This document shows positions 1 to 64,000 of a stretch of DNA of 64,000 nucleotides, in pieces (the stretch's first letter is position 1; the number at the start of each line of letters is the position of its first letter). The stretch is from SAR202 cluster bacterium bin22. GTDB lineage: Bacteria; Chloroflexota; Dehalococcoidia; Lucifugimonadales; UBA3495. The notes beneath the pieces were generated by a model, which worked only from the letters and a program-made list of their open reading frames with translations, searched no databases and had not been told where the DNA came from. Location of the stretch: contig MPMM01000018.1 of the NCBI GenBank assembly GCA_002238505.1, positions 1 to 64,000 on the forward strand, written 5' to 3'. The translations under genes were made by a program, and so were the position numbers.

Positions 1-633
1 AGTACACCCACAGCCCCGGAACCGCCGCTCACCGCCTCCCGGGCCAAGCCATTTAAGGCCGAGCAGGCTGGTCCACGATCTTCCAGAATACCCTTACTTC
101 GGACGTCACCCTCAAGGTCCCAGGTCCATCCGTGACCGGTGGCAATGGCCACATGCTCCGGTAGGGTATCACACCGACCAAGGCCAAATGCCCCAGGCCG
201 ACCTGCCGGTCTGCGCCTGGGGAACCGGTGGCGGCACGCTGGGCACGCATGAGGAGGTCTGCGGATGCCGGGCGAAAGTCCGAAAGCGAAAGCCAGAGAG
301 TGGAATCGTTGTGTTATAAGTTTGAGGTGGAAGGCTGGCGCAAGCGTTGCGCCGGGTATGAAAGCCGCAAGTTTTACAGGTCGGATTATGTACATCCATA
401 TCTGGGTTGCAGACAGCGCTGCCCCAGCCATCGGAACGCCAGGGCAGCTATTCCCACAGGATGGTCGTCGCATCCCGTGTGTTCCCCGGATTACAGCCCC
501 AAAACGCTCTTCTCTTACAGACCTCATGCAGGTCTGTTTCCGCGCGTCCGGCTCAAACTCCGTTCAGGAGCTCCCTTACGAAGTCCTCCCTGCCGGCGTC
601 TCCAGGAGGCAAGGCGTGCCCGAAAAAGGATAG

Positions 634-665
634 GGCCCCGCTGAGACACCGCCCTCAGCGGGGCC
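634..665 (-). terminator. 12-bp perfect stem hairpin, possible minus-strand intrinsic terminator
   Basis: ggccccgctgag-acaccgcc-ctcagcggggcc; on the minus strand the stem is followed by ctatccttttt. Confidence 0.45.
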
Positions 666-788
666 AGAGAGCCAAGAACATACCCACTACTACGAAAGGT
701 TCTGTTCTACCCGACGACAGGAGCCGCCAAGTGCCCCAATTATACCACCCGGCGCTCCTGTCCAGAACCATTTCGACAGGAGATTTCC

Positions 789-2087
789 ATGACTCTTCAT
801 CATCAGTCCCAGCTGGCCGATGCTGCCAATGCCGGCGACGGGTTCGCGCGCGGCAACTTGCAGGGCGATGTACAGATCCCCAAGTCCCCCATACGCGACC
901 ACCTGGTCATGGACTGGGAGGCCAACTGTGAGCCCCGGCTCACCCCCACCCACGACACAGTCGGTCAGGCCCTCGCGTCCTTTTTCACCCGGGATGGAGG
1001 CGACGTCTACCTTACCCACGACATGATTGCGAAGGTCTGCCGGTTGTCCCGTACGACAGTCTGCAAGGCCATGAATGACCTGGAAAGAGTGGGCCGGTTC
1101 AGTAAGAGAAATCTCTCCACCGTCGAGGGCAACCGCGGAGACTTATACCGGCTCGCCGGTGAAGCAACGGGGTGGATCCCACCCGACCTCGGCGTCCCCG
1201 GCAGGGTCACGGCCAGCGACTTCATCCGGATCCGCCGCATCCAGGAACTGGAGAGCGCCCTGCGCCACTACGTTAACCGGTACGGCGCTGACAACGATTT
1301 GCCCGACACCGTATTAACAACAGTAACTAACTTGTCTGATGACCCTGAAGAAATCAGGAGATCTGAGCAGTTCAGGATAATTGACCTGGGGAATGTGGCT
1401 CCTACTACGCTGTTAAGTCCCACGGTTAACAGCGACCTTGCGACGCGCCCCCAAACTCCCGCCACCGAGAGCCAGCTCAATCTGATCCTCATGCACCAGG
1501 AGCGAACCGGGCTGGAGGATAACGACATCCTTGCCTCGTGGCCCCACATCGACCGGTACACCGGCGTGCCGGTGGGCCTTGATCCGTCCATGATGAGCAC
1601 GCTGCAGGCGAATCGCCTGATCCAGTGGCTTAAGCGTCAGGCCGACGCGCAGGTGGAGCTTCCGCCCCAGCCGCAATACGGGGAAAGGGTGTGCACCTGC
1701 CCGGATCCGGACCAGGCAGCCTCCCCTCCGGCGGAGGTTGATGAAGCCGCAGCCCAGGCTTGGCGGGCCACCCTGGAGCAACTGGAGCTGAAATTGCCCA
1801 GATCCACCTTTGACACCTGGCTGAAGGAAACGAAAGGGCTGGCCTTTGAAGGCATGGAACTGTTGGTGCAGGTCCCGAGCGTCTTTACCGTTGCCTGGTT
1901 GGAACAGCGGATGTACCAGAGCATCCTGCGGGCCCTGCGCCAGTCCTCGGGGCAGTTGCTGGACGTCCGGTTCGAGGCTTACTCCGAAAGGGGGGTTTGC
2001 GAGCTTCATCCGGAGGGTCGCCCTGAATCCTGGAGTTCCCACTGGGGGCCACACGAACAGGGGTACGGGAAAGTTGACTATGGATGA
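789..2087 (+). CDS. Replication initiator-like protein: N-terminal HTH region plus C-terminal DnaA domain I-like region
   Basis: 432-aa ORF; HTH-like LTHDMIAKVCRLSRTTVCKAMNDLERVGRF; C-terminal AWRATLEQLELKLPRSTFDTWLKETKGLAFEGMELLVQVPSVFTVAWLEQRM resembles the DnaA N-terminal domain. Confidence 0.7.
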   Translation: MTLHHQSQLADAANAGDGFARGNLQGDVQIPKSPIRDHLVMDWEANCEPRLTPTHDTVGQALASFFTRDGGDVYLTHDMIAKVCRLSRTTVCKAMNDLERVGRFSKRNLSTVEGNRGDLYRLAGEATGWIPPDLGVPGRVTASDFIRIRRIQELESALRHYVNRYGADNDLPDTVLTTVTNLSDDPEEIRRSEQFRIIDLGNVAPTTLLSPTVNSDLATRPQTPATESQLNLILMHQERTGLEDNDILASWPHIDRYTGVPVGLDPSMMSTLQANRLIQWLKRQADAQVELPPQPQYGERVCTCPDPDQAASPPAEVDEAAAQAWRATLEQLELKLPRSTFDTWLKETKGLAFEGMELLVQVPSVFTVAWLEQRMYQSILRALRQSSGQLLDVRFEAYSERGVCELHPEGRPESWSSHWGPHEQGYGKVDYG

Positions 2088-2561
2088 AACAACAGGCGGA
2101 CATTCGTCCTCCCGACTGACGGAAAACCGAGGGAGACAGGAGACCAGGGCAGGCCCTCCGGAGGGACCATCCACCCCCAACCCCCGGGCCCGGGAAGGAT
2201 GCTGCAAGCAGCCCCCCTGATTATGGGTTGGTGTCGCAACAGGGCCGGGACTCCTCCAGGGATGGTCCCAGGGATGGTCCCAGGGACGCCGGTTCAGGGG
2301 GGAGGCTGGATAAGGAAAGGCTCCAACACGCCCAGGGACGTCCGGCGCCGGTGGAGACTGCCAGGGTTGCATGACCGGCTTCAGAGACGGCCGCCTGGAC
2401 GTGCCGACCGGTTGTGCCGGGGGAGGAGACCTCCGGGCAGCTCAACCCCCGGGACGGCAATTGCCACTGGTGGCCGGGTTGCCAGTCCGGATACTGCGAG
2501 GGTTAAACTGGACAGGACCCTGATGTTGAACACCTGATGTTCTCATTTTGGAGGCGGCGGA

Positions 2562-3026
2562 GTGAGCGACAAGATCGAACAGGGCAAACAGAGCAAACAC
2601 CGCGACCGTGGCGGGTGGGCCGCGGCCAGGAAGCGATCCTACCCGCTGCTGGAGGCTGGCCACGCCTTCCGGAGGGCCGCCCAGGCGGCCAGGAAGAGCG
2701 GGGAGCCTGTCCTGGCGACGGAGGCAGGGAAGGAAGCAGCCACCGCCCTGCTACAGGCGGCGGTGCAGTGGCGAAACGAAGCCCAGCAGTACGCCACCGA
2801 TCACGGGCAGCCGCCCATGGACCGGCCTGTGCAGGGCCCCTGGCGCATGGAGGGTGCCGAGGCCGAGGACCATGCCAGGGTGCGGTTCCTGCGCGCGGCC
2901 CACAACTACGTCTGGGCGAAGGCCCTGGGCTGGGACGTCAAGGCCAGCGGTGGCCGGCTGCTGAACGCGGCTCTGCGTCTGCCAGCACCTCAGAAACAGA
3001 AGAAGGGTAAACCGGAGGCGGCCTGA
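2562..3026 (+). CDS. Hypothetical protein
   Basis: 154-aa ORF with GTG start. Confidence 0.5.
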   Translation: MSDKIEQGKQSKHRDRGGWAAARKRSYPLLEAGHAFRRAAQAARKSGEPVLATEAGKEAATALLQAAVQWRNEAQQYATDHGQPPMDRPVQGPWRMEGAEAEDHARVRFLRAAHNYVWAKALGWDVKASGGRLLNAALRLPAPQKQKKGKPEAA

Positions 3027-3159
3027 GATGGCCTGAGGCGGGAGCCGTGGGCTCACCTGAACCGGAAGGCTTCAGGGCGGATTTGGCCGCAGTCCGCGGC
3101 GGTCCGTTTGAGTGTGGGCAGGGAATGCCAATTCGATGCCAATTCAAGGGAGGTCCACC

Positions 3160-3483
3160 ATGCCGACAACCTCGGTCATGGACACCCCGGTCCCGCCGGT
3201 GGGGCTCGTCGCCTGGTGCAACACCTGCCGGCGTTACGTTTCCGGTGGCGCCGCCGGCCAGCGCTGCCCCACCGGTGATCCGGTCTGTTACTCGATACTG
3301 GTGAACCGTCGCGCCATGTTCTGCCCCCTGGGCGGTTGCCGGGAGAAGGACCTGGTTGTCCTGGCGCCGGCGTCTCAGTCGGCAAGGGACGTCTGGCGGA
3401 TCCACCTGATGGCAGAGCATGACGTTCAGGCTTTACAGAAAGGGGGCAGTGTGGTGGCAGTGCGCCCCGGTTATGAGGAATGA
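3160..3483 (+). CDS. Small Cys-rich hypothetical protein
   Basis: ORF 3112..3483 with internal ATG at 3160; CNTC, CPTG, CPLGGC cysteine pattern. Confidence 0.45.
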   Translation: MPTTSVMDTPVPPVGLVAWCNTCRRYVSGGAAGQRCPTGDPVCYSILVNRRAMFCPLGGCREKDLVVLAPASQSARDVWRIHLMAEHDVQALQKGGSVVAVRPGYEE

Positions 3484-3910
3484 GGGGATAAAGTGGTAAA
3501 TCTTCACCGACATTTCAGTGAGGTGGATCCCCAGGGCCCGACCTGCTCCTGCAAAAGTCTCCGCAGGTGGTTTGGGTTTGGGTCATCGACGACAAGGCCA
3601 GGTTTCTCTGCGCTCCATGCGAGAGGGCGCAGGTGGAGGAAATCAGGGCCACCGGGGGCAGGTAGTCAGAATCGGCCATTGCGGAAAGGCTGAGTGATAT
3701 GAGAACGAAGTATGTACAACCTGCCGCTGAATACGTTGAGGCGGCAGCTGCCACAAACGCGGTCTGCTGCAATTACCAGGGCGGCGTAGCGGACCAGGTG
3801 GTACCGCTCCTCGAAGTCGGCGAAGTCGCCGTCCTCGCCCAGGACGTTGAGGTGGGTGAGTTATTTGGTCAGGAGCTACTCTCCGCAGGGGGTCATGGCG
3901 CCTCCCGGCT

Positions 3911-4246
3911 TTAACGACCTCTGCCAGTCGGGATAGGGACTTCCACGACTTCTCCGGCGTGGACGGTGTAGAGCGCATCGCGGATCTCCACGGTGCATAG
4001 TCGGACGAAGGGCCACCGGGGGTTCATCAAGACTACTATGCCAATGGTCCTTCCAGTAAGGTTCTGCTGGTAGCGCATACTTTGGTCCGTGGTAATCAGG
4101 ACCTCGTAGCCATTTTCCTCGGCCCTGTCCAGCAGGTCTCCGTTCCTGAGATTCGCCCAGCCCATCCTGGCGGCGGTGTGGATTATGTGGTCTCCCAGGT
4201 GCCGGCGCAGCGGGGCCGGGGTGCCGTTGTCAAACAGCAGCTTCAT
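3911..4246 (-). CDS. DUF5615-family PIN-like toxin
   Basis: MKLLFDNGTPAPLRRHLGDHIIHTAARMGW...ITTDQSMRYQQNL; follows a DUF433-like gene. Confidence 0.8.
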   Translation of the reverse strand: MKLLFDNGTPAPLRRHLGDHIIHTAARMGWANLRNGDLLDRAEENGYEVLITTDQSMRYQQNLTGRTIGIVVLMNPRWPFVRLCTVEIRDALYTVHAGEVVEVPIPTGRGR

Positions 4247-4469
4247 GTTTCAGGTCCTGGAGCAGGTTGGCTTCCAGGTGCTTGAGCACAGCCCGGACCT
4301 GCCAGTCCTCTACTCCCTCGAACCAGTCGAGGAACTCCTCGATGGTGGCGCCCGCCTCCAGGTTGGCGAACAGGTGTGAGAGGGGCACCCTGGTATTGGT
4401 GAAGACCCAGGCGCCGCTGACTTTGCCGGGGACCTGTTCCACCGCGGGGCAGTTTTCCCAGGTAAACAT
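4230..4469 (-). CDS. DUF433-family antitoxin
   Basis: SGAWVFTNTRVPLSHLFANLEAGATIEEFLDWFEGVEDWQVRAVLKHL; overlaps the DUF5615 start. Confidence 0.8.
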   Translation of the reverse strand: MFTWENCPAVEQVPGKVSGAWVFTNTRVPLSHLFANLEAGATIEEFLDWFEGVEDWQVRAVLKHLEANLLQDLKHEAAV

Positions 4470-4717
4470 CTGATTGTCTCCTTGAACCTTCTGTTGAGCC
4501 TGGTCTCTACTGACATTTTCCTCTTCTGGAGGGGCCTGGTCAAAGGGTAGAATGGGAGGGTCTCACGTGTCCCTTAATTCCCATTTTGGTCCTTGTTGAA
4601 GGTTGTGAATTTCAGGTTCCTGAATGGAGCCTCGGCACCTGGTGCCGGGGTTGGCCTTATTTTGCCGTGAGGAAGATATTTAGCTTGCAGCGGCCGTACC
4701 TGTGTTCCGGCAGCTGT

Positions 4718-5074
4718 TTAAGCCCTTGCCGCAACGGGTATGAGTTCGCCGTTGACCGGGTCTACGGCCATCAGCGCCTGTTCCAGGGTGATTACTCCCA
4801 GGAGGCTGGGCTCGCCTTCGTCAGCGAAGCTCACGGTGGTGATGAACTCCTTTCCGGCCAGTCTGATGGCAGCGTCTCCTACGTCCAGCGGCTTTATGCC
4901 GCCGTCGGCGAGCTTGGAGCGTTCGACCCGGGTGACCGGTACGCCCAGTGCTTCGAGCATCTGGCGAGGTACGGCTGTGTAGGTGCAGCCGGTGTCCACC
5001 TCGACTTCCAGTGGCTGGAATGTTTGGGGTTCATGGTGGTGGGCCACTTGGATAGTGGCCAGGACAGTTCCCAT
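4718..5074 (-). CDS. Clan AA (retropepsin-like) aspartic protease-like protein
   Basis: VDTGCTYTAVP motif plus LLGVITLEQALMAVDP. Confidence 0.7.
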   Translation of the reverse strand: MGTVLATIQVAHHHEPQTFQPLEVEVDTGCTYTAVPRQMLEALGVPVTRVERSKLADGGIKPLDVGDAAIRLAGKEFITTVSFADEGEPSLLGVITLEQALMAVDPVNGELIPVAARA

Positions 5075-5095
5075 GGGTGTCTCCTCTGTTTGGCT

Positions 5096-8047
5096 TCAGT
5101 TTCCTTTTACGGTGATATTCTCCGTGGCTTTAAGGTTCTGGTCAACGTTGGCCTGTGGTGCGTCTTCAGTGAAGGTGCAGCCTTCGCCTCCTCGCCATTC
5201 GCTGCACGCCCAGAATCGGCTTCCGGTTCGTGAACTCTCCCTTATTGTCAGGATTCCCAGCCCGCATGATGGGCAGGTTCGCTCTCTGTGTTGGCAATCG
5301 TTATTGGTGCATCTTGTCGTGCTCTCTGCTTTGACTGGGTTTGCTTCGGATACTGCGTAGCCGTTTTTGCAGACGGTACATCTTGGTGCCAGGTGCCGGC
5401 ATCCTGGGTAGTTGGTACAGCGCAGGTGTTGGCCGGTCTGTGAGCGTACCAAGTGGCCTTTCTTGCAGGCTGGGCAACCTGGGCTTAGCTGTCCTAATTC
5501 ACGAACTTCGGGTGCTAGTTGGAGGAGCTCTCTGATGAATGGTGAAGGTCGGTTAGGGTCTGCTACTAAGTATGTAGCCTTTTTGCCCCTGGTCATGCCC
5601 ACGTAGAACAGGCGCCTTTCTTCGGCGTTAGGATATGGGGCGTCGTCAATAGGGGGAGCCACGAGGTCGAGCAATGGGTCGTCTTCGCGGAGGCAGGGGA
5701 ATCCGTAGATGTCATCTGCCAGGTCGAGGACTACGACGTAGTCGGCCTCTCGTCCCTTGGCACCGTGTACTGTCGAGAAGTTCTTTTGTGCCCAGGCTGG
5801 CAGGTTGTCCCTGCTTAGTCGGAAGCGTCCCAGGATTAGCGTGCTGTCACTGGGGTTGCAAGATGCTTTGATTTGGTCGAGGGCTGTATTGGCGCCCTGA
5901 CGTTGGTTGGCGTCTGCGATTACTATCAGACTGCTTTTGCCTTGTTCGTTTGCGGTCTTGAATTCTCGTCGGGTTTGGTCCGGGTTTTGTTGGATAAAAA
6001 GCGCTGAAGGGCGGGCTATGTCGTCGCCGAAGCGGAATGTTTGGGTAAGTGCTAGTTTTTTGGTGAATCCCAGGTATTCCTGCACTTCGTTGAATAGCCT
6101 CACCTGGCTGCCAGTGAAGCGGTAGATGGACTGCCAATCGTCTCCGACCAGGAAGTAGGCCATGCCCTCGCTTTGGAGGGCTTTTGCCAGTGCCATTCTG
6201 CCTGGGGAGATGTCCTGGAACTCATCTATGAGTACGTGGGTATATTGGTGTTGCCATTGTCCTCGGGTGATGATGCTGGTGGCTTGGTTGATCATGTCGT
6301 GAAAGTCTATGGCGTTCTCCGCTTCGAGTTGGGCGTCGTACTTTTCTCTGGCGCAACGCCAGATCTTGAGGAACTCGTTTGCGCGGCGTGGGTCCTGGGA
6401 TGATGTCGCCCGGTAGTCTATTTGGGCTTGGCTGATGTTGCTTGACTTGGCGTGATTGAGGAAGTGGGTGAGAAGGTCTGCGAGCCTGCTGATTTGTAAG
6501 CCGTTGAGCTCTTTGATGAGGTCCTGCACTGGGACAGTCCGGCGTTTTACGTTGTGCTGGTCCAGCTTCTCTGCAAGGTGTTCGAGCAGCTTTCCTTCCT
6601 TGTGTTCCCAACTATAGGTTTCGACCAGGACTGTCTTGTTTTGGCTATGTTGACTGCGTTTCCATATCGCTCCCTGTTCGTATCCTACCCATCCAGGCGG
6701 CGCGTGCCCTTCTTCGTCGAGCGCGAAGTGCTCAATGTAGATGCCGTAGTCGGTCAGGTAGAAATCAGGTTGGTACTGGCGGTACTGGTTGGAGGCGGTT
6801 CGTATCTCGTACTGCTTTTCGTATTCGTATGCGACGTCGTTAGCGGCGAGCCAGTTGGCGATTGTGAGTTCCTCGAAGCTTTTGACGAGATCGCCTTTGA
6901 GTGTTCGCAGCTCGCTGTTTTTTATGTAGTGCTGGTAGTCAGCTTCGGTTTCCATTGTGTCATCAAACGGGCTTTTGTACTGGCTTGGCATGTTTACCAA
7001 GAAGTTCAGAATTGCCCGGGCCAGTTGGTCGTCCTGGGTCATCTCACGTATGAAGGATTCCATGGTGCTGCGGATCCGGAATGTGTCGTTGGCCATGTTT
7101 GAGACCGTGGGCATCTCCGTGGTTTGGCCTATGACCTTTCTTCCGAAGCTATGGAACGTTGCGACGTCTATTCCCTGCAACTTGGTGGGAAGGGTGTCCC
7201 TTATGTCCTTGGCTGCATTGTTGTTGTAGGCCAGTACGAGGATGTGTTCCGGTTTGACTTTTTGGTCAGTAACCAGGTGAGCCAGCTTGCCGGTGATAAC
7301 GGTGGTTTTTCCGGTCCCAGCGCCTGCTGCTACCAGGGTTACGTCCTCGTCAGTCGCAGCAGCTTGGGCTTGCTCTTGCGTCAATTCCCTGTAGCCGAGT
7401 TTGACTCCTGCTCTGGCGGCTTTTTTCGCCTGGGCATCGACGTACTTCTGGTTGGCTTGGCTGCGATTCGTTTCTTTTGCGACTATTATTTCTGCGGCTT
7501 TTATGTCGTCTAGGAGTTTCTTCCCGCTTTGGCTAAGGTTTGGAGCCAGGTCTGGTGTGCAGCGAGACGTGAGTGCGGTGATTTGATTTGCCGCCTTGAT
7601 AGCCTGAGATTTTCTTAGGTAGCTGTTTTTGGGGATTAGTGCAGGTAATTGGGGGTGTAGGGCCTTGATGTCTGATTCCAGTTTGCGGACCTGTTCCTGC
7701 AGGGAAGCTTGGCGTTTTCGGTGTTCAGTCTCTTGGTAATGTTTTACCCCTTGGGTAATTGCGGAGTGAAGCTCTCTGACGGGTTGCTCTTTGAACCCGG
7801 ATAATTCTATTTTGGTGCCGTTGTTCAGGGTAATGATGATTGCGTGATGCAGGAGGCGCAGGTCTAGGTCGACACTGCCGATTTCGCTGTTGGCAAGTGA
7901 TTTAACGCTTCCGCCGGTGATGCGTAAGGTGGTCCCATCGTACCGGGCTTTGGTGGGCTGACCCGGATTGAAGACCTTGTACAGGCCTTGGGCTTCTGCT
8001 GACACTATTCGGGTTGGAGATGCCATGTCGTCCTGGTTCGCTCGCAT
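5096..8047 (-). CDS. UvrD/Rep-family helicase with C-terminal topoisomerase-type zinc ribbons
   Basis: AAGAGTGKTTVITGKLAHL, DEFQDISPGRMALAKAL, GMTRGKKATYLV; C-terminal CPACKKGHLVRSQTGQHLRCTNYPGC and CPSCGLGILTIRESSRTGSRFWACSEW. The ORF opens at 8266, but an internal Met near 8047 is a likelier start. Confidence 0.85.
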   Translation of the reverse strand: MRANQDDMASPTRIVSAEAQGLYKVFNPGQPTKARYDGTTLRITGGSVKSLANSEIGSVDLDLRLLHHAIIITLNNGTKIELSGFKEQPVRELHSAITQGVKHYQETEHRKRQASLQEQVRKLESDIKALHPQLPALIPKNSYLRKSQAIKAANQITALTSRCTPDLAPNLSQSGKKLLDDIKAAEIIVAKETNRSQANQKYVDAQAKKAARAGVKLGYRELTQEQAQAAATDEDVTLVAAGAGTGKTTVITGKLAHLVTDQKVKPEHILVLAYNNNAAKDIRDTLPTKLQGIDVATFHSFGRKVIGQTTEMPTVSNMANDTFRIRSTMESFIREMTQDDQLARAILNFLVNMPSQYKSPFDDTMETEADYQHYIKNSELRTLKGDLVKSFEELTIANWLAANDVAYEYEKQYEIRTASNQYRQYQPDFYLTDYGIYIEHFALDEEGHAPPGWVGYEQGAIWKRSQHSQNKTVLVETYSWEHKEGKLLEHLAEKLDQHNVKRRTVPVQDLIKELNGLQISRLADLLTHFLNHAKSSNISQAQIDYRATSSQDPRRANEFLKIWRCAREKYDAQLEAENAIDFHDMINQATSIITRGQWQHQYTHVLIDEFQDISPGRMALAKALQSEGMAYFLVGDDWQSIYRFTGSQVRLFNEVQEYLGFTKKLALTQTFRFGDDIARPSALFIQQNPDQTRREFKTANEQGKSSLIVIADANQRQGANTALDQIKASCNPSDSTLILGRFRLSRDNLPAWAQKNFSTVHGAKGREADYVVVLDLADDIYGFPCLREDDPLLDLVAPPIDDAPYPNAEERRLFYVGMTRGKKATYLVADPNRPSPFIRELLQLAPEVRELGQLSPGCPACKKGHLVRSQTGQHLRCTNYPGCRHLAPRCTVCKNGYAVSEANPVKAESTTRCTNNDCQHRERTCPSCGLGILTIRESSRTGSRFWACSEWRGGEGCTFTEDAPQANVDQNLKATENITVKGN

Positions 8048-8157
8048 CTGGGCGTGGTTTTTTGGGGTGGGTGAGCTGGCGTCTGGCGTCTGTCCATGTT
8101 CTGGAGCAACTTTAACAGGTTGGTGCCGGATGTGTTGCAACGCGGCAAGTGGTGTCG

Positions 8158-8478
8158 TTACTTTCCCTTGAGGTAAATGTTGAGCTTGCAGCGGCCGCAC
8201 CTGGCCAGCCGTTGTCCTGGCTGAGGGTTGCCGCCGCCGGCTACCTTGAAGCCGCAGGCGGGACATTCGGCGGTCCAGTGAAACTTGAGCTGGCTTTTCC
8301 TGACACTGGCCTCCTTGCCGGCGTTGGCGGGCGGTGCGGTATTTTTCGCAGGCGATGCTTTGGCCGGTGGCGATTCGGGAGCGGGTTCTGCCGCCGCCCT
8401 TTCCAGAGCCTCGCGGTCTGACTTGCTGAGCCTGTCTGCGGGCCTGGAGCGGCCCAGGAGCGACTTTCTGTTGGTCAT
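8158..8478 (-). CDS. Small zinc-ribbon protein
   Basis: 106 aa; CPACGF...RCGRCKLNIYLKGK C-terminus. Confidence 0.55.
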   Translation of the reverse strand: MTNRKSLLGRSRPADRLSKSDREALERAAAEPAPESPPAKASPAKNTAPPANAGKEASVRKSQLKFHWTAECPACGFKVAGGGNPQPGQRLARCGRCKLNIYLKGK

Positions 8479-8643
8479 TGGTCCTCTCCGTCGGTCATTT
8501 GCTCGCTGGAGCTAATTCCTGGTCGTCTGCAGCCGGTTAAAGACCTGGGCTGCTTCGAGGACTTCGTTGTACCGCTACGCTGCAGCCTCCTGCAGGGTGG
8601 CCTGCGGGCCGGGGCTCTGGGCGCGTAGCAGACAACCTTTGCA

Positions 8644-9009
8644 TCAGGTATCCCCTTCTTCGCGGCGGCGTACTCGCAGCTGGTTCGGCGTAACCACGAT
8701 CAGGTCTCTTCGGCTCATTGCCTCTGTGTGAAGCTGAATAATTTCTTGCATTGCAGCGACCTTATCCTCGACTGTCATCTCCACGAACCGGATGATACAG
8801 GGGTGGGGCAGTCTTCTTATGAACACCGGTTCTCCGAAATCCTTGTCTTCAGTAATCAGGATGCGTTCTTCCTCCAACGCCCAGGCCAGGAATTCAGCGT
8901 CTGGAGTCCGCGGACCTCTGTCGACAGCCGAAACGACGTCGTGCCCCTGACTTGCCAGCATTGATCGTAGAGCCCGGGAGAAAGCACATACGTCAATTAG
9001 AAACCGCAT
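8644..9009 (-). CDS. DUF5615-family PIN-like toxin
   Basis: MRFLIDVCAFSRALRSMLASQGHDVVSAVDRGPRTPDAEFLAWALEEERILITEDKDFGE. Confidence 0.85.
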   Translation of the reverse strand: MRFLIDVCAFSRALRSMLASQGHDVVSAVDRGPRTPDAEFLAWALEEERILITEDKDFGEPVFIRRLPHPCIIRFVEMTVEDKVAAMQEIIQLHTEAMSRRDLIVVTPNQLRVRRREEGDT

Positions 9010-9015
9010 CTTCGC

Positions 9016-9264
9016 CTATCGGACCTGGATTCGCTCGTGCACCTGTTCACCGGCCACCGAGCGGTGGGCAAATACCTGGCAGGCTTGAATGTCCTCGGGT
9101 TCCAGGAACGGGTATTCCCGAAGGATGGTCTCGGCAGTTTCCCCAGCAGCCAGCATTCCCAAGACATGCTCGACGGCGATTCGCATGTCCCGGATTATTG
9201 GCTTGCCACCGAAAACGTCTGAGCGGGAGGTGATGCGTTTTAACAGTTCCTGGTTGTTGGACAT
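9016..9264 (-). CDS. DUF433-family antitoxin
   Basis: ITSRSDVFGGKPIIRDMRIAVEHVLGMLAAGETAETILREYPFLEPEDIQACQVFAHR; internal ATG at 9264. Confidence 0.85.
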   Translation of the reverse strand: MSNNQELLKRITSRSDVFGGKPIIRDMRIAVEHVLGMLAAGETAETILREYPFLEPEDIQACQVFAHRSVAGEQVHERIQVR

Positions 9265-9416
9265 TGTGTTCCTCCGAAGGAATCTGACGATGAATCTCTG
9301 GACTTGTCCATCCGTTGGAGTGCGTCTCGCCTGGGTTCTTGTTCTGTGTAAGAATGCGCCCTCCGCAGCGGGCCACAAGGAACTTTATCCCTCGATGTCC
9401 GACACAACGAATAGCT

Positions 9417-9650
9417 AGTCGCCGGCAATGACGGTGTGGGCGTAGGCGATGCAGGCTGCGAGGTCTTTGGGTTCCAAGGGTAGTCATCCAAGAGTTCCTC
9501 CTGAGTGGCGCCGAGGACCAGCTCCAGCGGCATTAGCTCGATTATAATTCTTGCATTGCCCCAGAGGTCTCTCATGGTTTCTTCAACAATATCTCCCCAG
9601 GCAGCGCATCCCTGCAGGGCCGGTATTTCAGCACAGTCCATCAAGCCACG
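9417..9650 (-). pseudogene. Frameshifted DUF433 antitoxin remnant
   Basis: Minus frame LELVLGATQEELLDDYP continues one nucleotide out of frame as PLEPKDLAACIAYAHTVIAGD-stop. Confidence 0.55.
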
Positions 9651-9714
9651 GACCCCGGAGGATTCGCGGAGCGTGTGCTCCGCCTGGTAAATCTCTATCT
9701 CTCGCTCCGCGGCC

Positions 9715-10821
9715 CTAGCGCCGATTCCGGTCTGTGGGTCCGACTCCGCCGCCGCGGTCTGGGCTTCCAGCGCCATGCTTCCGGTAGCAACTGTGTTGCC
9801 GACAGCTGCTGGCGCTGGACCTACATATGGGATCCTCGCACTTCCAGCAGGGTTCTAGGTGGTCTTCGTTTTCGTGAACCGTGTGGCAATGGACGCAGGT
9901 GCGCCTGGCCAGCCTGATCCTCTGGGCGTCCGCTTCTCTTTGCTGCAGGTCTTGCTGCAGGTGTTCCAGGCCGTAAGTCTGGAAATGCTTGACGGCCGCT
10001 CCCAGGAAGTCCCATCCCGTCTCATGAAGTAAGGACCAGTTGTCCTTGACCAAGGCCTTCACCTGTTCTTCTTCCGCGGTCCGCTGTTGGCTGGTGAAAC
10101 CTGGTGTGAGACCCGGAGAAATGGAATAAGAACTGAAATTCAGAGAGAGGTTATTAATATCTTCTCTCTCTCCTCTTTCAGTTCCTTTATGTTTACCCGG
10201 TGTGACACCCGGTTTAAACCCGGTGTGACACCCGGTTTGGTCTTCGTAACCGGGTGTCACACCGGGTTTGGTTTGGTCGGAGGATGGATGTAACCGGGTG
10301 TGACACCCGGTTACGTCTTCCTGTAATCTGGTGTGAGACCCGGTTTGGTTTTGGGCAAACCGGGTCTCAGGCCCGGTTACGTTCATGTTGAGGGTGACTC
10401 TCTGGACTCTGTTCCGGCGTCCCTGGTCGACCAGGATGCCGAGTTTGATGAGCTTCTTGCGGCCGTCCCGGATGAAGTCCTCGTTATAGCCCAGCTCGTG
10501 CGCCATGGTGGCTGCACTCTTCCAGCATCCTCGGGGTGTGCCGGCGTCATGGGTGTAGGCTTGGAGGATGGCCCGTTCTCCACCAGAGAGGTTGAAGTTT
10601 ATTCCGACGGCGGTGGCCCACTGGCGCCTGGCCACTGGCCCTGGGTATTCGGAGTAGTCGGGTTCCGTCCCCTGCAGGACTTCGGTGTGAGGCAGCTGGC
10701 CGTCCCACTCGCCGGTGTCAGGTGAGTAGTGGCCTTGGGGCGGTCTGCGCTGGATTACTGGGCGATTTTCGCCCTCGAGGGGGATTGAATCAGATGTAGC
10801 CCGGTGGTAATCTGTACCCAT
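9715..10821 (-). CDS. Replication initiator-like protein (HTH N-terminus) with internal iteron array
   Basis: 368 aa; NLSGGERAILQAYTHDAGTPRGCWKSAATMAHELGYNEDFIRDGRKKLIKLGILVDQGRRNRVQRVTL; middle region encoded by palindromic DNA repeats. Confidence 0.65.
   Translation of the reverse strand: MGTDYHRATSDSIPLEGENRPVIQRRPPQGHYSPDTGEWDGQLPHTEVLQGTEPDYSEYPGPVARRQWATAVGINFNLSGGERAILQAYTHDAGTPRGCWKSAATMAHELGYNEDFIRDGRKKLIKLGILVDQGRRNRVQRVTLNMNVTGPETRFAQNQTGSHTRLQEDVTGCHTRLHPSSDQTKPGVTPGYEDQTGCHTGFKPGVTPGKHKGTERGEREDINNLSLNFSSYSISPGLTPGFTSQQRTAEEEQVKALVKDNWSLLHETGWDFLGAAVKHFQTYGLEHLQQDLQQREADAQRIRLARRTCVHCHTVHENEDHLEPCWKCEDPICRSSASSCRQHSCYRKHGAGSPDRGGGVGPTDRNRR
10097..10379. repeat. Seven iteron-like imperfect palindromes, consensus aACCGGGTGTGACACCCGGTt
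   Basis: Copies at about 10097, 10193, 10216, 10247, 10291, 10324 and 10357; spacings 96, 23, 31, 44, 33, 33. Confidence 0.9.
10117..10192. promoter_or_regulatory. AT-rich segment with imperfect hairpin beside the iterons; candidate DNA unwinding element
   Basis: aactgaaattcagagagag-gttattaatatctt-ctctctctcctctttcagtt. Confidence 0.5.
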
Positions 10822-10873
10822 GGGTCCAGTTCCTCTGCGCTGAGTTTGCCGCTCGCTCGGGGGACTTTTAGCT

Positions 10874-10902
10874 AGGCGACCGATGGCCTAAATCGGTCGC
10901 CT
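10874..10902. promoter_or_regulatory. 11-bp perfect palindrome upstream of the rep-like gene (operator or terminator)
   Basis: aggcgaccgat-ggcctaa-atcggtcgcct followed by tctcatttta. Confidence 0.45.
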
Positions 10903-10914
10903 TCTCATTTTATC

Positions 10915-11136
10915 TCATGTACCTGCCAGTGCCGTTTCTTGGATTATGCTCGGGCATGTTTCCTCGCCCCTGCAGATCAAAACAATAACCTTGTCGGAGT
11001 CTCCTCCGGCTGCTTTATAAGCGTGCCGGCGGCAAGTTATTTTGCTGGCGTACGCCCCTGGCATCGCCTCGAAGGCTACCTGCGCTCCGTTGATTCGAAG
11101 AATCCAAGCATGAAAATGTTTGGTTACCTCTTCCAT
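10915..11136 (-). CDS. Hypothetical small protein
   Basis: 73-aa ORF, low evidence. Confidence 0.35.
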   Translation of the reverse strand: MEEVTKHFHAWILRINGAQVAFEAMPGAYASKITCRRHAYKAAGGDSDKVIVLICRGEETCPSIIQETALAGT

Positions 11137-11497
11137 TGGGCCCCTCCTGTCCTTGGTTGATCTTCAATTAACAGGATGAAACAATAGTACCATATGCTGT
11201 CGCGCCGGGGCAATGTTATGTAATTCCAATTACCAGGTGTGTTCCTTGGTGGGTGCTGATCTGAAGGGATCCCATCAGGACAGACTGGAGGTAAACCGCC
11301 AAGTAGGGGAGATTGCCCGGCCTGGAACGGGACCCTGGCTGGGTGGCGTGGGCATGGTTTTTATCCCGAATACACCGAAGGAGTGGTAGTTGCAATCAGC
11401 ACCACCTGCTACGCAGTGTTCCACATCAACCGACTCAACAGACTGGACACCTCGGAGAATAATAGAGACTGGGAAGCTCATCCCTCTGTGCACTATT

Positions 11498-11688
11498 GAA
11501 TCATTTGCTCATATCATCATTTGATTGCTTGACCTTGGCCGCGTTCGGAGGGTACGCCACCTTCGCCTCCATGGCCGCGGCCCTTCCTGTTCCCACCGGA
11601 ATCACGAAAACTCGCACATCCTGCCTCTGGATTGGAGGCTCCATTTATTGTATCATTTGCTCAGGTAATCATCTAATTACTTGATCTT
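11498..11688. repeat. Two ~39-bp direct repeats upstream of parA (candidate parS/operator)
   Basis: gaatcatttgctcatatcatcatttgattgcttgacctt and gtatcatttgctcaggtaatcatctaattacttgatctt. Confidence 0.6.
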
Positions 11689-11721
11689 CTGATCTTGATA
11701 ACACCGAACTGGAGCGGCACC

Positions 11722-12354
11722 ATGCCCGTTGTCGCGATCGTGAACCAGAAGGGAGGCGTCGGCAAGACTACGCTGGCCACCAACCTCGCCTGGACCCTGG
11801 CACAGACCGGATCCGTCCTGCTCCTCGACGCTGATCCCCAGGGCAGCGCCCGCGACTGGGGCCATTTCAACACCGCCGGTCCCGAGCAACTGTCCGTCCA
11901 GGGCACCGGCCGTGATCCGCTGGTCGAGCAGGTACGCAGACTGTCAAGCCGTTACGACTGGGTGATCGTAGATGGACCTCCCGGCATCAGCAACGTTAGC
12001 GCCGACGCTGTGCGCGTGGCGGACGCCGTCCTAATACCTGCCAAGGCCAGCGCTTTCGACGTGTGGGCCGCCACCGATATCGTCGAGGCCATAAAGGCCC
12101 GCCAGAAGTCCAGCAGGGGCATCCCGAAGGCCGCATTTGTCATCACCATGGCCAAGCCTCGCACCCGCCTCGGACGGCAGATCGACGCCGCCCTGGCCGA
12201 GTTGGGCCTCCCAGTGCTGCAGAGTAGAACCACCGATCGGGTGGCGTACACGCAGGCTGGCAACGACGGCACGTCGGTGTTGGCCGGCCCCGACCGCACC
12301 GCACGCGATGAGATCCTCGCCATACGAGACGAACTGGAGCAGTTGATTCCATGA
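11722..12354 (+). CDS. parA: ParA-family partition ATPase
   Basis: MPVVAIVNQKGGVGKTTLATNLAWTLAQTGSVLLLDADPQGSARDW. Confidence 0.9.
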   Translation: MPVVAIVNQKGGVGKTTLATNLAWTLAQTGSVLLLDADPQGSARDWGHFNTAGPEQLSVQGTGRDPLVEQVRRLSSRYDWVIVDGPPGISNVSADAVRVADAVLIPAKASAFDVWAATDIVEAIKARQKSSRGIPKAAFVITMAKPRTRLGRQIDAALAELGLPVLQSRTTDRVAYTQAGNDGTSVLAGPDRTARDEILAIRDELEQLIP

Positions 12355-12563
12355 GCATCAATAGCAGACCACAGCGCGACGACCAGCAGGACCGGAGTGC
12401 CTTCTTGGAACGCGCCACCGAGCAGGACACCGCCAAGCTCCAGTGCTGGATTCCCGCCGACCTGCACCAGTGGCTGAAGTTTAAAGCCGTCGATGGCCAC
12501 ACCAACATGACCGCATTGGTTGTTGAGGCTCTTGAGAACTTCCGCCATGGACACAACTCTTGA
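12351..12563 (+). CDS. Small RHH-like partner of ParA
   Basis: ATGA overlap with parA; KLQCWIPADLHQWLKFKAVDGHTNMTALVVEALENF resembles an RHH domain. Confidence 0.7.
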   Translation: MSINSRPQRDDQQDRSAFLERATEQDTAKLQCWIPADLHQWLKFKAVDGHTNMTALVVEALENFRHGHNS

Positions 12564-12638
12564 ACCACCGGTTCAATAAGATCCTGCGACGATGGATATC
12601 ATGTGCTCATTTAATTATGTGATGATTTGATTAGTTGA

Positions 12639-13282
12639 TTATTGCCCGACTCCCTTCACACACCGGTTTAGGGGGCGATTCCGGTAGGGGGCAGGATCGT
12701 ACGCTAAGGAGAAAGGGTCGCAATTCAGTGTGCGATAGACGGTCGGCTCTGAGGCGGAGAAGAGTTCGGCGAGGTCGCTGATGGAGTACCCGCCGGTGAC
12801 ATGCATGCGGCATAGCCCCGCTGTTGTTGGTCGGACAGTTTGGGTTGCTTGCCGCACAATTTGCCCTTATCGCGGATGTTGGCCATGACCTCGCGGGTGC
12901 GCATGCGGATGAGATCTGCCTCGAACTCGGCGAAGGTGGCAAGGATATTGAATAACTTCTTGCCCATGGGATCGTCCGGGTCGTAGAGGGTCCGGCCGAG
13001 GGCCAGTTTCACGCCCCGTTCCCGAAGCAGGTCCGCGATGGCGCGGGCATCGGGAACAGACCTGGCCAGGCGGTCGAGTTTCGGCACGACCAGAGTGTCG
13101 CCCCGGCGTACGGCGGCGATGGCCTGGTCGAGGCGGGGCCGCGCCCGGTTGGTGCCGGTGAGGCCATGATCGGTGTAGATGCGATCCTCGGCGACACCAA
13201 GCTCCAGGAAGGCCTGATGCTGGGCAGTCAGATCCTGTTGGTGAGTGGAACAGCGCGCGCATCCGATGAGCGTTGGCGTCAT
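12639..13282 (-). pseudogene. Serine recombinase (resolvase/invertase) with C-terminal frameshift
   Basis: IGCARCSTHQQDLTAQHQAFLELGV...YTDHGLTGTNRARPRLDQAIAAVRRGDTLVVPKLDRLARS; C-terminal HTH YSISDLAELFSASEPTVYRTL lies in another frame. Confidence 0.8.
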
Positions 13283-13459
13283 GGGTAGAAGTGTACGGAA
13301 CGGGTTCCGCTTTCGCAATTGTTGCCGTACCATTCATATGAGACGGTTCTGGCCAGGGTTTGGCGGTGGCCGGGGCGACGGGCTGGGCTGCCCGCTGGAC
13401 GTACCCCTTACGGACAGCGCTGCGCCTGCCGGTGTGAACGGATAACGGAGAGATGGAAC

Positions 13460-14210
13460 ATGCCGAGACGAAGCATCTGGAGCGCGCGCCAGTGTGCGGC
13501 CATGTTCGACCTGCCCTCGGACGAAGCCGTCCTGCTGCGCCATTACACGCTGTCCGACGACGACATCGAGCAGATCCGGGTGCGGCGTGGGGGGCACAAC
13601 CGGCTGGGATTCGCGCTCCAACTCTGCGCCTTTCGATATCCGGGGCGTATTCTGGCGGAGGGCGAGGCCATTCCCCTGAACGTCCTTCGCTTCATTGCCG
13701 CGCATCTGGGCATGCGCGTCGAAGACCTGGATGGATATGCAATACGGGAGGAGACACGACGGGAACACCTGGCCGAGCTCCGGCGCATCTACGGCTACCG
13801 GATGTTCACGGGGCATTGCGCCCGCGACTTGAAGACCTGACTGGAGAACCAGGCGGAAGCGGCGCGCTCGAATGAGGAGCCTGGCGCGGCGGTTCTTGGA
13901 GGAGTGCCGGCGTCGTCAGGTGATCCTGCCGGGTTCATCGGTGCTGGAGCGTCTCTGTGCGGACGCACTCGTTGCCGCTGAGCGCCGGATAGAGATGCGC
14001 ATCGCCGCGGGCCTGGACGATGCCATGCGCCTGCGTCTCGATCGGCTGCTTGCCGAGGAAGTCGACGGCAATGTGAGCCGGTTCGTCTGGTTGCGCCGGT
14101 TCGAGGTGGGCCAGAATTCAGCCGACATCAACGCTCTTCTCGATCGCCTTGAATTCCTGCAGGGCTTCGATCTTCCCTCCGATCTGCTGGAGACCGTTCC
14201 TCTATCAAAT
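13460..14210 (+). pseudogene. Tn3-family transposase, 5' remnant with frameshifts
   Basis: MPRRSIWSARQCAAMFDLPSDEAVLLRHYTLSDDDIEQIRVRRGGHNRLGFALQLCAFRYPGR (Tn3 TnpA N-terminus), then RRFLEECRRRQVILPGSSVLERLCADALVAAERRI in another frame. Confidence 0.8.
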
Positions 14211-14605
14211 CCGGCTACCCGGTTGCGTCGGACCAATGAGCGCCTCTCCGTTTGTCGGTCGAAGGCAACCGTAAACCTAACCAACCAGGCAATAGTAGAG
14301 GACCTTGGATCGGGCGTCCCACGGCGCAAATCACGCAGTTTATCGCTCTTTCGGGACCGAAACTCAAGGGTGGACCTACCGGTACGGCGCGTCCATTGCC
14401 GAGCCTTGACCGACCCGGCCCAGGATGAACCGGCCGTCAGTGCCGGTCCCACCTGGAATCTGCGGCCGGCGTTGCCATCTTTTGGCGGGAGCGGCGCTCT
14501 CCACGAATGCCGGAGCCCAGCGGGACTTTGCAGCATGTCTCGTACAATGATACACTTGATGCGCTGCGGCGGCATGGCGAAAGGCACCGCTCTGGAGGAT
14601 GATGA

Positions 14606-14842
14606 ATGCCGACAGTGGCGGTGGAAGGGCAGTTCCGCTTCGTGGTGAACACCAGGGAAAACACCTTCGAACCTCCCCACGTCCATGTTTGGGTCGGCAA
14701 TGAGGACGTTTGCCGGATAGAGTTGAACGGGGGCACCTACATGGACCAGCCTCGCCCGGGCAACTTCCGGGACATCATGCGGGCCTACGCGAGACACGCG
14801 GCGGAGATCAGGGAAACGTGGGATGTCATCCACAGGAGGTAG
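14606..14842 (+). CDS. DUF4160-family protein (TA-like)
   Basis: FEPPHVHVWVGNEDVCRIELNGG. Confidence 0.75.
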   Translation: MPTVAVEGQFRFVVNTRENTFEPPHVHVWVGNEDVCRIELNGGTYMDQPRPGNFRDIMRAYARHAAEIRETWDVIHRR

Positions 14843-14845
14843 CCG

Positions 14846-15349
14846 ATGGACGTGGCTCTGGTGAAAAACGCCAACCGGATGATGACCACCGCCAGCTTGG
14901 TAGATAACGGGATTGAGGTATGCTTCGCCGACGGGCTTTGGGGCCTCATTCCCTACGGAGAAGTGCCCGAAGTCAGGACCCGGAAGGGAATCTCCGGCCT
15001 GGAGTTGCCCAACCCCTACGAGTTGGTCCTGCAAACCTCCGGGAGCGAGGGCGTTGAGATTCCCTGGGACTTCGCCCGGCACTACTGCGACGCAACCTAC
15101 CGGCCAACCATCGAGGCCATAGCGGCCCTCGGGAGGCAGACCATCGGCGAGCGGGTGCGACGTTACCGGGAGTCGGCAGGGTTGACCCAAGTGGCGTTGG
15201 CCCGGGCTGCGGACATCGGGAGGGCCACCCTAGTGAGGCTGGAGAACGGGGAGCAGTCCCCCCGGTTCAAGACCCTGAAAGCGGTCGCCGGCGCCTTGGG
15301 GATCGACTCCCCGGATTTGCTGGTCGAGCCGGAGTTCCTGCCCCGGTAG
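14846..15349 (+). CDS. DUF2442-like protein fused to an XRE-type HTH
   Basis: VDNGIEVCFADGLWGLIPYGEVPEV plus IGERVRRYRESAGLTQVALARAADIGRATLVRLENGEQSP. Confidence 0.75.
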   Translation: MDVALVKNANRMMTTASLVDNGIEVCFADGLWGLIPYGEVPEVRTRKGISGLELPNPYELVLQTSGSEGVEIPWDFARHYCDATYRPTIEAIAALGRQTIGERVRRYRESAGLTQVALARAADIGRATLVRLENGEQSPRFKTLKAVAGALGIDSPDLLVEPEFLPR

Positions 15350-15389
15350 CCCGCCAAGGATTGTAGACAAGGGAGATGGACATACGGGA

Positions 15390-18300
15390 ATGGCGGAAAC
15401 CGGAAGAAAGCTGACAGCGGCGGTGGAGGAGTATCTCGCCGAGCTGCGCCGCATCCGTTCTACGGGGGCGGCACCGGCGAACTGTCCTACTATCCACCGC
15501 TGTCCAATCTGCTGAACGCCGTGGGTGGCTCGCTGCGGCCGAAGGCGTATTGCGTCAGCCAGTTGGCCCAGCAGGGAGCCGGACATCCCGACTTCGGACT
15601 CTATTCCGCCAGGCAGGTTTCGAAGGGCCAGCCCAGGCAGGGGCAACTCCCCGAGGGCGGCGTGGTGGAAGTCAAGCCCGCTGGCGACGATGCCTGGCTT
15701 ACCGCCGAAAGCGACCAGGTCAGCCGCTACTGGCAGCGCTACCGTCTCGTGCTGGTCACCAACACCCGCGACTTTGTGTTGCTGGGAGAGGACCCGCAGG
15801 GCAACCCCGTCAAGTTGGAGACCCTCCGGCTGGCTGAATCCGCCGCCGACTTCGAGACCAGGCTGCAACACCCCCGCGCCTTCAGCAACAGCATGGGCCC
15901 GGCGCTGGCCGAGTACCTGGGCCGCGCCCTGTCCCACCGGGCCACGGTGTCGGAACCCCGCGACCTGGCCCGGCTGCTGGCCTCCTACGCCCGCGACGGC
16001 CTGGCCCGCGTGGAAGCATCGGGCGACGCCCCTTCACTCGACGCCCCTTCACTCGACGCCGTGAGGTCGGCGCTGGAGGAGGCGCTTGGGGTCAAGTTCG
16101 AAGGCGAGCGCGGTGCGGCCTTCTTCCGCTCGACGCTGGTGCAGACCCTCTTCTACGGCGTGTTCTCGGCCTGGGTGCTGTGGGCGCGGCAATCGCCCTC
16201 GCCGGGTCAGAGGTTCAACTGGCACGAAACGCCCTGGCTCCTGCGCGCCCTAATCCTGGAAGCCCTGTTCCGGCAGGTTGCCAGCCGGGAACAGATGCAG
16301 TCGTTGGACTTGGTGGAAGTGCTGGACTGGACGGCGGCAGCCCTGGACCGTGTGGATCGCGACGCCTTCTTCGCGCGCTTCAATGAAGGCGAGGCGGTGC
16401 CTTACTTCTACGAGCCGTTTTTAGAAGCCTTCGACCCGGCCCTGCGGAAGCAGGTCGGCGTCTGGTACACGCCAGCCGAGGTGGTGTGGTACATGGTGGC
16501 CCGCGTGGATTGCGCCCTGAAGGACGACCTCGGCATGGAGGACGGGCTGGCCGCCGAGAACGTCTACCTCCTCGACCCCTGCTGCGGCACCGGAGCCTAT
16601 CTGGCCGAGACGCTGAAACGGATAGCCGACAACCTGCGGAGCAAGGGCCCTGGCGCCCTCACGGGGGCACGGGTGAAGCAGGCGGCTCCGCAGCGTGTGT
16701 TCGGCTTCGAGATCATGCCCGGGCCCTTCGTGGTGGCCCATCTCCAAGTCGGCCTGACCATGCCGGCCCTGGACGCTCCCCTGTCCGACGACGGCAGCGA
16801 GCGGGCCGGAGTGTTCCTGACCAACGCGCTGACCGGCTGGGAGCCGAGAAGGCAGAAGCCGCTGCCCTTCCCCGAGCTGGAGGAGGAGCGGGACCGGGCC
16901 AAAAGGGTGAAGCAGGACACGCCGGCTTTGGTCATCCTGGGCAACCCGCCCTACAACGGGTTCGCGGGCATGGCCGTGGATGAGGAACGGGAGTTGTCCC
17001 AAGCCTACCGCACCGTCAGGGAAGTGCGGAAACCCGAAGGTCAGGGGCTGAACCACCTGTACGTGCGCTTCTTCCGAATGGCGGAGCGGCGCATCGCGGA
17101 GAAGACCGGGCGGGGCGTCGTCTGCTTCATTTCCAACTACTCGTGGCTAGACGGGCTGTCCTTCACCGGGATGCGGGAGCGCTACCTGGAAGCCTTCGAC
17201 GTCATCCGCATAGACTGTCTCAACGGCGACAAGTACAAGACGGGCAAGACCACCCCCGAAGGCAGGCCCGACTCCAGCGTTTTCTCCACGCCGGGCGACC
17301 CAGTGGGTATACAAGTGGGCACCGCCATCGCCACGCTGGTCAGAAAGGCGGAACATGCCCCCGCAGAGTCCGTGGGCTTCCGCCACGTGTGGGGTCAGGC
17401 CGAGCTCACGGATTTGACCGATACTGCGGAAGCGGAAGCGGCCGCGCTGTACGGCACAATAGAGCCGGTGCTGCCATTGGGCCTGCCCTTCGCCGCTATG
17501 GCCGTTACCTCCGATTGGGATTAATGGCCCTCCCTGCCCGACCTGTTCGCAGTGGCTTTCTCAGGTGTAAAGACGGCGAGAGACGGATTCTTGGTTGACA
17601 TTGACCTGGAACGGCTGACGACTCGCATCACTGACTACTTCGACCCATTGCTGAGCCACGAGGAGATTGCGAGACGCTATCCAATATCGATGCAAGCCGC
17701 TCCTCGGTTCAACCCACGCTCTGTGCGTGATGGTCTTCTCGCTCGTGGCGGCCCCAAGGAAGCAGGGTTCATTAGATACGCTTACCGGCCTTTCGATAAC
17801 CACTGGCTTTATTGGGAGGCAGACACCAAGCTTCTTGATGAAAAGCGAGCCGACTATCGGACCCATGTCTTCCCCGGGAATATCTGGCTGTCTTCTTCGC
17901 ACAGGATCCGAAAGGGCGAGTCCGAACCCCAGACGGCATTCACACCCCATATTGCCTCGTACCATCTGATTGAACGTGTTGCCAATTGGTTCCCCGCATG
18001 GTTCCGCGACGATGGCTTGGCGCTGAATGGTGGCGGGGAGCGGCAGCGTCCCAACTTGTCGGCCGAGGCTCATGCGTATCTCGACCGGCTGGGTCTGGGG
18101 GTGGAGGACCTGTTCCACCACGCGCTAGCGGTGCTGCACGACCCGGCTTACCGGCAGGCCAACGCTGGGGCGCTGCGGATGGAGTGGCCGCGCATACCGC
18201 TGCCCAGCTGGCCCGAGGGGGAAGCTCCCGGCGCCGTCGATGAGTTGCTCGCCTCCGCCGCGCGGTGCCGGGAGTTGGCCGCGCTGCTGGACCTAGAGAC

Positions 18301-18753
18301 ACCGGTGCCGGTGTGACCGCCGGGACCCTGCGCCCGGCGCTGGCGTCCATCGCCGTCCCGTCCACCGCCGGAGGGAGGAACATGAGCGGGAACGACTTCG
18401 CGTTGACCGTCGGCTGGGGGCATTTAGGCACGGGCGACGCCGTTATGCCTGGTCAAGGCCGCGCCGTTGGACGCGACTACACCGTCGTTGAGCGAAAGGC
18501 GCTAGGAGACACTGTTGCCGTTCTCGGCGATGCCACGGTCGATGTCCACCTTAACGACAACGCCCGCTGGAGCAACGTCCCTGCCGCCGTCTGGAGCTAC
18601 AAGCTGGGCGGCTACCAGGTGCTGAAGAAGTGGCTCTCCTACCGGGAAAGCAAGGTGCTGGCCCGCAGCCTGCTGCCGGAGGAGGTGCAGCACTTCACCG
18701 ACACGGTGCGTCGCGTTGCGGCGATTCTGGGAAGGGTCAATGAACCAACCTGA
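15390..18753 (+). pseudogene. Type ISP-like restriction-modification enzyme (N6-adenine MTase), decayed
   Basis: LLDPCCGTGAYLAETLKRIADNL and ILGNPPYNGFAGM; same-frame TAA near 17522; frameshifts near 15463 and 18310; C-terminal WSNVPAAVWSYKLGGYQVLKKWLSYRE. Confidence 0.8.
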
Positions 18754-18884
18754 AATGGACCAACTGCGAGACCACCGTCACAAGGTATAATGTGCTATGG
18801 AACCATCAATAGCGTCACACGTTGTTGGTGAGGCGCTCGTTACCAGCTTCGAAAATCTCAGAATCCTTCAATGATCGATTTCTC

Positions 18885-21800
18885 ATGTTGTTGCCTGGAG
18901 AGTCAAGAATGGAACAGAATTTTGAAGGCTTTTATAGGTCATTGCAAAGAGGTCCTGCCTTTTTGTTGCTCGGGCAAGCATATTTAGGAGCAGAGACCGG
19001 TGTAGATCCTTTTCTATCGGAACTGCTACGCAAATTTGGGGCTACCCGGGATATTTCCTCGCATTATAGAGCTATCCTGGGATCTGAAGCTGGGATTTCA
19101 CCTGAGGCTTCACTTGCATGGATGGATGAGTTATGCAGACGGATATCTACACCGGATTGGCTTAAGACCGTTGCCAGTTATCCTTGGAGCGGGGTATACG
19201 CATCGGCTATCGATTCTGTTTGGCCTACTGAGTTTCGGACGTCGTGGCGTGATGTATACCCACTGTTCGAAGAGAAGTACAAACCGGAAAACCCACGAAA
19301 CAGATTAGTGCTTCACCTGACATTCTTGTATGGTTGCGTCAACAGGTCCGATGAAGCAGAACGCCCTCCGTTGGTACCGTTTGAATTGACGAAGCGCCGA
19401 CAAGTAGCATTAGGATTGGCCCGTCGGCTATCAGAGGAGGTCACTCCTTTCGGGGCGCTCGTTGTCGACGGTTACGCGGGTAACGCCGACTGGTTGACTT
19501 TGGACGACTTTCTTCCAATCGTGGATGCCCTGAACACCGGACAAACGCATATATTCAGCGCAACCCATGACCTGTTGACCCACCCCGATGTCAAGTACCT
19601 CACCGAGAAGGGTAAGCTCACCCTGCATGAAGAAGGACTGGCTCAGGTCTTATCGCGTGGGCATGAGTTGGGATTCTTGCGGCTAGGTGTTGCTCCTGAT
19701 AGGGAAGAATCTGGTCGTAGGATTGCCATCGAAGATAAAGTTCTGGCAGTCCCCCGCGAAATCTGGAACCAAGTGTCAAGGTCTGCAACGGTGGTGGATG
19801 ACTCTATGTTAGTTGAGCCTCCACCGTTGTCCGACGATGCTCGTTATCGAGAATTTCGGCGCTTCCTATCGGAATCGGCGCTGAGGCCTCTTTGGTCTGA
19901 CTATGCCAGAGGCTTCGCGTACACCCGGCGCTACGGAAAAATACTGTTCAGTAGAACTGAGTTTAGGCTTAAACAGACCACGTTGAATGACCAGCCAACC
20001 ATACTTCACGGCCAGACTGGCACCGGTAAGACCGTGGCTCTTGCGGAACTTGCTTATCAAATCCGCAAGCTGTCGAAATATCCTGTCCTATTCATAGAGC
20101 GGAAGACGCAAAGACCTCTGGCCGCTGATATCGACCATTTTTGCCAGTGGGCAGAGGACAATGGCGCTCCTTCGTGTCTAGTCATCTGGGATGGAATGCT
20201 TGACCCGAGGGAGTACTCCGAGTTCTTGAGGATTCTTACCAGCAGAGGGAGGAAGGTCGTTTTAGTTGGCAGCAGTTATCGTCAGTCAAGCCAGTACGCC
20301 CGAGGGGACCGATTTGTGGAGGCGCCAGCTCGCCTTAGTCAAGAGGAAACCAACGAGTTTACTGGGTTTCTCAGCAGTTTTTTGCCTTCCATTGATCAAC
20401 GCTTGGAGTCTGCGCTCATAGCACATGATGAGTCGTATCTCGCCGCGCTGTATCGACTGTTGCCTCCGACCCGCTCTTTGATCAGATCTGGTGTAAGCAG
20501 AGAAATAGGTCACGCTGAACAGGCCGTTGCCCAGGTTGCGAGGAACGTCTCTAAAAACCATAGGAATATGGGTGCGCTGGCCTATGCGCTCGCGGAAGCT
20601 GGGATTATTGGCCAAGAATCTTCCTTGCTGGAAAATACTACTTTGGTTGACGGTGAGCATATCACCGGTTTCCAAGACCTCATTGGCCTAATAATGGTGC
20701 CCGGACGATTTGGACTGAATGTGCCAATCGAGTTACTCCTCAGGGCTTGGGGAAAAGGTGCGGTTTTAGATTTCCTCCAGCTGTTCGAGAACGTGGATGT
20801 GCTTAGATGGTACGAAGACTCCCAAGGGCGCGTCATGGTAGCCCCGCGTAATCCGTTAGAAGCGCAAATCGTTGTGCAAACACGCCTCGGCGGAGCTCGA
20901 ACAGAAGTGGCTTTCATTAAGCGGCTCTTAACCGAGGTCCATGATGACCGTGACTCGTCTTCACAAAATGGGGAAGTGGAGTTTGCAGTAAGCATCCTAC
21001 GGGCTGTTGGAGCCCAAGGGAGAAATAACGCATACTTCGCCCCACATTTTAGGGATCTCGCCGATTCGCTTCATGAACTGAGAACTGACCGTGGAATCAG
21101 AAATCCTCGAATAATGCTCCAAGAAGCCAATTTGCTTAGGGCAACGGCTTTCAGGTTGGGAAGAAATGGAGAACAAGAAGAAGAAAGAAAAATACTAGAG
21201 GGTGTAGAGGAGCTATTACGAAAAGCACTAGACCTGTTTGATGGGGACCGCAGAACAGCGTCGTTGAGAGCCGCTATCATGAACGAGTTAGCTACCACTT
21301 TGGGATCCCAGGCTAAAAACATGATTGCCTCCAACCAGCCTGCGGAGGCGGTCCGGTCTTTCCAGTCGGCACGCGAAGCGACTCATGAGGCTAGATTGTT
21401 AGACCCTTCGAATTACTATCCCATTGATGTCTTGTCATGGGTGACCCGAGACTTGCTGGCATCGGATATGTTGGATGAGCGGTCCCGAACCGAGGCAATC
21501 GCGGACTTACTAAATGTGTTTCAAAGCACTGAAATTCAGGATTTGGATGACAATCAGTTTGAACGGTTCAACTCACGCCGCCTAGAGTTTGGAGACCTGC
21601 TTGGAGACAAGCACCTGAGCGAGGAGGCATTTGCACAACTTATAGCCCAAGGTTCTTGCGCGGGGTTTTATCTACGGGCATCCCGTATGGCTGGAAACTT
21701 CCGTACCCGTAATAAGCTGACTGAAGAAGACGTCAAAAACATTCGGAGTGCCTTGAGCTATCTGGAGGAAAAGCGGCAAGAAGTCTCGGGCGACGCCCGG

Positions 21801-22322
21801 TGTCTGGAACTCTTCCTTGATCTTTCGTGGATGCTACACACTAGGACTCGATTGTTTGAGGGAGAACGTCAGACCCCCCCCTTAAATCAGGTCCATTGGC
21901 GCCAATTCTTGCAAACCATCCATGCCCTTGAAGCTACTGGGCAATCCCACAGAGGAGTAGCTCTAGAGTTCCTCCGCGGGCTTTGTCTTTTTCACTTGAA
22001 TGAAGTTGAAGAAGCGATCCAAGTTTTCCGGGAGGTCGAAATCGGGGCTGACCAGGTATACGGCCGGCGACGGGTAGTTCGAAGCTACTTAGCAAGTACG
22101 CAAGATGGTCAACCCAGAACGTTTCACGGAACAGTTCGCTGGATATCAGAGAACGAGCGCAGAGGGGAGGTGTATGTAGAGGAACTCCGCAGGCATTTGC
22201 TTTTTCTACCGCGGGAGTTCGGTAGGCATGGCATCAGCCACGGGGAACCGCTGGGCGATTTCCACATAGCTTTCAATTTCCTTGGGCCAATAGCAGACCC
22301 CCGCACTCACTACGTCACATGA
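18885..22322 (+). CDS. Large STAND-like NTPase with divergent SIR2-like N-terminus, helical-repeat region and cold-shock-like C-terminus
   Basis: ORF 18822..22322; P-loop LHGQTGTGKTVALAELAYQ; CLVIWDGML; N-terminal SYPWSGVYASAIDSVWP and VVDGYAGNADWLTLDDFLPI; C-terminal FHGTVRWISENERRGEVYVEELRRHLLFLPREF. Confidence 0.7.
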   Translation: MLLPGESRMEQNFEGFYRSLQRGPAFLLLGQAYLGAETGVDPFLSELLRKFGATRDISSHYRAILGSEAGISPEASLAWMDELCRRISTPDWLKTVASYPWSGVYASAIDSVWPTEFRTSWRDVYPLFEEKYKPENPRNRLVLHLTFLYGCVNRSDEAERPPLVPFELTKRRQVALGLARRLSEEVTPFGALVVDGYAGNADWLTLDDFLPIVDALNTGQTHIFSATHDLLTHPDVKYLTEKGKLTLHEEGLAQVLSRGHELGFLRLGVAPDREESGRRIAIEDKVLAVPREIWNQVSRSATVVDDSMLVEPPPLSDDARYREFRRFLSESALRPLWSDYARGFAYTRRYGKILFSRTEFRLKQTTLNDQPTILHGQTGTGKTVALAELAYQIRKLSKYPVLFIERKTQRPLAADIDHFCQWAEDNGAPSCLVIWDGMLDPREYSEFLRILTSRGRKVVLVGSSYRQSSQYARGDRFVEAPARLSQEETNEFTGFLSSFLPSIDQRLESALIAHDESYLAALYRLLPPTRSLIRSGVSREIGHAEQAVAQVARNVSKNHRNMGALAYALAEAGIIGQESSLLENTTLVDGEHITGFQDLIGLIMVPGRFGLNVPIELLLRAWGKGAVLDFLQLFENVDVLRWYEDSQGRVMVAPRNPLEAQIVVQTRLGGARTEVAFIKRLLTEVHDDRDSSSQNGEVEFAVSILRAVGAQGRNNAYFAPHFRDLADSLHELRTDRGIRNPRIMLQEANLLRATAFRLGRNGEQEEERKILEGVEELLRKALDLFDGDRRTASLRAAIMNELATTLGSQAKNMIASNQPAEAVRSFQSAREATHEARLLDPSNYYPIDVLSWVTRDLLASDMLDERSRTEAIADLLNVFQSTEIQDLDDNQFERFNSRRLEFGDLLGDKHLSEEAFAQLIAQGSCAGFYLRASRMAGNFRTRNKLTEEDVKNIRSALSYLEEKRQEVSGDARCLELFLDLSWMLHTRTRLFEGERQTPPLNQVHWRQFLQTIHALEATGQSHRGVALEFLRGLCLFHLNEVEEAIQVFREVEIGADQVYGRRRVVRSYLASTQDGQPRTFHGTVRWISENERRGEVYVEELRRHLLFLPREFGRHGISHGEPLGDFHIAFNFLGPIADPRTHYVT

Positions 22323-22334
22323 TCGGAGTGGCTC

Positions 22335-23249
22335 GTGACTACACCGAATCCACACGGACTAATGTACGAGATCATTTCTCGCAGGGATGAAATGAATCTG
22401 CTGGCTTCAAGGGCGATCGGTGTCGAAGATCTGATTTTCAAAGAGCTATCGCTTCCCATGCCGAAGTTTAATCCTGCGGAACTGGGGTTTATGTTAGCAG
22501 TCTCGTGGTTGTTCGTACTGTACCACGAAGCAGGAAAAGTGGGGGTTGCATTTCTGGCCGATCGATTCCCAGCGTATTTCCTCGATCCTCAAAACCGATT
22601 GGTGGCTCATTACCGAGACATTCAACATTTTCGTACTTATCACCAACATAACCTCGACTTAAGCAAGCCTCATGATATAGAAATTCGAGAAGTGTGTGAA
22701 AAATGGCTCACGGAACAATGCGGTACCCCAATTCCTGGCAGCGAGGATCAGTGGAATGTATGCGTAGTATCACTTCTCTCCGAGGCTGTTAGTTTCCTAG
22801 ATGCTTTGTGCCAGTGTATCCGTGGAATCGAGAATGACGAATCGCAGGAAATGATCGTTCGGGAATGGACTTCCCGGCTCAGGCGATATCATCCGCCCTA
22901 TGAGTTTGACACGTTGATCTCAAAAGTAGCGAGTGATATGGGCAGGGACACGATAGATCCAGTCCGCATGCGTGAAAGGTACTATGGCAAGTGGACCAAA
23001 GACTTGACTTTGTTGCAGGGTGAGTATGAATTCGACGTTGAGGCCCGAAGATTGATCGAGCATACGTTTCTAACCGAAACAGCCGCGATCATCCCTATAA
23101 CTGGGCAGGATGTGATGGAGGTATTCGGTATCCCTCCTGGCGCTCAAGTGGGTCACCTGCTAGAACGAGCGCATGCTCTACATCAGAGTGCTCCTTGCTC
23201 TCGGGATTCTCTATTACAATTGTTGATTCAGGAGGAGAAAAGGTCGTGA
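22335..23249 (+). CDS. Helical protein with HEPN-like Rx4H motif and C-terminus like tRNA nucleotidyltransferases
   Basis: RDIQHFRTYHQHNLDLS (R-x4-H); C-terminal IPITGQDVMEVFGIPPGAQVGHLLERAHAL; 12-nt gap from the STAND gene. Confidence 0.55.
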   Translation: MTTPNPHGLMYEIISRRDEMNLLASRAIGVEDLIFKELSLPMPKFNPAELGFMLAVSWLFVLYHEAGKVGVAFLADRFPAYFLDPQNRLVAHYRDIQHFRTYHQHNLDLSKPHDIEIREVCEKWLTEQCGTPIPGSEDQWNVCVVSLLSEAVSFLDALCQCIRGIENDESQEMIVREWTSRLRRYHPPYEFDTLISKVASDMGRDTIDPVRMRERYYGKWTKDLTLLQGEYEFDVEARRLIEHTFLTETAAIIPITGQDVMEVFGIPPGAQVGHLLERAHALHQSAPCSRDSLLQLLIQEEKRS

Positions 23250-23396
23250 AGGTCAATCGCCAAGGTTAATTTGTTACCGCTGATGTAAAAGCGAGCGATA
23301 TCACCGATGTTGAATTGGCCCACTACAGAATAACAGAATAGTGGGAATATCTGAGGTGGGCCTGGGTAACATCAATCAGCACTGGAGGAACCCAGC

Positions 23397-23684
23397 ATGA
23401 ACGAAGACAAGCATACCCTTCAGACCGCCGAGCTACTGATCCGCGAATGGTTCCCTGGGCAATTCGGCGACCGCTACTGCATCGACCGCATCGTGGGCAG
23501 CTCCTTCGGACGCAATGACCGCGAAGTAAACTACATCACGGTCTACCTCGCGCCTGGCGGTCCACCACTGAACCACGGGGAAACCAACGAGTTCGACATC
23601 CTCCTCAAAGAGGTGATGATTGGCCACAATATCCGCGAATGGCCAGCTATTGCCTTCGTAACTCAGGACTGCAAATCGCCATGA
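23397..23684 (+). CDS. Small protein coupled to a downstream HEPN-like gene
   Basis: 95 aa; ATGA overlap with the next gene. Confidence 0.55.
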   Translation: MNEDKHTLQTAELLIREWFPGQFGDRYCIDRIVGSSFGRNDREVNYITVYLAPGGPPLNHGETNEFDILLKEVMIGHNIREWPAIAFVTQDCKSP

Positions 23685-24178
23685 CGACTAGCCAATTCCA
23701 ATTGCCGTCGCCACTGGATCCGACCTCTCTTATCGACAGCGCCCATTACGCCGTCAACAACGCCCATCCCGGCGGCCCATCCCGCGAAGCAGTGCACCGG
23801 GCCATCAGCACTGCTTACTACGGCGTATTTCACGCCATCAGCGCCATCAACGCTGATGTCCAGCACGGAGTCCCCACAAACGCAGCCACAGCGCAGGCCT
23901 GGACCAACACCTACCGGCGAATGCGCCACAATTACGCAACTCGAAGCTTGGGGCAGCACTTGTTCTCCCTGACACAGGACGCACGAAGCCTGGCTAACTA
24001 CTTCACCGGGCTAAAGACGGCCCGCGAAACCGCTGACTATGACCTCAACCGGGCCTTGACTTCCGGAGACGACAACTACTGGATTGGAGTAGCCAGGGCC
24101 GCCTTGATCTCCCTGCAGGCCATGACCGCAGCCGAACGACGAACATTCAGGAATATAGCCCTTAGCGGAAACCCGTAA
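23681..24178 (+). CDS. HEPN-like protein
   Basis: AVHRAISTAYYGVFHAISAINADV and RRMRHNYATRSLGQHLF...ARETADYDLNRALTSGDDNY, typical HEPN layout. Confidence 0.6.
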   Translation: MTTSQFQLPSPLDPTSLIDSAHYAVNNAHPGGPSREAVHRAISTAYYGVFHAISAINADVQHGVPTNAATAQAWTNTYRRMRHNYATRSLGQHLFSLTQDARSLANYFTGLKTARETADYDLNRALTSGDDNYWIGVARAALISLQAMTAAERRTFRNIALSGNP

Positions 24179-24247
24179 TTTCTAAACCGGTGGCGTCCCC
24201 TGCATGAGGCTCGAACTACCGGTAAGGGGCCGTGTTACCAAGGATCA

Positions 24248-24318
24248 CAGATCCCCCAACCACATCTCGAAGATAGTTCCACCTACCGTGCACTCAGGCC
24301 CACCAAACTGGATAAAAT
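24248..24318 (-). repeat. Copy A of a ~60-bp conserved ORF tail (GPECxVGGTxFEMWLG)
   Basis: ggtgggcctgagtgcacggtaggtggaactatcttcgagatgtggttgggggatctgtga on the minus strand; partner at 43751..43814 (+). Confidence 0.6.
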
Positions 24319-25182
24319 CAAGAACTTTCCGTATCAGGTTAGATGTGGCAGTGTAATCGGCTTTCCCTTCGGCCTTACAGAAAATGAGGTTGCCAAGCCC
24401 CTGACGAAAAAACGGAGGCTTTCCCTTTGGGATGCAGGATAGCCGCGCGGGCTGTCGAGACGTTGTTTGCGCTGGCATCGTCAGAGTATGCAGATTCTGT
24501 GGTCAGTTTCAGATGCGAATAACGGACCGGCCGGTCCCTCTCGTTAATCCCATCTATCAAGAGTAGAGGGGGAGTTGGACTTCAGCCGGGCTGGAAAACC
24601 CATGTACAATGCTTTCCTTGGTTTCCTTCCAATGAAACCTTCAGCCTTCAATGGAAGATTCCAACGGTGTCTGAACGAAACTGGATTCTGTCCCAGGAGG
24701 ATGCCGATGAAAGGGTGGAAACGTGGCGAAATCACTATAATGGAGCGAGCCCACGGCGCCTTTGGAAATCTGTATCCAAGGGAGTTCGCTGTGCTGGCGG
24801 AAATAGCTGATTAACCCGCAATATTGGCATTATACATGGAACAGAAATGGGGGCAGGTTCGAAGTGCTGATCGGACTATTCCAGTAAGGTGGTACAACCA
24901 TCGGGGGCATGTCACTACTTCATTTCAAAGAGGATGGCGTTCAACATAGAATCCAACGATCAGGAGAGATAGAAGGAACCATCGTTCGGGAAATCCGGGT
25001 TTGATACTGGGTCGAATCCAACCTACGTGGCCTACGGTGATTCCGCTTGAAGCCGGCCAACGAGACGAGTGGTTAATGCTGCCATCAGAGGAACCCGAAG
25101 GTGCAATGAGCTCCTCGTTCAGCATCATCATTTGGCAGAATGTGACCGCAACAATCCTAAGTGGAAAGGAGCTAGACCCCAC

Positions 25183-25926
25183 ATGCCAGAATACGGTGTA
25201 ACTCTCCTGTCAGGCGGACTCGACTCCACGACCGTGGCCGCCTATGCGAAAGAACATGTTGATTATATCTCTGCAATTACCTTCCACTATGGGCAAACCC
25301 ATTCTAAGGAAGTCGACTGCGCGGCGCAGGTCGCCAGCATTATCGGCATTGAGCACGAATTGCTCGACATCTCATTTCTCTCGAAGATAGCTTGGTACTC
25401 CGCTTTGACCAATCCCGACCGATTTCCTGTGCCAGCGGACCGTTCCGTGGAGAAGATAGGATACGGGGTCCCGATTACCTATGTCCCCATGCGCAACACC
25501 ATATTTCTTTCATTGGCCACGGCCTCCCTCGAAAGCAGAGTATTGCACTCCATTGAAATGGAGGGGGTCGATCCTCACAGCGTTGTCGCGTCAGTCTACA
25601 TGGCTCCGAACGTCCTTGACTACAGCGGATACCCCGACTGCCGCCCCGAGTTCTACAGAGCGATGAAGAGAGCACTGGCTCTCGGCAGTAAGCTCTGGAC
25701 AGAACACGCGGTGTCAGTCAACATTGAGACACCGATTATCGACCTGTCAAAAGCGGAGATAGTAGCCCTCGGAATGAAACTCGGAGCTCCGCTGGGATAC
25801 ACATGGAGTTGTTATGAAGGCAGGGAAACTCCTTGCGGGGCGTGCGACAGCTGTATTCTGCGCGCCAAAGGGTTCGCGGAAGCCGGAGTGCCTGATCCTT
25901 TGCTGGAACGCCTCGGGAGGGATTGA
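25183..25926 (+). CDS. queC: 7-cyano-7-deazaguanine synthase (QueC)
   Basis: TLLSGGLDSTTVAAYAKE; FHYGQTHSKEVDCA; TPIIDLSKAEIVALG; CYEGRETPCGACDSCILRAKGF. Confidence 0.92.
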   Translation: MPEYGVTLLSGGLDSTTVAAYAKEHVDYISAITFHYGQTHSKEVDCAAQVASIIGIEHELLDISFLSKIAWYSALTNPDRFPVPADRSVEKIGYGVPITYVPMRNTIFLSLATASLESRVLHSIEMEGVDPHSVVASVYMAPNVLDYSGYPDCRPEFYRAMKRALALGSKLWTEHAVSVNIETPIIDLSKAEIVALGMKLGAPLGYTWSCYEGRETPCGACDSCILRAKGFAEAGVPDPLLERLGRD

Positions 25927-26248
25927 TTCTCATTGGAACTTCTGCTAACTATCCCAACGCCGAACCGTAACCGTGGCCGGAGCCTATGGTGTTTCCTTCC
26001 AGTGGCTCGGCGATAGGCCGCAAAACCTACGCCTGCATCGTATGATCACCCGACACCACCATGCTTGACCCGAGAAGCAGGCTTGGTAGCCTCTGAGCTT
26101 GTTACGGTCCCGTGACCTACCATAGGGGAAGAGACGAACATTCTTGTGGTCATCCCAGCTTGCCGTAGGCGTAAGTAATCCATATCATCGGAGTAGACAG
26201 TCCTGACAAGGCTCTAGCTACCTCGATGGGCTAGGACGCAATTGCCGA

Positions 26249-28603
26249 ATGATTCCAATTGACCGATTTCAAGCTGCACTGCAAACGGCTATGGGTGGTC
26301 GACTGTTGGACCAACAACAATTCGCCGTGGTATCCCAAACTCCTGGCAATCCGCTTATAGTGGTGGCTGGGCCAGGTACCGGAAAGACCACCGCAATTGT
26401 TGCCCGGGCGTTGAAGCTGGCTTTCGTCGACGGCTGGGACCCGAACAGCATGATGTTAACTACTTTCACCAAGAAAGCTGCGGCGGAAATGCGGTCTAGG
26501 ATACTTGGTTGGGGAATCGGTGTTTCAGAGGCGCTAGGTAGCGGCAATTCCGATTTAGAGCGAAGTTTTCTGGAGAGTCTGGACATCAACAGATTCCGTA
26601 CTGGGACATTGGACAGCCTCGCAGAGCAAGTCCTATCCGAATATAGACCCGCGAACACGAGCCCGCCCGTGGTCCTCGACGAGTTCATAGCCAACGGAGT
26701 ATTGTTGAGGTCGGGTCTATTCGAGAACAACTTATGGCAAAATGCTGATTTGCTGACGTTCTCCTCCTGGCACTCTGGTAACCCAACTCCCTCGGTGCGG
26801 GACCTTTTGCGGCTCTGTAGGTCATATGCTGACCGTGCCGTTCATGACCTCCTTGACCTCCCTCAATTCGCTGCCGTCAATGGCCCCCACCAAGCTATGG
26901 CGACCGTAATTGAACAATACCAAGCAGGTCTGAGTAACTTGGGTCCCAGCGTCGTAGACTTTGCACTGCTGGAGTACCTATTCCTCGATCAGCTACGGTC
27001 TGGAGCACTTGACGGATTTTGCAGCGAATTGCAGGCTATATTCGTGGACGAGTATCAAGATACCAATGCGTTGCAAGAAGCAATATACATGGAGATAGCG
27101 AGGAAAACGGCTCACTCGATTACGATTGTCGGAGATGATGACCAATCACTGTACAGATTCCGGGGAGGCACAGTTGAGCTATTCAGTGGAGTGCAGCATA
27201 GGGTCCAGTCGGGCCTGAGCGGTAGCGTTCCAACAGTGCTATATCTCAGCAGCAATTACCGGTCGAGTCGTGAGTTAGTAACTTTTGTCAGCGATTTTGT
27301 AGACCTTGATCCTCAGTACCAGCCTTCTCGAATTCCAAATAAGCCCCGCCTTCAGGGACCACAATTTGACTTGGGCCTACCTGTTCTGGGACTCTTTAGA
27401 CCGAATATTGACGACTTGGCCTACGACTTGGCCGAAATGATGGATTACCTCTTCAACCAAAGAGCCGTCAGTCTCACGACAGATGTTGGGAACATAAACC
27501 TGACGGTTCCCAACGAAGGGATGCCTGGTGACTGCGCCTTCCTCGGTTTTTCGGTTCGGGAGCAAACATCTTGGAACCCGTATGGAAGTGGAGGCCAGCC
27601 CAGACTGCCATTATTGTTGAGGCAGAATCTGTCGTTATTGGGTCAGCCGATCAGTGTGTTTAACCCACGTGGCCAGCCATTACACCAAGTGATCGAAGTG
27701 CGAAGGTTATGCGGGTTGATGCTGGAATGCATAGACCCTGGTGCTGTGGTCCAAAATTCCGTGTTGAATCTCGGTCCCCAGGTTGACGAGACCTTGAACC
27801 AGTGGCGAGGGGCGGCACGGAGGTTCATTTCTTCAAACCCTTCTCCTACGATTCCCAGTTCTTTGATTGACTTCGTAGCATCCTGGGGCTCAAAGACCCC
27901 TCAGATAGGAAACAATTGGCCCGACAGTATTCCTCTCTTGGACCTTTGTTACCAAATTTCCACTTGGCTCCCTTCGTTACACGAGGAACCTGAGAAGCAG
28001 ATATTCCTGGAAGTCATCGCTAGAGCAATCACCAAGTCCGCTACGCTCAATCGGTTTGGATCTAGGGTGGTGAACGAACCGAATCACCTAGAACGTCCTA
28101 GTGTGTTAGAGGCTATACGCAACATTTTTGCCCCCCTTGCGATGGGAGATATATCTATTGACGAGGAACTTCTAGAGGAATTTCCACGTGACGCAGTCAA
28201 CGTCTTGACTATTCACCAAGCCAAGGGGTTAGAGTTTCCGATGGTCATCGTTGATGTCGCTGCCCACTACAGAACCAACCATCCGTCGCATAGGAATATG
28301 CGATTTCCTGACCGACAGGAAGAAGTCCACATAGTTGAAGACTACACCATACCGCACAGCGAACTTCGGTCCGGTCAATTCAGACTTTGGCGTGATCGAG
28401 CCTTCGATGACTTGGTACGGAGATACTTCGTGGCATTTAGCCGGCCTCAGACTCTTTTGGTTCTAGTTGGCCTCAATGCCGCCCGTCCAGAAAGAACAAT
28501 CAGAAATGTCGCACTGGGTTTCGAAAGGAGCGGCACTTCACACTGGGTGGGTAACGGAAGACCCTACCAAGAAATCCAGGATATAGGGCCCTTTATTCCA
28601 TAG
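26249..28603 (+). CDS. UvrD/Rep-type SF1 helicase
   Basis: VVAGPGTGKTTAIVARALKL; FVDEYQDTNALQE; VGDDDQSLYRFRGG; IHQAKGLEFPMVIV. Confidence 0.9.
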   Translation: MIPIDRFQAALQTAMGGRLLDQQQFAVVSQTPGNPLIVVAGPGTGKTTAIVARALKLAFVDGWDPNSMMLTTFTKKAAAEMRSRILGWGIGVSEALGSGNSDLERSFLESLDINRFRTGTLDSLAEQVLSEYRPANTSPPVVLDEFIANGVLLRSGLFENNLWQNADLLTFSSWHSGNPTPSVRDLLRLCRSYADRAVHDLLDLPQFAAVNGPHQAMATVIEQYQAGLSNLGPSVVDFALLEYLFLDQLRSGALDGFCSELQAIFVDEYQDTNALQEAIYMEIARKTAHSITIVGDDDQSLYRFRGGTVELFSGVQHRVQSGLSGSVPTVLYLSSNYRSSRELVTFVSDFVDLDPQYQPSRIPNKPRLQGPQFDLGLPVLGLFRPNIDDLAYDLAEMMDYLFNQRAVSLTTDVGNINLTVPNEGMPGDCAFLGFSVREQTSWNPYGSGGQPRLPLLLRQNLSLLGQPISVFNPRGQPLHQVIEVRRLCGLMLECIDPGAVVQNSVLNLGPQVDETLNQWRGAARRFISSNPSPTIPSSLIDFVASWGSKTPQIGNNWPDSIPLLDLCYQISTWLPSLHEEPEKQIFLEVIARAITKSATLNRFGSRVVNEPNHLERPSVLEAIRNIFAPLAMGDISIDEELLEEFPRDAVNVLTIHQAKGLEFPMVIVDVAAHYRTNHPSHRNMRFPDRQEEVHIVEDYTIPHSELRSGQFRLWRDRAFDDLVRRYFVAFSRPQTLLVLVGLNAARPERTIRNVALGFERSGTSHWVGNGRPYQEIQDIGPFIP

Positions 28604-28632
28604 ACAGCACACACAACTGAGGAGCAATTACC

Positions 28633-29775
28633 ATGACTCTATTGCCGGTGAGAAACCCGATATACATGGTGCCAAACTACAGTGTGACGGGAGATATTCT
28701 CTCCTTCAGCCGATGTGGTCTCCAATACCGATACCTCAATGGTAGTTCTCTGCCTCCATCTCGGCCAGTCCAGATGTGGTTCGGAGAATTCATCCATGGT
28801 GTGTTGGAACTGGCGACCAGGTACTTCCAAGAAGGCCATTTCGGGTCTTTGCCATGGGACAGTGCCCAGATTGACTCCCAAATATGCGCCCCTGTTGTCG
28901 CTAGATTGGCCACCGAGGGAAAAACGCCTCGAAGTCGAGCAGCAGAAGAAAATGCCCGGAATCGGGCGCTAGTGGCCATCAACCAGTTGGGACCAGACCT
29001 GTTCCCTCTGGTTGAAGCCGCGGAAGTATCGGTAAGTGGCACGAGGCGAATGCCCCCAAACACCCAGTACCGAGCGAGTTACTTCGAGATTACTGGCCGG
29101 ATCGACCTAGTAACGAGTTTTAGATTGGATGACTTTAAACCCGAAGAAAACCCAATAGTGGACGCTATCCGTGCCATGGTCCCCGAAGAATCCGCCAATG
29201 ACCCATTCGAAGTCTTGGTTGACTACAAGGGGACGCGCCGACCTTCGACATCCTCGGATGAGTGGCAATTGTACGAGCGCCAGCTACAAACCTATGCTTG
29301 GTTGAGGCAACGGCAGCCCAATAGCCTCCCGGTTGTTGCTGGATTGGTCATTTTTGTCAACGAACTCCTGCCCACCACCTCCGACATGACGAAGCTAGGG
29401 GTGGACATTAACAAGGGTGAAACCGACGTCATTCCCGAGCCCAATAGCTTGGACCAACAAATCGTCTTGGGAACCCGTCATGGCGACTCGCCGTTTGGCC
29501 TTTCGTGGGGCTACAGATTGGCAAGAGCTCTGAGGGTCGTTCCCGTGGATGACGCAAATCAGAAAGATGCTTTGGACAGGTTCGACGGCATAGTTGAGCA
29601 GATCGAATCAAGTGTTGACCAAGAGCTTTCGTCTGGGTCGATCCAACAGAGTTGGACTCCCCGTCCGGTGGATGAAACTTGCGTGGCCTGTGACTTCCAA
29701 ACGGTTTGTCCAATGTCCCCTTACCTGGGACCCGCTCTGGCACCCTTGGGTAGGAGGTCTCCTGACGATTTTTAG
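28633..29775 (+). CDS. PD-(D/E)XK (RecB/Cas4-like) nuclease with cysteine cluster
   Basis: SFSRCGLQYRYLNG; ITGRIDLV...VLVDYKGTRR; YERQLQTYAWL; CVACDFQTVCP. Confidence 0.8.
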   Translation: MTLLPVRNPIYMVPNYSVTGDILSFSRCGLQYRYLNGSSLPPSRPVQMWFGEFIHGVLELATRYFQEGHFGSLPWDSAQIDSQICAPVVARLATEGKTPRSRAAEENARNRALVAINQLGPDLFPLVEAAEVSVSGTRRMPPNTQYRASYFEITGRIDLVTSFRLDDFKPEENPIVDAIRAMVPEESANDPFEVLVDYKGTRRPSTSSDEWQLYERQLQTYAWLRQRQPNSLPVVAGLVIFVNELLPTTSDMTKLGVDINKGETDVIPEPNSLDQQIVLGTRHGDSPFGLSWGYRLARALRVVPVDDANQKDALDRFDGIVEQIESSVDQELSSGSIQQSWTPRPVDETCVACDFQTVCPMSPYLGPALAPLGRRSPDDF

Positions 29776-29843
29776 CTTGAAGACAGGTAGGTATGGCCAA
29801 CTTCGACGTATAACCACGGGCTGAGGAGCGCCATACGCGGACT

Positions 29844-31553
29844 TCAATATAGGCTGTCATGCAACATTAGGGTGTTGTGGGCGCCACGCCGCTTGTTCCG
29901 GTTTGCACCACGGAATATCAGCATGTGTATCCCTAAACTCGTACAGAATTTGCAAACGCACTTCTTCCAAGGACGTTCCTCAAGGGTTCGGCGGTATTTT
30001 GTCTCCATAGACTTGGTCTCGCTAGACCTGGCAAGGTGGCTATCGTAGTTGAGGACAGCATCAAGAACCTCGTTGATACCAACTTCGTCCCTGTCGTATT
30101 GGCAAAGAAAGTTCAAGACCTCCAGTTCTTCTTTCTCCAATTGCTCGATATCGGCCTCCATTTCATTTAGGCGGTTCCGCGTGCGGCCATCCTTGGTCAT
30201 GGGCACTCGGATGGCTGCGTACCAATTTCCGTCGGCGCCCAGATAATTTTGATCTGATCTAAGCCACGCCTTTCGGAAGTACGTAGCACTGTCGAAACTG
30301 TCAACTTTGAGCTCCCGGAAGAAGTCCTGCAAGCCGGGCCGAAAGATCCCAAAGAGATGAATCCACGGTCTGCGAGTTCGGGCATCGGCTGCTTTAGCCA
30401 CGGCGGCTACTATACTTTTGACCTCCGCGTCGCCTTTCGGGACAAGACCCCCTATCGCCAAGTGGCGGTACCCCATCTCGTAATAATGGTGGACTGACTG
30501 CGCATACTGGTCGGGGCTCAGAGCTTGAATCGTCCCAACGGGGTTGAATTGAACTTTCCGCCGTCTAGCGGATTCAATGAAAAGCTCAGCGTTGCGTCGA
30601 GTTAGGTCTACCCTCTCTAGTCTTTCGGCGATGCTTAACTCGATAGCTTTTCCTTCCCGGCTTATTTTCTGTGCAGGAATGTGGTCGACGGAAGCTCCAA
30701 AATCAAAGCCGTAAGATTCATAGAGTGCTACTGCCTGGTCGACGGAGATAGCCGGGATATCCTCATTGAGGTAGCTGAAGGCCCCACAGTCTCCGAACAG
30801 GTACTGAGAATCAGTCAGACCGTAATGGCTTCGAAGCGGTTTGGGTGATAGGGAACTGATTTCAGTGCCTTCCAGTCTGCGCAGTGGCCCCTTCTGCGAA
30901 CCTTGTTGAGCTAGGCTGACCAAAATTCCGTCGGACATCTGCTTGGGTTGCATGAGAACCGAACAATGTTTGTCGTTTCGCTCTTCACGTCTCGGAGCGG
31001 AAAAGGAATCGGACTCAAAATCAAAATCTGGGTCTAACAAGTCATCCCAATCTGGAAGAAAATATGTGAACCTGCCAGTACCTCCCTCTATATCAACTCT
31101 TAGTCGGCGGGGCGACTGTGAAGCCGAAAGAAAACTCTTGATCTTACTTAGTTTCTCTCCAATCCCTCCCTGGAAAACTTCATGCTTTATCCCGAGCCGC
31201 TCTAGGGCCGGTTTCACAGCAGGCAGGTAGTCCTTCCCCAAAGATACGTAAGCGGAATCGTGAGAAGCAGCCCATTTATAGAGGACCTCGGCGCACTCCG
31301 TTTCCTTGGCTCTAGCAGTTGCCACGTCCATTCGTTGGTCGTAATTCTCAATACCTTTGAGAATTCCGAACAACCCATGCTTCGCAGACAAGACGCCGAC
31401 AGATACATCCTGAGGCCAGTGATAATCTCGGAAGTGTTTTCTGAGGATTTGATAAGCAGGACCGTTATACCTGAACAGGGCTGGAAGCAAGCCGTCAGAA
31501 ACCTGCTTGCGGCCTGAGCAGGATAGGATCAAGAGTTTCTTGCTCAATGACAC
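29844..31553 (-). CDS. dpdA: DpdA/TgtA5-like DNA 7-deazaguanine transglycosylase with DUF6884-like N-terminus
   Basis: KKLLILSCSGRKQVSDG..PALFRYNGPAYQILRKHFRD; FGDCGAFSYLNEDIPAIS; ASVDHI; YRHLAIGGLVPKGDAEV; C-terminal CVCKFCTSLGIHMLIFRGANRNKRRGAHN. GTG start near 31553; ORF opens at 31610. Confidence 0.8.
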   Translation of the reverse strand: MSLSKKLLILSCSGRKQVSDGLLPALFRYNGPAYQILRKHFRDYHWPQDVSVGVLSAKHGLFGILKGIENYDQRMDVATARAKETECAEVLYKWAASHDSAYVSLGKDYLPAVKPALERLGIKHEVFQGGIGEKLSKIKSFLSASQSPRRLRVDIEGGTGRFTYFLPDWDDLLDPDFDFESDSFSAPRREERNDKHCSVLMQPKQMSDGILVSLAQQGSQKGPLRRLEGTEISSLSPKPLRSHYGLTDSQYLFGDCGAFSYLNEDIPAISVDQAVALYESYGFDFGASVDHIPAQKISREGKAIELSIAERLERVDLTRRNAELFIESARRRKVQFNPVGTIQALSPDQYAQSVHHYYEMGYRHLAIGGLVPKGDAEVKSIVAAVAKAADARTRRPWIHLFGIFRPGLQDFFRELKVDSFDSATYFRKAWLRSDQNYLGADGNWYAAIRVPMTKDGRTRNRLNEMEADIEQLEKEELEVLNFLCQYDRDEVGINEVLDAVLNYDSHLARSSETKSMETKYRRTLEERPWKKCVCKFCTSLGIHMLIFRGANRNKRRGAHNTLMLHDSLY

Positions 31554-31761
31554 TACCTCTTTGCCAAAATGGGTTGAGCATCGCTCGTTCTGTAGTCTGG
31601 CCACACGCACAGTTCAAACCGACCTTGGATGTGCAAGGCAAATAGGACTTTCGCTAAGCCGAGACAGAGTCAAGTTCGCAACATCATCTTTAGGTTGTGT
31701 TCAGACATCCAGTCACTTGTACGATTACAAGCATCCCCCACGAACAGCGCCTGGCGAGGTA

Positions 31762-34302
31762 TCAGGCTTTGTAAGTGCCTCCCAGCGTTGCCAGCGCCTC
31801 GGGAAACTCGGCTTCGTGGAAAACGAGGCGGAATGTACCCTTGGCCGGCCCGTCCTTGATGGTCATTGTTCCACAGTTGAAGGCGTTTTGGAGCGTCTCA
31901 AGCACTCGCTGTTTGTAGTCGGTATCCGGGTTGCCGCGCAGGTGCTCACCTTTGGTTTCGAAGACCAACACATGAGGTTTGCCCTTGGTTTCACCGCCCA
32001 TAGCCACGAAATCAGGCCAGATTCGTTCCTGTTTCCAGCCCCGGAGATAGTAGTCTCCACGCTGTCGGACTGCCACCCGGTGCCACCATTTCAGCGCCTT
32101 CTGTTCATCTAGGTAGCGGGCGAAGTTACGTTCCAGAGTTGAATCGAACTGCTGTGCATATACAGGTTCAAACAGACTGAGTTGTACCTGTCTCCCGTCG
32201 TTCCCCGCCAGGAGCGCCGCATCGCTGGCTATGGGTATTTCGTAGCTTTCGACCATGCGGAAATTCGGTTGGCGCCCCTCCAGGTCAAAGCGTATCTGGC
32301 CGTCGCGCAACTTGTCGCGGAAGATTTTTTCTGCCTGAAGTAGCAACTGATTCGACACATGGTCTCTTAGCGCGAATGCCAGGTAGGAACGGCGGTCATA
32401 GATTTCGTCGTCTGTGTCGCCGTCGTCTCGAAGTTTCTCCACAAATTGCTGTGAGATCCGAGCCGCTTGCCACGGATTCGGAACCACATCTGACAACCGG
32501 CGGGCAAACCAGTTTAACTGAACATCCTTGGCAATGTTCAGTTCTGTCTCAGGATGAAAAACGGGAAGCGCATTACCGACGTCAACGCTTGCGGATTGCC
32601 GGACAGCCCTGTCCGGGAGGCTGCTCTTTGGGTCGGGAGGCTCAATCGTGTTCCAGTCAATTTCCGGTAGTATATGGGCCTGGTAATCCAACTCGCCCCA
32701 CCCTTCACCACGCTGATGTAGAACCAGAGGAAGGAAGATATCCTTGCCCTCAAACCCTTCCCGCCGCTGTAGGGTGATGCGCCGGAAGTCAGTCGAGTCA
32801 CTGGTCACTGCGTCCCCCAGGCCAGTCAAGCCCTCTTCTTCCAAACCTTGTTTGACCTGCGCCACCGCGTCGCCAACGCTTGTGTTCCAGCAGTAGACGT
32901 AGCACTGGTCCAAGGACTCCCGTCCGGTACGCCGGGCGTGAGGCTGACGCATCACTCGGCCCACCAACTGAGTGATGGCTCGCTGGGCGCGGGTGTTGTC
33001 CAGCATCACCAACAAATAGGCAAAGGGGCAATCCCAACCCTCCATAAGGGCGGCCCTGGTGATTACCCATCGTACTGGAGAAAACTCCGACAACAGGTCT
33101 TCACGGCGTAATTCGTCCAGCTCAGAGGATTTCACGGCAATGGAGTCTTCGGACACCCCCAGGTTCTGGGTCAGATACTCCCTCACGTCCTCCGAGTGGA
33201 CACGCTCCCCATCCCTCTGGTCCCTGCCCGTGCGCTCTACCCGCACAACGGCTATTGGGCGAATGTAACGGCCTGCGCTCATCTGCAACGAATTCGCTTC
33301 CGTATCAAGGCGCTCCAGTTCGTCGTGGGCCTGGGCTAAGGTGAAATGCCAGTCGGCGTTGGTGAAGGACGTCACCTGAACCGGGAGTTTAATCATCTCC
33401 TCGTTTTTCAGTTCCACTCCGGTAATATCAACCAGCAGGTTGCTAATCCCCTGGTTTGGCGTAGCGGAAAGTTCAATCACCAGGCTGGGATCCAAGCGGC
33501 TGACCGACCGCGCAAACTCTTCGTTGGCCTCCAAGTTGCGAGCGCCATAAGCCTTGTGCGCCTCATCCAGTATCACCACCGGGCGCAGCATCTTGAAGAC
33601 GTTGAAAAGACTGTGCTTCACCGGGCCGTCGTCGGTAATCCGCTCCAAATCAGGATAGTCATTGAGCAGCCTGGCGTCGCCGAGCAAGTCGTCGCTGTCC
33701 GGGAAGAGCGTGGGATAACGTCCCGAGTCACGGAACATCCGCAGAAAATCGCGGCCCCGCTGCCGATTGGCGGCCGGCAACATCAGCAGCATGACGCAAA
33801 GGTAATTTTCTATGTCCGCCTTAGTGAACAATTCTTCTTTTTCGAGCAGCTTGACCCTTCCCGCACTGGCGATTTCCAGCATTTGCCTGTAGGGGTGCTC
33901 CCGGCTCCGCAATGCGGCTTTGGTCTGTTCGTAAATGGCCCGAGTTGGCATGACCCACAGCGTCAGGCCGGTTTGCCGCCGGAGCCGCTGCAACGCAGCG
34001 GCGGCGAGAAGGGTCTTGCCGCCCCCCGTAGGCACTTTGAAGCAAATATGGGGGACGGGCCGGTTGGCATCATCGGTGCGGCTGACGTACTCACCGGCGG
34101 AATCTGCGACACGTCCAGCATCCTTCAACTGCTGCCATGCAATCTTGGGATAGTTGTAAAGGTCTTCGGAAATCGTGATGGCAGGACCTGCTTGCTTGAG
34201 AGCGTTGATGGCGGTTTGGGACTGCAATCGTGCTGAAGTGAGCGCATCCAGCCAAGCAGTAAAAGCTTCGAGCGAATTGGTTTGGTAGTCTTTCAACTCC
34301 AT
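31762..34302 (-). CDS. res: Type III R-M Res subunit (DEAD helicase plus nuclease)
   Basis: CFKVPTGGGKTLLAAAALQ; ILDEAHKAYG; LSATPNQG; C-terminal VFETKGEHLRGNPDTDYKQRVLETL. Confidence 0.9.
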   Translation of the reverse strand: MELKDYQTNSLEAFTAWLDALTSARLQSQTAINALKQAGPAITISEDLYNYPKIAWQQLKDAGRVADSAGEYVSRTDDANRPVPHICFKVPTGGGKTLLAAAALQRLRRQTGLTLWVMPTRAIYEQTKAALRSREHPYRQMLEIASAGRVKLLEKEELFTKADIENYLCVMLLMLPAANRQRGRDFLRMFRDSGRYPTLFPDSDDLLGDARLLNDYPDLERITDDGPVKHSLFNVFKMLRPVVILDEAHKAYGARNLEANEEFARSVSRLDPSLVIELSATPNQGISNLLVDITGVELKNEEMIKLPVQVTSFTNADWHFTLAQAHDELERLDTEANSLQMSAGRYIRPIAVVRVERTGRDQRDGERVHSEDVREYLTQNLGVSEDSIAVKSSELDELRREDLLSEFSPVRWVITRAALMEGWDCPFAYLLVMLDNTRAQRAITQLVGRVMRQPHARRTGRESLDQCYVYCWNTSVGDAVAQVKQGLEEEGLTGLGDAVTSDSTDFRRITLQRREGFEGKDIFLPLVLHQRGEGWGELDYQAHILPEIDWNTIEPPDPKSSLPDRAVRQSASVDVGNALPVFHPETELNIAKDVQLNWFARRLSDVVPNPWQAARISQQFVEKLRDDGDTDDEIYDRRSYLAFALRDHVSNQLLLQAEKIFRDKLRDGQIRFDLEGRQPNFRMVESYEIPIASDAALLAGNDGRQVQLSLFEPVYAQQFDSTLERNFARYLDEQKALKWWHRVAVRQRGDYYLRGWKQERIWPDFVAMGGETKGKPHVLVFETKGEHLRGNPDTDYKQRVLETLQNAFNCGTMTIKDGPAKGTFRLVFHEAEFPEALATLGGTYKA

Positions 34303-34312
34303 ACCAAACCCC

Positions 34313-35848
34313 CTATTGTCCTGCCTTGTGAATCTCGTAAGGCAACTGGGAGAATGTGACTCCCATAGATGTCAACTCCCGCTGCCCGATGTACTTGCCC
34401 GGCCCGAAGACGACGGCTTTCCTGCCTTCCTTCTGGCTAAGTGCGCTGATGCGAATCGCTCGCTCCTCATTCAACATCCCGCCATTGTTTTTGAGATAAT
34501 CCAAGTCAGGTTCGTACAACAGGTGGTAGTTGGTCGTGTCGCTGCTGTAAAACAGACCATCGTCGTTCTGTGGAGAAATTGTCGAGGCGCCGACAGAAAG
34601 CCCGGCCGACGTATGGAGCAAGTAAGCCGCCAGTGCTGAATATTCCGGCAGTGAGTCGCCGGTTAACATTCCCTCCACGTCAATCGGATCGCCCAGCGTG
34701 CAGTAGGTGAAGGAGCCACCGAAACCTTCTTGTCTCGATGCATCCCTAGCGCCGGGAATACCGTTGATAACCCGGCGCACCCGCTCGGCGGTAATGGTGT
34801 CGGCGTAGTCCTCACACTCCACTAGAATGAACTTGCGATTGCCTCCATCCTCCTGATTCAAAGCAAGGACGGCGTGGGCAGTTGTGCCAGAGCCTGCGAA
34901 GGAATCTAGGACGATGGCATCCGAGTCATCAAGCATAGTTAAGATCCGCTGAATAAGAGCTACGTTCTTTTCTCCATTAGGAAAGTTAAAGCGCGTATCG
35001 TATTCCTGAATGTCCGTCCAGTTAGTATCCAGCATTGTGCTGGTACTGGCATCAAGCAAATACTGTGGTGCCCCAGTACGTGGATTGGGGCGCAGTTTGC
35101 CATCAGCGACAAGTTCTTCTGCCCTCTCCTGAGAATACATCCAATGCCTTCCAGTTGGGGGAGTAGTTCCGAAGAGTTCGTACTCCATTGACGGACGAAT
35201 TCCGGGTGCATCAAATGCGTGCCAGCGTGCGGCTTTTTCATGAAATGTTGTCGGTGGGATGATCAACCCATCCGTGGATTTGGAATAAAACAGAACAAAG
35301 TTATACCCTTCGTTTAGCGCCCTTATATGTTCACGCTCTCTAATGTTTTTCTTTACACGAGCAACTGCAATAATATTACGGAAATTGCTTTCTCCAAAAA
35401 TCTCATCCATAAGCATCCGCAAATGGTGTTGCTCGTTGTCGTCAATGGATACAAAAACCACGCCATCATCGGCCAGCAATTCCTTTAAGAGATGGAGCCG
35501 CGGCCACATCATACAAAGCCACTTGTCATGCCGCTCGAGGTCTTCTCCGTCAACCGGGCTTTGCTGGTTGAACCATTCCTTGAACAGCGGGCCGTTCACA
35601 TTGTCGTTATAGACCCAACCCTCGTTGCCGGTGTTGTAGGGCGGGTCAATGTAGATGCACTTGACTTTGCCGGCATAGCGGGGTAGTAGCGCCTTCAGGG
35701 CGTGCAAATTGTCGCCGTGGATGATGAGGTTGTCATCAGCATCAGCTAGGTTCAGCGACTTTTCCGGGTCGGCAACGAGCGGCCGGTAGGGAACGGTCAG
35801 GTGGTGGGCGTAGATGTGCTGCTTGCCCTTGAAGTCCAACGTCGGCAT
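34313..35848 (-). CDS. mod: Type III R-M Mod DNA methyltransferase
   Basis: CIYIDPPYNTGNEGWVYNDNVNGP; LDSFAGSGTTAHAVLALNQEDGGNRKFILVECEDYADTI. Confidence 0.93.
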   Translation of the reverse strand: MPTLDFKGKQHIYAHHLTVPYRPLVADPEKSLNLADADDNLIIHGDNLHALKALLPRYAGKVKCIYIDPPYNTGNEGWVYNDNVNGPLFKEWFNQQSPVDGEDLERHDKWLCMMWPRLHLLKELLADDGVVFVSIDDNEQHHLRMLMDEIFGESNFRNIIAVARVKKNIREREHIRALNEGYNFVLFYSKSTDGLIIPPTTFHEKAARWHAFDAPGIRPSMEYELFGTTPPTGRHWMYSQERAEELVADGKLRPNPRTGAPQYLLDASTSTMLDTNWTDIQEYDTRFNFPNGEKNVALIQRILTMLDDSDAIVLDSFAGSGTTAHAVLALNQEDGGNRKFILVECEDYADTITAERVRRVINGIPGARDASRQEGFGGSFTYCTLGDPIDVEGMLTGDSLPEYSALAAYLLHTSAGLSVGASTISPQNDDGLFYSSDTTNYHLLYEPDLDYLKNNGGMLNEERAIRISALSQKEGRKAVVFGPGKYIGQRELTSMGVTFSQLPYEIHKAGQ

Positions 35849-35859
35849 AGCTGCTCTCC

Positions 35860-36264
35860 CTATGGAATCGGAAAGCCCAAGTCGCGGGCCACGGTTTCCT
35901 GTTGCTCGTCCAGCGTGATGAAAGCTATCTCACTCTGCAAGACATCCATGAAAAACAAAGCCGTGGCAAGGTGCCAAACGCGAGCCGGGGAAAGTTCGGA
36001 AATTTCCAACACTCTCGCCATTTCAGCGTCCATCCTGCGATTCGGGAAAATCCAAGCGATACTGGATACCGAACTCGTGTCGAAGTCCTCCTGCTCCCGC
36101 TTGAATGCTACCCGCAGTTCCGCTTCAAGAAAGTCCGATGACATCAGATGGGGGAACGCATCGAGCCGCCGACGCGTGGAACTTTGGAACAGTACCTCGC
36201 CTAGAACCTCGGGTATCAACGCGGACGGATCGACATACGCTACCAACGGCATTTGTGGCGTCAT
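35860..36264 (-). CDS. PIN-domain protein (putative VapC-type toxin)
   Basis: AYVDPSALIPEVLGE...MSSDFLEAELRVAF; LSPARVWHLATALFF; FITLDEQQETVARDLGF. Confidence 0.75.
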   Translation of the reverse strand: MTPQMPLVAYVDPSALIPEVLGEVLFQSSTRRRLDAFPHLMSSDFLEAELRVAFKREQEDFDTSSVSSIAWIFPNRRMDAEMARVLEISELSPARVWHLATALFFMDVLQSEIAFITLDEQQETVARDLGFPIP

Positions 36265-36284
36265 CGGTTCTCGGCCACCTGTGA

Positions 36285-36596
36285 TTAGGCTCGTGCTTTA
36301 AGAAACCGCTCCAGGGCGCCAGGAACGTGAACGACCGGGCGCAGAGTTTCTCTTGGACCGTCGCCTCCGCTCAGGATTCTCTGGGACCGCAACTCCGTCA
36401 GCTTTTTCTCGAGGGCGCTAGGCTCTGTGGGAGTATTGGGTGCTAAGGCATTCTCGGCAGGCCCTCTTTCATGGTGGAGGGAATTGTCGCCGGTGCTCAT
36501 AGAATCTCCGTTACTATTTTTCGGGGCAATGATACCGTCCCGATACCCCGGTAATCGCCCCTGAGTGTCGAGTCTTGGAAAAGTTTCTGTGCTCAC
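36285..36596 (-). CDS. Putative antitoxin partner of the PIN protein
   Basis: Immediately upstream of the PIN gene on the same strand; 103 aa. Confidence 0.45.
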   Translation of the reverse strand: MSTETFPRLDTQGRLPGYRDGIIAPKNSNGDSMSTGDNSLHHERGPAENALAPNTPTEPSALEKKLTELRSQRILSGGDGPRETLRPVVHVPGALERFLKARA

Positions 36597-36705
36597 TCAA
36601 TCTTACCAGAGGCATTCGGATCGTGCATCGAATTCTTGGGTGTCAAACAGGGCAAACGCATTCTAGATTTGGATGCTTACTGTCACCCTTCAATCACAGG
36701 GTGCA

Positions 36706-38635
36706 CTAGAAATCTGGCCGAAAACCCCGGCTGACTGGGCAGTGGGTTATAATTCGGGCGAACTGAGTTAGCGGAGCGAGACGATGCTGGGAGAGCGTTC
36801 GGAGCAGAGGGGTCTGTGGGAAGCGGACCGGTTGTACCTTGACCACGTGGGGCGGGACACCTTCTACGGTCTGCTGGCCTCGCTGCGGGGCCGGTTGTTC
36901 CGGGACGCGGATTTCGCCGAGTTCTATTGTGCCGACAACGGGCGGGACAGCGTGCCGCCCAGCCTGCTGGCCACGGCCCTGCTGTTGCAGACCCACGACA
37001 AGGTGAGCGACGCCGAGGCCAAGGCCCGAGCGGACTTCGACATCCGGTGGAAGGTGGCCCTGGGGATAGAGGTAGAGGACAGGCCCTTCGCCAAGAGCAC
37101 GCTGCAGGTGTTCCGCGCCCAGCTGATCCTGCACGAAAAGGTGCGGGAGGTATTCGAGTCCAGCCTTCGGCTGGCCCGGGAGTCGGGCTACCTGAAAAGA
37201 CGGAGCATGAAGGTGGCGCTGGACACGACCAACATCCTGGGCCGGGGCGCGGTGAAGGACACCTACAATCTGTTGGCCGACGGGATCGTCAAGTTGATGC
37301 GGACGCTGGCAGCCGTGGAGCAGACCAAAGTCAAAGAATGGGCCCAGGCCCAGGGATACCAGCGGCACCTGGCCTCCAGCATCAAGGGCGAGGCGGCCAT
37401 AGACTGGAGCAACAGAGGGGCGCGTCAGGCGCTGCTGGCTGGGATTGTGCGAGATGCGGACCGGCTGCTGGAATTGTCGCGGCAGGCCCAGGGAGAGTTG
37501 GGGGAGGACAGCGCTGAGCGGCAGCAAATCGTGGCGGCGGCGGAACTGCTGGGGCAGTTGCTGCTCCAGGACATTGAGCGCCAGAGCCCAGATGGCGATG
37601 GAGAGGGCGACGGAGAGGGCGACGGCGATGACGGAGTGAGTCTCAGGGACGGGGTGAGTCGGGACCGGATGATGTCGGTGCACGACCCACAGATGCGCCA
37701 CGGGCACAAGAGCAGCAGCCGGCGCTTCGACGGGCACAAGGCGGCCATCATCGTGGACACCGATACCCAGTTGATCACCGCGGTGGATGTATTGCCCGGC
37801 AACGCTCCGGACAACCTGGGGGCGCTGGAACTGGTGGAGGAGAGCGAGACCAACGCCGGTTTGCCGGTGGCAGAAGCCGTGGGCGATGCCGCCTATGGCG
37901 ACGGAGCTACCAGGCAGACCTTCGCCGACGCGGGACGGCGGTTGGTGGCCCGAGTGCCAGGTCGGCCCAACCGGAAGCACTTTCCCAAGGATGACTTTGT
38001 CATTGACCTGGCGGCGGACAGTTGCTCCTGTCCGGCGGGACAGGTCACCCACACCATGGTGCCGGCGGGACGGCGTACGGATGCCGCGGGGCGGGTCCAC
38101 CGCTTGCGGGCCTTCCAGTTCGACGGGGCGGTATGTCGGACATGTCCACTGCGCCCTCAATGCATCGCAGCTAAAGGCAGGAAGGGACGACGGGTGCTGA
38201 TACATCCTCAGGAAGCCCTGTTGCAGCAGGCCCGGGCTTTGCAACAGAGCGCCGGATATGACGAATATCGGGCGCGCCGAGTGGTGGTGGAACACCGGTT
38301 GGCCCGGCTGGTCCACCTGGGCATCCGCCAGGCCCGCTATTTTGGCAGAGTCAAGACGAAATTCCAGCTGTACCTGGCGGCCACGGTGGCCAACCTGACC
38401 CTGGTGGCGGGGGAAATCGGTCTGTCGGACAGTGTCGGCGGCGGCGTAGAGACCCACCGCGCCGTCCCCAGTGATGTCAATGATGTCCAGGCTGTTTCCC
38501 ACGGTGTTGCCGCCCATGCTGCGGCCATTTTTGGCGCGGTCCGGCTCGGACAGCTGTGGTCCCAGATTCTGTTTGCCTCGGCTCTACTGCCGAAAGCCCC
38601 CTCCCCATCCAGGGCTTTTCGGCCCGGTTTCTAGT
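36706..38635 (+). mobile_element. IS1182-family-like insertion sequence
   Basis: Near-terminal inverted repeats actagaaatctggccgaaaaccccgg (left) and actagaaaccgggccgaaaagccctgg (right, reverse complement) flank the transposase ORF. Confidence 0.8.
36784..38634 (+). CDS. IS1182-family transposase
   Basis: PPSLLATALLLQTHDKVSDAEAKARADFDIRWKVALGIEVEDRPFAKSTLQVFRAQL...DTTNILGRGAVKDTYNLLADGI. Confidence 0.88.
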   Translation: MLGERSEQRGLWEADRLYLDHVGRDTFYGLLASLRGRLFRDADFAEFYCADNGRDSVPPSLLATALLLQTHDKVSDAEAKARADFDIRWKVALGIEVEDRPFAKSTLQVFRAQLILHEKVREVFESSLRLARESGYLKRRSMKVALDTTNILGRGAVKDTYNLLADGIVKLMRTLAAVEQTKVKEWAQAQGYQRHLASSIKGEAAIDWSNRGARQALLAGIVRDADRLLELSRQAQGELGEDSAERQQIVAAAELLGQLLLQDIERQSPDGDGEGDGEGDGDDGVSLRDGVSRDRMMSVHDPQMRHGHKSSSRRFDGHKAAIIVDTDTQLITAVDVLPGNAPDNLGALELVEESETNAGLPVAEAVGDAAYGDGATRQTFADAGRRLVARVPGRPNRKHFPKDDFVIDLAADSCSCPAGQVTHTMVPAGRRTDAAGRVHRLRAFQFDGAVCRTCPLRPQCIAAKGRKGRRVLIHPQEALLQQARALQQSAGYDEYRARRVVVEHRLARLVHLGIRQARYFGRVKTKFQLYLAATVANLTLVAGEIGLSDSVGGGVETHRAVPSDVNDVQAVSHGVAAHAAAIFGAVRLGQLWSQILFASALLPKAPSPSRAFRPGF

Positions 38636-39713
38636 TAACCCCAATACTGGCACAGCACCAATATTTCGCACGAGGCGCGACGCTGACATCACCAGACACG
38701 TCTATAAACGGCATCCCGTCCTAGTTAGCCGCTTGAACGGCAATGAAAAAAAGACATGGCCAGTCAGGTTCAAGCAGGGTTTATTCAACATGACCTCCGA
38801 CTCTCACCTGTTTCGCACAGCAGCCCAGATAGAGACAGAGGGATATTATCCCATTGAAGCTAACCGCTGGGAAAAAGCAGAGAATTTCTATCTACCCTTG
38901 TACGAGGGGAAAATGGTCCAAGCCTACGACCACCGGGCAGCCAGTGTGGTTGTTAACCCCAAGAACCTCAATCGCCCAGCTCAACCCCAAGAAGCCACTG
39001 AAGAACAACATAAGAATCCGAGTTGGCTGCCTACTCCTCAGTTCTGGGTCAGAGCAGATGCTTGGGAATGGCAATGGCCGCTGGAATGGGTATTGGGATT
39101 CAAGGATATAACGGCACCCACCAATCGGCGGACAATGATTGCCAGCCTTTTCCCCAGAGCCATGTTCGGAAACAAGCTGCCTATCTTTCTCCCGATAGAC
39201 GGTGAACCCACTGAAACAGCAGCAACCTATAAGGAATGTGGTCCGATTCTGGCTGCAAACCTAAACAGTATTACATATGACTTTATTACCAGGCAAAAAT
39301 TGCAGGGACAGACTCTGAACTGGTACATCATAGAACAGCTACCCGTAATTGCACCTGAGCATTACGACCGCCTCTTCGGGACCATCACGGCCCGGGACCT
39401 GGTCCGCGACCACGTTCTACGCCTCACCTACACGGCCAACGACATGACTCCCTTCGCCAGGGACCTGGGATATGAGGGTCCACCGTTCATCTGGAATGAT
39501 GACGAAAGACGCCACCTGCGCGCCAGGCTTGATGCCCTATACTTCCACCTATACGGCCTCTCCAAAGAGGATGCAGAGTACATATTGAGCACATTCCCCA
39601 TCGTCCAACGGGAAGATGAAGCCCAGTTCGGGTCCTACCGCACCCGAGACCTAGTTCTGGCTTACATGAGCGCTTTAGCAGCGGGAGATACAGAGACAAG
39701 AATTGCCATATAA
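38636..39713 (+). pseudogene. C-terminal fragment of a type IIG/Eco57I-like R-M enzyme truncated at the IS junction
   Basis: Open frame starts at the IS end: VNPNTGTAPIFRTRRDADITRHVYKRHPVL...; ends ARDLGYEGPPFIWNDDERRHLRARLDALYFHLYGLSKEDAEYILSTFPIVQ. Confidence 0.75.
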
Positions 39714-39760
39714 AAAGACCGGCACGCCGGAGAACAGTCAACAGCTATTCCCCACCTATC

Positions 39761-39946
39761 ATGAACAGCAAATTAACCGAGAAGCAGAGGACTGAACTAA
39801 AAGCCTTGGAAGCTATCTCGGACGATGACATCGACCTCTCCGACATCCTGGAAAGCCTGGACTGGTCGGACGTCATCCACAACGCATACCGGTTGCTGAA
39901 AAAGGGCGCCCCACTGCCGAGAAGGAGTCAGGATCAAGGGACGTAG
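39761..39946 (+). CDS. Small hypothetical protein
   Basis: 61 aa, acidic N-terminal half, directly upstream of 39950. Confidence 0.4.
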   Translation: MNSKLTEKQRTELKALEAISDDDIDLSDILESLDWSDVIHNAYRLLKKGAPLPRRSQDQGT

Positions 39947-39949
39947 TAT

Positions 39950-40459
39950 ATGGAGACGCTACCGATTATGAGTGAAGAAGGGTTTGTGCTTATAAACAAA
40001 AGGATTGATCCTTGGTCTTGGCTGTTCCCAACCATTGAGTTTGCTGATGCCGTCCGTTATCTGCCTCCCATAGCCCTGTTTGGCACAATAATAAACTCTA
40101 TCGTAGATGGCCAGCCCGGAAGGACGCGTCAGCAGAACTGGAAAGTAAGGGTGGCATCAGAAGTCAAAGCAAGCAGGGGTTGTGAGCCTTGGGATTCCGG
40201 CGCCCAATACGCCATTAGCTTGGGGCTCAGTTTCCACCCCGCAAACCACGGCAATAGGCCGTTGGATGTTGAGAACTTCGTCAAGCCAATCATTGATGCG
40301 GTTGCTGCGGGTCTGTTTTGTCCGTCTCAGATGGATCCCAGTGACATTTCACATTGGGACTATGACGATTCGAACTTTAGGACCTTGCTAATCCATCGAC
40401 TCACCGACGCCAGGAATCGTGAAGATGAGGGCATAGTCATTTCCGTATCTTCAAAGTAG
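39950..40459 (+). CDS. Hypothetical protein with RusA-like pattern
   Basis: RPLDVENFVKPIIDAVAAGLF...DYDDSNFRTLLIHRLTDA...EGIVISVSS. Confidence 0.45.
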   Translation: METLPIMSEEGFVLINKRIDPWSWLFPTIEFADAVRYLPPIALFGTIINSIVDGQPGRTRQQNWKVRVASEVKASRGCEPWDSGAQYAISLGLSFHPANHGNRPLDVENFVKPIIDAVAAGLFCPSQMDPSDISHWDYDDSNFRTLLIHRLTDARNREDEGIVISVSSK

Positions 40460-40529
40460 GGAAGCGAACGCAATCCTGGCTACTACTTTCCCGTTCTTGA
40501 CACAGTTCTCATAGCCAAGATATGACATC

Positions 40530-40645
40530 CCCTATCTCTTCAGGACCAGTACAACTATGCCACTGGCCAGGGTGGCAACAACCCGCAGGATGTCCGGCCA
40601 GTTCCGCCCGATGAGGTCCTTCCGGATTTTGTTGGGGGTCAATCC
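40530..40645 (-). pseudogene. Possible Tn3 TnpA C-terminal fragment
   Basis: Minus-strand reading LTPNKIRKDLIGRNWPDILRVVATLASGIVVLVLKR resembles the ...I..NW.D.LRvvaslasG motif of Tn3 transposases. Confidence 0.4.
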
Positions 40646-40794
40646 GACCGAAGGATGGACGCTGCCGGGACGGGTCGTAGCCGTGAGACTGTCGGCTTTC
40701 CAGCAATGGCCCGGAAGTGTAGAATACCAATCGTGAACAGACGCCTTTCAGGGGAGCCGAAACAGCGGCGTTGCCGCCAATTGCCAGGTGCGAT

Positions 40795-41541
40795 ATGAGC
40801 ACACCCGACACCTTTGCCAGCAAGCCCAAAGTCCGGGGCCGCTTCCGGCTACCGGACCCGCCGGAATGCCCGGAAGACAAGATGACCAGCTTCGACCACC
40901 TGACCATCAACGGCAACGCCCACCACCTGGCGTTGCACCTGGGCAGCCCCGAAACCACCCTGGTGGCCGGCGACCGATATCTGGTAGTTCGACCCACCCG
41001 GAACCTGGCCGGGAGCCGGTATCCCGACCTGCTGGTGGCCTTTGGTGTGCATCCGGCACTGTATAAAGCCAGCAACGGGTACATCATCGCCGAGCAGGCG
41101 GGGAAGCCGCCGGACTTCGTGCTGGAGATAGCGTCGGAGAGCACTGGAGGCGTTGACGTGGGGGCGAAACGCGATGACTACGCCGCCCTGGGCATCCCGG
41201 AATACTGGCGGTTCGACGAGACGGAGACGGGCCGGCATCACGGGGCACGGCTGGCGGGAGACCGGCTGGAGGACGGGGAGTACTCTCCCGTACCCATAGA
41301 CGAACTGCCCGATGGGAGCTTGCAGGGATACAGCGCCGTCCTGAACCTCAGTCTGAGGTGGGAGCGGGGCGAGCTGGTGTTCTACGATCCGGCCACGGAG
41401 CAACGCATCGCCACCTTTGAGGATGAACGCGCCAGGGCCGACGCTGCCGAAGCCGAACGCAACGCGGAGCGGACTTCCCGCACCGCCGCCGAAGCCCGCA
41501 TCCGGGAGTTGGAAGAGCAACTTCGCCAACAGGGCGCATGA
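40795..41541 (+). CDS. Uma2-family (DUF820) putative endonuclease with coiled-coil C-terminus
   Basis: RYPDLLVAFG; PDFVLEIASESTGGVDVGAKRDDYAALGIPEYWRFDE. Confidence 0.85.
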   Translation: MSTPDTFASKPKVRGRFRLPDPPECPEDKMTSFDHLTINGNAHHLALHLGSPETTLVAGDRYLVVRPTRNLAGSRYPDLLVAFGVHPALYKASNGYIIAEQAGKPPDFVLEIASESTGGVDVGAKRDDYAALGIPEYWRFDETETGRHHGARLAGDRLEDGEYSPVPIDELPDGSLQGYSAVLNLSLRWERGELVFYDPATEQRIATFEDERARADAAEAERNAERTSRTAAEARIRELEEQLRQQGA

Positions 41542-41728
41542 CGCCGCAAGGTTGACCAGTTTCGCACGGTAAGCCGTCCCGCCAGGGGTATGCTTCAAGG
41601 AATCCCCGGGCCACGCTGACTGCGGCGGTCCTCTTGCCGGTTCTTCCCCCGCCGCCATCCCATACTCTACCCGAGGACTGGTGAGAAGGTAAAGGGTTCG
41701 CTAGTCAGCATATTCTATGCTCGCGTGT

Positions 41729-42151
41729 TTATTGATTGGAAGACAATCTGGCGAACTTAGTTCGCCAAGCTTCCGCCTCTTCAGACCTGGTTAAGTTTGA
41801 GATCGCAGTCTCAACCTCCGACTCAAACTCCCCATATGCGTTAAATCGGTGCACGTTCTTTAGGAATCCGTGATAATCCCTGATTCTAAACTGGGACCGC
41901 AGAAGTGCTGAGACATCATAGCCAACATCGATCTTGTGCTTGTGGACCAATGCCAGCAATTCTCCGGGCCTTGGCCCAATCATCTTCTTCCCCATTTTGA
42001 CCAGAGATTCAGAGAACTCATCCAGTGAATAACCCATTCTGCGGCAGTGCGCCAGGGCTTTCCTGAATTCCCCCTTTTCAAATAGAGCTGCTATTTCGTA
42101 TGGTTTGATGCGACTGGGTTCGTTTCTCTTCGGTTTGAACTCCCTCAACAT
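41729..42151 (-). CDS. Hypothetical helical protein downstream of the RelE-like/UvrD fusion
   Basis: 140 aa; 12-nt gap from the upstream helicase gene. Confidence 0.5.
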   Translation of the reverse strand: MLREFKPKRNEPSRIKPYEIAALFEKGEFRKALAHCRRMGYSLDEFSESLVKMGKKMIGPRPGELLALVHKHKIDVGYDVSALLRSQFRIRDYHGFLKNVHRFNAYGEFESEVETAISNLTRSEEAEAWRTKFARLSSNQ

Positions 42152-42163
42152 GATTCCTGGCTC

Positions 42164-43717
42164 CTAAGGCATCTGAAACACTATCAGCCGGTCCCGGGCC
42201 CTGGTGAGTGCCACGTATATATCGATGGCACGTCCCACCCGGTCGACCCGGCGCCCAATTGGAGGCGTGCAGAGCACTATTGCCTTTCTCTCATGTCCCT
42301 TGATGTCCCTGGGCGATGTGATTAGTATCTTTTCCCTGTCGTGCAAATCAGGCGAGGTCCTGATGCCGAACTTTTTAAGCTGGGCCGAGACATCCCTCAA
42401 ATTCTCCCTTGCGTTGCCGTTCAGAATCAGGCCTATATCGTTGTCCCCATAGTCCTTCCGCAACGCCCGAATCGCGGTAGCGATCCTAATTCCGAGTTCC
42501 TCTCGGTTTCTTACCTCCTCGGAAACGACCTGTCCCGCCTCAAAAATGGGCAAGTTCGACCCAAGGTCGCCAGGAAGCACCTCGTCTAGAGCGTTTCTGT
42601 AGAATTCGATGATCTCTCTTGAGTTCCTGTAATTGATATGGAAAGACATCCTGCCGATATTGGGTATGGAGCCAACACTGGAGTGCCACAAATTAAGTCG
42701 TTCCTTGAAACGGGCTGAATCTCCCGAAGGGATGTTTCCCCCGATTTGGTTAAGGTCATAGAACAAGGTTATGCCGGTGTTCAGGTCGGACAGTACCTGA
42801 CCCAGGTGAGAGAACCAGGCAGGGGTAAATTCCTGTCCTTCGTCGAAAACGATATGGTCGACCTCTTGTGCGAGCTCGACAAGTGCATCTCTGGAGTCAG
42901 GTATCAGGAAACAGCAGTCTGTACCAGTACCTTTGACCAACCGCTCCAGCATATCCCTTGACACCTCAAGAATTCTCTTGTTGGCACACACAAATCCAAC
43001 AGAGTGTTTCTGGGAGGCCAAGAATCCCAGGCGGTGCCATGCGCACACGGTTTTTCCGGTACCGGCCGACCCTTGGACGGCAATTCTGTGCTGGACAGGA
43101 AGTTCCACTACGTACCTTTGGGAGGGATGCAAGTAGAGTTCCCATTGTTCCATGTCGCCGCGCAATGCTGAATCGAAGTCCTCGCTGTCGTCAAAAACGG
43201 TGTACTTTGACCGCGGAATCGTCAAGCCGGTCGTTTCGTAGAGGGAAAGCGCGAAGCTCTGTATCCTCGTGTCTACTTCGTACAAAGCGTTGATGAATTC
43301 GTCCTCGTCTGTAACTCCTCTGAAAGAGTCCACCTGCTCTTGAGGAAGGCCCAGCGCCACCAGCGCATCAAAGACGTGACTTGCCTGTATTTTCTCATCG
43401 GCGATCTCGTATGGGACTTCTAGGCTGGCGTTTCTGTTGATGTGTGCGGCATCGGCCAAATCATGGTTAACGACCCTGACCGCCCGAAACCTTTCTCCTT
43501 CGATGGTGCAAAGCATGCGATAGTTCATATCAACTGCAATCGAAATAAAAGGCGAAGATTTCAGGCGGTGGACCCGCCACCCCGGGGTGGCTTCAGTCCT
43601 CATCGTTCTTGCATTCTGCCTCTTCGCTGCACGGAGAATTGTTCTGCATTTCCCTGCCAGACCAGAGCTCAGGCTGGAGAGGTCCGACAGAAAATCTTCG
43701 GAAATACTGACTTCCAT
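42164..43717 (-). CDS. RelE/ParE-like N-terminus fused to a UvrD/HelD-like helicase
   Basis: N-terminal VSISEDFLSDLSSLSSGLAGKCRTILRAAKRQ...PGWRVHRLKSSPFISIAVDMNYRMLCTIEGERFRAVRVVNHD; P-loop AVQGSAGTGKTVCAWHRL; VFDEGQEFTPAWF; ALTRARDRLIVF. Confidence 0.75.
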   Translation of the reverse strand: MEVSISEDFLSDLSSLSSGLAGKCRTILRAAKRQNARTMRTEATPGWRVHRLKSSPFISIAVDMNYRMLCTIEGERFRAVRVVNHDLADAAHINRNASLEVPYEIADEKIQASHVFDALVALGLPQEQVDSFRGVTDEDEFINALYEVDTRIQSFALSLYETTGLTIPRSKYTVFDDSEDFDSALRGDMEQWELYLHPSQRYVVELPVQHRIAVQGSAGTGKTVCAWHRLGFLASQKHSVGFVCANKRILEVSRDMLERLVKGTGTDCCFLIPDSRDALVELAQEVDHIVFDEGQEFTPAWFSHLGQVLSDLNTGITLFYDLNQIGGNIPSGDSARFKERLNLWHSSVGSIPNIGRMSFHINYRNSREIIEFYRNALDEVLPGDLGSNLPIFEAGQVVSEEVRNREELGIRIATAIRALRKDYGDNDIGLILNGNARENLRDVSAQLKKFGIRTSPDLHDREKILITSPRDIKGHERKAIVLCTPPIGRRVDRVGRAIDIYVALTRARDRLIVFQMP

Positions 43718-43750
43718 TGATACCCTCCGGCGTTTGTGGGTGGATTTATC

Positions 43751-43814
43751 CACCAGTGGGCCTGAGTGCGCGGTAGGCGGTACCGTGTTCGAGATGTGGC
43801 TGGGGGCTATGTGA
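43751..43814 (+). repeat. Copy B of the GPECxVGGTxFEMWLG ORF tail
   Basis: agtgggcctgagtgcgcggtaggcggtaccgtgttcgagatgtggctgggggctatgtga; mostly synonymous differences from 24248..24318. Confidence 0.6.
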
Positions 43815-44006
43815 AGTGAAGCCCTCCGGCCTGATTTTCGTGCCTATCCGGACCCGAAGCACACGACATTGAGAGGACCATTTGCCAAGACAACTTCGCC
43901 TCGGTGTCTTCCCCTTCGGTATCTGTTAGCCGTTGCGGGCGCCTAGTGTGGTCCGCTAGACTCTTCGGTTTTACGGGAAGGCGTGCCAGAGCGGATATGT
44001 TCTCCG

Positions 44007-44459
44007 TTATGCTCTACTCGCATCGTCGGGCTCGCGGAATAGCCAGCCCCGTAGATTGGCGGATGCGCGTAATTCCCTCGCTATCCGTTTTACACTCATA
44101 GTAGTAGTTATCTTGCGAAAATCGATCAAGATGTGCTCTTGAAAATTAGCCCGAGGTTCCTCATAAACGGGGAGTGATTTCTCTACACACTCAGCCACCG
44201 TAACCGCGACTACGCCGACCGATTGGAAACCCAAGCCAGTCGTATAATGTGTCCAAGCATCGCGTGGGGTGATGCGGTCTCCATCGTAGACTGAGAGGCG
44301 CCCCTTGTCCTTCTGGGTTGGACGGAAAGCTTGGGATGTAACATGCCCTGCCTTGACCCAGCTGCGAGGAATTTGTCTAAGCAGCCAAGTATTATCCTCC
44401 AATTTACCTCTTCGCATGTTCTCGGACAACCGAGGCGAGCCATGACCAATTCGCGCCAT
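44007..44459 (-). CDS. Hypothetical protein
   Basis: 150 aa, overlaps the 3' end of the upstream 415-aa gene. Confidence 0.5.
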   Translation of the reverse strand: MARIGHGSPRLSENMRRGKLEDNTWLLRQIPRSWVKAGHVTSQAFRPTQKDKGRLSVYDGDRITPRDAWTHYTTGLGFQSVGVVAVTVAECVEKSLPVYEEPRANFQEHILIDFRKITTTMSVKRIARELRASANLRGWLFREPDDASRA

Positions 44460-45651
44460 CTGACAAGTCCAGTTCTCGCTCCTCTTCGATGGATTCGTCT
44501 AACCAGAAATAAGTACCAAGTCTGCTGGACAGGTCTATTCTAACCTCTATGTTTATTTCCTCAAATATCCACTCAGCTTGAACCCCACCGTCTTCTGTCG
44601 GAAAAAGGTAAGGTCTCGGCAGGTCCGTTGGGTAATGTCGCTCAAAGGATCGATTCAGCCAATCCAGACCTTCCTTAAAAGGGGCCGCGCCTCCTCCCTC
44701 CAGCCAACCATCCTCTAACGATCGCAGTTCATCGAGTTGCCTCGTAATGTCCAGTGCCTCTTCGATGTCGTTGCGGGTGGAATCCCCGATGATCGGCTGA
44801 GTCTCGCTTGGACGGATTACCTCTGTCCTTTCATAGTCGCCCATCTCGGCGAGCGTTGCGACATCAATCACTTCATTCCAGTGCGCTGGATGCAAAATCT
44901 CAACATTGTCTATTAGATTGAAAGTGAAATGCGGCTCACGACGGCCAGTTTGTGCGAATCCGTCAACTTGCAGTCGCGTCCCACTCGCATAGCCTATCAG
45001 AGCCTCAAGCACTAGGTGGCGATGATCCGAGGACATGGGTGCGGCAGCAATCTTTCCATCCTCCAACTGCATTCTGAATGTCATCGTGAGCTGGTCAGCA
45101 GTTGAGACCTGGCCGGAAACGGACAGTCTCCTGGTTGGCTCTGCAATTGATGGTGCATTGGACCCAACCAATTGATCCCCTTGAAGTATTCTGCTCCGCT
45201 TCGAGAGCCTGACGGGAGATGACAGGGACCTCCCCGTGATTTCTATAACGTCGCCCTCGTGGAGTCCACTCCCGATCCTCCTGAGACCTGCCAGAACTTG
45301 GCGAGGCGTCTCGTCTGGAAGTTCTTCCTCCATCCCCAAAATGTCGGTCAAGGCAGCGCAGCCGAAGTTGAAGTAGCGTCGGGCATCGAATGACGCTTGA
45401 CGAGTGAACACAACCTCAATGTCCGCCACCGCACTACCAACTTCTAGAGTGGTCAAGCTGAGTCCTGCTCCACTCGTCAAGCCTCTAGGCGGAGTTCGGC
45501 CATGGTGGTCCTCGATGTACTTGGCTCTTGCCAAAGCGACCGCCATCTCTTCAAGGCTCGAGATGCGCTTCAAGAACCCAAAAGGTATGGCGTGTTCGTC
45601 AAAGCTCGCACCAGTCAGCCGCAACCGTATAAATGCCTCGATATTCATCAC
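44404..45651 (-). CDS. Hypothetical protein
   Basis: 415-aa uninterrupted ORF; no family recognised with confidence. Confidence 0.6.
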   Translation of the reverse strand: MMNIEAFIRLRLTGASFDEHAIPFGFLKRISSLEEMAVALARAKYIEDHHGRTPPRGLTSGAGLSLTTLEVGSAVADIEVVFTRQASFDARRYFNFGCAALTDILGMEEELPDETPRQVLAGLRRIGSGLHEGDVIEITGRSLSSPVRLSKRSRILQGDQLVGSNAPSIAEPTRRLSVSGQVSTADQLTMTFRMQLEDGKIAAAPMSSDHRHLVLEALIGYASGTRLQVDGFAQTGRREPHFTFNLIDNVEILHPAHWNEVIDVATLAEMGDYERTEVIRPSETQPIIGDSTRNDIEEALDITRQLDELRSLEDGWLEGGGAAPFKEGLDWLNRSFERHYPTDLPRPYLFPTEDGGVQAEWIFEEINIEVRIDLSSRLGTYFWLDESIEEERELDLSDGANWSWLASVVREHAKR

Positions 45652-46168
45652 CCCCTCGTCCTTCTTCAGACATTTGAGTCAAAAGTTGTCATTGCCCCTG
45701 ACCAACAATCGGTCAGAGCAACACCGTCGGGAGTGCCCCAAATTCTACTCGACGCCCTCAGCACAGGCAAGGACGCCGTCCCAGGGTAGGATATCAACGA
45801 AAAGAAGCAAAGCACCTGGAGGTCACTGGCCCACTATCTCCCGGCCATTGACAGTCTGACCCATGATGACGCGAGAACACTCCCAGTTCTGGCGCTCCGC
45901 CATGTTTCCATGTCCTTCCGCCCCCCATCGTTCCAAGTTTGCAATTCCCTGAACCAGACGGTCATTAGCGCCAAGTCGCTCACTCCCTCAAGCCCGCAGT
46001 GGACAAGGCTACTCCCAAATGGCTATCCGAAGGCCAGATCCAACTGGTAGCCATCACCGATTCTGCCCCTTACCTCTGGACACATCGGACATTCGCAGCA
46101 GATAGGAGTATTCGACGGCGGTCTCAACTCCAGTTCGACCGGGTTTAGGAGAGGTCCAGACTGCACCG

Positions 46169-47233
46169 TCAGCAGATTATGTCTTGGTTTTCTCTCTTTC
46201 TGAGTATCAGCGCCAGAGTAACGATTACGAAGGTTGCTACCCCCGCTGCGAAGGCTATGGTGCTGGCCACTCCGATAGCGATGACTTGTAAGCCTTCGCC
46301 TGCATTACATCCAAAGACTATGATTATGGCCGGTATCATTGTTACCAAGATCATGATAAACAGAACAATAGCAGCGGCCAACGCAGGTACGAACAATATC
46401 CGCAATATCCTGTGTCTTTGGGCCGCAAGATACGTGAATGGCGCAAACGCCAAAATGGTGACGGCGATAACAATGTCCAGCGCGCTGACGCTTTCGTTTC
46501 CAGCAGCGGTAATCGCCTGGTCCAATTGCATGTATCCACCTACTAAAGACACGATCATTCCCGCGATTACCATGTAGTTCTTCAAGCTGTGCTGTGATGT
46601 AACAGTAGCCGCAGACGTCAATCCTACACCGGCGAATACCAGCAATAGAGAGCGAGTTGGCGAAGAAAATTCCTCGAACGATACTGCGATCAGGCCTACC
46701 AGGCCCATGAAGATAGCCACGCCGATCCGCATGGCTGAGATGAGTCCTTCCTTCCCTTCCAGGGGTTTCTCAATCGGCTGCTGCTCGGCCGTACCCGGTT
46801 GTATTCTGCCGGTCACGTATTCAATCACTGTGGCCACAATTGCAATTGCCCCGGCAGCCGTAAGGCCGGCCACGACGCCGCCTGTCCAGTTGCACTGTTC
46901 GGTTGCCCAACTCAGAGTGGTTGTGATTGCGATTCCGATTGCCGTGGATCCATTGGCTACGGTCGGGTGTCTTGAAGCTTGCTGATATGTAAAATACGCG
47001 ACAGCTACCACCGCGATGGCCAGGAATGCAATGAGCATTCCAAGTGTCAGCCATCTTGGAATGAAACCACTCCATCCGCTCAGTGACTCATAACCTCCCT
47101 GTCTCTCCACCCCCAAGTAAACGAAGAGGAGGAAGAGGAACCCGGCCACAACCGGTGGAAAGACCTTAGCGGTGCATGCGTTAACCTGTTTGAGACGCCT
47201 CCACCAGGTTGTTGCAAGGTCGCGGGGTTTCAT
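46169..47233 (-). CDS. Polytopic membrane protein
   Basis: 354 aa with multiple hydrophobic segments; ATGA overlap with the wHTH gene. Confidence 0.7.
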   Translation of the reverse strand: MKPRDLATTWWRRLKQVNACTAKVFPPVVAGFLFLLFVYLGVERQGGYESLSGWSGFIPRWLTLGMLIAFLAIAVVAVAYFTYQQASRHPTVANGSTAIGIAITTTLSWATEQCNWTGGVVAGLTAAGAIAIVATVIEYVTGRIQPGTAEQQPIEKPLEGKEGLISAMRIGVAIFMGLVGLIAVSFEEFSSPTRSLLLVFAGVGLTSAATVTSQHSLKNYMVIAGMIVSLVGGYMQLDQAITAAGNESVSALDIVIAVTILAFAPFTYLAAQRHRILRILFVPALAAAIVLFIMILVTMIPAIIIVFGCNAGEGLQVIAIGVASTIAFAAGVATFVIVTLALILRKRENQDIIC

Positions 47234-47547
47234 TCCGGCTCCTCCTGCTCCGGTGTCTCACCCACCGCCATCCAGTACCCGACCCGTGGCTCGGCGAGGA
47301 TGTACCTGGGGTTCTCGCCGTCCTCGCCCAGCTTCTTGCGCAGGTGCATGCGCAGCGCCTGCAGGTTGCCAGGCTTGCCCGGGCTCCACACCCGCCGGAG
47401 CAGGCGGTCGTGGGGCACCACCCGCCCCGCCTCCAGCGACAGCGCCGCCAGCAGGTCGAACTCGGTGGCAGTCAGGTCCACCGGATTACCCGACAGGGTC
47501 ACCCGCTGTCCCACGTCAAGCATTAGTGCCGAATCCTGTTGCCTCAC
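47230..47547 (-). pseudogene. Winged-helix (OmpR/PhoB C-terminal type) DNA-binding protein, 5' end split by IS
   Basis: VTLSGNPVDLTATEFDLLAALSLEAGRVVPHDRLLRRVWSPG...RMHLRKKLGEDGENPRYILAEPRVGYWM; ORF start lies inside the IS end. Confidence 0.7.
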
Positions 47548-49205
47548 TGAAGAATGTTACCGAAATCTCAGCACTTGGCGCCACTTTCAGCCAGCGCCAT
47601 TTCCGGCAATGATTGTTCGTCCCACAGAGTTTCACAGGAAACAGAGTAGACCAGTTTACTCGCCATGATGCTCCGCCATTGCTGAACCCGCCGCTGTAGA
47701 GTGCGCAGGTGAGCCCTCTCGAACCGGTCCGGATAAGTAGACTGCAACCGGTCCAGCAATACCACCGCGCTGGCGTCCGGGTCTTCCTGCAACCACCCCA
47801 GCACGTCGCACCACACACCTTCAAAGGGGTCTGGCCTTGTTCGCCAATTGTGCGGGGCTCTCACCTTCGGCGGCCGCGATGCCGCCCCTTCATCCTGCCG
47901 CCACCGGTCAGGCAGCCTGACCAGGAACCGTTCCAGGCTCTCGCCTCTGGGCGTGGACCTGATCTCCGGAGACACGATGGCCGCCAGCGCCGACCGGGTC
48001 TTCCGAATGGAGTGCAGCAGGGCTACCGGGTCCAACTGGGCGCGGCGCTCATTCAGGCTGGCCCTGGTATCAGCTTCGACCGTCTCATGCTGCATCACCC
48101 GCTCGCAGGGCGTGGCTGGCGAACTGTAGCGCTTGGTCACCACTGAGCCGTTGCGGGTCTTATCCATCAGCTTGAACGAGGGCTGGAAGTAGTTCACGTA
48201 CAGCCGCATGGCTCCGTGCAGGTGGGCTATGGTCTGTCCCGCCACCTGCCCCGAATACCGCTCATGCCCCAGAAAGCGCCGGATCACCGCCCCATTCTTC
48301 TGCTCGATCCACGCCTGGTCGTTCTTGCGGTAGGCTCGGGAACGGATGAACTCGATGCCCCGGTCGGAGCAGTACTCGGTGAGAGTCTCGTTGATGAACA
48401 CGCTGTCGTTGTCCGAGTCGATGCCCAGAACGGGAAAGGGCAGCTGTTTGGCTATGGCCTCCAGTCCTGTCACGACCAGGGATTGCTCCCGAGTCAATAG
48501 GGGCACCGCCTCGGTCCAGCCGGTGCACACCCGATGCGGACTACGGGGCTACCAGGCTGTAAATGAAGGACCCACCCATGTTGTCCCCGCAGTGAGCCAC
48601 CAGGTCAATTTCCAGGAAGCCCGGCGGAGGGGGGTTCCAATCGGCGAAGGTCCGGACGGGGATGTTCCGCCCCGGGCTCAGATTAGGTCGGCGTTTCCGC
48701 CGACTGGCCACCGTGGCGCGCACCGGTTTCAGCAGCCGGTCCAGCGTGGCCGCGCTGGCGGACAGCAGCCGCTCCCTGACCTCGGGGTCCAGGTCCAGGT
48801 GGCCGGTGGCGCTCCATGGACTCTACCAAGTAGGGCAGCGCCGCTTTCAGACGCTTTCCGCAGATACGGTCCGATGCTTCCCACACCAGGATCACCGCCT
48901 CCTGAACTGCCTCGTCGTAAATGCGCCGACCTTTCACCCCGGGTAGCTGGCCCACGGCATCGGCCGATTTTCCCAGCAGCCTGATGCCATGCTTCCGGTG
49001 ATGGCCGGTCACGGCAATGAACTCGTCGAGGATCCGGCCCTTGTCTCTCTTGGAAGCACCTTGATAGCGCTCTTGTATTGATGCCAGCAACTCCCGCTTT
49101 GCCATCCTGCTCATGCCTCCCGCCAAGTGATCGCCTCCCGACTCTTCGGTAGCATTCTATTTGAGGCAATCACTTTCTTAAAGTAACGTTTCCATTGAGG
49201 CAATG
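47537..49205 (-). mobile_element. Decayed insertion sequence with rve-type transposase (IS1202/ISNCY-like)
   Basis: Imperfect terminal repeats ttgcctcactgaagaatgttacc and cattgcctcaatggaaacgttactt; transposase in three frames: 48683..49126, 48541..48723, 47568..48530. Confidence 0.7.
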
Positions 49206-49239
49206 CGGTCTAACCGATTGCGGTTGTCCTGCTCGGTCG

Positions 49240-50235
49240 TCATCGTCCCTCCCGGTAATACCTGGCCACCGCGCCCCGGTCAGCCGACTGGCGTTCCGTA
49301 TACCGGGCCGGCATCGTGGAACTCTTCCACCGGCCCGCCGTCATCAGCGCCGGCAATTCCACGCCGCTCTTCACCAGGTCCTGGGCCATGCCCACCCGAC
49401 CCGAGTGGCCGCTGAAGCCGTCGCCCAGGCCTGCAGCCCGGGTTGCCGCCTTCACCCGCCGGCCCAGCTGCCGCGGGGAAAGCCCAAACACCGGACCCTT
49501 CGGATCCAGCAGCTCCTCCGCCGGACGGATCGCCCACAGGGCTCCCGCAGCCTCCTGGCCGATGTAGAGCACCACGCCCTCGGCGCCGGGGTCCGTCTTC
49601 GACCGGCGCACCTGCAGGAGAGCGGACCCGTCCCCGCGGAACTCCAGGTCGCCCCAGATGAGCGCCGCTGCCTCCGACCGGCGCAACAGCCCATCCCTCA
49701 GGATCGACAGCAGTGCCACGTCCACCAGGGCCCGCCAGGACGCCCTCTCCGCCGATTCCTGGCCCTTCTCCCCCTGCCCCAGCTGGCGCCGGTGGCCGGC
49801 GGTGGCTTTCACCGCGGCCAGGGACTCGGCCGTTAAGGGCCTGGCCTGCTTCTGGGCCCTGCCGTGGGCCCGCGAGATCCCCTGCAGGATGCGCCGGACC
49901 CCCTCATTGTCGGTGGGGTCCTCGTGACCGGTCGCCTTATGCACAGCCGCCAGGGCGGCCCGGTGAAGACGCACGGTGGCCACGGAGACCTTTCGCTCCT
50001 CGGCCAGGTGGCTGAGGTAACCGGCCACCAGGGCCGGCGTCGCCGGCAGCGCCAGCACGGCGCGGGCCTGGGCCCACTTCTCGAAACTGCGCCACGCAGA
50101 GGAGTAGGCCGCCCGGGTGCCGGCCGACACGCTGCGGTCCAGGAGTTCCTGGAGGCGCCGGACATCCTCGGAGTTCAGGCCCTGATGGGCCGGGGCGGGA
50201 GCTGCCGAAACCGGGACCGGAAACATCGTCATCAC
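49240..50235 (-). CDS. Tyrosine recombinase/integrase
   Basis: LRDGLLRRSEAAALIWGDL; GHSGRVGMAQDLVKSGVELPALMTAGRWKSSTMPARYTERQ. Confidence 0.9.
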   Translation of the reverse strand: MMTMFPVPVSAAPAPAHQGLNSEDVRRLQELLDRSVSAGTRAAYSSAWRSFEKWAQARAVLALPATPALVAGYLSHLAEERKVSVATVRLHRAALAAVHKATGHEDPTDNEGVRRILQGISRAHGRAQKQARPLTAESLAAVKATAGHRRQLGQGEKGQESAERASWRALVDVALLSILRDGLLRRSEAAALIWGDLEFRGDGSALLQVRRSKTDPGAEGVVLYIGQEAAGALWAIRPAEELLDPKGPVFGLSPRQLGRRVKAATRAAGLGDGFSGHSGRVGMAQDLVKSGVELPALMTAGRWKSSTMPARYTERQSADRGAVARYYREGR

Positions 50236-50383
50236 ATCACCTCCGCGAGACCATCACATGTCCTTTAACGCGAATTAAGGGACACGTGAGACCTCCCCAT
50301 TCTACCCTTTGACCAGGCCGCTCCAGAAGAGGAAAATATCAGTAACAGACCGGGCCCAACAGAAAGGTTAAGGAGACAATCAG

Positions 50384-50623
50384 ATGTTCACCTGGGAAGA
50401 CTGCCCTGCAGTGGAACAGGTCCCCGGCAAAGTCAGCGGCGCCTGGGTCTTCGCCAATACCAGGGTGCCCCTCTCCCACCTGTTCGCCAACCTGGAGGCC
50501 GGGGCCACCATCGAGGAATTCCTCGACTGGTTCGAGGGCGTAGAAGACTGGCAGGTCCGGGCTGTACTGAAGCACCTGGAAGCCAGCCTGCTCCAGGACC
50601 TGAAACATGAAGCTGCTGTTTGA
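50384..50623 (+). CDS. DUF433-family antitoxin
   Basis: Differs from the 4230..4469 product at about 3 of 79 residues. Confidence 0.8.
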   Translation: MFTWEDCPAVEQVPGKVSGAWVFANTRVPLSHLFANLEAGATIEEFLDWFEGVEDWQVRAVLKHLEASLLQDLKHEAAV

Positions 50624-50942
50624 CAACGGCGCCCCGGCCCCGCTGCGCCGGCGCCTGGGCGACCACATAATCCACACCGCCGCCAGGATGGGCTGGGCGA
50701 ATCTCAGGAACGGAGACATGCTGGACAGGGCCGGGGAAAATGGCTGCGAGGTGCTGTTTACCACGGAGCAGAGCATCCGGTACCAGCAGAACCTTACTGG
50801 AAGGACCATTGGCATAGTAGTCTTGATGAATCCACGGTGGCCTTTCGTCCGACTATGCACCGTGGAGATCCGCGATGCGCTCTACACCGTCCACGCCGGA
50901 GAAGTCGTGGAAGTCCCTATCCCCACTGGCAGAGGTCGTTAA
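50607..50942 (+). CDS. DUF5615-family PIN-like toxin
   Basis: Differs from the 3911..4246 product at about 8 of 111 residues. Confidence 0.8.
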   Translation: MKLLFDNGAPAPLRRRLGDHIIHTAARMGWANLRNGDMLDRAGENGCEVLFTTEQSIRYQQNLTGRTIGIVVLMNPRWPFVRLCTVEIRDALYTVHAGEVVEVPIPTGRGR

Positions 50943-51489
50943 AGCCGGGAGGTGCCATGACCCCCACGAAGAGTAGCTCCTGACCAAATAACTCACCCAC
51001 CTCAACGTCCTGGGAGAGGACGGCGACTTCGCCGACTTCTAGGAGTGGTACCAGCTGGTCCGCTACGCCAACGGTGACAGCGCCCGCGGAACGTGGAAGA
51101 GGCGGCCGTGCTGCGCTACAAGGACGTCTTGGAGACAGCCCGAGTCTTCAACCAGCTCCGCGATAACATGGCACAGGAGTAACGCCAGTCCGGTAGAGGT
51201 GGTCACGTCCGCGGACGACGTGACCTCGACGCGATCATGACCAATTCCATGCCGCTCCGCAGGCCCGTTGGCCAGCGCCATCCAGAAAACCACAGCCAGA
51301 AAAGCCGCATCAGGGACCAACAGAGACCGAAGCCTCCGAGTGGGCTTCCTGGTCTCCCCAAAACGGGCTCACCTGCTTCTTGTGGCCGCTGCGACCAGGC
51401 TGCGCAACAATTGCCATTATCACGCATGCTGGCCAGCAGCCGCGTGGGGTTGGCAGCACCCCGGTTGTAAGAACCAAGAAAGGAGAAAC

Positions 51490-51921
51490 ATGCCGCTTTT
51501 GAACTACACCACCAGGGTGCCAGCCGAACAGACCGTAATGGAAATTACACAGCTGTTGGTTAAGTACGGGGCGACCGACATTATCACTTCCTACGGTGAG
51601 GACGGTCAGCCCCGTGGCTTGAAGTGGCGCCTGACCACTCCTCACGGACCCCTGGCGTTTGCACTGCCCTGCAACGTCCCTCAAGTATTCCATTTGCTCA
51701 CCCAGGACAGGATTCAGGTACGTGACGTAGAGGCCCGCCGGAAGCAGGCCACCCGGGTGGCCTGGCGCATCCTGAAGGATTGGATCGAAGCTCAGCTCGC
51801 GCTGCTGGATACCGGCATGGTGGAGCTGGAGGAAATATTCCTGCCCTATATGCTCCAGGGCGACCAGACGCTTTACCAGGCGCTCCAGGCGGGCAATTTC
51901 AAGGCTCTCCAGAGCGGTTAG
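51490..51921 (+). CDS. Hypothetical protein upstream of tyrosine recombinase
   Basis: 143 aa from ATG 51490 after aaggagaaac. Confidence 0.6.
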   Translation: MPLLNYTTRVPAEQTVMEITQLLVKYGATDIITSYGEDGQPRGLKWRLTTPHGPLAFALPCNVPQVFHLLTQDRIQVRDVEARRKQATRVAWRILKDWIEAQLALLDTGMVELEEIFLPYMLQGDQTLYQALQAGNFKALQSG

Positions 51922-51973
51922 GCGCCCTGCCCTCACAGCCCCCGCTCTGGAAACTCTTCCACCAGGTGTAAAC

Positions 51974-52936
51974 ATGACCATTCAACCGTACGGAGAGACA
52001 TCCGGACCACCGGCGCCCGCCACCCTCACGGCCCAGGACCAGCGCCGGATCCAGGATGCCCTGGACAGCTCCACGTCGGCCAACACCCGCCGTGCCTACA
52101 ACCAGGCCTGGCTGCGCTTTGAGGCCTGGGCGAGGGAGCGTGGGGCCTCCCACCCTCTGCCGGCGTCGCCCGAGCTGGTGGCCGCGTTCCTGGCGGAGCT
52201 GGCCGAGGCGGGCAAGTCGGTGGCCACCCTCCGGCTCGCCAAGTCCGCCCTGGCGGAGGTCCACCGGTCGACCGGTAACCAGGACCCCACCGACAACGAG
52301 GGGGTGAGGAAGGTCATGGCCGGCATTGCCCGGGTCAACGGCCGTCCCCAGCGTCAGGCGAAGCCGCTAACCGAGACAGCCCTGGCCGCGGTGAAGGCCA
52401 CGGCCATGCAGCCCAGGAGACACCAGGGCAGGGCCGTCAGGGCGGAGAACGCCTGGGCTGCCCGACGTCGGGGCCAGGTGGACGTCGCCCTGCTGTCCGT
52501 TCTCCGGGATGGATTGCTCCGCAGGTCGGAGGCCTCGGAACTCCGGTGGGGCGACGTGGAGGTGCAGGAAGACGGCTCGGCACGGCTCCACGTGCGTCGG
52601 TCCAAGACGTACCCGGAGGCCGCGGCGGCTCTGGTGGCAATTATGCCGGAGGGGTTCGCGGTAGTGGACCCGTCAACGCCGGTGTTCGGGCTGTCGGCCA
52701 GCCAGATCGGCCGGAGGGTGAACGCCGCGGCGAAGGCCGCGGGCCTGGGCGAAGGGTTCACCGGCCACAGCGGCCGCGTGGGCATGGCCCAGGACCTGGC
52801 GGCCGCGGGGGTGGAGCTCCCGGCGCTGATGACCGCAGGCAGGTGGAAGAGCTCGAAAATGCCGGCACGGTACACCGAGGGCCAAGCTGCGGGCCGGGGC
52901 GCTGTGGCAAGGTATTACCAGGAAAGGAGGGGTTAA
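51974..52936 (+). CDS. Tyrosine recombinase/integrase, paralogue of 49240..50235
   Basis: LRDGLLRRSEASELRWGDVEV; GHSGRVGMAQDLAAAGVELPALMTAGRWKSSKMPARYTEGQ. Confidence 0.9.
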   Translation: MTIQPYGETSGPPAPATLTAQDQRRIQDALDSSTSANTRRAYNQAWLRFEAWARERGASHPLPASPELVAAFLAELAEAGKSVATLRLAKSALAEVHRSTGNQDPTDNEGVRKVMAGIARVNGRPQRQAKPLTETALAAVKATAMQPRRHQGRAVRAENAWAARRRGQVDVALLSVLRDGLLRRSEASELRWGDVEVQEDGSARLHVRRSKTYPEAAAALVAIMPEGFAVVDPSTPVFGLSASQIGRRVNAAAKAAGLGEGFTGHSGRVGMAQDLAAAGVELPALMTAGRWKSSKMPARYTEGQAAGRGAVARYYQERRG

Positions 52937-54000
52937 GCCCCGTCCCAGCATCCAATGCCAGGAATCCGCACGGCTTTGGTCGTCAGGAACGTAGATGCTA
53001 TTTGAGCGCCGTGCTGAGCCATCGCGCTGGCGGCCTCTCCTGGCAGGATCACCTTGGCTTTGCTCCAGTCATCAAGGTAGATCTTTCCACCAGACGGGGG
53101 GTCGAGCCGGGTAATTCTATCTCTTCCGATCAGCAGACCGGCTTGCCCCAAAGCGTTCATTGATTGGAAATGCATGGCGGCAAATATGATACTTGTCCAC
53201 GCGAGCTTTCCCCCTAACCACCTTTGCAACCGGTTAATGGTATAAGGGTCTTCGCCGCACCCTATGCTGAGGATAGAGATGTCGTTTCTATCAGTCGTGA
53301 AGCTGGACAAGGCTTCCACCAATCCGACCATGATCGGATTGTTAGCCCATACACCTCCATCGGCGAAGATATAGCCGTCCTCTACCGGCCTGAGATACGT
53401 TGAAGCAGCGGCCGTAGCAGCCGCTACCTTCGCCATGTCTTCGTCGCCGTCTTTCTTATAGTCAGGGTGGTGTGGGGTCTTGAAGACGTATACGTCGCCG
53501 TATTTCCAATCCAGTGAAGGGATGCAAAGGCGCACCTGCGCATCGCGCAGCTTGGCAGTCCCGAGAACCTCCTCCAGTATTTGGTCCAGGGCCTTCCGTC
53601 CATAGGCATGAAAAACATATTGACGGAGTTTTCGCAATGCTCTCCGTTCAGGCGGGAAGATTTCTCTCCCCCGAGTGATATATAAGTCCAGTAGTTCTCT
53701 GGCAGTCATGCCGGCTGCCAGTCCCAGGGCCAGGATTCCCCCGGTTGAGGTGCCGGTTATCAGATCGAAGTATTCGGCTACCGAATCACCGCCAAGGTAC
53801 GTGCTCTCCAGGTCAGCGAGTATTACCGCGGGAAAAATCCCCCTGATGCCACCTCCGTCCAGGGATAGAATGCGGAACGGCTGGTCCGACTCCCAGTCCA
53901 GCCGTTCGCGCCTCCGACGCAGGATACCGTCCGATCTCCTCGGTGGGTTGTTGGTTTCAGTCATCCGCTCCTCCGCGCCCCAGCGGTAGGTTGTATCCAT
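52933..54000 (-). CDS. Patatin-like phospholipase (CapV-type CBASS effector)
   Basis: ILSLDGGGIRGIFPAVILADLE; GTSTGGILALGLA; FADGGVWANNPIMVGLVEAL. Confidence 0.9.
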   Translation of the reverse strand: MDTTYRWGAEERMTETNNPPRRSDGILRRRRERLDWESDQPFRILSLDGGGIRGIFPAVILADLESTYLGGDSVAEYFDLITGTSTGGILALGLAAGMTARELLDLYITRGREIFPPERRALRKLRQYVFHAYGRKALDQILEEVLGTAKLRDAQVRLCIPSLDWKYGDVYVFKTPHHPDYKKDGDEDMAKVAAATAAASTYLRPVEDGYIFADGGVWANNPIMVGLVEALSSFTTDRNDISILSIGCGEDPYTINRLQRWLGGKLAWTSIIFAAMHFQSMNALGQAGLLIGRDRITRLDPPSGGKIYLDDWSKAKVILPGEAASAMAQHGAQIASTFLTTKAVRIPGIGCWDGA

Positions 54001-54054
54001 TAGGTAAGGGGCGCCCGCCGGTAGCTTGGGCTATTTGGCGGGCGTGAACAGGGT

Positions 54055-55785
54055 TTATTTCTGATAAGAAGTACCACTTGTGCCCTGCTCCACTTCCGCT
54101 AAGTGGCACCTCTTAAACTTTGCCCCACTGCCGCAGGGACAAGGCTGGTTCCGGCCGGTCTTCCGCATGCTCTGCAATTCTCCCAAGTACTGCCGGTAAG
54201 CCTCTCTGGGAGAGTGCGGATATTCTTTCCACAAATCGTCCTTTGCCGCTGCAAGCCCGAACCGGTCTACGTATGCCACCCGGTAGAAGAAGGGAACCAC
54301 TAATTCCCTGATGAATCTGACTATTTCAATTTTTGAACCTGTTGCTGCCTGGATTCCCAGGCAGCAACGGTTTTCGGAAAGACCCGGGTAACAGTGCATA
54401 TCAGCTATATCAGCTATTTGGCGCTGTTCCATGATCTGCTGTATCCGGCCACCGGTCTCGATGACCGGTGGCCAAGGGTTGAAGGCCGAGGGCTGGAAGT
54501 CCAGGCGGATTTCTATTTCAAAAGTGTCGTGGATGGCCTTGCTGTTTCCTGGTTCGGTTGGTTCCGGAAGGGGTGTTAGCCATCCGCTATCTTTGTCAAA
54601 CTCAGCGGAGAATTCCAGTGTTCCGATGATTCGACAGCCCTTGGCATCGTAGGACAGCCCGGGCTGTTCCAGCGTGATCCTCTGAACGTCTTCGTCCGAA
54701 AGGGTAATGGTTACAGGTTCCAGGACACGGGCCTCCGGTATCTGGGCGCCCGCGTATGGTCCCCTTGGGCGCACGGGTGCAGCAGCAGGGGCCGTCAGTA
54801 GCGGCCGATTACTCCCTTGGCCACCGGAAGGCCGGCCGGGTGAGTTCCCACTGCCCCCACCGTTGCCGCCACTATTGCCATTTCCGCCGCCAGATGACCC
54901 CTTTCCGAAGTCATCACCGAAGAGTTCTTGCCACAGTTTGATCGCCTTCTCGCTGGACGGTTCGTCCTTCGCCTTTCTCGCCGTTTGCGCGTAGGAATGC
55001 ACGCGGTCCCTGAAATTGGCATATTTCTGCTGGTCCCAGTGCCGATTGAAATCTTCCGTAGCCAGAACCGGATTCTTGACCTTCGGCATGTTGGGATGCT
55101 GCTGCAGGTAATTGTCCATGCGGGTGAGGACGGTAACCAGAGTATCAGCATTGGTGCTCACTGATCCCTCACCCTCATCTGACGCCTTAATGGTGTTGCC
55201 GATAAGGGTGGTCAGCAGGATCGACTTGGCGGTGAAGCTGTTCTTGTGGTCACGGAGGTATTTGAGCAACCTGATTACCCGCTTCAGGTTGCCGCCGGTG
55301 ATTCGATTCTTCTCGTTTATCCAGTCCCTGTACCCGACACCGTCAGTTTGCTCGAATTTGTTGTCATTCCGGTTGCAGACGTAATGCTTGCCCTTGATCG
55401 TCACCCGCGGGACCACGTCCAGATGAAAATCTCCGGCATAGTCAACCGTCACGCACCTGGTCTTCAGCCTTAGCTTGTCGGCGTACGTCTTGTTGGCCGC
55501 CAGGGTGCGCCTGACCTCGAGGACGTAGTCTTTGGGTTCCCACTCAGAGTTCGGGTTCATCACGATCTGGATGTCAGCATCGTACTCATCATTGTCATCC
55601 ACGGGCTTGATGAGAGTCCCGAAGGCGTAGGACCCCTGCGGTTCCATATTCTGGTAGCCTTTCAGGTGCTCCTTGAGATGGCCGTTCACACCCCTGACTC
55701 CGCTTCTTAGCCTGTCCAGCCTGGTATCGTTGAGGTTAACGTGGTCCCTGAGAAAGTCCTGGAATTCCTTGTTGTTCTTGGTCAT
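54055..55785 (-). CDS. CBASS CD-NTase fused via Gly-rich linker to an E2-like domain plus SEC-C zinc motif
   Basis: GSYAFGTLIKPVDDNDEYDADIQIVM and FHLDVVPRV; linker GKGSSGGGNGNSGGNGGGSGNSPG; FEIEIRLDFQPSAFNPWPPVIETGGRI...HCYPGLSENRCCLGI...; C-terminal RNQPCPCGSGAKFKRCH. Confidence 0.8.
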   Translation of the reverse strand: MTKNNKEFQDFLRDHVNLNDTRLDRLRSGVRGVNGHLKEHLKGYQNMEPQGSYAFGTLIKPVDDNDEYDADIQIVMNPNSEWEPKDYVLEVRRTLAANKTYADKLRLKTRCVTVDYAGDFHLDVVPRVTIKGKHYVCNRNDNKFEQTDGVGYRDWINEKNRITGGNLKRVIRLLKYLRDHKNSFTAKSILLTTLIGNTIKASDEGEGSVSTNADTLVTVLTRMDNYLQQHPNMPKVKNPVLATEDFNRHWDQQKYANFRDRVHSYAQTARKAKDEPSSEKAIKLWQELFGDDFGKGSSGGGNGNSGGNGGGSGNSPGRPSGGQGSNRPLLTAPAAAPVRPRGPYAGAQIPEARVLEPVTITLSDEDVQRITLEQPGLSYDAKGCRIIGTLEFSAEFDKDSGWLTPLPEPTEPGNSKAIHDTFEIEIRLDFQPSAFNPWPPVIETGGRIQQIMEQRQIADIADMHCYPGLSENRCCLGIQAATGSKIEIVRFIRELVVPFFYRVAYVDRFGLAAAKDDLWKEYPHSPREAYRQYLGELQSMRKTGRNQPCPCGSGAKFKRCHLAEVEQGTSGTSYQK

Positions 55786-55811
55786 CCCTGACCCCCTTCG
55801 TAAAAATAGAG

Positions 55812-55870
55812 CCCTGCAAGGCTCTGTAATATATAGTTTACTCCCTGCAAGCGGGTCTGTATAGTTTTAC
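55812..55870. promoter_or_regulatory. Two ~28-30-bp direct repeats upstream of the CBASS operon
   Basis: ccctgcaaggctctgtaatatatagtttac and ccctgcaagcgggtctgtatagttttac, starts 31 bp apart. Confidence 0.55.
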
Positions 55871-55960
55871 TGTACCGTGTCATATATTAGTAATAATCTT
55901 GCCCAGTAGTGCTGCAATAACACTTGCATTGAAAAGTAATTTATTAATATAATTCAACCG

Positions 55961-56557
55961 ATGGTTCGTCTTGCAGAAATAGCTAATATCTCCCTGGGCC
56001 TGCCTAACTCCGGATGGCAGCTGGAAGCAGATTACCGGGGATACGCTGTGCGACTTGTGGAAAGCGGGAGCCTTGGGGATGCCTGTTGGTTGGGCATTGA
56101 CAACCTAAAGGAGGTCGTAGTTCCCAGTTACGAGGCCGCCGATCGATACCTGCTACGGCCCTACGATGTTTTGGTTACTGCTCGCGCCAGCACCGTTCAG
56201 GCTGCGTTGGTGTCGCCAGCAGTATCTCGGACGGTAGCCAGTGTGACTCTGTTGGTGGTGCGGGCCCACGATACCGGATCGGGCATGGAGCATTTCATTT
56301 GGTATTTCCTCACGTCGAGGTGGGGTCAGGCTCAGTTGAAGCGGCGAGTGACGGTCGGCGCGACCTTAACTACATTGTCGGCCGCTGGCCTCGGAGAAGT
56401 TGAGCTGCCTAACCCTTCCCGCGAAGTCCTGCAACGAGTCGCCTCGCTGGTTGAGGCGTCTGACAGCGCATATACCTGGACCCTGGAGGCCGCCCGTCTG
56501 CGGCGGGATACGCTCCGTGATTCGATAATTGGCACGTTGGATTCCACATCACGCTAA
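55961..56557 (+). CDS. HsdS-like single target-recognition-domain (half-S) protein
   Basis: RYLLRPYDVLVTARASTVQAALVS...LKRRVTVGATLTTLSAAGLGEVELPNPSREVLQRVASLVEA. Confidence 0.7.
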   Translation: MVRLAEIANISLGLPNSGWQLEADYRGYAVRLVESGSLGDACWLGIDNLKEVVVPSYEAADRYLLRPYDVLVTARASTVQAALVSPAVSRTVASVTLLVVRAHDTGSGMEHFIWYFLTSRWGQAQLKRRVTVGATLTTLSAAGLGEVELPNPSREVLQRVASLVEASDSAYTWTLEAARLRRDTLRDSIIGTLDSTSR

Positions 56558-56572
56558 TCGCCAGGAGGAACC

Positions 56573-58102
56573 ATGGTGCTCACTACTCAAGAATTGCAGA
56601 CGAAGCTGTGGCAGGCAGCGGATATTCTGCGCGGCCAGATCGACTCAGCGGATTACAAGAATTACATCTTTGCGGTATTGTTCCTCAAGCGGTTATCAGA
56701 CCGTTTCGCCGAAGAGGTCCAGTTGTCGGTGCAAGCCGGAGTGCCCCTGGATGTGGCTATATCAGACATGGATGAGCACCAATTCGCCGTACCCGAAGCT
56801 GCCCAATGGAGCAAGATTTGCGATACCACCATGAACTTGGGCGAGGCGCTAAACGTAGCCAGCAATGCCATTGAGGAAGCAAACGCAGGGAGGTTAGACG
56901 GCATTCTCGCCGCCACCAACTGGAACGATGAAAACAAACTCGGCAGCCCGTCAAACCGGGAAGGTATCATCCGCCGGCTACTCAACCACTTTAGCGACCT
57001 GGATCTCAGCGACGAGAACCTTCGTACCGATACGGGCAGTACTGGCAATGTGCTGGGGGACGCCTACGAGTATCTCATCTATCAGTTTGCCGACGATGCC
57101 GGCAAGCGAGGGGGGGAATTCTATACACCCCGGTCCGTGGTACGCCTCATTGTGGAATTGCTTCAGCCGCAGGAGGGTATGCGGATCTGCGACCCCACTT
57201 TTGGCTCGGCCGGGATGCTCATCTTCACCGCCGATTACGTCAGAGAGAAGGGAGGGAACCCTCAGAACCTGGTGCTCCACGGCCAGGAACGCAACCTCGG
57301 CACCCTGGCTATTGGCAAGCTTAATATGCTTCTCCACGGGCTGCCGGCAGCCCGTCTAGAGGCAGGGGACGTTATAGCAGAGCCAGGGCTGATGGACGAT
57401 GCCGGCCGTCTTTTTTCATATGACCGGGTCATCGCCAATCCGCCGTTCAGTCTCAGCAATTGGGGGTCTGATTTTGCTCCCACCGACCCCCACCACCGCT
57501 TTGATGGGTTCGGGGCTATACCCCCCAGAACCCGCGGAGACTTGGCCTTCCTCTTGCACATGCTCAAGGTAACCAATGCCCAGGGCATGGTTGGAGTCGT
57601 GATGCCCCACGGCATCCTCTTCCGGGGGGGCAGCGAGGGCAAAATACGCCAGCGCATTGTGGAGAACGACCTTTTTGAGGCAATCATTGGTCTGGCGCCT
57701 AATCTCTTTTTTGGAGCCAGCATTCCGGTGGCCATCTGCATCCTGAACAGGGCCAAACCTACTGACCGCAAGGGCAAGGTCATCTTCGTGGATGCTGCCC
57801 AGGAAGGCTATTTCCGATCAGGCACAGCCCAGAACTACATGGACCCTGAGCATATTGAGAAGGTCGTGCGGGCCTACCAGGCTTATGAGGACATAGACCG
57901 GTTCGCTCACGTGGCAGACCTGGAAGAAATCAGAAGCAATGGCTTCAACCTGAACATCAGCCGCTACGTGGACACTACCGTCCCGATAGAGGTGATGCCA
58001 GTGGAGGAGGCCTTGGCCCAACTGCGTGAAGCGGAACGGCAGAGGGATGAAGCGGTTGCCAGAATGGACGAACTCCTGGCCGGAATGGGTTATGCCCGGT
58101 AG
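56573..58102 (+). CDS. hsdM: Type I R-M HsdM N6-adenine methyltransferase
   Basis: LGDAYEYLIYQFADDAGKRGGEFYTPRSVVRLIVELL; CDPTFGSAGML; VIANPPFSLSNWG. Confidence 0.95.
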   Translation: MVLTTQELQTKLWQAADILRGQIDSADYKNYIFAVLFLKRLSDRFAEEVQLSVQAGVPLDVAISDMDEHQFAVPEAAQWSKICDTTMNLGEALNVASNAIEEANAGRLDGILAATNWNDENKLGSPSNREGIIRRLLNHFSDLDLSDENLRTDTGSTGNVLGDAYEYLIYQFADDAGKRGGEFYTPRSVVRLIVELLQPQEGMRICDPTFGSAGMLIFTADYVREKGGNPQNLVLHGQERNLGTLAIGKLNMLLHGLPAARLEAGDVIAEPGLMDDAGRLFSYDRVIANPPFSLSNWGSDFAPTDPHHRFDGFGAIPPRTRGDLAFLLHMLKVTNAQGMVGVVMPHGILFRGGSEGKIRQRIVENDLFEAIIGLAPNLFFGASIPVAICILNRAKPTDRKGKVIFVDAAQEGYFRSGTAQNYMDPEHIEKVVRAYQAYEDIDRFAHVADLEEIRSNGFNLNISRYVDTTVPIEVMPVEEALAQLREAERQRDEAVARMDELLAGMGYAR

Positions 58103-58117
58103 GATGATGGTTGAGCA

Positions 58118-58354
58118 ATGCCTGTTCTATTGAGACAGGGCCCCTACCGCTTTTTCTTCTATTCGGCTGACTGGGTGGAACCTCCCCACGTGCACGTGCA
58201 GAGAGACCGGCAGACCGCCAAGTTCTGGCTGGATCCGATATCGCTGGCGAGCAGCGGAGGCATGAGGAGTACCGAAGTGCGCCGGGTTCAGCGTATGGTA
58301 GAGGAGAACCAGGCTTCATTTTTGAGGGAATGGAATGCACATTTCAGCAACTGA
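58118..58354 (+). CDS. DUF4160-family protein
   Basis: GPYRFFFYSADWVEPPHVHVQRDRQTAKFWLDP. Confidence 0.8.
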   Translation: MPVLLRQGPYRFFFYSADWVEPPHVHVQRDRQTAKFWLDPISLASSGGMRSTEVRRVQRMVEENQASFLREWNAHFSN

Positions 58355-58685
58355 AATTATCGTCCCTGACGCGATAACCATTGAAGTAACGGAAGACACG
58401 CTTACCGCCGACCTTTCCGATGGCCGGACTATCTCGGTCCCGCTGGCCTGGTATCCCCGCTTGGTACACGCCACGCCCGGCGAACGCAACAACTGGGAGC
58501 TGATTGGGACCGGCCAGGGCATCCATTGGCCCGACCTAGATGAAGACCTCAGTATTGAGGGGTTTCTTGCCGGCAGAAAGTCGGGCGAGAGTCCACGTGC
58601 TTTCAAGCGATGGCTGGAGGCCAAGCAGACTGGCCTCCCTGTGAACATCTACGAAATTCAGCCTGACGCCCCTGAAGAAGTCTAA
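58335..58685 (+). CDS. DUF2442-family protein
   Basis: VTEDTLTADLSDGRTISVPLAWYPRLVHATPGERNNWELIGTGQGIHWPDLDEDLSIEGFLAGR. Confidence 0.8.
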   Translation: MHISATEIIVPDAITIEVTEDTLTADLSDGRTISVPLAWYPRLVHATPGERNNWELIGTGQGIHWPDLDEDLSIEGFLAGRKSGESPRAFKRWLEAKQTGLPVNIYEIQPDAPEEV

Positions 58686-59562
58686 TGAGACCCTCCAGTG
58701 GACAGGGCACTATAGCCAAAGGTTGGCGGCGGGTACGCTTGGGGGACGTGGCGGAGGTCGAGACTGGTGGTACTCCCAGCCGGAGTCGCCCAGAATATTG
58801 GGAAGGCGGGATTCCCTGGATGGCTTCGGGGCAGATAAATCAACGCCGAGTTATGACGACGGAAGAGACTATCACGCAGGAAGGGCTGAAAAACTCAAAT
58901 GCAAAGCTTTTTCCTCCAGATACGGTGATGGTCGCCATGAACGGCCAAGGAGCTACAAGAGGCAAAGCTTGTGTGCTTGGAATCGAGGCCTCATGTAACG
59001 AGTCATTGGCTGCAATCTCTGCGAGGCGGGACAGTGTAAACAGGTTCATATTCCACGTTCTCGATTCGGCCTATGATGTGCTTCGCAGCCTAACTGGCGA
59101 TGGTCGTGCAGGTCTTAATTTGGGTTTGATTCGGGGATTCAGTTTCCTCCTCCCGCCACTGCCCGAACAGCGGGCCATCGCCGCCGCCCTGGACTCCATT
59201 GATGACGCCATCGAGCGTACCGAGGCGGTCATCGCCGCCACCGAACAACTGCGCAACTCTTTGCTCCACCAACTACTCACCTACGGTGTCCTTGGCTGGC
59301 ACACCGAATGGAAAGACGTCCCTGGGTTGGGGACGACACCAAGGGACTGGGATGTAGTTAGGCTGGGAGAAGTAACAGAAATTAAGTGGCTGATTTCAGG
59401 TTGCCTGTGCCTTCTCTTCCCGAACAGCAGGTCATATCAGGGCTCCTAGACAGCGTGGACGCCAGTATTACCGAAGCTAGAAAAGAGAGACAAGGTTTGC
59501 GATATCTGAAGGATTCTGCTGCAGACTCGTTACTGACAGGGCGAAAGCGTATACCTGCTTAG
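58685..59562 (+). pseudogene. hsdS: HsdS specificity subunit with second TRD largely deleted/frameshifted
   Basis: First TRD GDVAEVETGGTPSRSRPEYWEGGIPWMASGQI, LLPPLPEQRAIAAALDSIDDAI; second half breaks at VVRLGEVTEIK, then LPVPSLPEQQVISGLLDSVDASI...DSLLTGRKRIPA in another frame. Confidence 0.75.
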
Positions 59563-59593
59563 ATTCGGAAACCTGACAGGAATATGGAAATAC

Positions 59594-60847
59594 ATGGCTT
59601 ATTACCACATCCGAATAACACCTAACTCAAACCGGTCACAAGATGAGGTGAGGCTAGGCCTTTCACTGGAAGCGCTAATGAATCGCTTCGTGGTCCCTTA
59701 TAGAAAAGGTCTACCATTGGTAATTTCAGGAAGAGCAATACCCTCCACAGACATCGGTCGGGTCCTGATAAGCAAGAGTGAGGAGGAGGCGAGATACCTA
59801 ATAGAAGTCCTAAAGGCCGAAGATCGTTCCAGTCCGGTAGCATTTATAGGTGGACCATCATTAGACTGGCGCGCTGCCGACAGAGCTGAAGACGTTACTG
59901 ATGAGTTCATCACGGGGCCTCCGGGGAGTGAGCCTGACCGGAATGAAACGACATTTTCGGAGCCAAGACCTTCGGAAGAATCACGAGACGTCTTTGTTGT
60001 TCACGGACGTAATTTGCTAGCTCGCGACGCAGTTTTTGACTTTCTTAGGGCCATAGACTTACATCCTATAGAGTGGTCGGAAGCAGTTAATGCAACAGGC
60101 AAGGGGTCGCCCTATATCGGGGAAATACTGGACGCAGCGTTCTCCAGAGCTCACGCAATTGTGGTTGTATTTAGCCCCGATGATGAAGCCAGGCTTAAGC
60201 AACAGTTCAGAACGGACAGTGATCCAGATTACGAGAGACGGCTAACGGGACAAGCGCGTCCCAATGTTTTGTTTGAAGCTGGCATGGCCATGGGTAGATC
60301 CCCAGAAAGGACAGTATTGGTGGAAGTCGGATCTCTTCGACGATTCACCGACACTGAAGGGATTCACGCGATTCGCATGAATGGCTCTCCCGAAAGAAGA
60401 CAGGACATGGCTCAACGGCTGAAGACTGCTGGATGTCCAGTGAATTTGGAAGGCAGCAATTGGCTTTCTGCCGGAGAATTTGACTCAGCGATTCGCCTGG
60501 CAGAACAGCATTCGGCCGGCGCGGAAGACGCTCCAGAAAACTCGGTTCATAGTTCTCTCTACCTCCAACTTTCTCAAGACCACATAGACCTCCTTTTGGA
60601 GGCTGCCAAAGATAGGAGCGGCACAATACTCAGAACTATTACAACGGAAGGTCAGTTTGTCCAAACTAACGAAAGAAGATTTGGAGAGCCTGGCAACCAT
60701 AGGCTGGAAACAAAGTGGCAGGGTGTTCTAGATGATTTGTGCAACCAACGGTTGCTGAAGAAAGAAAACTTCCAAGGTGTAGAGGTATATGAAGTGACCA
60801 GTGCCGGGTATGAAGCGGTGGCAATTTTGGAGCAACAAACTGACTAA
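59594..60847 (+). CDS. TIR-like (PF10137/CAP12-type predicted nucleotide-binding) protein
   Basis: DVFVVHGRNLLARDAVFDFLRAIDLHPIEWSEAV...SPYIGEILDAAFSRAHAIVVVFSPDDEARLK...ARPNVLFEAGMAMGRSPERTVLVEVG. Confidence 0.8.
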   Translation: MAYYHIRITPNSNRSQDEVRLGLSLEALMNRFVVPYRKGLPLVISGRAIPSTDIGRVLISKSEEEARYLIEVLKAEDRSSPVAFIGGPSLDWRAADRAEDVTDEFITGPPGSEPDRNETTFSEPRPSEESRDVFVVHGRNLLARDAVFDFLRAIDLHPIEWSEAVNATGKGSPYIGEILDAAFSRAHAIVVVFSPDDEARLKQQFRTDSDPDYERRLTGQARPNVLFEAGMAMGRSPERTVLVEVGSLRRFTDTEGIHAIRMNGSPERRQDMAQRLKTAGCPVNLEGSNWLSAGEFDSAIRLAEQHSAGAEDAPENSVHSSLYLQLSQDHIDLLLEAAKDRSGTILRTITTEGQFVQTNERRFGEPGNHRLETKWQGVLDDLCNQRLLKKENFQGVEVYEVTSAGYEAVAILEQQTD

Positions 60848-60859
60848 TAGATATGAAGA

Positions 60860-63800
60860 ATGAACAACATTAGTCCAGCCAAACTGAACGAGTTTAACCA
60901 TGCTGAGGCACCAGCCAGCCAACTGCTGGAACAGTTGGGCTGGACATACGTGCCCCGGGAAGCCTTGGCGACCGAACGAGCAGGTGAGAGAGATGTCTTG
61001 CTCAAGGGCCGTCTGCGAGTTGCCCTCCTGCGACTCAATGAGTGGATGACTGAGGAATCACAGGCTGACCGGGCTATCTTCGAGTTGGAGAACATCAACG
61101 CCACTGGTATGGCCCGCAACCAGGCCGTCCACGAGTACCTGACTTACGGAATGCCCCTGACGGTCGACGGCCCCCGGGGCAGAACCAGCTACACTGTCCG
61201 GTTCTTCGACTTTGATCATCCCGACTCCGGCCTCAACGAGTTCCTGGTAACCACCCAGTTCCGGGTCCGCCGCGGCAACGAACGAGACGGGCCGGAGGAC
61301 GATGACCGGTTGGTTATTCCTGACCTGGTCCTTTTCGTGAACGGCATCCCACTGGTGGTGATGGAGGCAAAGTCTCCCTCCCTGATGGAAGTCTGGAAAA
61401 CCAGGGCAGTGCGTCAGCTGCGCCGGTATCAGGAGGCAGGCCCTGAGTGGCAGGGCCGTGGCGCCCCTGAGCTTTTTCACTACAACCTGCTGTGTGTGGC
61501 CCACTGCGGGGCCGATGCGGCTTACGCGACCATGGGAGCGCCGGAAAACGCCTACTTCCAGTGGAAATGGTTGGGTCCATATTCCGAGGAGGAAGTCCGC
61601 CAACGGTATGGCGTTGAACCACAAGATCAAGGTCAAGCCCAGCTCATAGTCGGGCTGCTTTCCCCACCGGTCCTGCTGGATATCCTGCGAGACTACGTGG
61701 TTTATGAGCAGGAGCATGGCCGTATTATAAAAAAGGTCCCTCGCTACCAGCAGTACCGAGCGGTCAAAGCGGCAGTGTCCCGCATTATCGCCGGGGCCAG
61801 GCCTGCTGAAAGAGGGGGCGTGATCTGGCACACCCAGGGATCTGGAAAGTCTCTGACCATGCTGTGGCTTGCGACAAAAGTACGTCGCAGTCCTCAGTTG
61901 GCCAGTTCCACCATTGTGACGGTGACCGACAGGACCCAGCTCGACGACCAGATCGCAAACACTTTCAAACGTTGCGGGTTTCCTGCACCAGAGCAGATCG
62001 ACCGGTCAAGGCCGGAACCCGAGCAGCGACGCCAACAACGGCGGGCACGGAGTCCAAACCAGACCGAACCCCTCGATCTGCAGACGCTCCTTCAACGCGG
62101 AGGAGCGCGTACCCTCATGACCACCATTCAGAAGTTTCAGGAGGTTTTGGAAACGCCCAGCGGTTCGCTCGGCCAGCTCAATGCCTCTGAAAACATCATC
62201 ATCATGGTGGACGAGGCGCACAGAACTCAGTACGGGTTGCTGGGCACCAGGATGGCGGAGGCACTCCCAAACGCGGTGCTGGTGGGGTTCACAGGCACAC
62301 CTATCGACAAGGGCTTTAGCCGGAGTACAATGCGCCACTTTGGGCCCCTTATCGATTCCTACACCATTCCTCAATCAGTGGACGATGGCGCCACAGTGCG
62401 CATCATGTACGAAGCTCGACTCCCCGACCTGGCCATTCAGGGTCCTGGAACCCTGGACGCGCTGTTCGATGCCACCTTCTCAGACCTCAGCGAAGATGAG
62501 CGAGCACTGATAAGGCGCCGGTATGCCAACAAGGAAACTGTCGCGGAAGCTGAACACCGCATCCATAAGATCTCTTTAGACATCGCCGACCACTTCAAGA
62601 AAGCGGTCATGCCCAATGGCTTCAAGGCACAGGTAGTGGCGCCCAGCAGGGCCACTGCTCTTAGATACTCCCAGAAACTGAACGAACTGGACATACAAGC
62701 CTACCCCATCATCACCACTTCACCCAGCGATACCAAGGAATTTGACGTTGCCAAGGGAGTTAACCACGACCAGAAAATCAACGACTTCGTGAATCCCCAG
62801 GGCGATACTAAAATCCTGGTCGTCGTGGACATGCTGCTCACCGGCTTCGACGCCCCCGTTGAACAGGTCCTCTATTTGGACCGTTCCCTGCGTGAGCACG
62901 GGCTGCTCCAGGCGGTAGCCAGGGTAAACCGGCGCTTCTTCCACGAATTCGCCGGAGTTTTGACAGAGAAGAACTATGGCCTGATTGTCGACTACCACGG
63001 GGTCTCTCAGAACCTGCAGGAGGCCTTGGATTCCTTCGACTGGCCGGATGTTCAGGAGACCCTGACCCCGATTGAAGCCGACCCAACCGCAGTGCTAGAA
63101 GCTGTGGCAACCCGCGCGGAATCGCATTTCAAGAGTCGTGACCTCGATAAAACCTGGGACTGTGTTGCCATTTTTGCCGCCGACGCAAATACCGAAGGAA
63201 ACTTCAAAACGGACCTTTTCGAGAAGTTCAACGCCGATTACCGAAAGTTTTCTGAACAGATGGACCGGAGTTTGCCTGATCCCAAAGCCCTGCCCTATGT
63301 GGACAGGCTGGCCCGGCTCACCGAGATCCGGGCTTACAGCAGAGCCCTGTATCTCCAGGAAAATGCCAATCTGGACTGGACCGACATCGAGGCCAAGGTC
63401 AAGAAACTGATAGACGAACAGATTGACGCCTCCGTGCGGAAATTGATGGCGCCGGTCTCGGTGCTGGCTGATGATTTCACTGAGAAGCTGGCCTCGCTAC
63501 CTCATGACGAAGCACGGGCCTCCCTAATGGAGCATGGGCTTCGATCCTACATAAACACCCGACTCGCCGATAACCCCGCCTTCTTCGAGAAGTTGTCGGA
63601 GCAGCTGGAACGCATTATCCAGGCCCTGCGCAATCACCTGATCGACTCTGCCGAGGCAGCCAGACAGATGTCTCAGGTAAAGAACACTCTGGAAGCTGAA
63701 GTTGACATTGCGGCCGAGCTTGGACTTTCCCAGGAGTCCTTTGCCATATACGAACTGATTCAGTCTGCTGCTTCCGTCACAGCGGGTAACGATGCTTACC

Positions 63801-64000
63801 AGGAAACAATTGTTTACCCCGCATTGAAGAGCGTGGCCGACACCCTGGAGCAAACCGTCAACCAGCACAGGGTCGTCGTTGACTGGCAGTCCAATCCAGA
63901 CGTACAGAGACTGATTCGACGGGATATAAAACGTGCACTCCGTCCCTTGCAAAAGTACAGCGAGGATCGCCTGGACGACCTGGCCAACCAGATCGTCGCA
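60860..64000 (+). CDS. hsdR: Type I R-M HsdR subunit, 3'-partial at window edge
   Basis: MNNISPAKLNEFNHAEAPASQLLEQLGWTYVPRE; LFVNGIPLVVMEAKSP; GVIWHTQGSGKSLTMLWLA; MVDEAHRTQYG. Confidence 0.92.
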   Translation, partial: MNNISPAKLNEFNHAEAPASQLLEQLGWTYVPREALATERAGERDVLLKGRLRVALLRLNEWMTEESQADRAIFELENINATGMARNQAVHEYLTYGMPLTVDGPRGRTSYTVRFFDFDHPDSGLNEFLVTTQFRVRRGNERDGPEDDDRLVIPDLVLFVNGIPLVVMEAKSPSLMEVWKTRAVRQLRRYQEAGPEWQGRGAPELFHYNLLCVAHCGADAAYATMGAPENAYFQWKWLGPYSEEEVRQRYGVEPQDQGQAQLIVGLLSPPVLLDILRDYVVYEQEHGRIIKKVPRYQQYRAVKAAVSRIIAGARPAERGGVIWHTQGSGKSLTMLWLATKVRRSPQLASSTIVTVTDRTQLDDQIANTFKRCGFPAPEQIDRSRPEPEQRRQQRRARSPNQTEPLDLQTLLQRGGARTLMTTIQKFQEVLETPSGSLGQLNASENIIIMVDEAHRTQYGLLGTRMAEALPNAVLVGFTGTPIDKGFSRSTMRHFGPLIDSYTIPQSVDDGATVRIMYEARLPDLAIQGPGTLDALFDATFSDLSEDERALIRRRYANKETVAEAEHRIHKISLDIADHFKKAVMPNGFKAQVVAPSRATALRYSQKLNELDIQAYPIITTSPSDTKEFDVAKGVNHDQKINDFVNPQGDTKILVVVDMLLTGFDAPVEQVLYLDRSLREHGLLQAVARVNRRFFHEFAGVLTEKNYGLIVDYHGVSQNLQEALDSFDWPDVQETLTPIEADPTAVLEAVATRAESHFKSRDLDKTWDCVAIFAADANTEGNFKTDLFEKFNADYRKFSEQMDRSLPDPKALPYVDRLARLTEIRAYSRALYLQENANLDWTDIEAKVKKLIDEQIDASVRKLMAPVSVLADDFTEKLASLPHDEARASLMEHGLRSYINTRLADNPAFFEKLSEQLERIIQALRNHLIDSAEAARQMSQVKNTLEAEVDIAAELGLSQESFAIYELIQSAASVTAGNDAYQETIVYPALKSVADTLEQTVNQHRVVVDWQSNPDVQRLIRRDIKRALRPLQKYSEDRLDDLANQIVA

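What the first reader, a model, noticed from the sequence alone, without database searches (positions are those of the whole stretch)
25183..31553. queC - UvrD helicase - PD-(D/E)XK nuclease cluster convergent with a DpdA-like transglycosylase: candidate noncanonical 7-deazaguanine DNA-modification/restriction system
Seen: QueC, a UvrD-type helicase and a Cas4/RecB-like nuclease run as + strand genes. A DpdA/TgtA5-like protein (DUF6884-like N-terminus, TGT-like core, CxC..C..IFRGxNRNKRRGxHN tail) is convergent 68 bp away. Established: Dpd systems use preQ0, made by FolE/QueD/QueE/QueC, and DpdA inserts it into DNA. Inference: this could be a compact modification arm (queC plus dpdA) paired with an AddAB-like helicase/nuclease restriction arm. 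I do not recognise the canonical dpdB-K set here, nor folE/queD/queE.
Basis: partly seen in the sequence, partly recalled or inferred. Interest (0 to 1): 0.9.

Follow-up and report, generated by a model that had tools for sequence, protein, structure and literature searches.

The report
Compact DNA-base-marking defence module
Next to each other in a Chloroflexota defence island sit an enzyme that should swap guanines in DNA for an altered base and a helicase–nuclease pair; the same three genes recur together in at least nine bacterial phyla, so they probably form a stripped-down self/non-self DNA-marking and DNA-destroying system that has not been described.

Summary
The convergent 29844-31553 gene is a true DpdA: NCBIfam DpdA equivalog 345 bits (cut-off 200), and the closest solved structure is 'DNA preQ0 insertase DpdA' (7ui4). 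All transglycosylase catalytic and zinc residues are invariant. It groups with DpdAs, away from tRNA Tgt.

The unit that recurs is dpdA–UvrD–PDDEXK. It is present in 18 of 20 related loci, in nine phyla, always co-directional and usually abutting (order reversed in one). The window is the only convergent case.

The PDDEXK protein models as an AddB/Cas4-like Fe-S nuclease, and the helicase's best solved relative is AddA. The DpdA N-terminus (DUF6884) shares the CxxxK and SA-x-x-G motifs of DpdC, so the protein looks like a DpdC–DpdA fusion. No dpdB or dpdD–K homologue was found in the window.

queC is next to dpdA in only one other locus. Its closest relatives (57–73% identity) mostly belong to queuosine operons of the same order. 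The genome lacks QueD and QueE, but has the preQ0 importer YhhQ and QueF.

Best reading: a minimal Dpd-type modification–restriction system with an exchangeable AddAB-like effector. Restriction and the modified base are inferred.

The parts
29844..31553 (-). Compact dpdA: N-terminal DUF6884/DpdC-like domain (residues ~1-145) fused to a DpdA-type DNA-guanine transglycosylase core (~160-569)
   Evidence: NF041059 DpdA 345 bits over cut-off 200; PDB 7ui4 phmmer 1.1e-63, Foldseek E 2e-29, TM 0.83 to target; invariant D255, D290, G368-G369, D421, C532/C534/C537/H559 and C12xxxK16, S56, G63 over 20 homologues; tree
26249..28603 (+). UvrD/AddA-like SF1A helicase, 784 aa, without a nuclease domain of its own
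   Evidence: Pfam PF00580 1.7e-41; best solved relative of the family profile is AddA 3u44_A, 4.8e-50; Walker A, DEYQDTN and GDDDQ motifs conserved; homologue beside dpdA in 18 of 20 loci
28633..29775 (+). PD-(D/E)XK nuclease, AddB/Cas4-like with four-cysteine (predicted Fe-S) site
   Evidence: PDDEXK_1 5.6e-13; AF2 model pLDDT 85, Foldseek AddB 4cej_B 7.7e-7 and Cas4-like ACE1 9iab 5.4e-5; invariant H55, D158, D197, K199, Q217, Y221 and C28, C350, C353, C359
25183..25926 (+). queC, complete and by sequence functional, the only QueC of the genome; orphaned queuosine-operon gene rather than a conserved module member
   Evidence: TIGR00364 184.8 bits, cut-off 150.3; only one match in the genome; 57-73% identical to operonic queC of the same order
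31762..34302 (-). Type III restriction subunit (Res); neighbour on the dpdA strand, not part of the conserved module
   Evidence: PADLOC REase_III 1.5e-192; not recurrent in other loci
34313..35848 (-). Type III modification methyltransferase (Mod); neighbour, not part of the conserved module
   Evidence: PADLOC MTase_III 5.6e-151

Best explanation
dpdA, uvrD and the PDDEXK gene form a compact Dpd-type modification-restriction module. The DpdA core exchanges guanine in host DNA for preQ0, and the fused DUF6884 (DpdC-like) domain probably converts dPreQ0 to dADG or otherwise processes the flipped base. The UvrD helicase and the AddB/Cas4-like Fe-S nuclease act as one complex (a split AddAB-like machine) that unwinds and degrades DNA lacking the mark. 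The preQ0 comes from the host: by salvage through YhhQ in this genome, by the queuosine pathway in most others. queC is a useful or relic neighbour, not an essential part. Shown here: gene identities, intact catalytic motifs, recurrence of the trio across nine phyla, and tight co-variation of helicase and nuclease. Inferred: DNA as substrate (from the family), the final base, the restriction activity and how self is recognised.
For: DpdA identity. Invariant active sites in all three proteins. Trio in 18 of 20 related genome loci, always co-directional there, usually abutting or overlapping, in 9 phyla; also on a 143-kb IMG/VR contig (L040). Independent linkage: UvrD-PDDEXK directly upstream of a canonical dpdC-dpdA-dpdB-dpdE-dpdF-dpdG island in L057 (same order as the host), and beside a DpdA without the N-terminal domain in L043. 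UvrD and PDDEXK co-vary (Spearman 0.93) while DpdA is nearly independent of them: two Thiosymbion DpdAs are 91% identical, yet their effectors are 28-29% identical, which fits exchangeable effector cassettes serving one mark. preQ0 sources: QueC or YhhQ in 17 of 19 genomes with this dpdA; queD beside the module in five loci (L005, L010, L012, L016; L021 by clustering with them), yhhQ-queC beside it in L004. DUF6884/DpdC relation: 20/20 members match DUF6884 and 9/20 match YaaA/DUF328; CxxxK and SA-x-x-G shared with DpdC; hhalign E 3.6e-4. Patchy distribution (3 of 197 relatives) and a defence-island setting.
Against: No experiment shows the base or restriction. In the window itself dpdA faces the effector genes and follows a type III R-M operon on its strand, so co-expression here is unproven. 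DpdB, the ATPase associated with insertion in characterised Dpd islands (though reported dispensable in some, PMC12839542), was not found near any compact module. The host lacks QueD and QueE. hhalign probability for the DpdC relation is only 37% despite a small E-value, and YaaA was not among the top 50 structural matches of the whole model, where transglycosylases crowd the list.
Confidence: 0.62

Rival explanations
1. The module marks invading or damaged DNA rather than self: DpdA inserts the base into foreign or replicating DNA and the helicase-nuclease attacks modified DNA (inverse logic).
For: Cas4/AddB-type nucleases often work on ends and on ssDNA (own knowledge); DUF6884 proteins are proposed to bind damaged bases (PMC11701544). 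The sequence data do not fix the direction of discrimination.
Against: Characterised Dpd islands use the base as a self mark (PMC12839542); dpdA persists without the effectors in L008.
Confidence: 0.12
2. dpdA and the UvrD-PDDEXK pair are separate defence genes that merely share a defence island in the window; here dpdA goes with the type III R-M operon upstream on its strand.
For: Convergent orientation, separate transcription units and a same-strand mod-res-dpdA order in the window.
Against: In 18 of 20 other loci in nine phyla dpdA is in one apparent operon with the pair, and type III genes do not recur.
Confidence: 0.1
3. The transglycosylase modifies RNA or a protein rather than DNA, as Cap10 of type IV CBASS conjugates a deazaguanine to a protein.
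For: TGT-fold enzymes have been repurposed (PMC11996544 abstract) and QueC lies nearby.
Against: About 31% identity over the whole core to the DNA enzyme 7ui4, DpdA equivalog well above cut-off, no CD-NTase among the neighbouring proteins scanned with PADLOC, and DNA-acting partners.
Confidence: 0.06
4. One reading: queC is an integral part of the module and supplies preQ0 locally.
For: queC is intact and is the only copy in the genome; queC also adjoins dpdA in L004, and canonical dpd islands often carry queC-D-E.
Against: 1 of 20 related loci; the closest queC genes are mostly in ordinary queuosine operons without dpdA; no QueD or QueE, so its substrate CDG is not made by this genome as assembled (97% complete).
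Confidence: 0.1

Closest known systems
Canonical Dpd island (Salmonella Montevideo type, dpdA-K)
   Same: DpdA core (about 31% identity to 7ui4), reliance on preQ0, DUF6884/DUF328-type DpdC function (here apparently fused), island and mobile setting; in L057 the same UvrD-PDDEXK pair sits directly upstream of a canonical dpdC-A-B-E-F-G island
   Different: No dpdB, no dpdD-K and no PLD nuclease DpdK; one AddAB-like helicase-nuclease pair instead; three genes instead of about eleven
BRIGADE (Dpd/ARMADA hybrids, PMC12458937)
   Same: 7-deazaguanine machinery combined with helicases and PLD or occasionally PD-(D/E)XK nucleases
   Different: BRIGADE usually has two YprA helicases and is reported only from halophilic archaea; here UvrD/AddA-type helicase, bacteria, DpdC-DpdA fusion
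BRC, BREX-related capture system with TGT (PMC12839542)
   Same: TGT-family protein without DpdB or DpdC as defence modification enzyme
   Different: BRC has PglZ, DUF6079, STAND, DUF4007, HerA and GNAT; none belongs to the conserved trio
AddAB / RecBCD helicase-nucleases
   Same: UvrD-family helicase plus AddB-like Fe-S PD-(D/E)XK nuclease
   Different: Helicase has no nuclease domain, nuclease has no helicase or Chi-scanning domain; linked to dpdA; sporadic, not a housekeeping gene
Type IV CBASS (Cap9/Cap10) and qatABCD
   Same: QueC-family and, in CBASS, TGT-family proteins in defence
   Different: Window QueC is queuosine-type and not a module member; no CD-NTase was seen among the neighbours scanned, and the other qat genes were not recognised

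Membership tests
DpdA (DNA-guanine transglycosylase) | Full-length core above curated equivalog cut-off | tested here: met
   NF041059 345.3 vs 200 bits; 7ui4 E 1.1e-63
DpdA (DNA-guanine transglycosylase) | TGT catalytic Asp pair, substrate Asp and CxCxxC...H zinc site | tested here: met
   D255, D421, D290, C532/C534/C537/H559 invariant in 20 sequences; assignment of roles by analogy with TGT from own knowledge
DpdA (DNA-guanine transglycosylase) | Groups with DpdA, not tRNA Tgt/ArcTGT | tested here: met
   ML tree with own-genome Tgt and others: DpdAs together, tRNA Tgts separate on a long branch; basal forks weak, no ArcTGT row included; structural match to 7ui4 far above all TGTs including an archaeal one; ArcTGT model TIGR00432 28.7 bits, cut-off 350
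DpdA (DNA-guanine transglycosylase) | Inserts preQ0 into DNA | not testable with these tools
   needs LC-MS or in vitro assay
Canonical Dpd system | dpdB (DGQHR ATPase) | tested here: not met
   tblastn of Enterobacter DpdB: no hit in window or L002-L021; hit in control L031. Rest of own genome not searched
Canonical Dpd system | dpdC (nitrile-processing, DUF328/DUF6884 type) | tested here: inconclusive
   No separate gene; N-terminal domain of DpdA shares motifs and profile similarity
Canonical Dpd system | dpdD-K restriction genes | tested here: not met
   No tblastn hit in the window; one weak DpdE match in L006 only
Canonical Dpd system | Source of preQ0 in the host | tested here: met
   YhhQ and QueF on contig C13, i.e. 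salvage; QueD and QueE absent
BRIGADE | Two YprA helicases | tested here: inconclusive
   Only other helicases near are UvrD-type and type III Res; no hit with canonical dpd helicases; no YprA profile was run
AddAB | AddA with C-terminal nuclease, AddB with helicase-like domain | tested here: not met
   784-aa helicase with Pfam matches to helicase domains only, 380-aa nuclease only
Type IV CBASS | CD-NTase with Cap9/Cap10 | tested here: not met
   No such PADLOC hit among the neighbouring proteins scanned; Cap9 only a partial weak match of QueC

The most novel reading that the evidence does not exclude
A distinct, DpdB- and YprA-independent class of 7-deazaguanine defence: a single DpdC-DpdA fusion makes the mark, and interchangeable AddAB-like helicase-nuclease cassettes read it, with the modified base acting as the stop or pass signal of a processive nuclease, much as Chi does for RecBCD.
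Probability: 0.3. Interest if true: 0.85.

Novelty: new variant of a known kind. Interest (0 to 1): 0.7.

Why it matters
Canonical Dpd islands need about eleven genes, and how their restriction arm tells marked from unmarked DNA is not settled in the literature I could read. A three-gene version with a recognisable helicase–nuclease effector would make that question directly testable. It would be a Dpd effector resembling AddAB, and the effector swaps behind nearly identical DpdAs suggest that one DNA mark can license unrelated nucleases. No description of a dpdA–UvrD–PDDEXK module was found in the open-access library searched, which omits most subscription papers.

Tried and rejected
Canonical dpdB and dpdD-K homologues in the window: none by tblastn. 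queC as conserved module gene: rejected by context. Decayed queD/queE/queF beside queC: no match better than E 0.4 anywhere in the window. RNA elements such as a preQ1 riboswitch upstream of queC: no Rfam match. Promoter and terminator scans: at or near chance. Type III R-M as true partner of dpdA: not recurrent. Close relatives in phage records: only one partial match; in plasmids only distant or canonical-type dpdA, at most 38% identity over part of the protein. DpdA co-variation with the effectors was tested and is weak (Mantel p about 0.02-0.03 within the long effector class, none overall), so strict co-evolution of all three is not claimed. Key papers (MMBR 2024 review, NAR 2023, Mol Microbiol 2018) are not held.

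Full report
1. What is there. QueC (25183-25926 +) passes the QueC equivalog cut-off (TIGR00364 184.8 vs 150.3 bits). The 26249-28603 + gene is a UvrD-family helicase and 28633-29775 + a PDDEXK_1 nuclease. The convergent 29844-31553 − gene is DpdA: NCBIfam NF041059 345 bits against a cut-off of 200, PADLOC DpdA 1.6e-97. Its only significant solved relative is 7ui4 (1.1e-63), titled 'Crystal structure of the DNA preQ0 insertase DpdA'. An AlphaFold2 model (pLDDT 84.5) matches 7ui4 at E 2e-29 and tRNA TGTs only at about 1e-8. The gap between the two stops is 68 bp.

2. Are the enzymes intact? In 20 homologues the GDCGAF aspartate (D255), the S-x-D-H aspartate (D290), the GG pair (368-369), the SFDSA aspartate (D421) and the CxCxxC...H zinc site are invariant. 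The nuclease keeps H55, D158, D197-Y-K199, Q217 and Y221 plus four cysteines (C28, C350, C353, C359) in all 19 sequences, the pattern of AddB/Cas4-type Fe-S nucleases; its model matches AddB and the Cas4-like ACE1. The helicase keeps its Walker A and DEYQDTN-type motifs, and the family profile matches AddA best among solved structures.

3. Does the neighbourhood recur? A scan of 84,980 species genomes with the window DpdA gave 20 related loci. In 18 of them UvrD and PDDEXK homologues lie beside dpdA on the same strand, usually abutting or overlapping. Only L008 (recombinase and integrase-like genes downstream) and L020 (a more distant, 35% DpdA on a short contig) lack them. The 18 cover Latescibacterota, Bacillota, Nitrospirota, Chloroflexota, Actinomycetota, Planctomycetota, Pseudomonadota, Thermodesulfobacteriota and Acidobacteriota (organism names), including a complete chromosome (L011). 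The order is dpdA-UvrD-PDDEXK in 17 and UvrD-PDDEXK-dpdA in L015. In L002 and L003 two genes, one of them HerA, stand between dpdA and UvrD; the other, which I guess to be NurA-like, has no Pfam match. The window is the only place where the genes face each other. The loci were found through dpdA, so this shows that the pair goes with this DpdA, not the reverse.

4. Linkage from other directions. In G136, of the same order as the host, the UvrD-PDDEXK pair lies directly upstream of a canonical dpdC-dpdA-dpdB-dpdE-dpdF-dpdG island (L057). On IMG/VR contig 3300006094_000039 one pair follows a free-standing DUF6884 gene and another precedes a DpdA without that domain (L042, L043). A cyanobacterial plasmid with annotated dpdA has a nuclease 40% identical to the window's about 10 kb away (L027). 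In 400 genomes of the phylum, the DpdA profile (E up to 1e-30) was found in five and the nuclease profile (E up to 1e-12) in four; they share the window genome and G515, in both cases on the same contig within about 9 kb. One nuclease-UvrD pair (L053, G466) has no dpdA on its 10-kb contig.

5. Modular effectors. UvrD and PDDEXK identities are tightly correlated across loci (Spearman 0.93), DpdA and effector identities hardly (0.04-0.05 overall; 0.23-0.25 within the long effector class, Mantel p 0.02-0.03). Two Thiosymbion DpdAs are 91% identical, yet their helicases and nucleases are 28-29% identical. Similar splits occur in two planctomycetes (72% vs 27-30%) and in L004/L005 (73% vs 27-28%). 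Two classes of effector cassette have therefore been exchanged behind the same kind of DpdA. The helicase and nuclease behave as one unit.

6. The N-terminal domain. All 20 N-termini match DUF6884 and nine match YaaA/DUF328. Pfam's curators describe DUF6884 as a distant YaaA relative with CxxxK and LSAxxG motifs (PMC11701544). DpdC, which turns dPreQ0 into dADG in characterised islands, is placed in DUF328 (PMC12839542). The gene upstream of dpdA in Enterobacter, in the position of dpdC, matches DUF6884 at 6e-5. Extended to their likely starts, five DpdC candidates share CxxxK and SA-x-x-G with the N-domain, and profile–profile comparison gives E 3.6e-4 although only 37% probability. In other Dpd-like systems (L027, L054) the DpdC profile matches within the long DpdA itself. 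I infer that the compact DpdA is a DpdC–DpdA fusion; the activity is untested.

7. Where does preQ0 come from? The window queC is the only QueC in the genome. No PTPS/QueD and no convincing QueE (best 28% over 110 residues, E 0.0095) were found. YhhQ and QueF lie side by side on contig C13 and a tRNA Tgt on C4, so the host looks like a preQ0 salvager. The window queC is 57-73% identical to queC genes of the same order, mostly in queF-queD-queC-queE operons without dpdA. None of four same-genus genomes has QueC. queC is therefore best seen as an isolated queuosine gene. Among 19 genomes with this dpdA, 15 have a full QueC and two more have YhhQ, but QueC is common anyway and this is only a consistency check.

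8. Setting. The window is a defence island: type III R-M (31762-35848), type IIG/ISP-like R-M fragments on both sides (15521-18316; 38556-39713), a STAND NTPase (18822-22322), further helicases and an insertion sequence. DpdA is rare among relatives (3 of 197), as expected of a mobile defence gene. The host is a Chloroflexota: G044 of the same family has its match at the coordinates of L006, a Dehalococcoidia chromosome.

9. Mechanism. Most likely DpdA marks host DNA with preQ0 or dADG, and the UvrD–nuclease complex destroys unmarked DNA. Established by sequence: enzyme families, intact catalytic sites, operon conservation. Inferred: DNA as substrate, identity of the final base, restriction of unmodified DNA. 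How the effector senses the mark is unknown; the base could block translocation or cutting, or DpdA itself could license the complex.

10. Novelty. The works found describe Dpd islands with dpdB and dpdD-K (PMC11888242), BRIGADE with YprA helicases in haloarchaea (PMC12458937) and a TGT-bearing BREX-related system (PMC12839542). None describes this trio. Because key reviews are not held, prior description elsewhere cannot be excluded. I rate it a new variant of a known kind.

Noticed in passing
L057 (G136:C117:50000-69900) 5241-19572: UvrD-PDDEXK pair directly upstream of a canonical dpdC-dpdA-dpdB-dpdE-dpdF-dpdG island: a hybrid of the compact and canonical systems, in the same order as the host.
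   Followed up: partly
L013 and L017; L016 and L021; L004 and L005: Nearly identical or close DpdAs with unrelated effector classes (long UvrD plus 390-aa nuclease, or short UvrD plus 300-aa nuclease): effector cassette exchange.
   Followed up: yes
L002 and L003, 11.5-15.4 kb: Two genes, one HerA ATPase (DUF87) and one without Pfam match, stand between dpdA and UvrD in both Latescibacterota loci. In L002 the UvrD gene is split by a DDE transposase gene (16097-17236).
   Followed up: partly
L011 8964-9917, L019 6761-7723, L012 16858-17937: A ~320-aa family without Pfam match lies beside the dpdA-UvrD-PDDEXK module in three loci; possible optional component.
   Followed up: partly
L042 5162-9179 and L043 5689-10157 (IMGVR_UViG_3300006094_000039): Free-standing DUF6884 gene followed by UvrD-PDDEXK, and on the same contig a second UvrD-PDDEXK followed by a DpdA without the N-terminal domain: the fused parts occur separately.
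   Followed up: partly
window 15521-18316 and 36784-39713: Remains of type IIG/ISP-like restriction-methyltransferases; the second lies against an insertion sequence transposase (36784-38634).
   Followed up: partly
window 18822-23249: 1166-aa STAND NTPase-like protein followed by a 304-aa protein of no known family; possibly a separate defence operon.
   Followed up: no
G000:C4:88423-89501: The tRNA Tgt gene of the genome is read in two overlapping frames: a frameshift or an assembly error.
   Followed up: no
L027 6159-7082, L034 7960-8883, L052 12568-13482, L054 15390-16403: A second, short and very divergent TGT-like protein occurs beside dpdA in several long-DpdA systems; it branches far from both DpdA and tRNA Tgt.
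   Followed up: no

Follow-up and report, generated by a model that had tools for sequence, protein, structure and literature searches.

Yan et al. 2024 are said to describe an E2-only CBASS of Serratia marcescens (CdnG/E2), in which conjugation takes place without an E1. For this system, a review gives Y405 as the cGASylation residue (PMC12135389). The SmCdnG chain in the PDB has 407 residues, a length compatible with an aromatic donor that is followed by two further residues. Our picture of the E1-free chemistry remains an inference from analogy, and it rests on the title of Yan et al. and on the table of a review. In Cap2/Cap3 systems, the conjugated residue is a C-terminal Gly/Ala (Jenson 2023, PMC10097602). 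E1-free conjugation by an E2 is a chemical puzzle of E2-only CBASS.

The window, that is, the whole stretch of 64,000 nucleotides of SAR202 cluster bacterium DNA that was analyzed, encodes a protein in which cyclase, E2 domain, and SEC-C motif form a single chain, with a tail motif known from the ends of split cyclases at the junction (table 1). The original prediction had proposed a cyclase joined in cis to an E2-like domain and a SEC-C motif, beside a patatin effector. This domain reading is supported, but the prediction overlooked the strand and the tail embedded in the chain, as well as both the split relatives and those of Cap2 type that share the cyclase core. The 576-residue frame that it described is indeed uninterrupted, but it runs from 55785 to 54055 on the minus strand, the plus strand of 54055–55785 being full of stops; a ribosome-binding-like GAAGGGGG lies immediately upstream of the ATG. 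Residues 1–297 match CBASS cyclases (PADLOC PDLC00793, E = 2.4e-114; Pfam SMODS, 2.5e-31; DncV-like), and the predicted catalytic motifs are intact as GSYAFGT, EYDAD, and HLDVV (GS, DxD, and the third Asp). The anticipated Gly/Ser-rich linker is present at about 298–335, with residues 298–332 below a pLDDT of 50 in the full-length AF2 model (predicted disordered), and the chain ends as expected with SEC-C, in the form of a CxCx(8)CH zinc motif. The patatin gene lies 54 bp downstream on the same strand, and its match to the NCBIfam CBASS lipase family bears out the predicted effector; its translation more probably starts from the ATG at 53964, which is preceded by GGAG. With a CD-NTase that has an intact catalytic motif and an effector gene in the operon, the locus fulfils the criteria for CBASS. 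Neither an E1 nor an isopeptidase is present in the locus, and no Cap2 homolog was found within the window.

Table 1. Features of the fused gene and its effector in the window, and the two MBL loci compared with it.
Feature	Coordinates	Strand	Evidence or remark
Fused CD-NTase/E2/SEC-C protein	54055..55785	-	576 aa, ATG at 55785
CD-NTase (cyclase) core, residues 1-297	54895..55785	-	SMODS, PDLC00793; DNA homology to Cap2-type cyclase stops at ~residue 295
Gly/Ser/Pro-rich linker, residues 298-337	54775..54894	-	Sequence; pLDDT
Embedded cyclase tail motif VRPRGPYAG, residues 338-346	54748..54774	-	Same motif ends split cyclases
E2 (UBC-family) domain, residues 358-541	54163..54714	-	PDLC00872; profile match to PDB ubiquitin-conjugating enzymes
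Conserved His464 (DMH; E2 HPN histidine position)	54394..54396	-	Invariant in alignments A2, A3, A7
Predicted catalytic Cys475 (second C of NRCCLGI)	54361..54363	-	Invariant; aligns with eukaryotic E2 Cys
SEC-C zinc-binding motif, residues 545-562	54100..54153	-	Pfam PF02810, 1.2e-9
Patatin-like phospholipase effector (CapV-type)	52933..54000	-	NF041079 CBASS_lipase 1.5e-70; Patatin 1.6e-22
MBL + E2-only	L044:4814-6909, Gammaproteobacteria MAG VYDD01000156.1		Ends VRPRKPYAR
MBL + E2-E1-JAB	G000:C7 (L076:2222-5595)		Ends ERAG

The surroundings of the operon contain further genes of note. Two similar tyrosine-recombinase-like proteins are encoded nearby in opposite orientation (49240–50235, minus strand; 51974–52936, plus strand), the second of which extends 4 bp into the end of the patatin gene, on the opposite strand, and this pair suggests a mobile defense island. 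On the other side, 55961–59449 (plus strand) holds pieces of type I restriction-modification, namely an HsdS-like half of 198 aa, an HsdM of 509 aa, a DUF2442 protein, and a further HsdS-like reading frame of 254 aa. The same island as the fused cyclase also includes a 417-residue protein at 59594–60847 (plus strand) with a CAP12/Pycsar-type TIR domain (PF10137, 2.7e-27; PADLOC PDC-S35).

The assignment of the domain at about 358–541 to the E2 (UBC) family is supported by profile evidence, on which the earlier claim of an E2-like domain now rests; its activity and any thioester are inferred from sequence. Residues 364–567 match the PADLOC E2 profile PDLC00872 at 2.3e-19 with SEC-C included and at 1.6e-12 when cut before it, and a Pfam search with the single sequence of the domain matched no family. 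In HH comparison, a profile of the window clade matches a plasmid E2 family from several phyla (probability 99.2, E = 5.9e-20). These related E2s belong to plasmid E2-only operons of Cytobacillus, Aliarcobacter, Vibrio, Ligilactobacillus, Haliscomenobacter, and others, most of them with a SEC-C-like cysteine cluster. A distant Vibrio E2, compared alone with the whole PDB, gave three matches, all to ubiquitin-conjugating enzymes (best E = 0.019), and the joint profile A7 matched 2h2y (2.5e-4), 2fo3 (8.5e-4), and, more weakly, other E2s, with the Cys columns aligned. When the family was set against the Cap2 E2 domain, HH comparison gave no significant match (E 0.04–0.7), although the best of these comparisons paired the H and C columns.

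The original prediction had singled out the Cys of NRCCLGI and would have been refuted by its lack of conservation. The Cys pair is in fact invariant in the close family, and His464 and Cys475–Leu476 are invariant across the family as a whole; in the broad E2 alignment, no column other than these and a later His is invariant. As the CL of the E2 active site in the PDB alignment falls on the second Cys of CCLG, and the single Cys of distant and eukaryotic E2s aligns with Cys475, we predict that the nucleophile is Cys475 and not Cys474. Of the HPN motif, the His is kept and the Asn is absent. An AF2 model of the domain consists of a helix, four strands, a His..Cys loop, and three helices, an order that agrees with UBC, with a mean pLDDT of 70; it was built from 17 sequences, and within its core the prediction is poorest at the active-site loop. 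Foldseek found no match to this model in the PDB at any useful score, which counts neither way because so few sequences went into the model and its active-site region is poorly predicted. A non-UBC fold, which would likewise have refuted the original prediction, was not observed; the UBC fold is supported by sequence comparison and has not been shown by structure.

The fusion is rare but recurrent. Among 99 relatives, intact full-length fusions occur at 67% (G054) and 64% (G079) identity, and a search for fused homologs, which the original prediction had called for, thereby yielded L027 (= G054) and L026 (= G079), along with further intact fusions in L028 (= G526), L033, and L018 (= G055). An assembly artifact was considered and rejected, as other assemblies contain the fusion too, among them a 3.18-Mb contig titled chromosome (OY282441.1). 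The fusion is carried by further Chloroflexota genomes, on no fewer than two cyclase lineages, beside split cyclase/E2 operons. When GTDB genomes were scanned with the E2 profile, 21 loci emerged, all in metagenome-assembled genomes, with hosts from Chloroflexota, Latescibacterota, Poribacteria, and one gammaproteobacterium; most of the non-fused loci have the cyclase gene next to the E2 gene, and the two often overlap by 4–13 bp. An order-level survey gave hits in 12 of 250 genomes, one hit being a weak fragment, and a phylum-level survey of 399 genomes gave hits only in the genome of the window and one other. No relatives were found in viral contigs or in phage records, and the literature searched contained no description of a published cyclase-E2 fusion. 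Damaged fusions comprise a remnant in L042 and two copies in G034 that are broken by insertion sequences; the fused locus of G609 has also decayed. The breaks in G034 and the decay in G609 indicate that the architecture is not always maintained. The two G034 copies (L037 and L039, OX638345.1) are interrupted at the same site by a 1712-bp insertion element with a 464-residue transposase, in opposite orientations. In L027, no recognizable effector adjoins the intact fused gene, which is directly preceded by a remnant of another cyclase N-terminus (L027:4805–4960).

The C-termini of these cyclases differ according to the enzyme that accompanies them. After a variable linker, all of the split E2-only cyclases examined end in [K/R/S][PQ][YWF]-x(2-4)-stop: VTPRKPYAR, VTPIKPYAK, VAPWRQYAR, VTPRKPWAR, and VTPKKPFGR, each directly followed by the stop codon. 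E2-only cyclases from other phyla end likewise in NPPKPWGDTY, IAKPWKNI, DPKPWFKQ, TPTKPWRN, TVKPWCRS, and KISPWSR, and an alignment of six such cyclases shows Lys-Pro to be invariant. Those of the window's core family that have no E2 of this kind and are immediately followed by Cap2 end in FG or IG (RRFG, HRFG, QGFG, GGIG, GGFG). All eight of the fused or fused-remnant proteins keep V.P[RS].[PQ][YW][AG] at the junction, where the internal tails read VRPRGPYAG in the window and VRPRKPYAS, VRPRPQYAG, VKPSKPYAT, VKPSKPWAT, VQPRKQYGS, and VTPSRPYAD in the others. In every fused protein the internal tail is flanked by two unconserved segments, and no more than 0.035% of draws from shuffled junctions reproduce the motif. 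The E2-only part of this code may already have been described in Yan et al. 2024 (doi 10.1038/s41564-024-01684-z). A Cap2-type cyclase in another genome (L006:1501–2492, G028) has an in-frame TAG just before the tail, with the Cap2 next door still readable; its tail was lost through nonsense mutation.

The coupling of tail to enzyme is also seen where cores are shared. The fusion cyclase of G034 and the Cap2-type cyclase of L021 are 92–97% identical in DNA up to about residue 294 and unrelated thereafter: L021 continues into a Gly-rich, IG-ended tail and Cap2, whereas G034 continues into a QPRKQYGS junction and the E2. The DNA similarity between the window and L020 stops at that same breakpoint (about residue 295). 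A second case comes from the MBL fold. In L044, a gammaproteobacterial E2-only gene follows an MBL-fold protein with a KPYAR ending, and the homolog of this protein in the window's genome (48% identity) adjoins an E2-E1-JAB protein and has an AG ending (table 1); L044 may represent the MBL operons of Iyer 2006 in an E2-only form. Based on the L021/G034 swap and the MBL pair, the tail follows the enzyme and not the substrate family. This suggests that tail and enzyme form an exchangeable cassette. A tree in which all fused cyclase cores form a single clade is rejected (p = 0.0015), whereas the corresponding constraint on the fused E2 domains is not rejected (p = 0.18). These tests imply that the E2 joined cyclases at least twice, or that the tail-E2 cassette moved between cores. 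In the cyclase tree, a starred node groups the window with L020/L006, which suggests that the window's core was taken from a Cap2-type locus, although one clade of the four fused cyclases of the window's lineage (lineage A) is not rejected either (p = 0.31). The clean evidence for a cassette swap is the G034/G030 pair.

We favor the hypothesis that the fused protein is a single-chain (cis) type II-short CBASS whose E2 attacks the embedded tail without E1 or ATP, a reading that we hold to be somewhat likelier right than wrong. Cys475, aided by His464, would attack a peptide bond in the embedded tail, most likely that between Tyr344 and Ala345, either in its own chain or in that of a neighbor, and whether the attack would occur in cis or in trans is undecided. 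A cyclase-thioester would thereby be made without an E1 or ATP, storing the energy of the peptide bond and freeing the cyclase from its E2. The cyclase may then be passed to a lysine, by which the synthesis of cyclic nucleotide would be switched on, and the nucleotide would activate the patatin lipase, with damage to the membrane of the infected cell. In the split systems, the E2-only enzyme is presumed to remove the last residues and to keep the conserved aromatic as acyl donor, and the same bond would be internal in the fusion. Cleavage is assumed because the junction lacks the free C-terminus of the split cyclases; the cleavage of the tail, the thioester, the transfer, the activation, and the defense are all inferred, and no biochemistry supports them. 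The narrower proposal, that the E2 domain cleaves its own chain and that a peptide bond replaces ATP and E1 in forming the thioester, in an intein- or sortase-like route to conjugation, we offer as a serious possibility that is on balance doubtful.

The main rival is a permanent tether, in which the E2 would bind the embedded tail noncovalently and hold the cyclase oligomeric or inhibited, with neither cleavage nor conjugation, and the tail would be kept only as a docking peptide. The absence of a free C-terminus at the junction and of an E1 in the locus would fit this explanation, and there is a hint, no more, in the full-length model, where confidence rises at about 333–343 and the block of residues about 331–340 has a mean pLDDT of 61 against 29–33 for the disordered linker, as if docked. 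We nevertheless consider a tether unlikely, without dismissing it, given that Cys475 and His464 are invariant and would be unneeded by a pure tether, and that the tail aromatic is conserved also where the tail is free and ends two to four residues later. The E2 could otherwise act on the tails of neighboring chains and build head-to-tail or branched cyclase polymers, the fusion serving mainly to fix a 1:1 stoichiometry. The two variable segments around the tail would allow such reactions in trans, but no data here separate cis from trans, and we regard this chain building as rather improbable.

That an E1 encoded elsewhere supplies the cyclase to the E2 by ordinary Cap2 chemistry has to be weighed because the genome does carry E1-domain proteins, on contigs C12, C7, and C16. 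Those on C12 and C7, however, sit with substrates of their own, a cyclase ending in FG and an MBL protein ending in AG; the former belongs to a separate type II-long CBASS with a cyclase ending in RGGRFG, an E1-E2 protein, a JAB protein, and a TIR-like gene. The related E2-only loci also lack a Cap2 homolog, and the fused tail, being internal, cannot be adenylated before cleavage, so that we judge an E1 acting in trans to be very improbable. On C12 there is in addition a 491-residue reading frame (L019:3584–5059) with a HicB-like N-terminus joined to a cyclase of the window's family; it ends without a recognizable tail, and the type II-long CBASS lies 2–6 kb away. Finally, the fusion might be decaying or nonfunctional, having arisen when the stop codon separating an overlapping pair of cyclase and E2 genes was lost. 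The overlap in split relatives is such that one mutation could fuse the two, and some fused loci are broken. Against decay, five other genomes carry the fused frame intact, the residues of the active site and the tail are conserved amid linkers that vary, and the fusion occurs on two cyclase lineages; we find this explanation scarcely tenable.

If single-chain conjugation by self-cleavage is true, intein- or sortase-like self-processing would switch on an immune cyclase. Because nature has here fixed the substrate tail at the junction of a fused protein, the puzzle of E1-free conjugation becomes directly testable on one purified protein. The retained tail and the tail code raise the finding above a curiosity of domain shuffling: the code (FG-stop with Cap2, KP[YWF]xx-stop with E2 only, internal PYA in fusions, and the same for MBL) predicts conjugation substrates from C-termini alone.

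In comparison with described systems, the window shares with type II-short CBASS (Serratia marcescens CdnG/E2) a CD-NTase, an E2 without an E1, an effector, a conserved aromatic-containing cyclase tail, and the conserved E2 Cys. It differs in that the E2 is fused and the tail is internal (338–346) and not a free C-terminus; the window is a cis variant and not a standard member of this type. With type II-long CBASS (Cap2 E1-E2, Cap3; Jenson 2023, PMC10097602; Ledvina 2023) it has the patatin effector in common, and the cyclase cores of Cap2-type neighbors are up to 78% identical to its own, but it lacks the E1 (ThiF-like) domain and Cap3, and its tail is of the PYA type and not a C-terminal Gly/Ala. 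Patatin CBASS (CapV, NF041079) resembles it in the effector family and in the operon position adjoining the cyclase, although here the fused cyclase-E2 precedes the patatin gene, whereas in most relatives patatin comes first. In the E2-E1-JAB + MBL operons (Iyer 2006, PMC1779556, row 6a), MBL replaces the cyclase, and E1 and JAB are present; these operons, like the window, place a prokaryotic E2 beside a dedicated partner, and the tail of MBL obeys the same enzyme-dependent rule.
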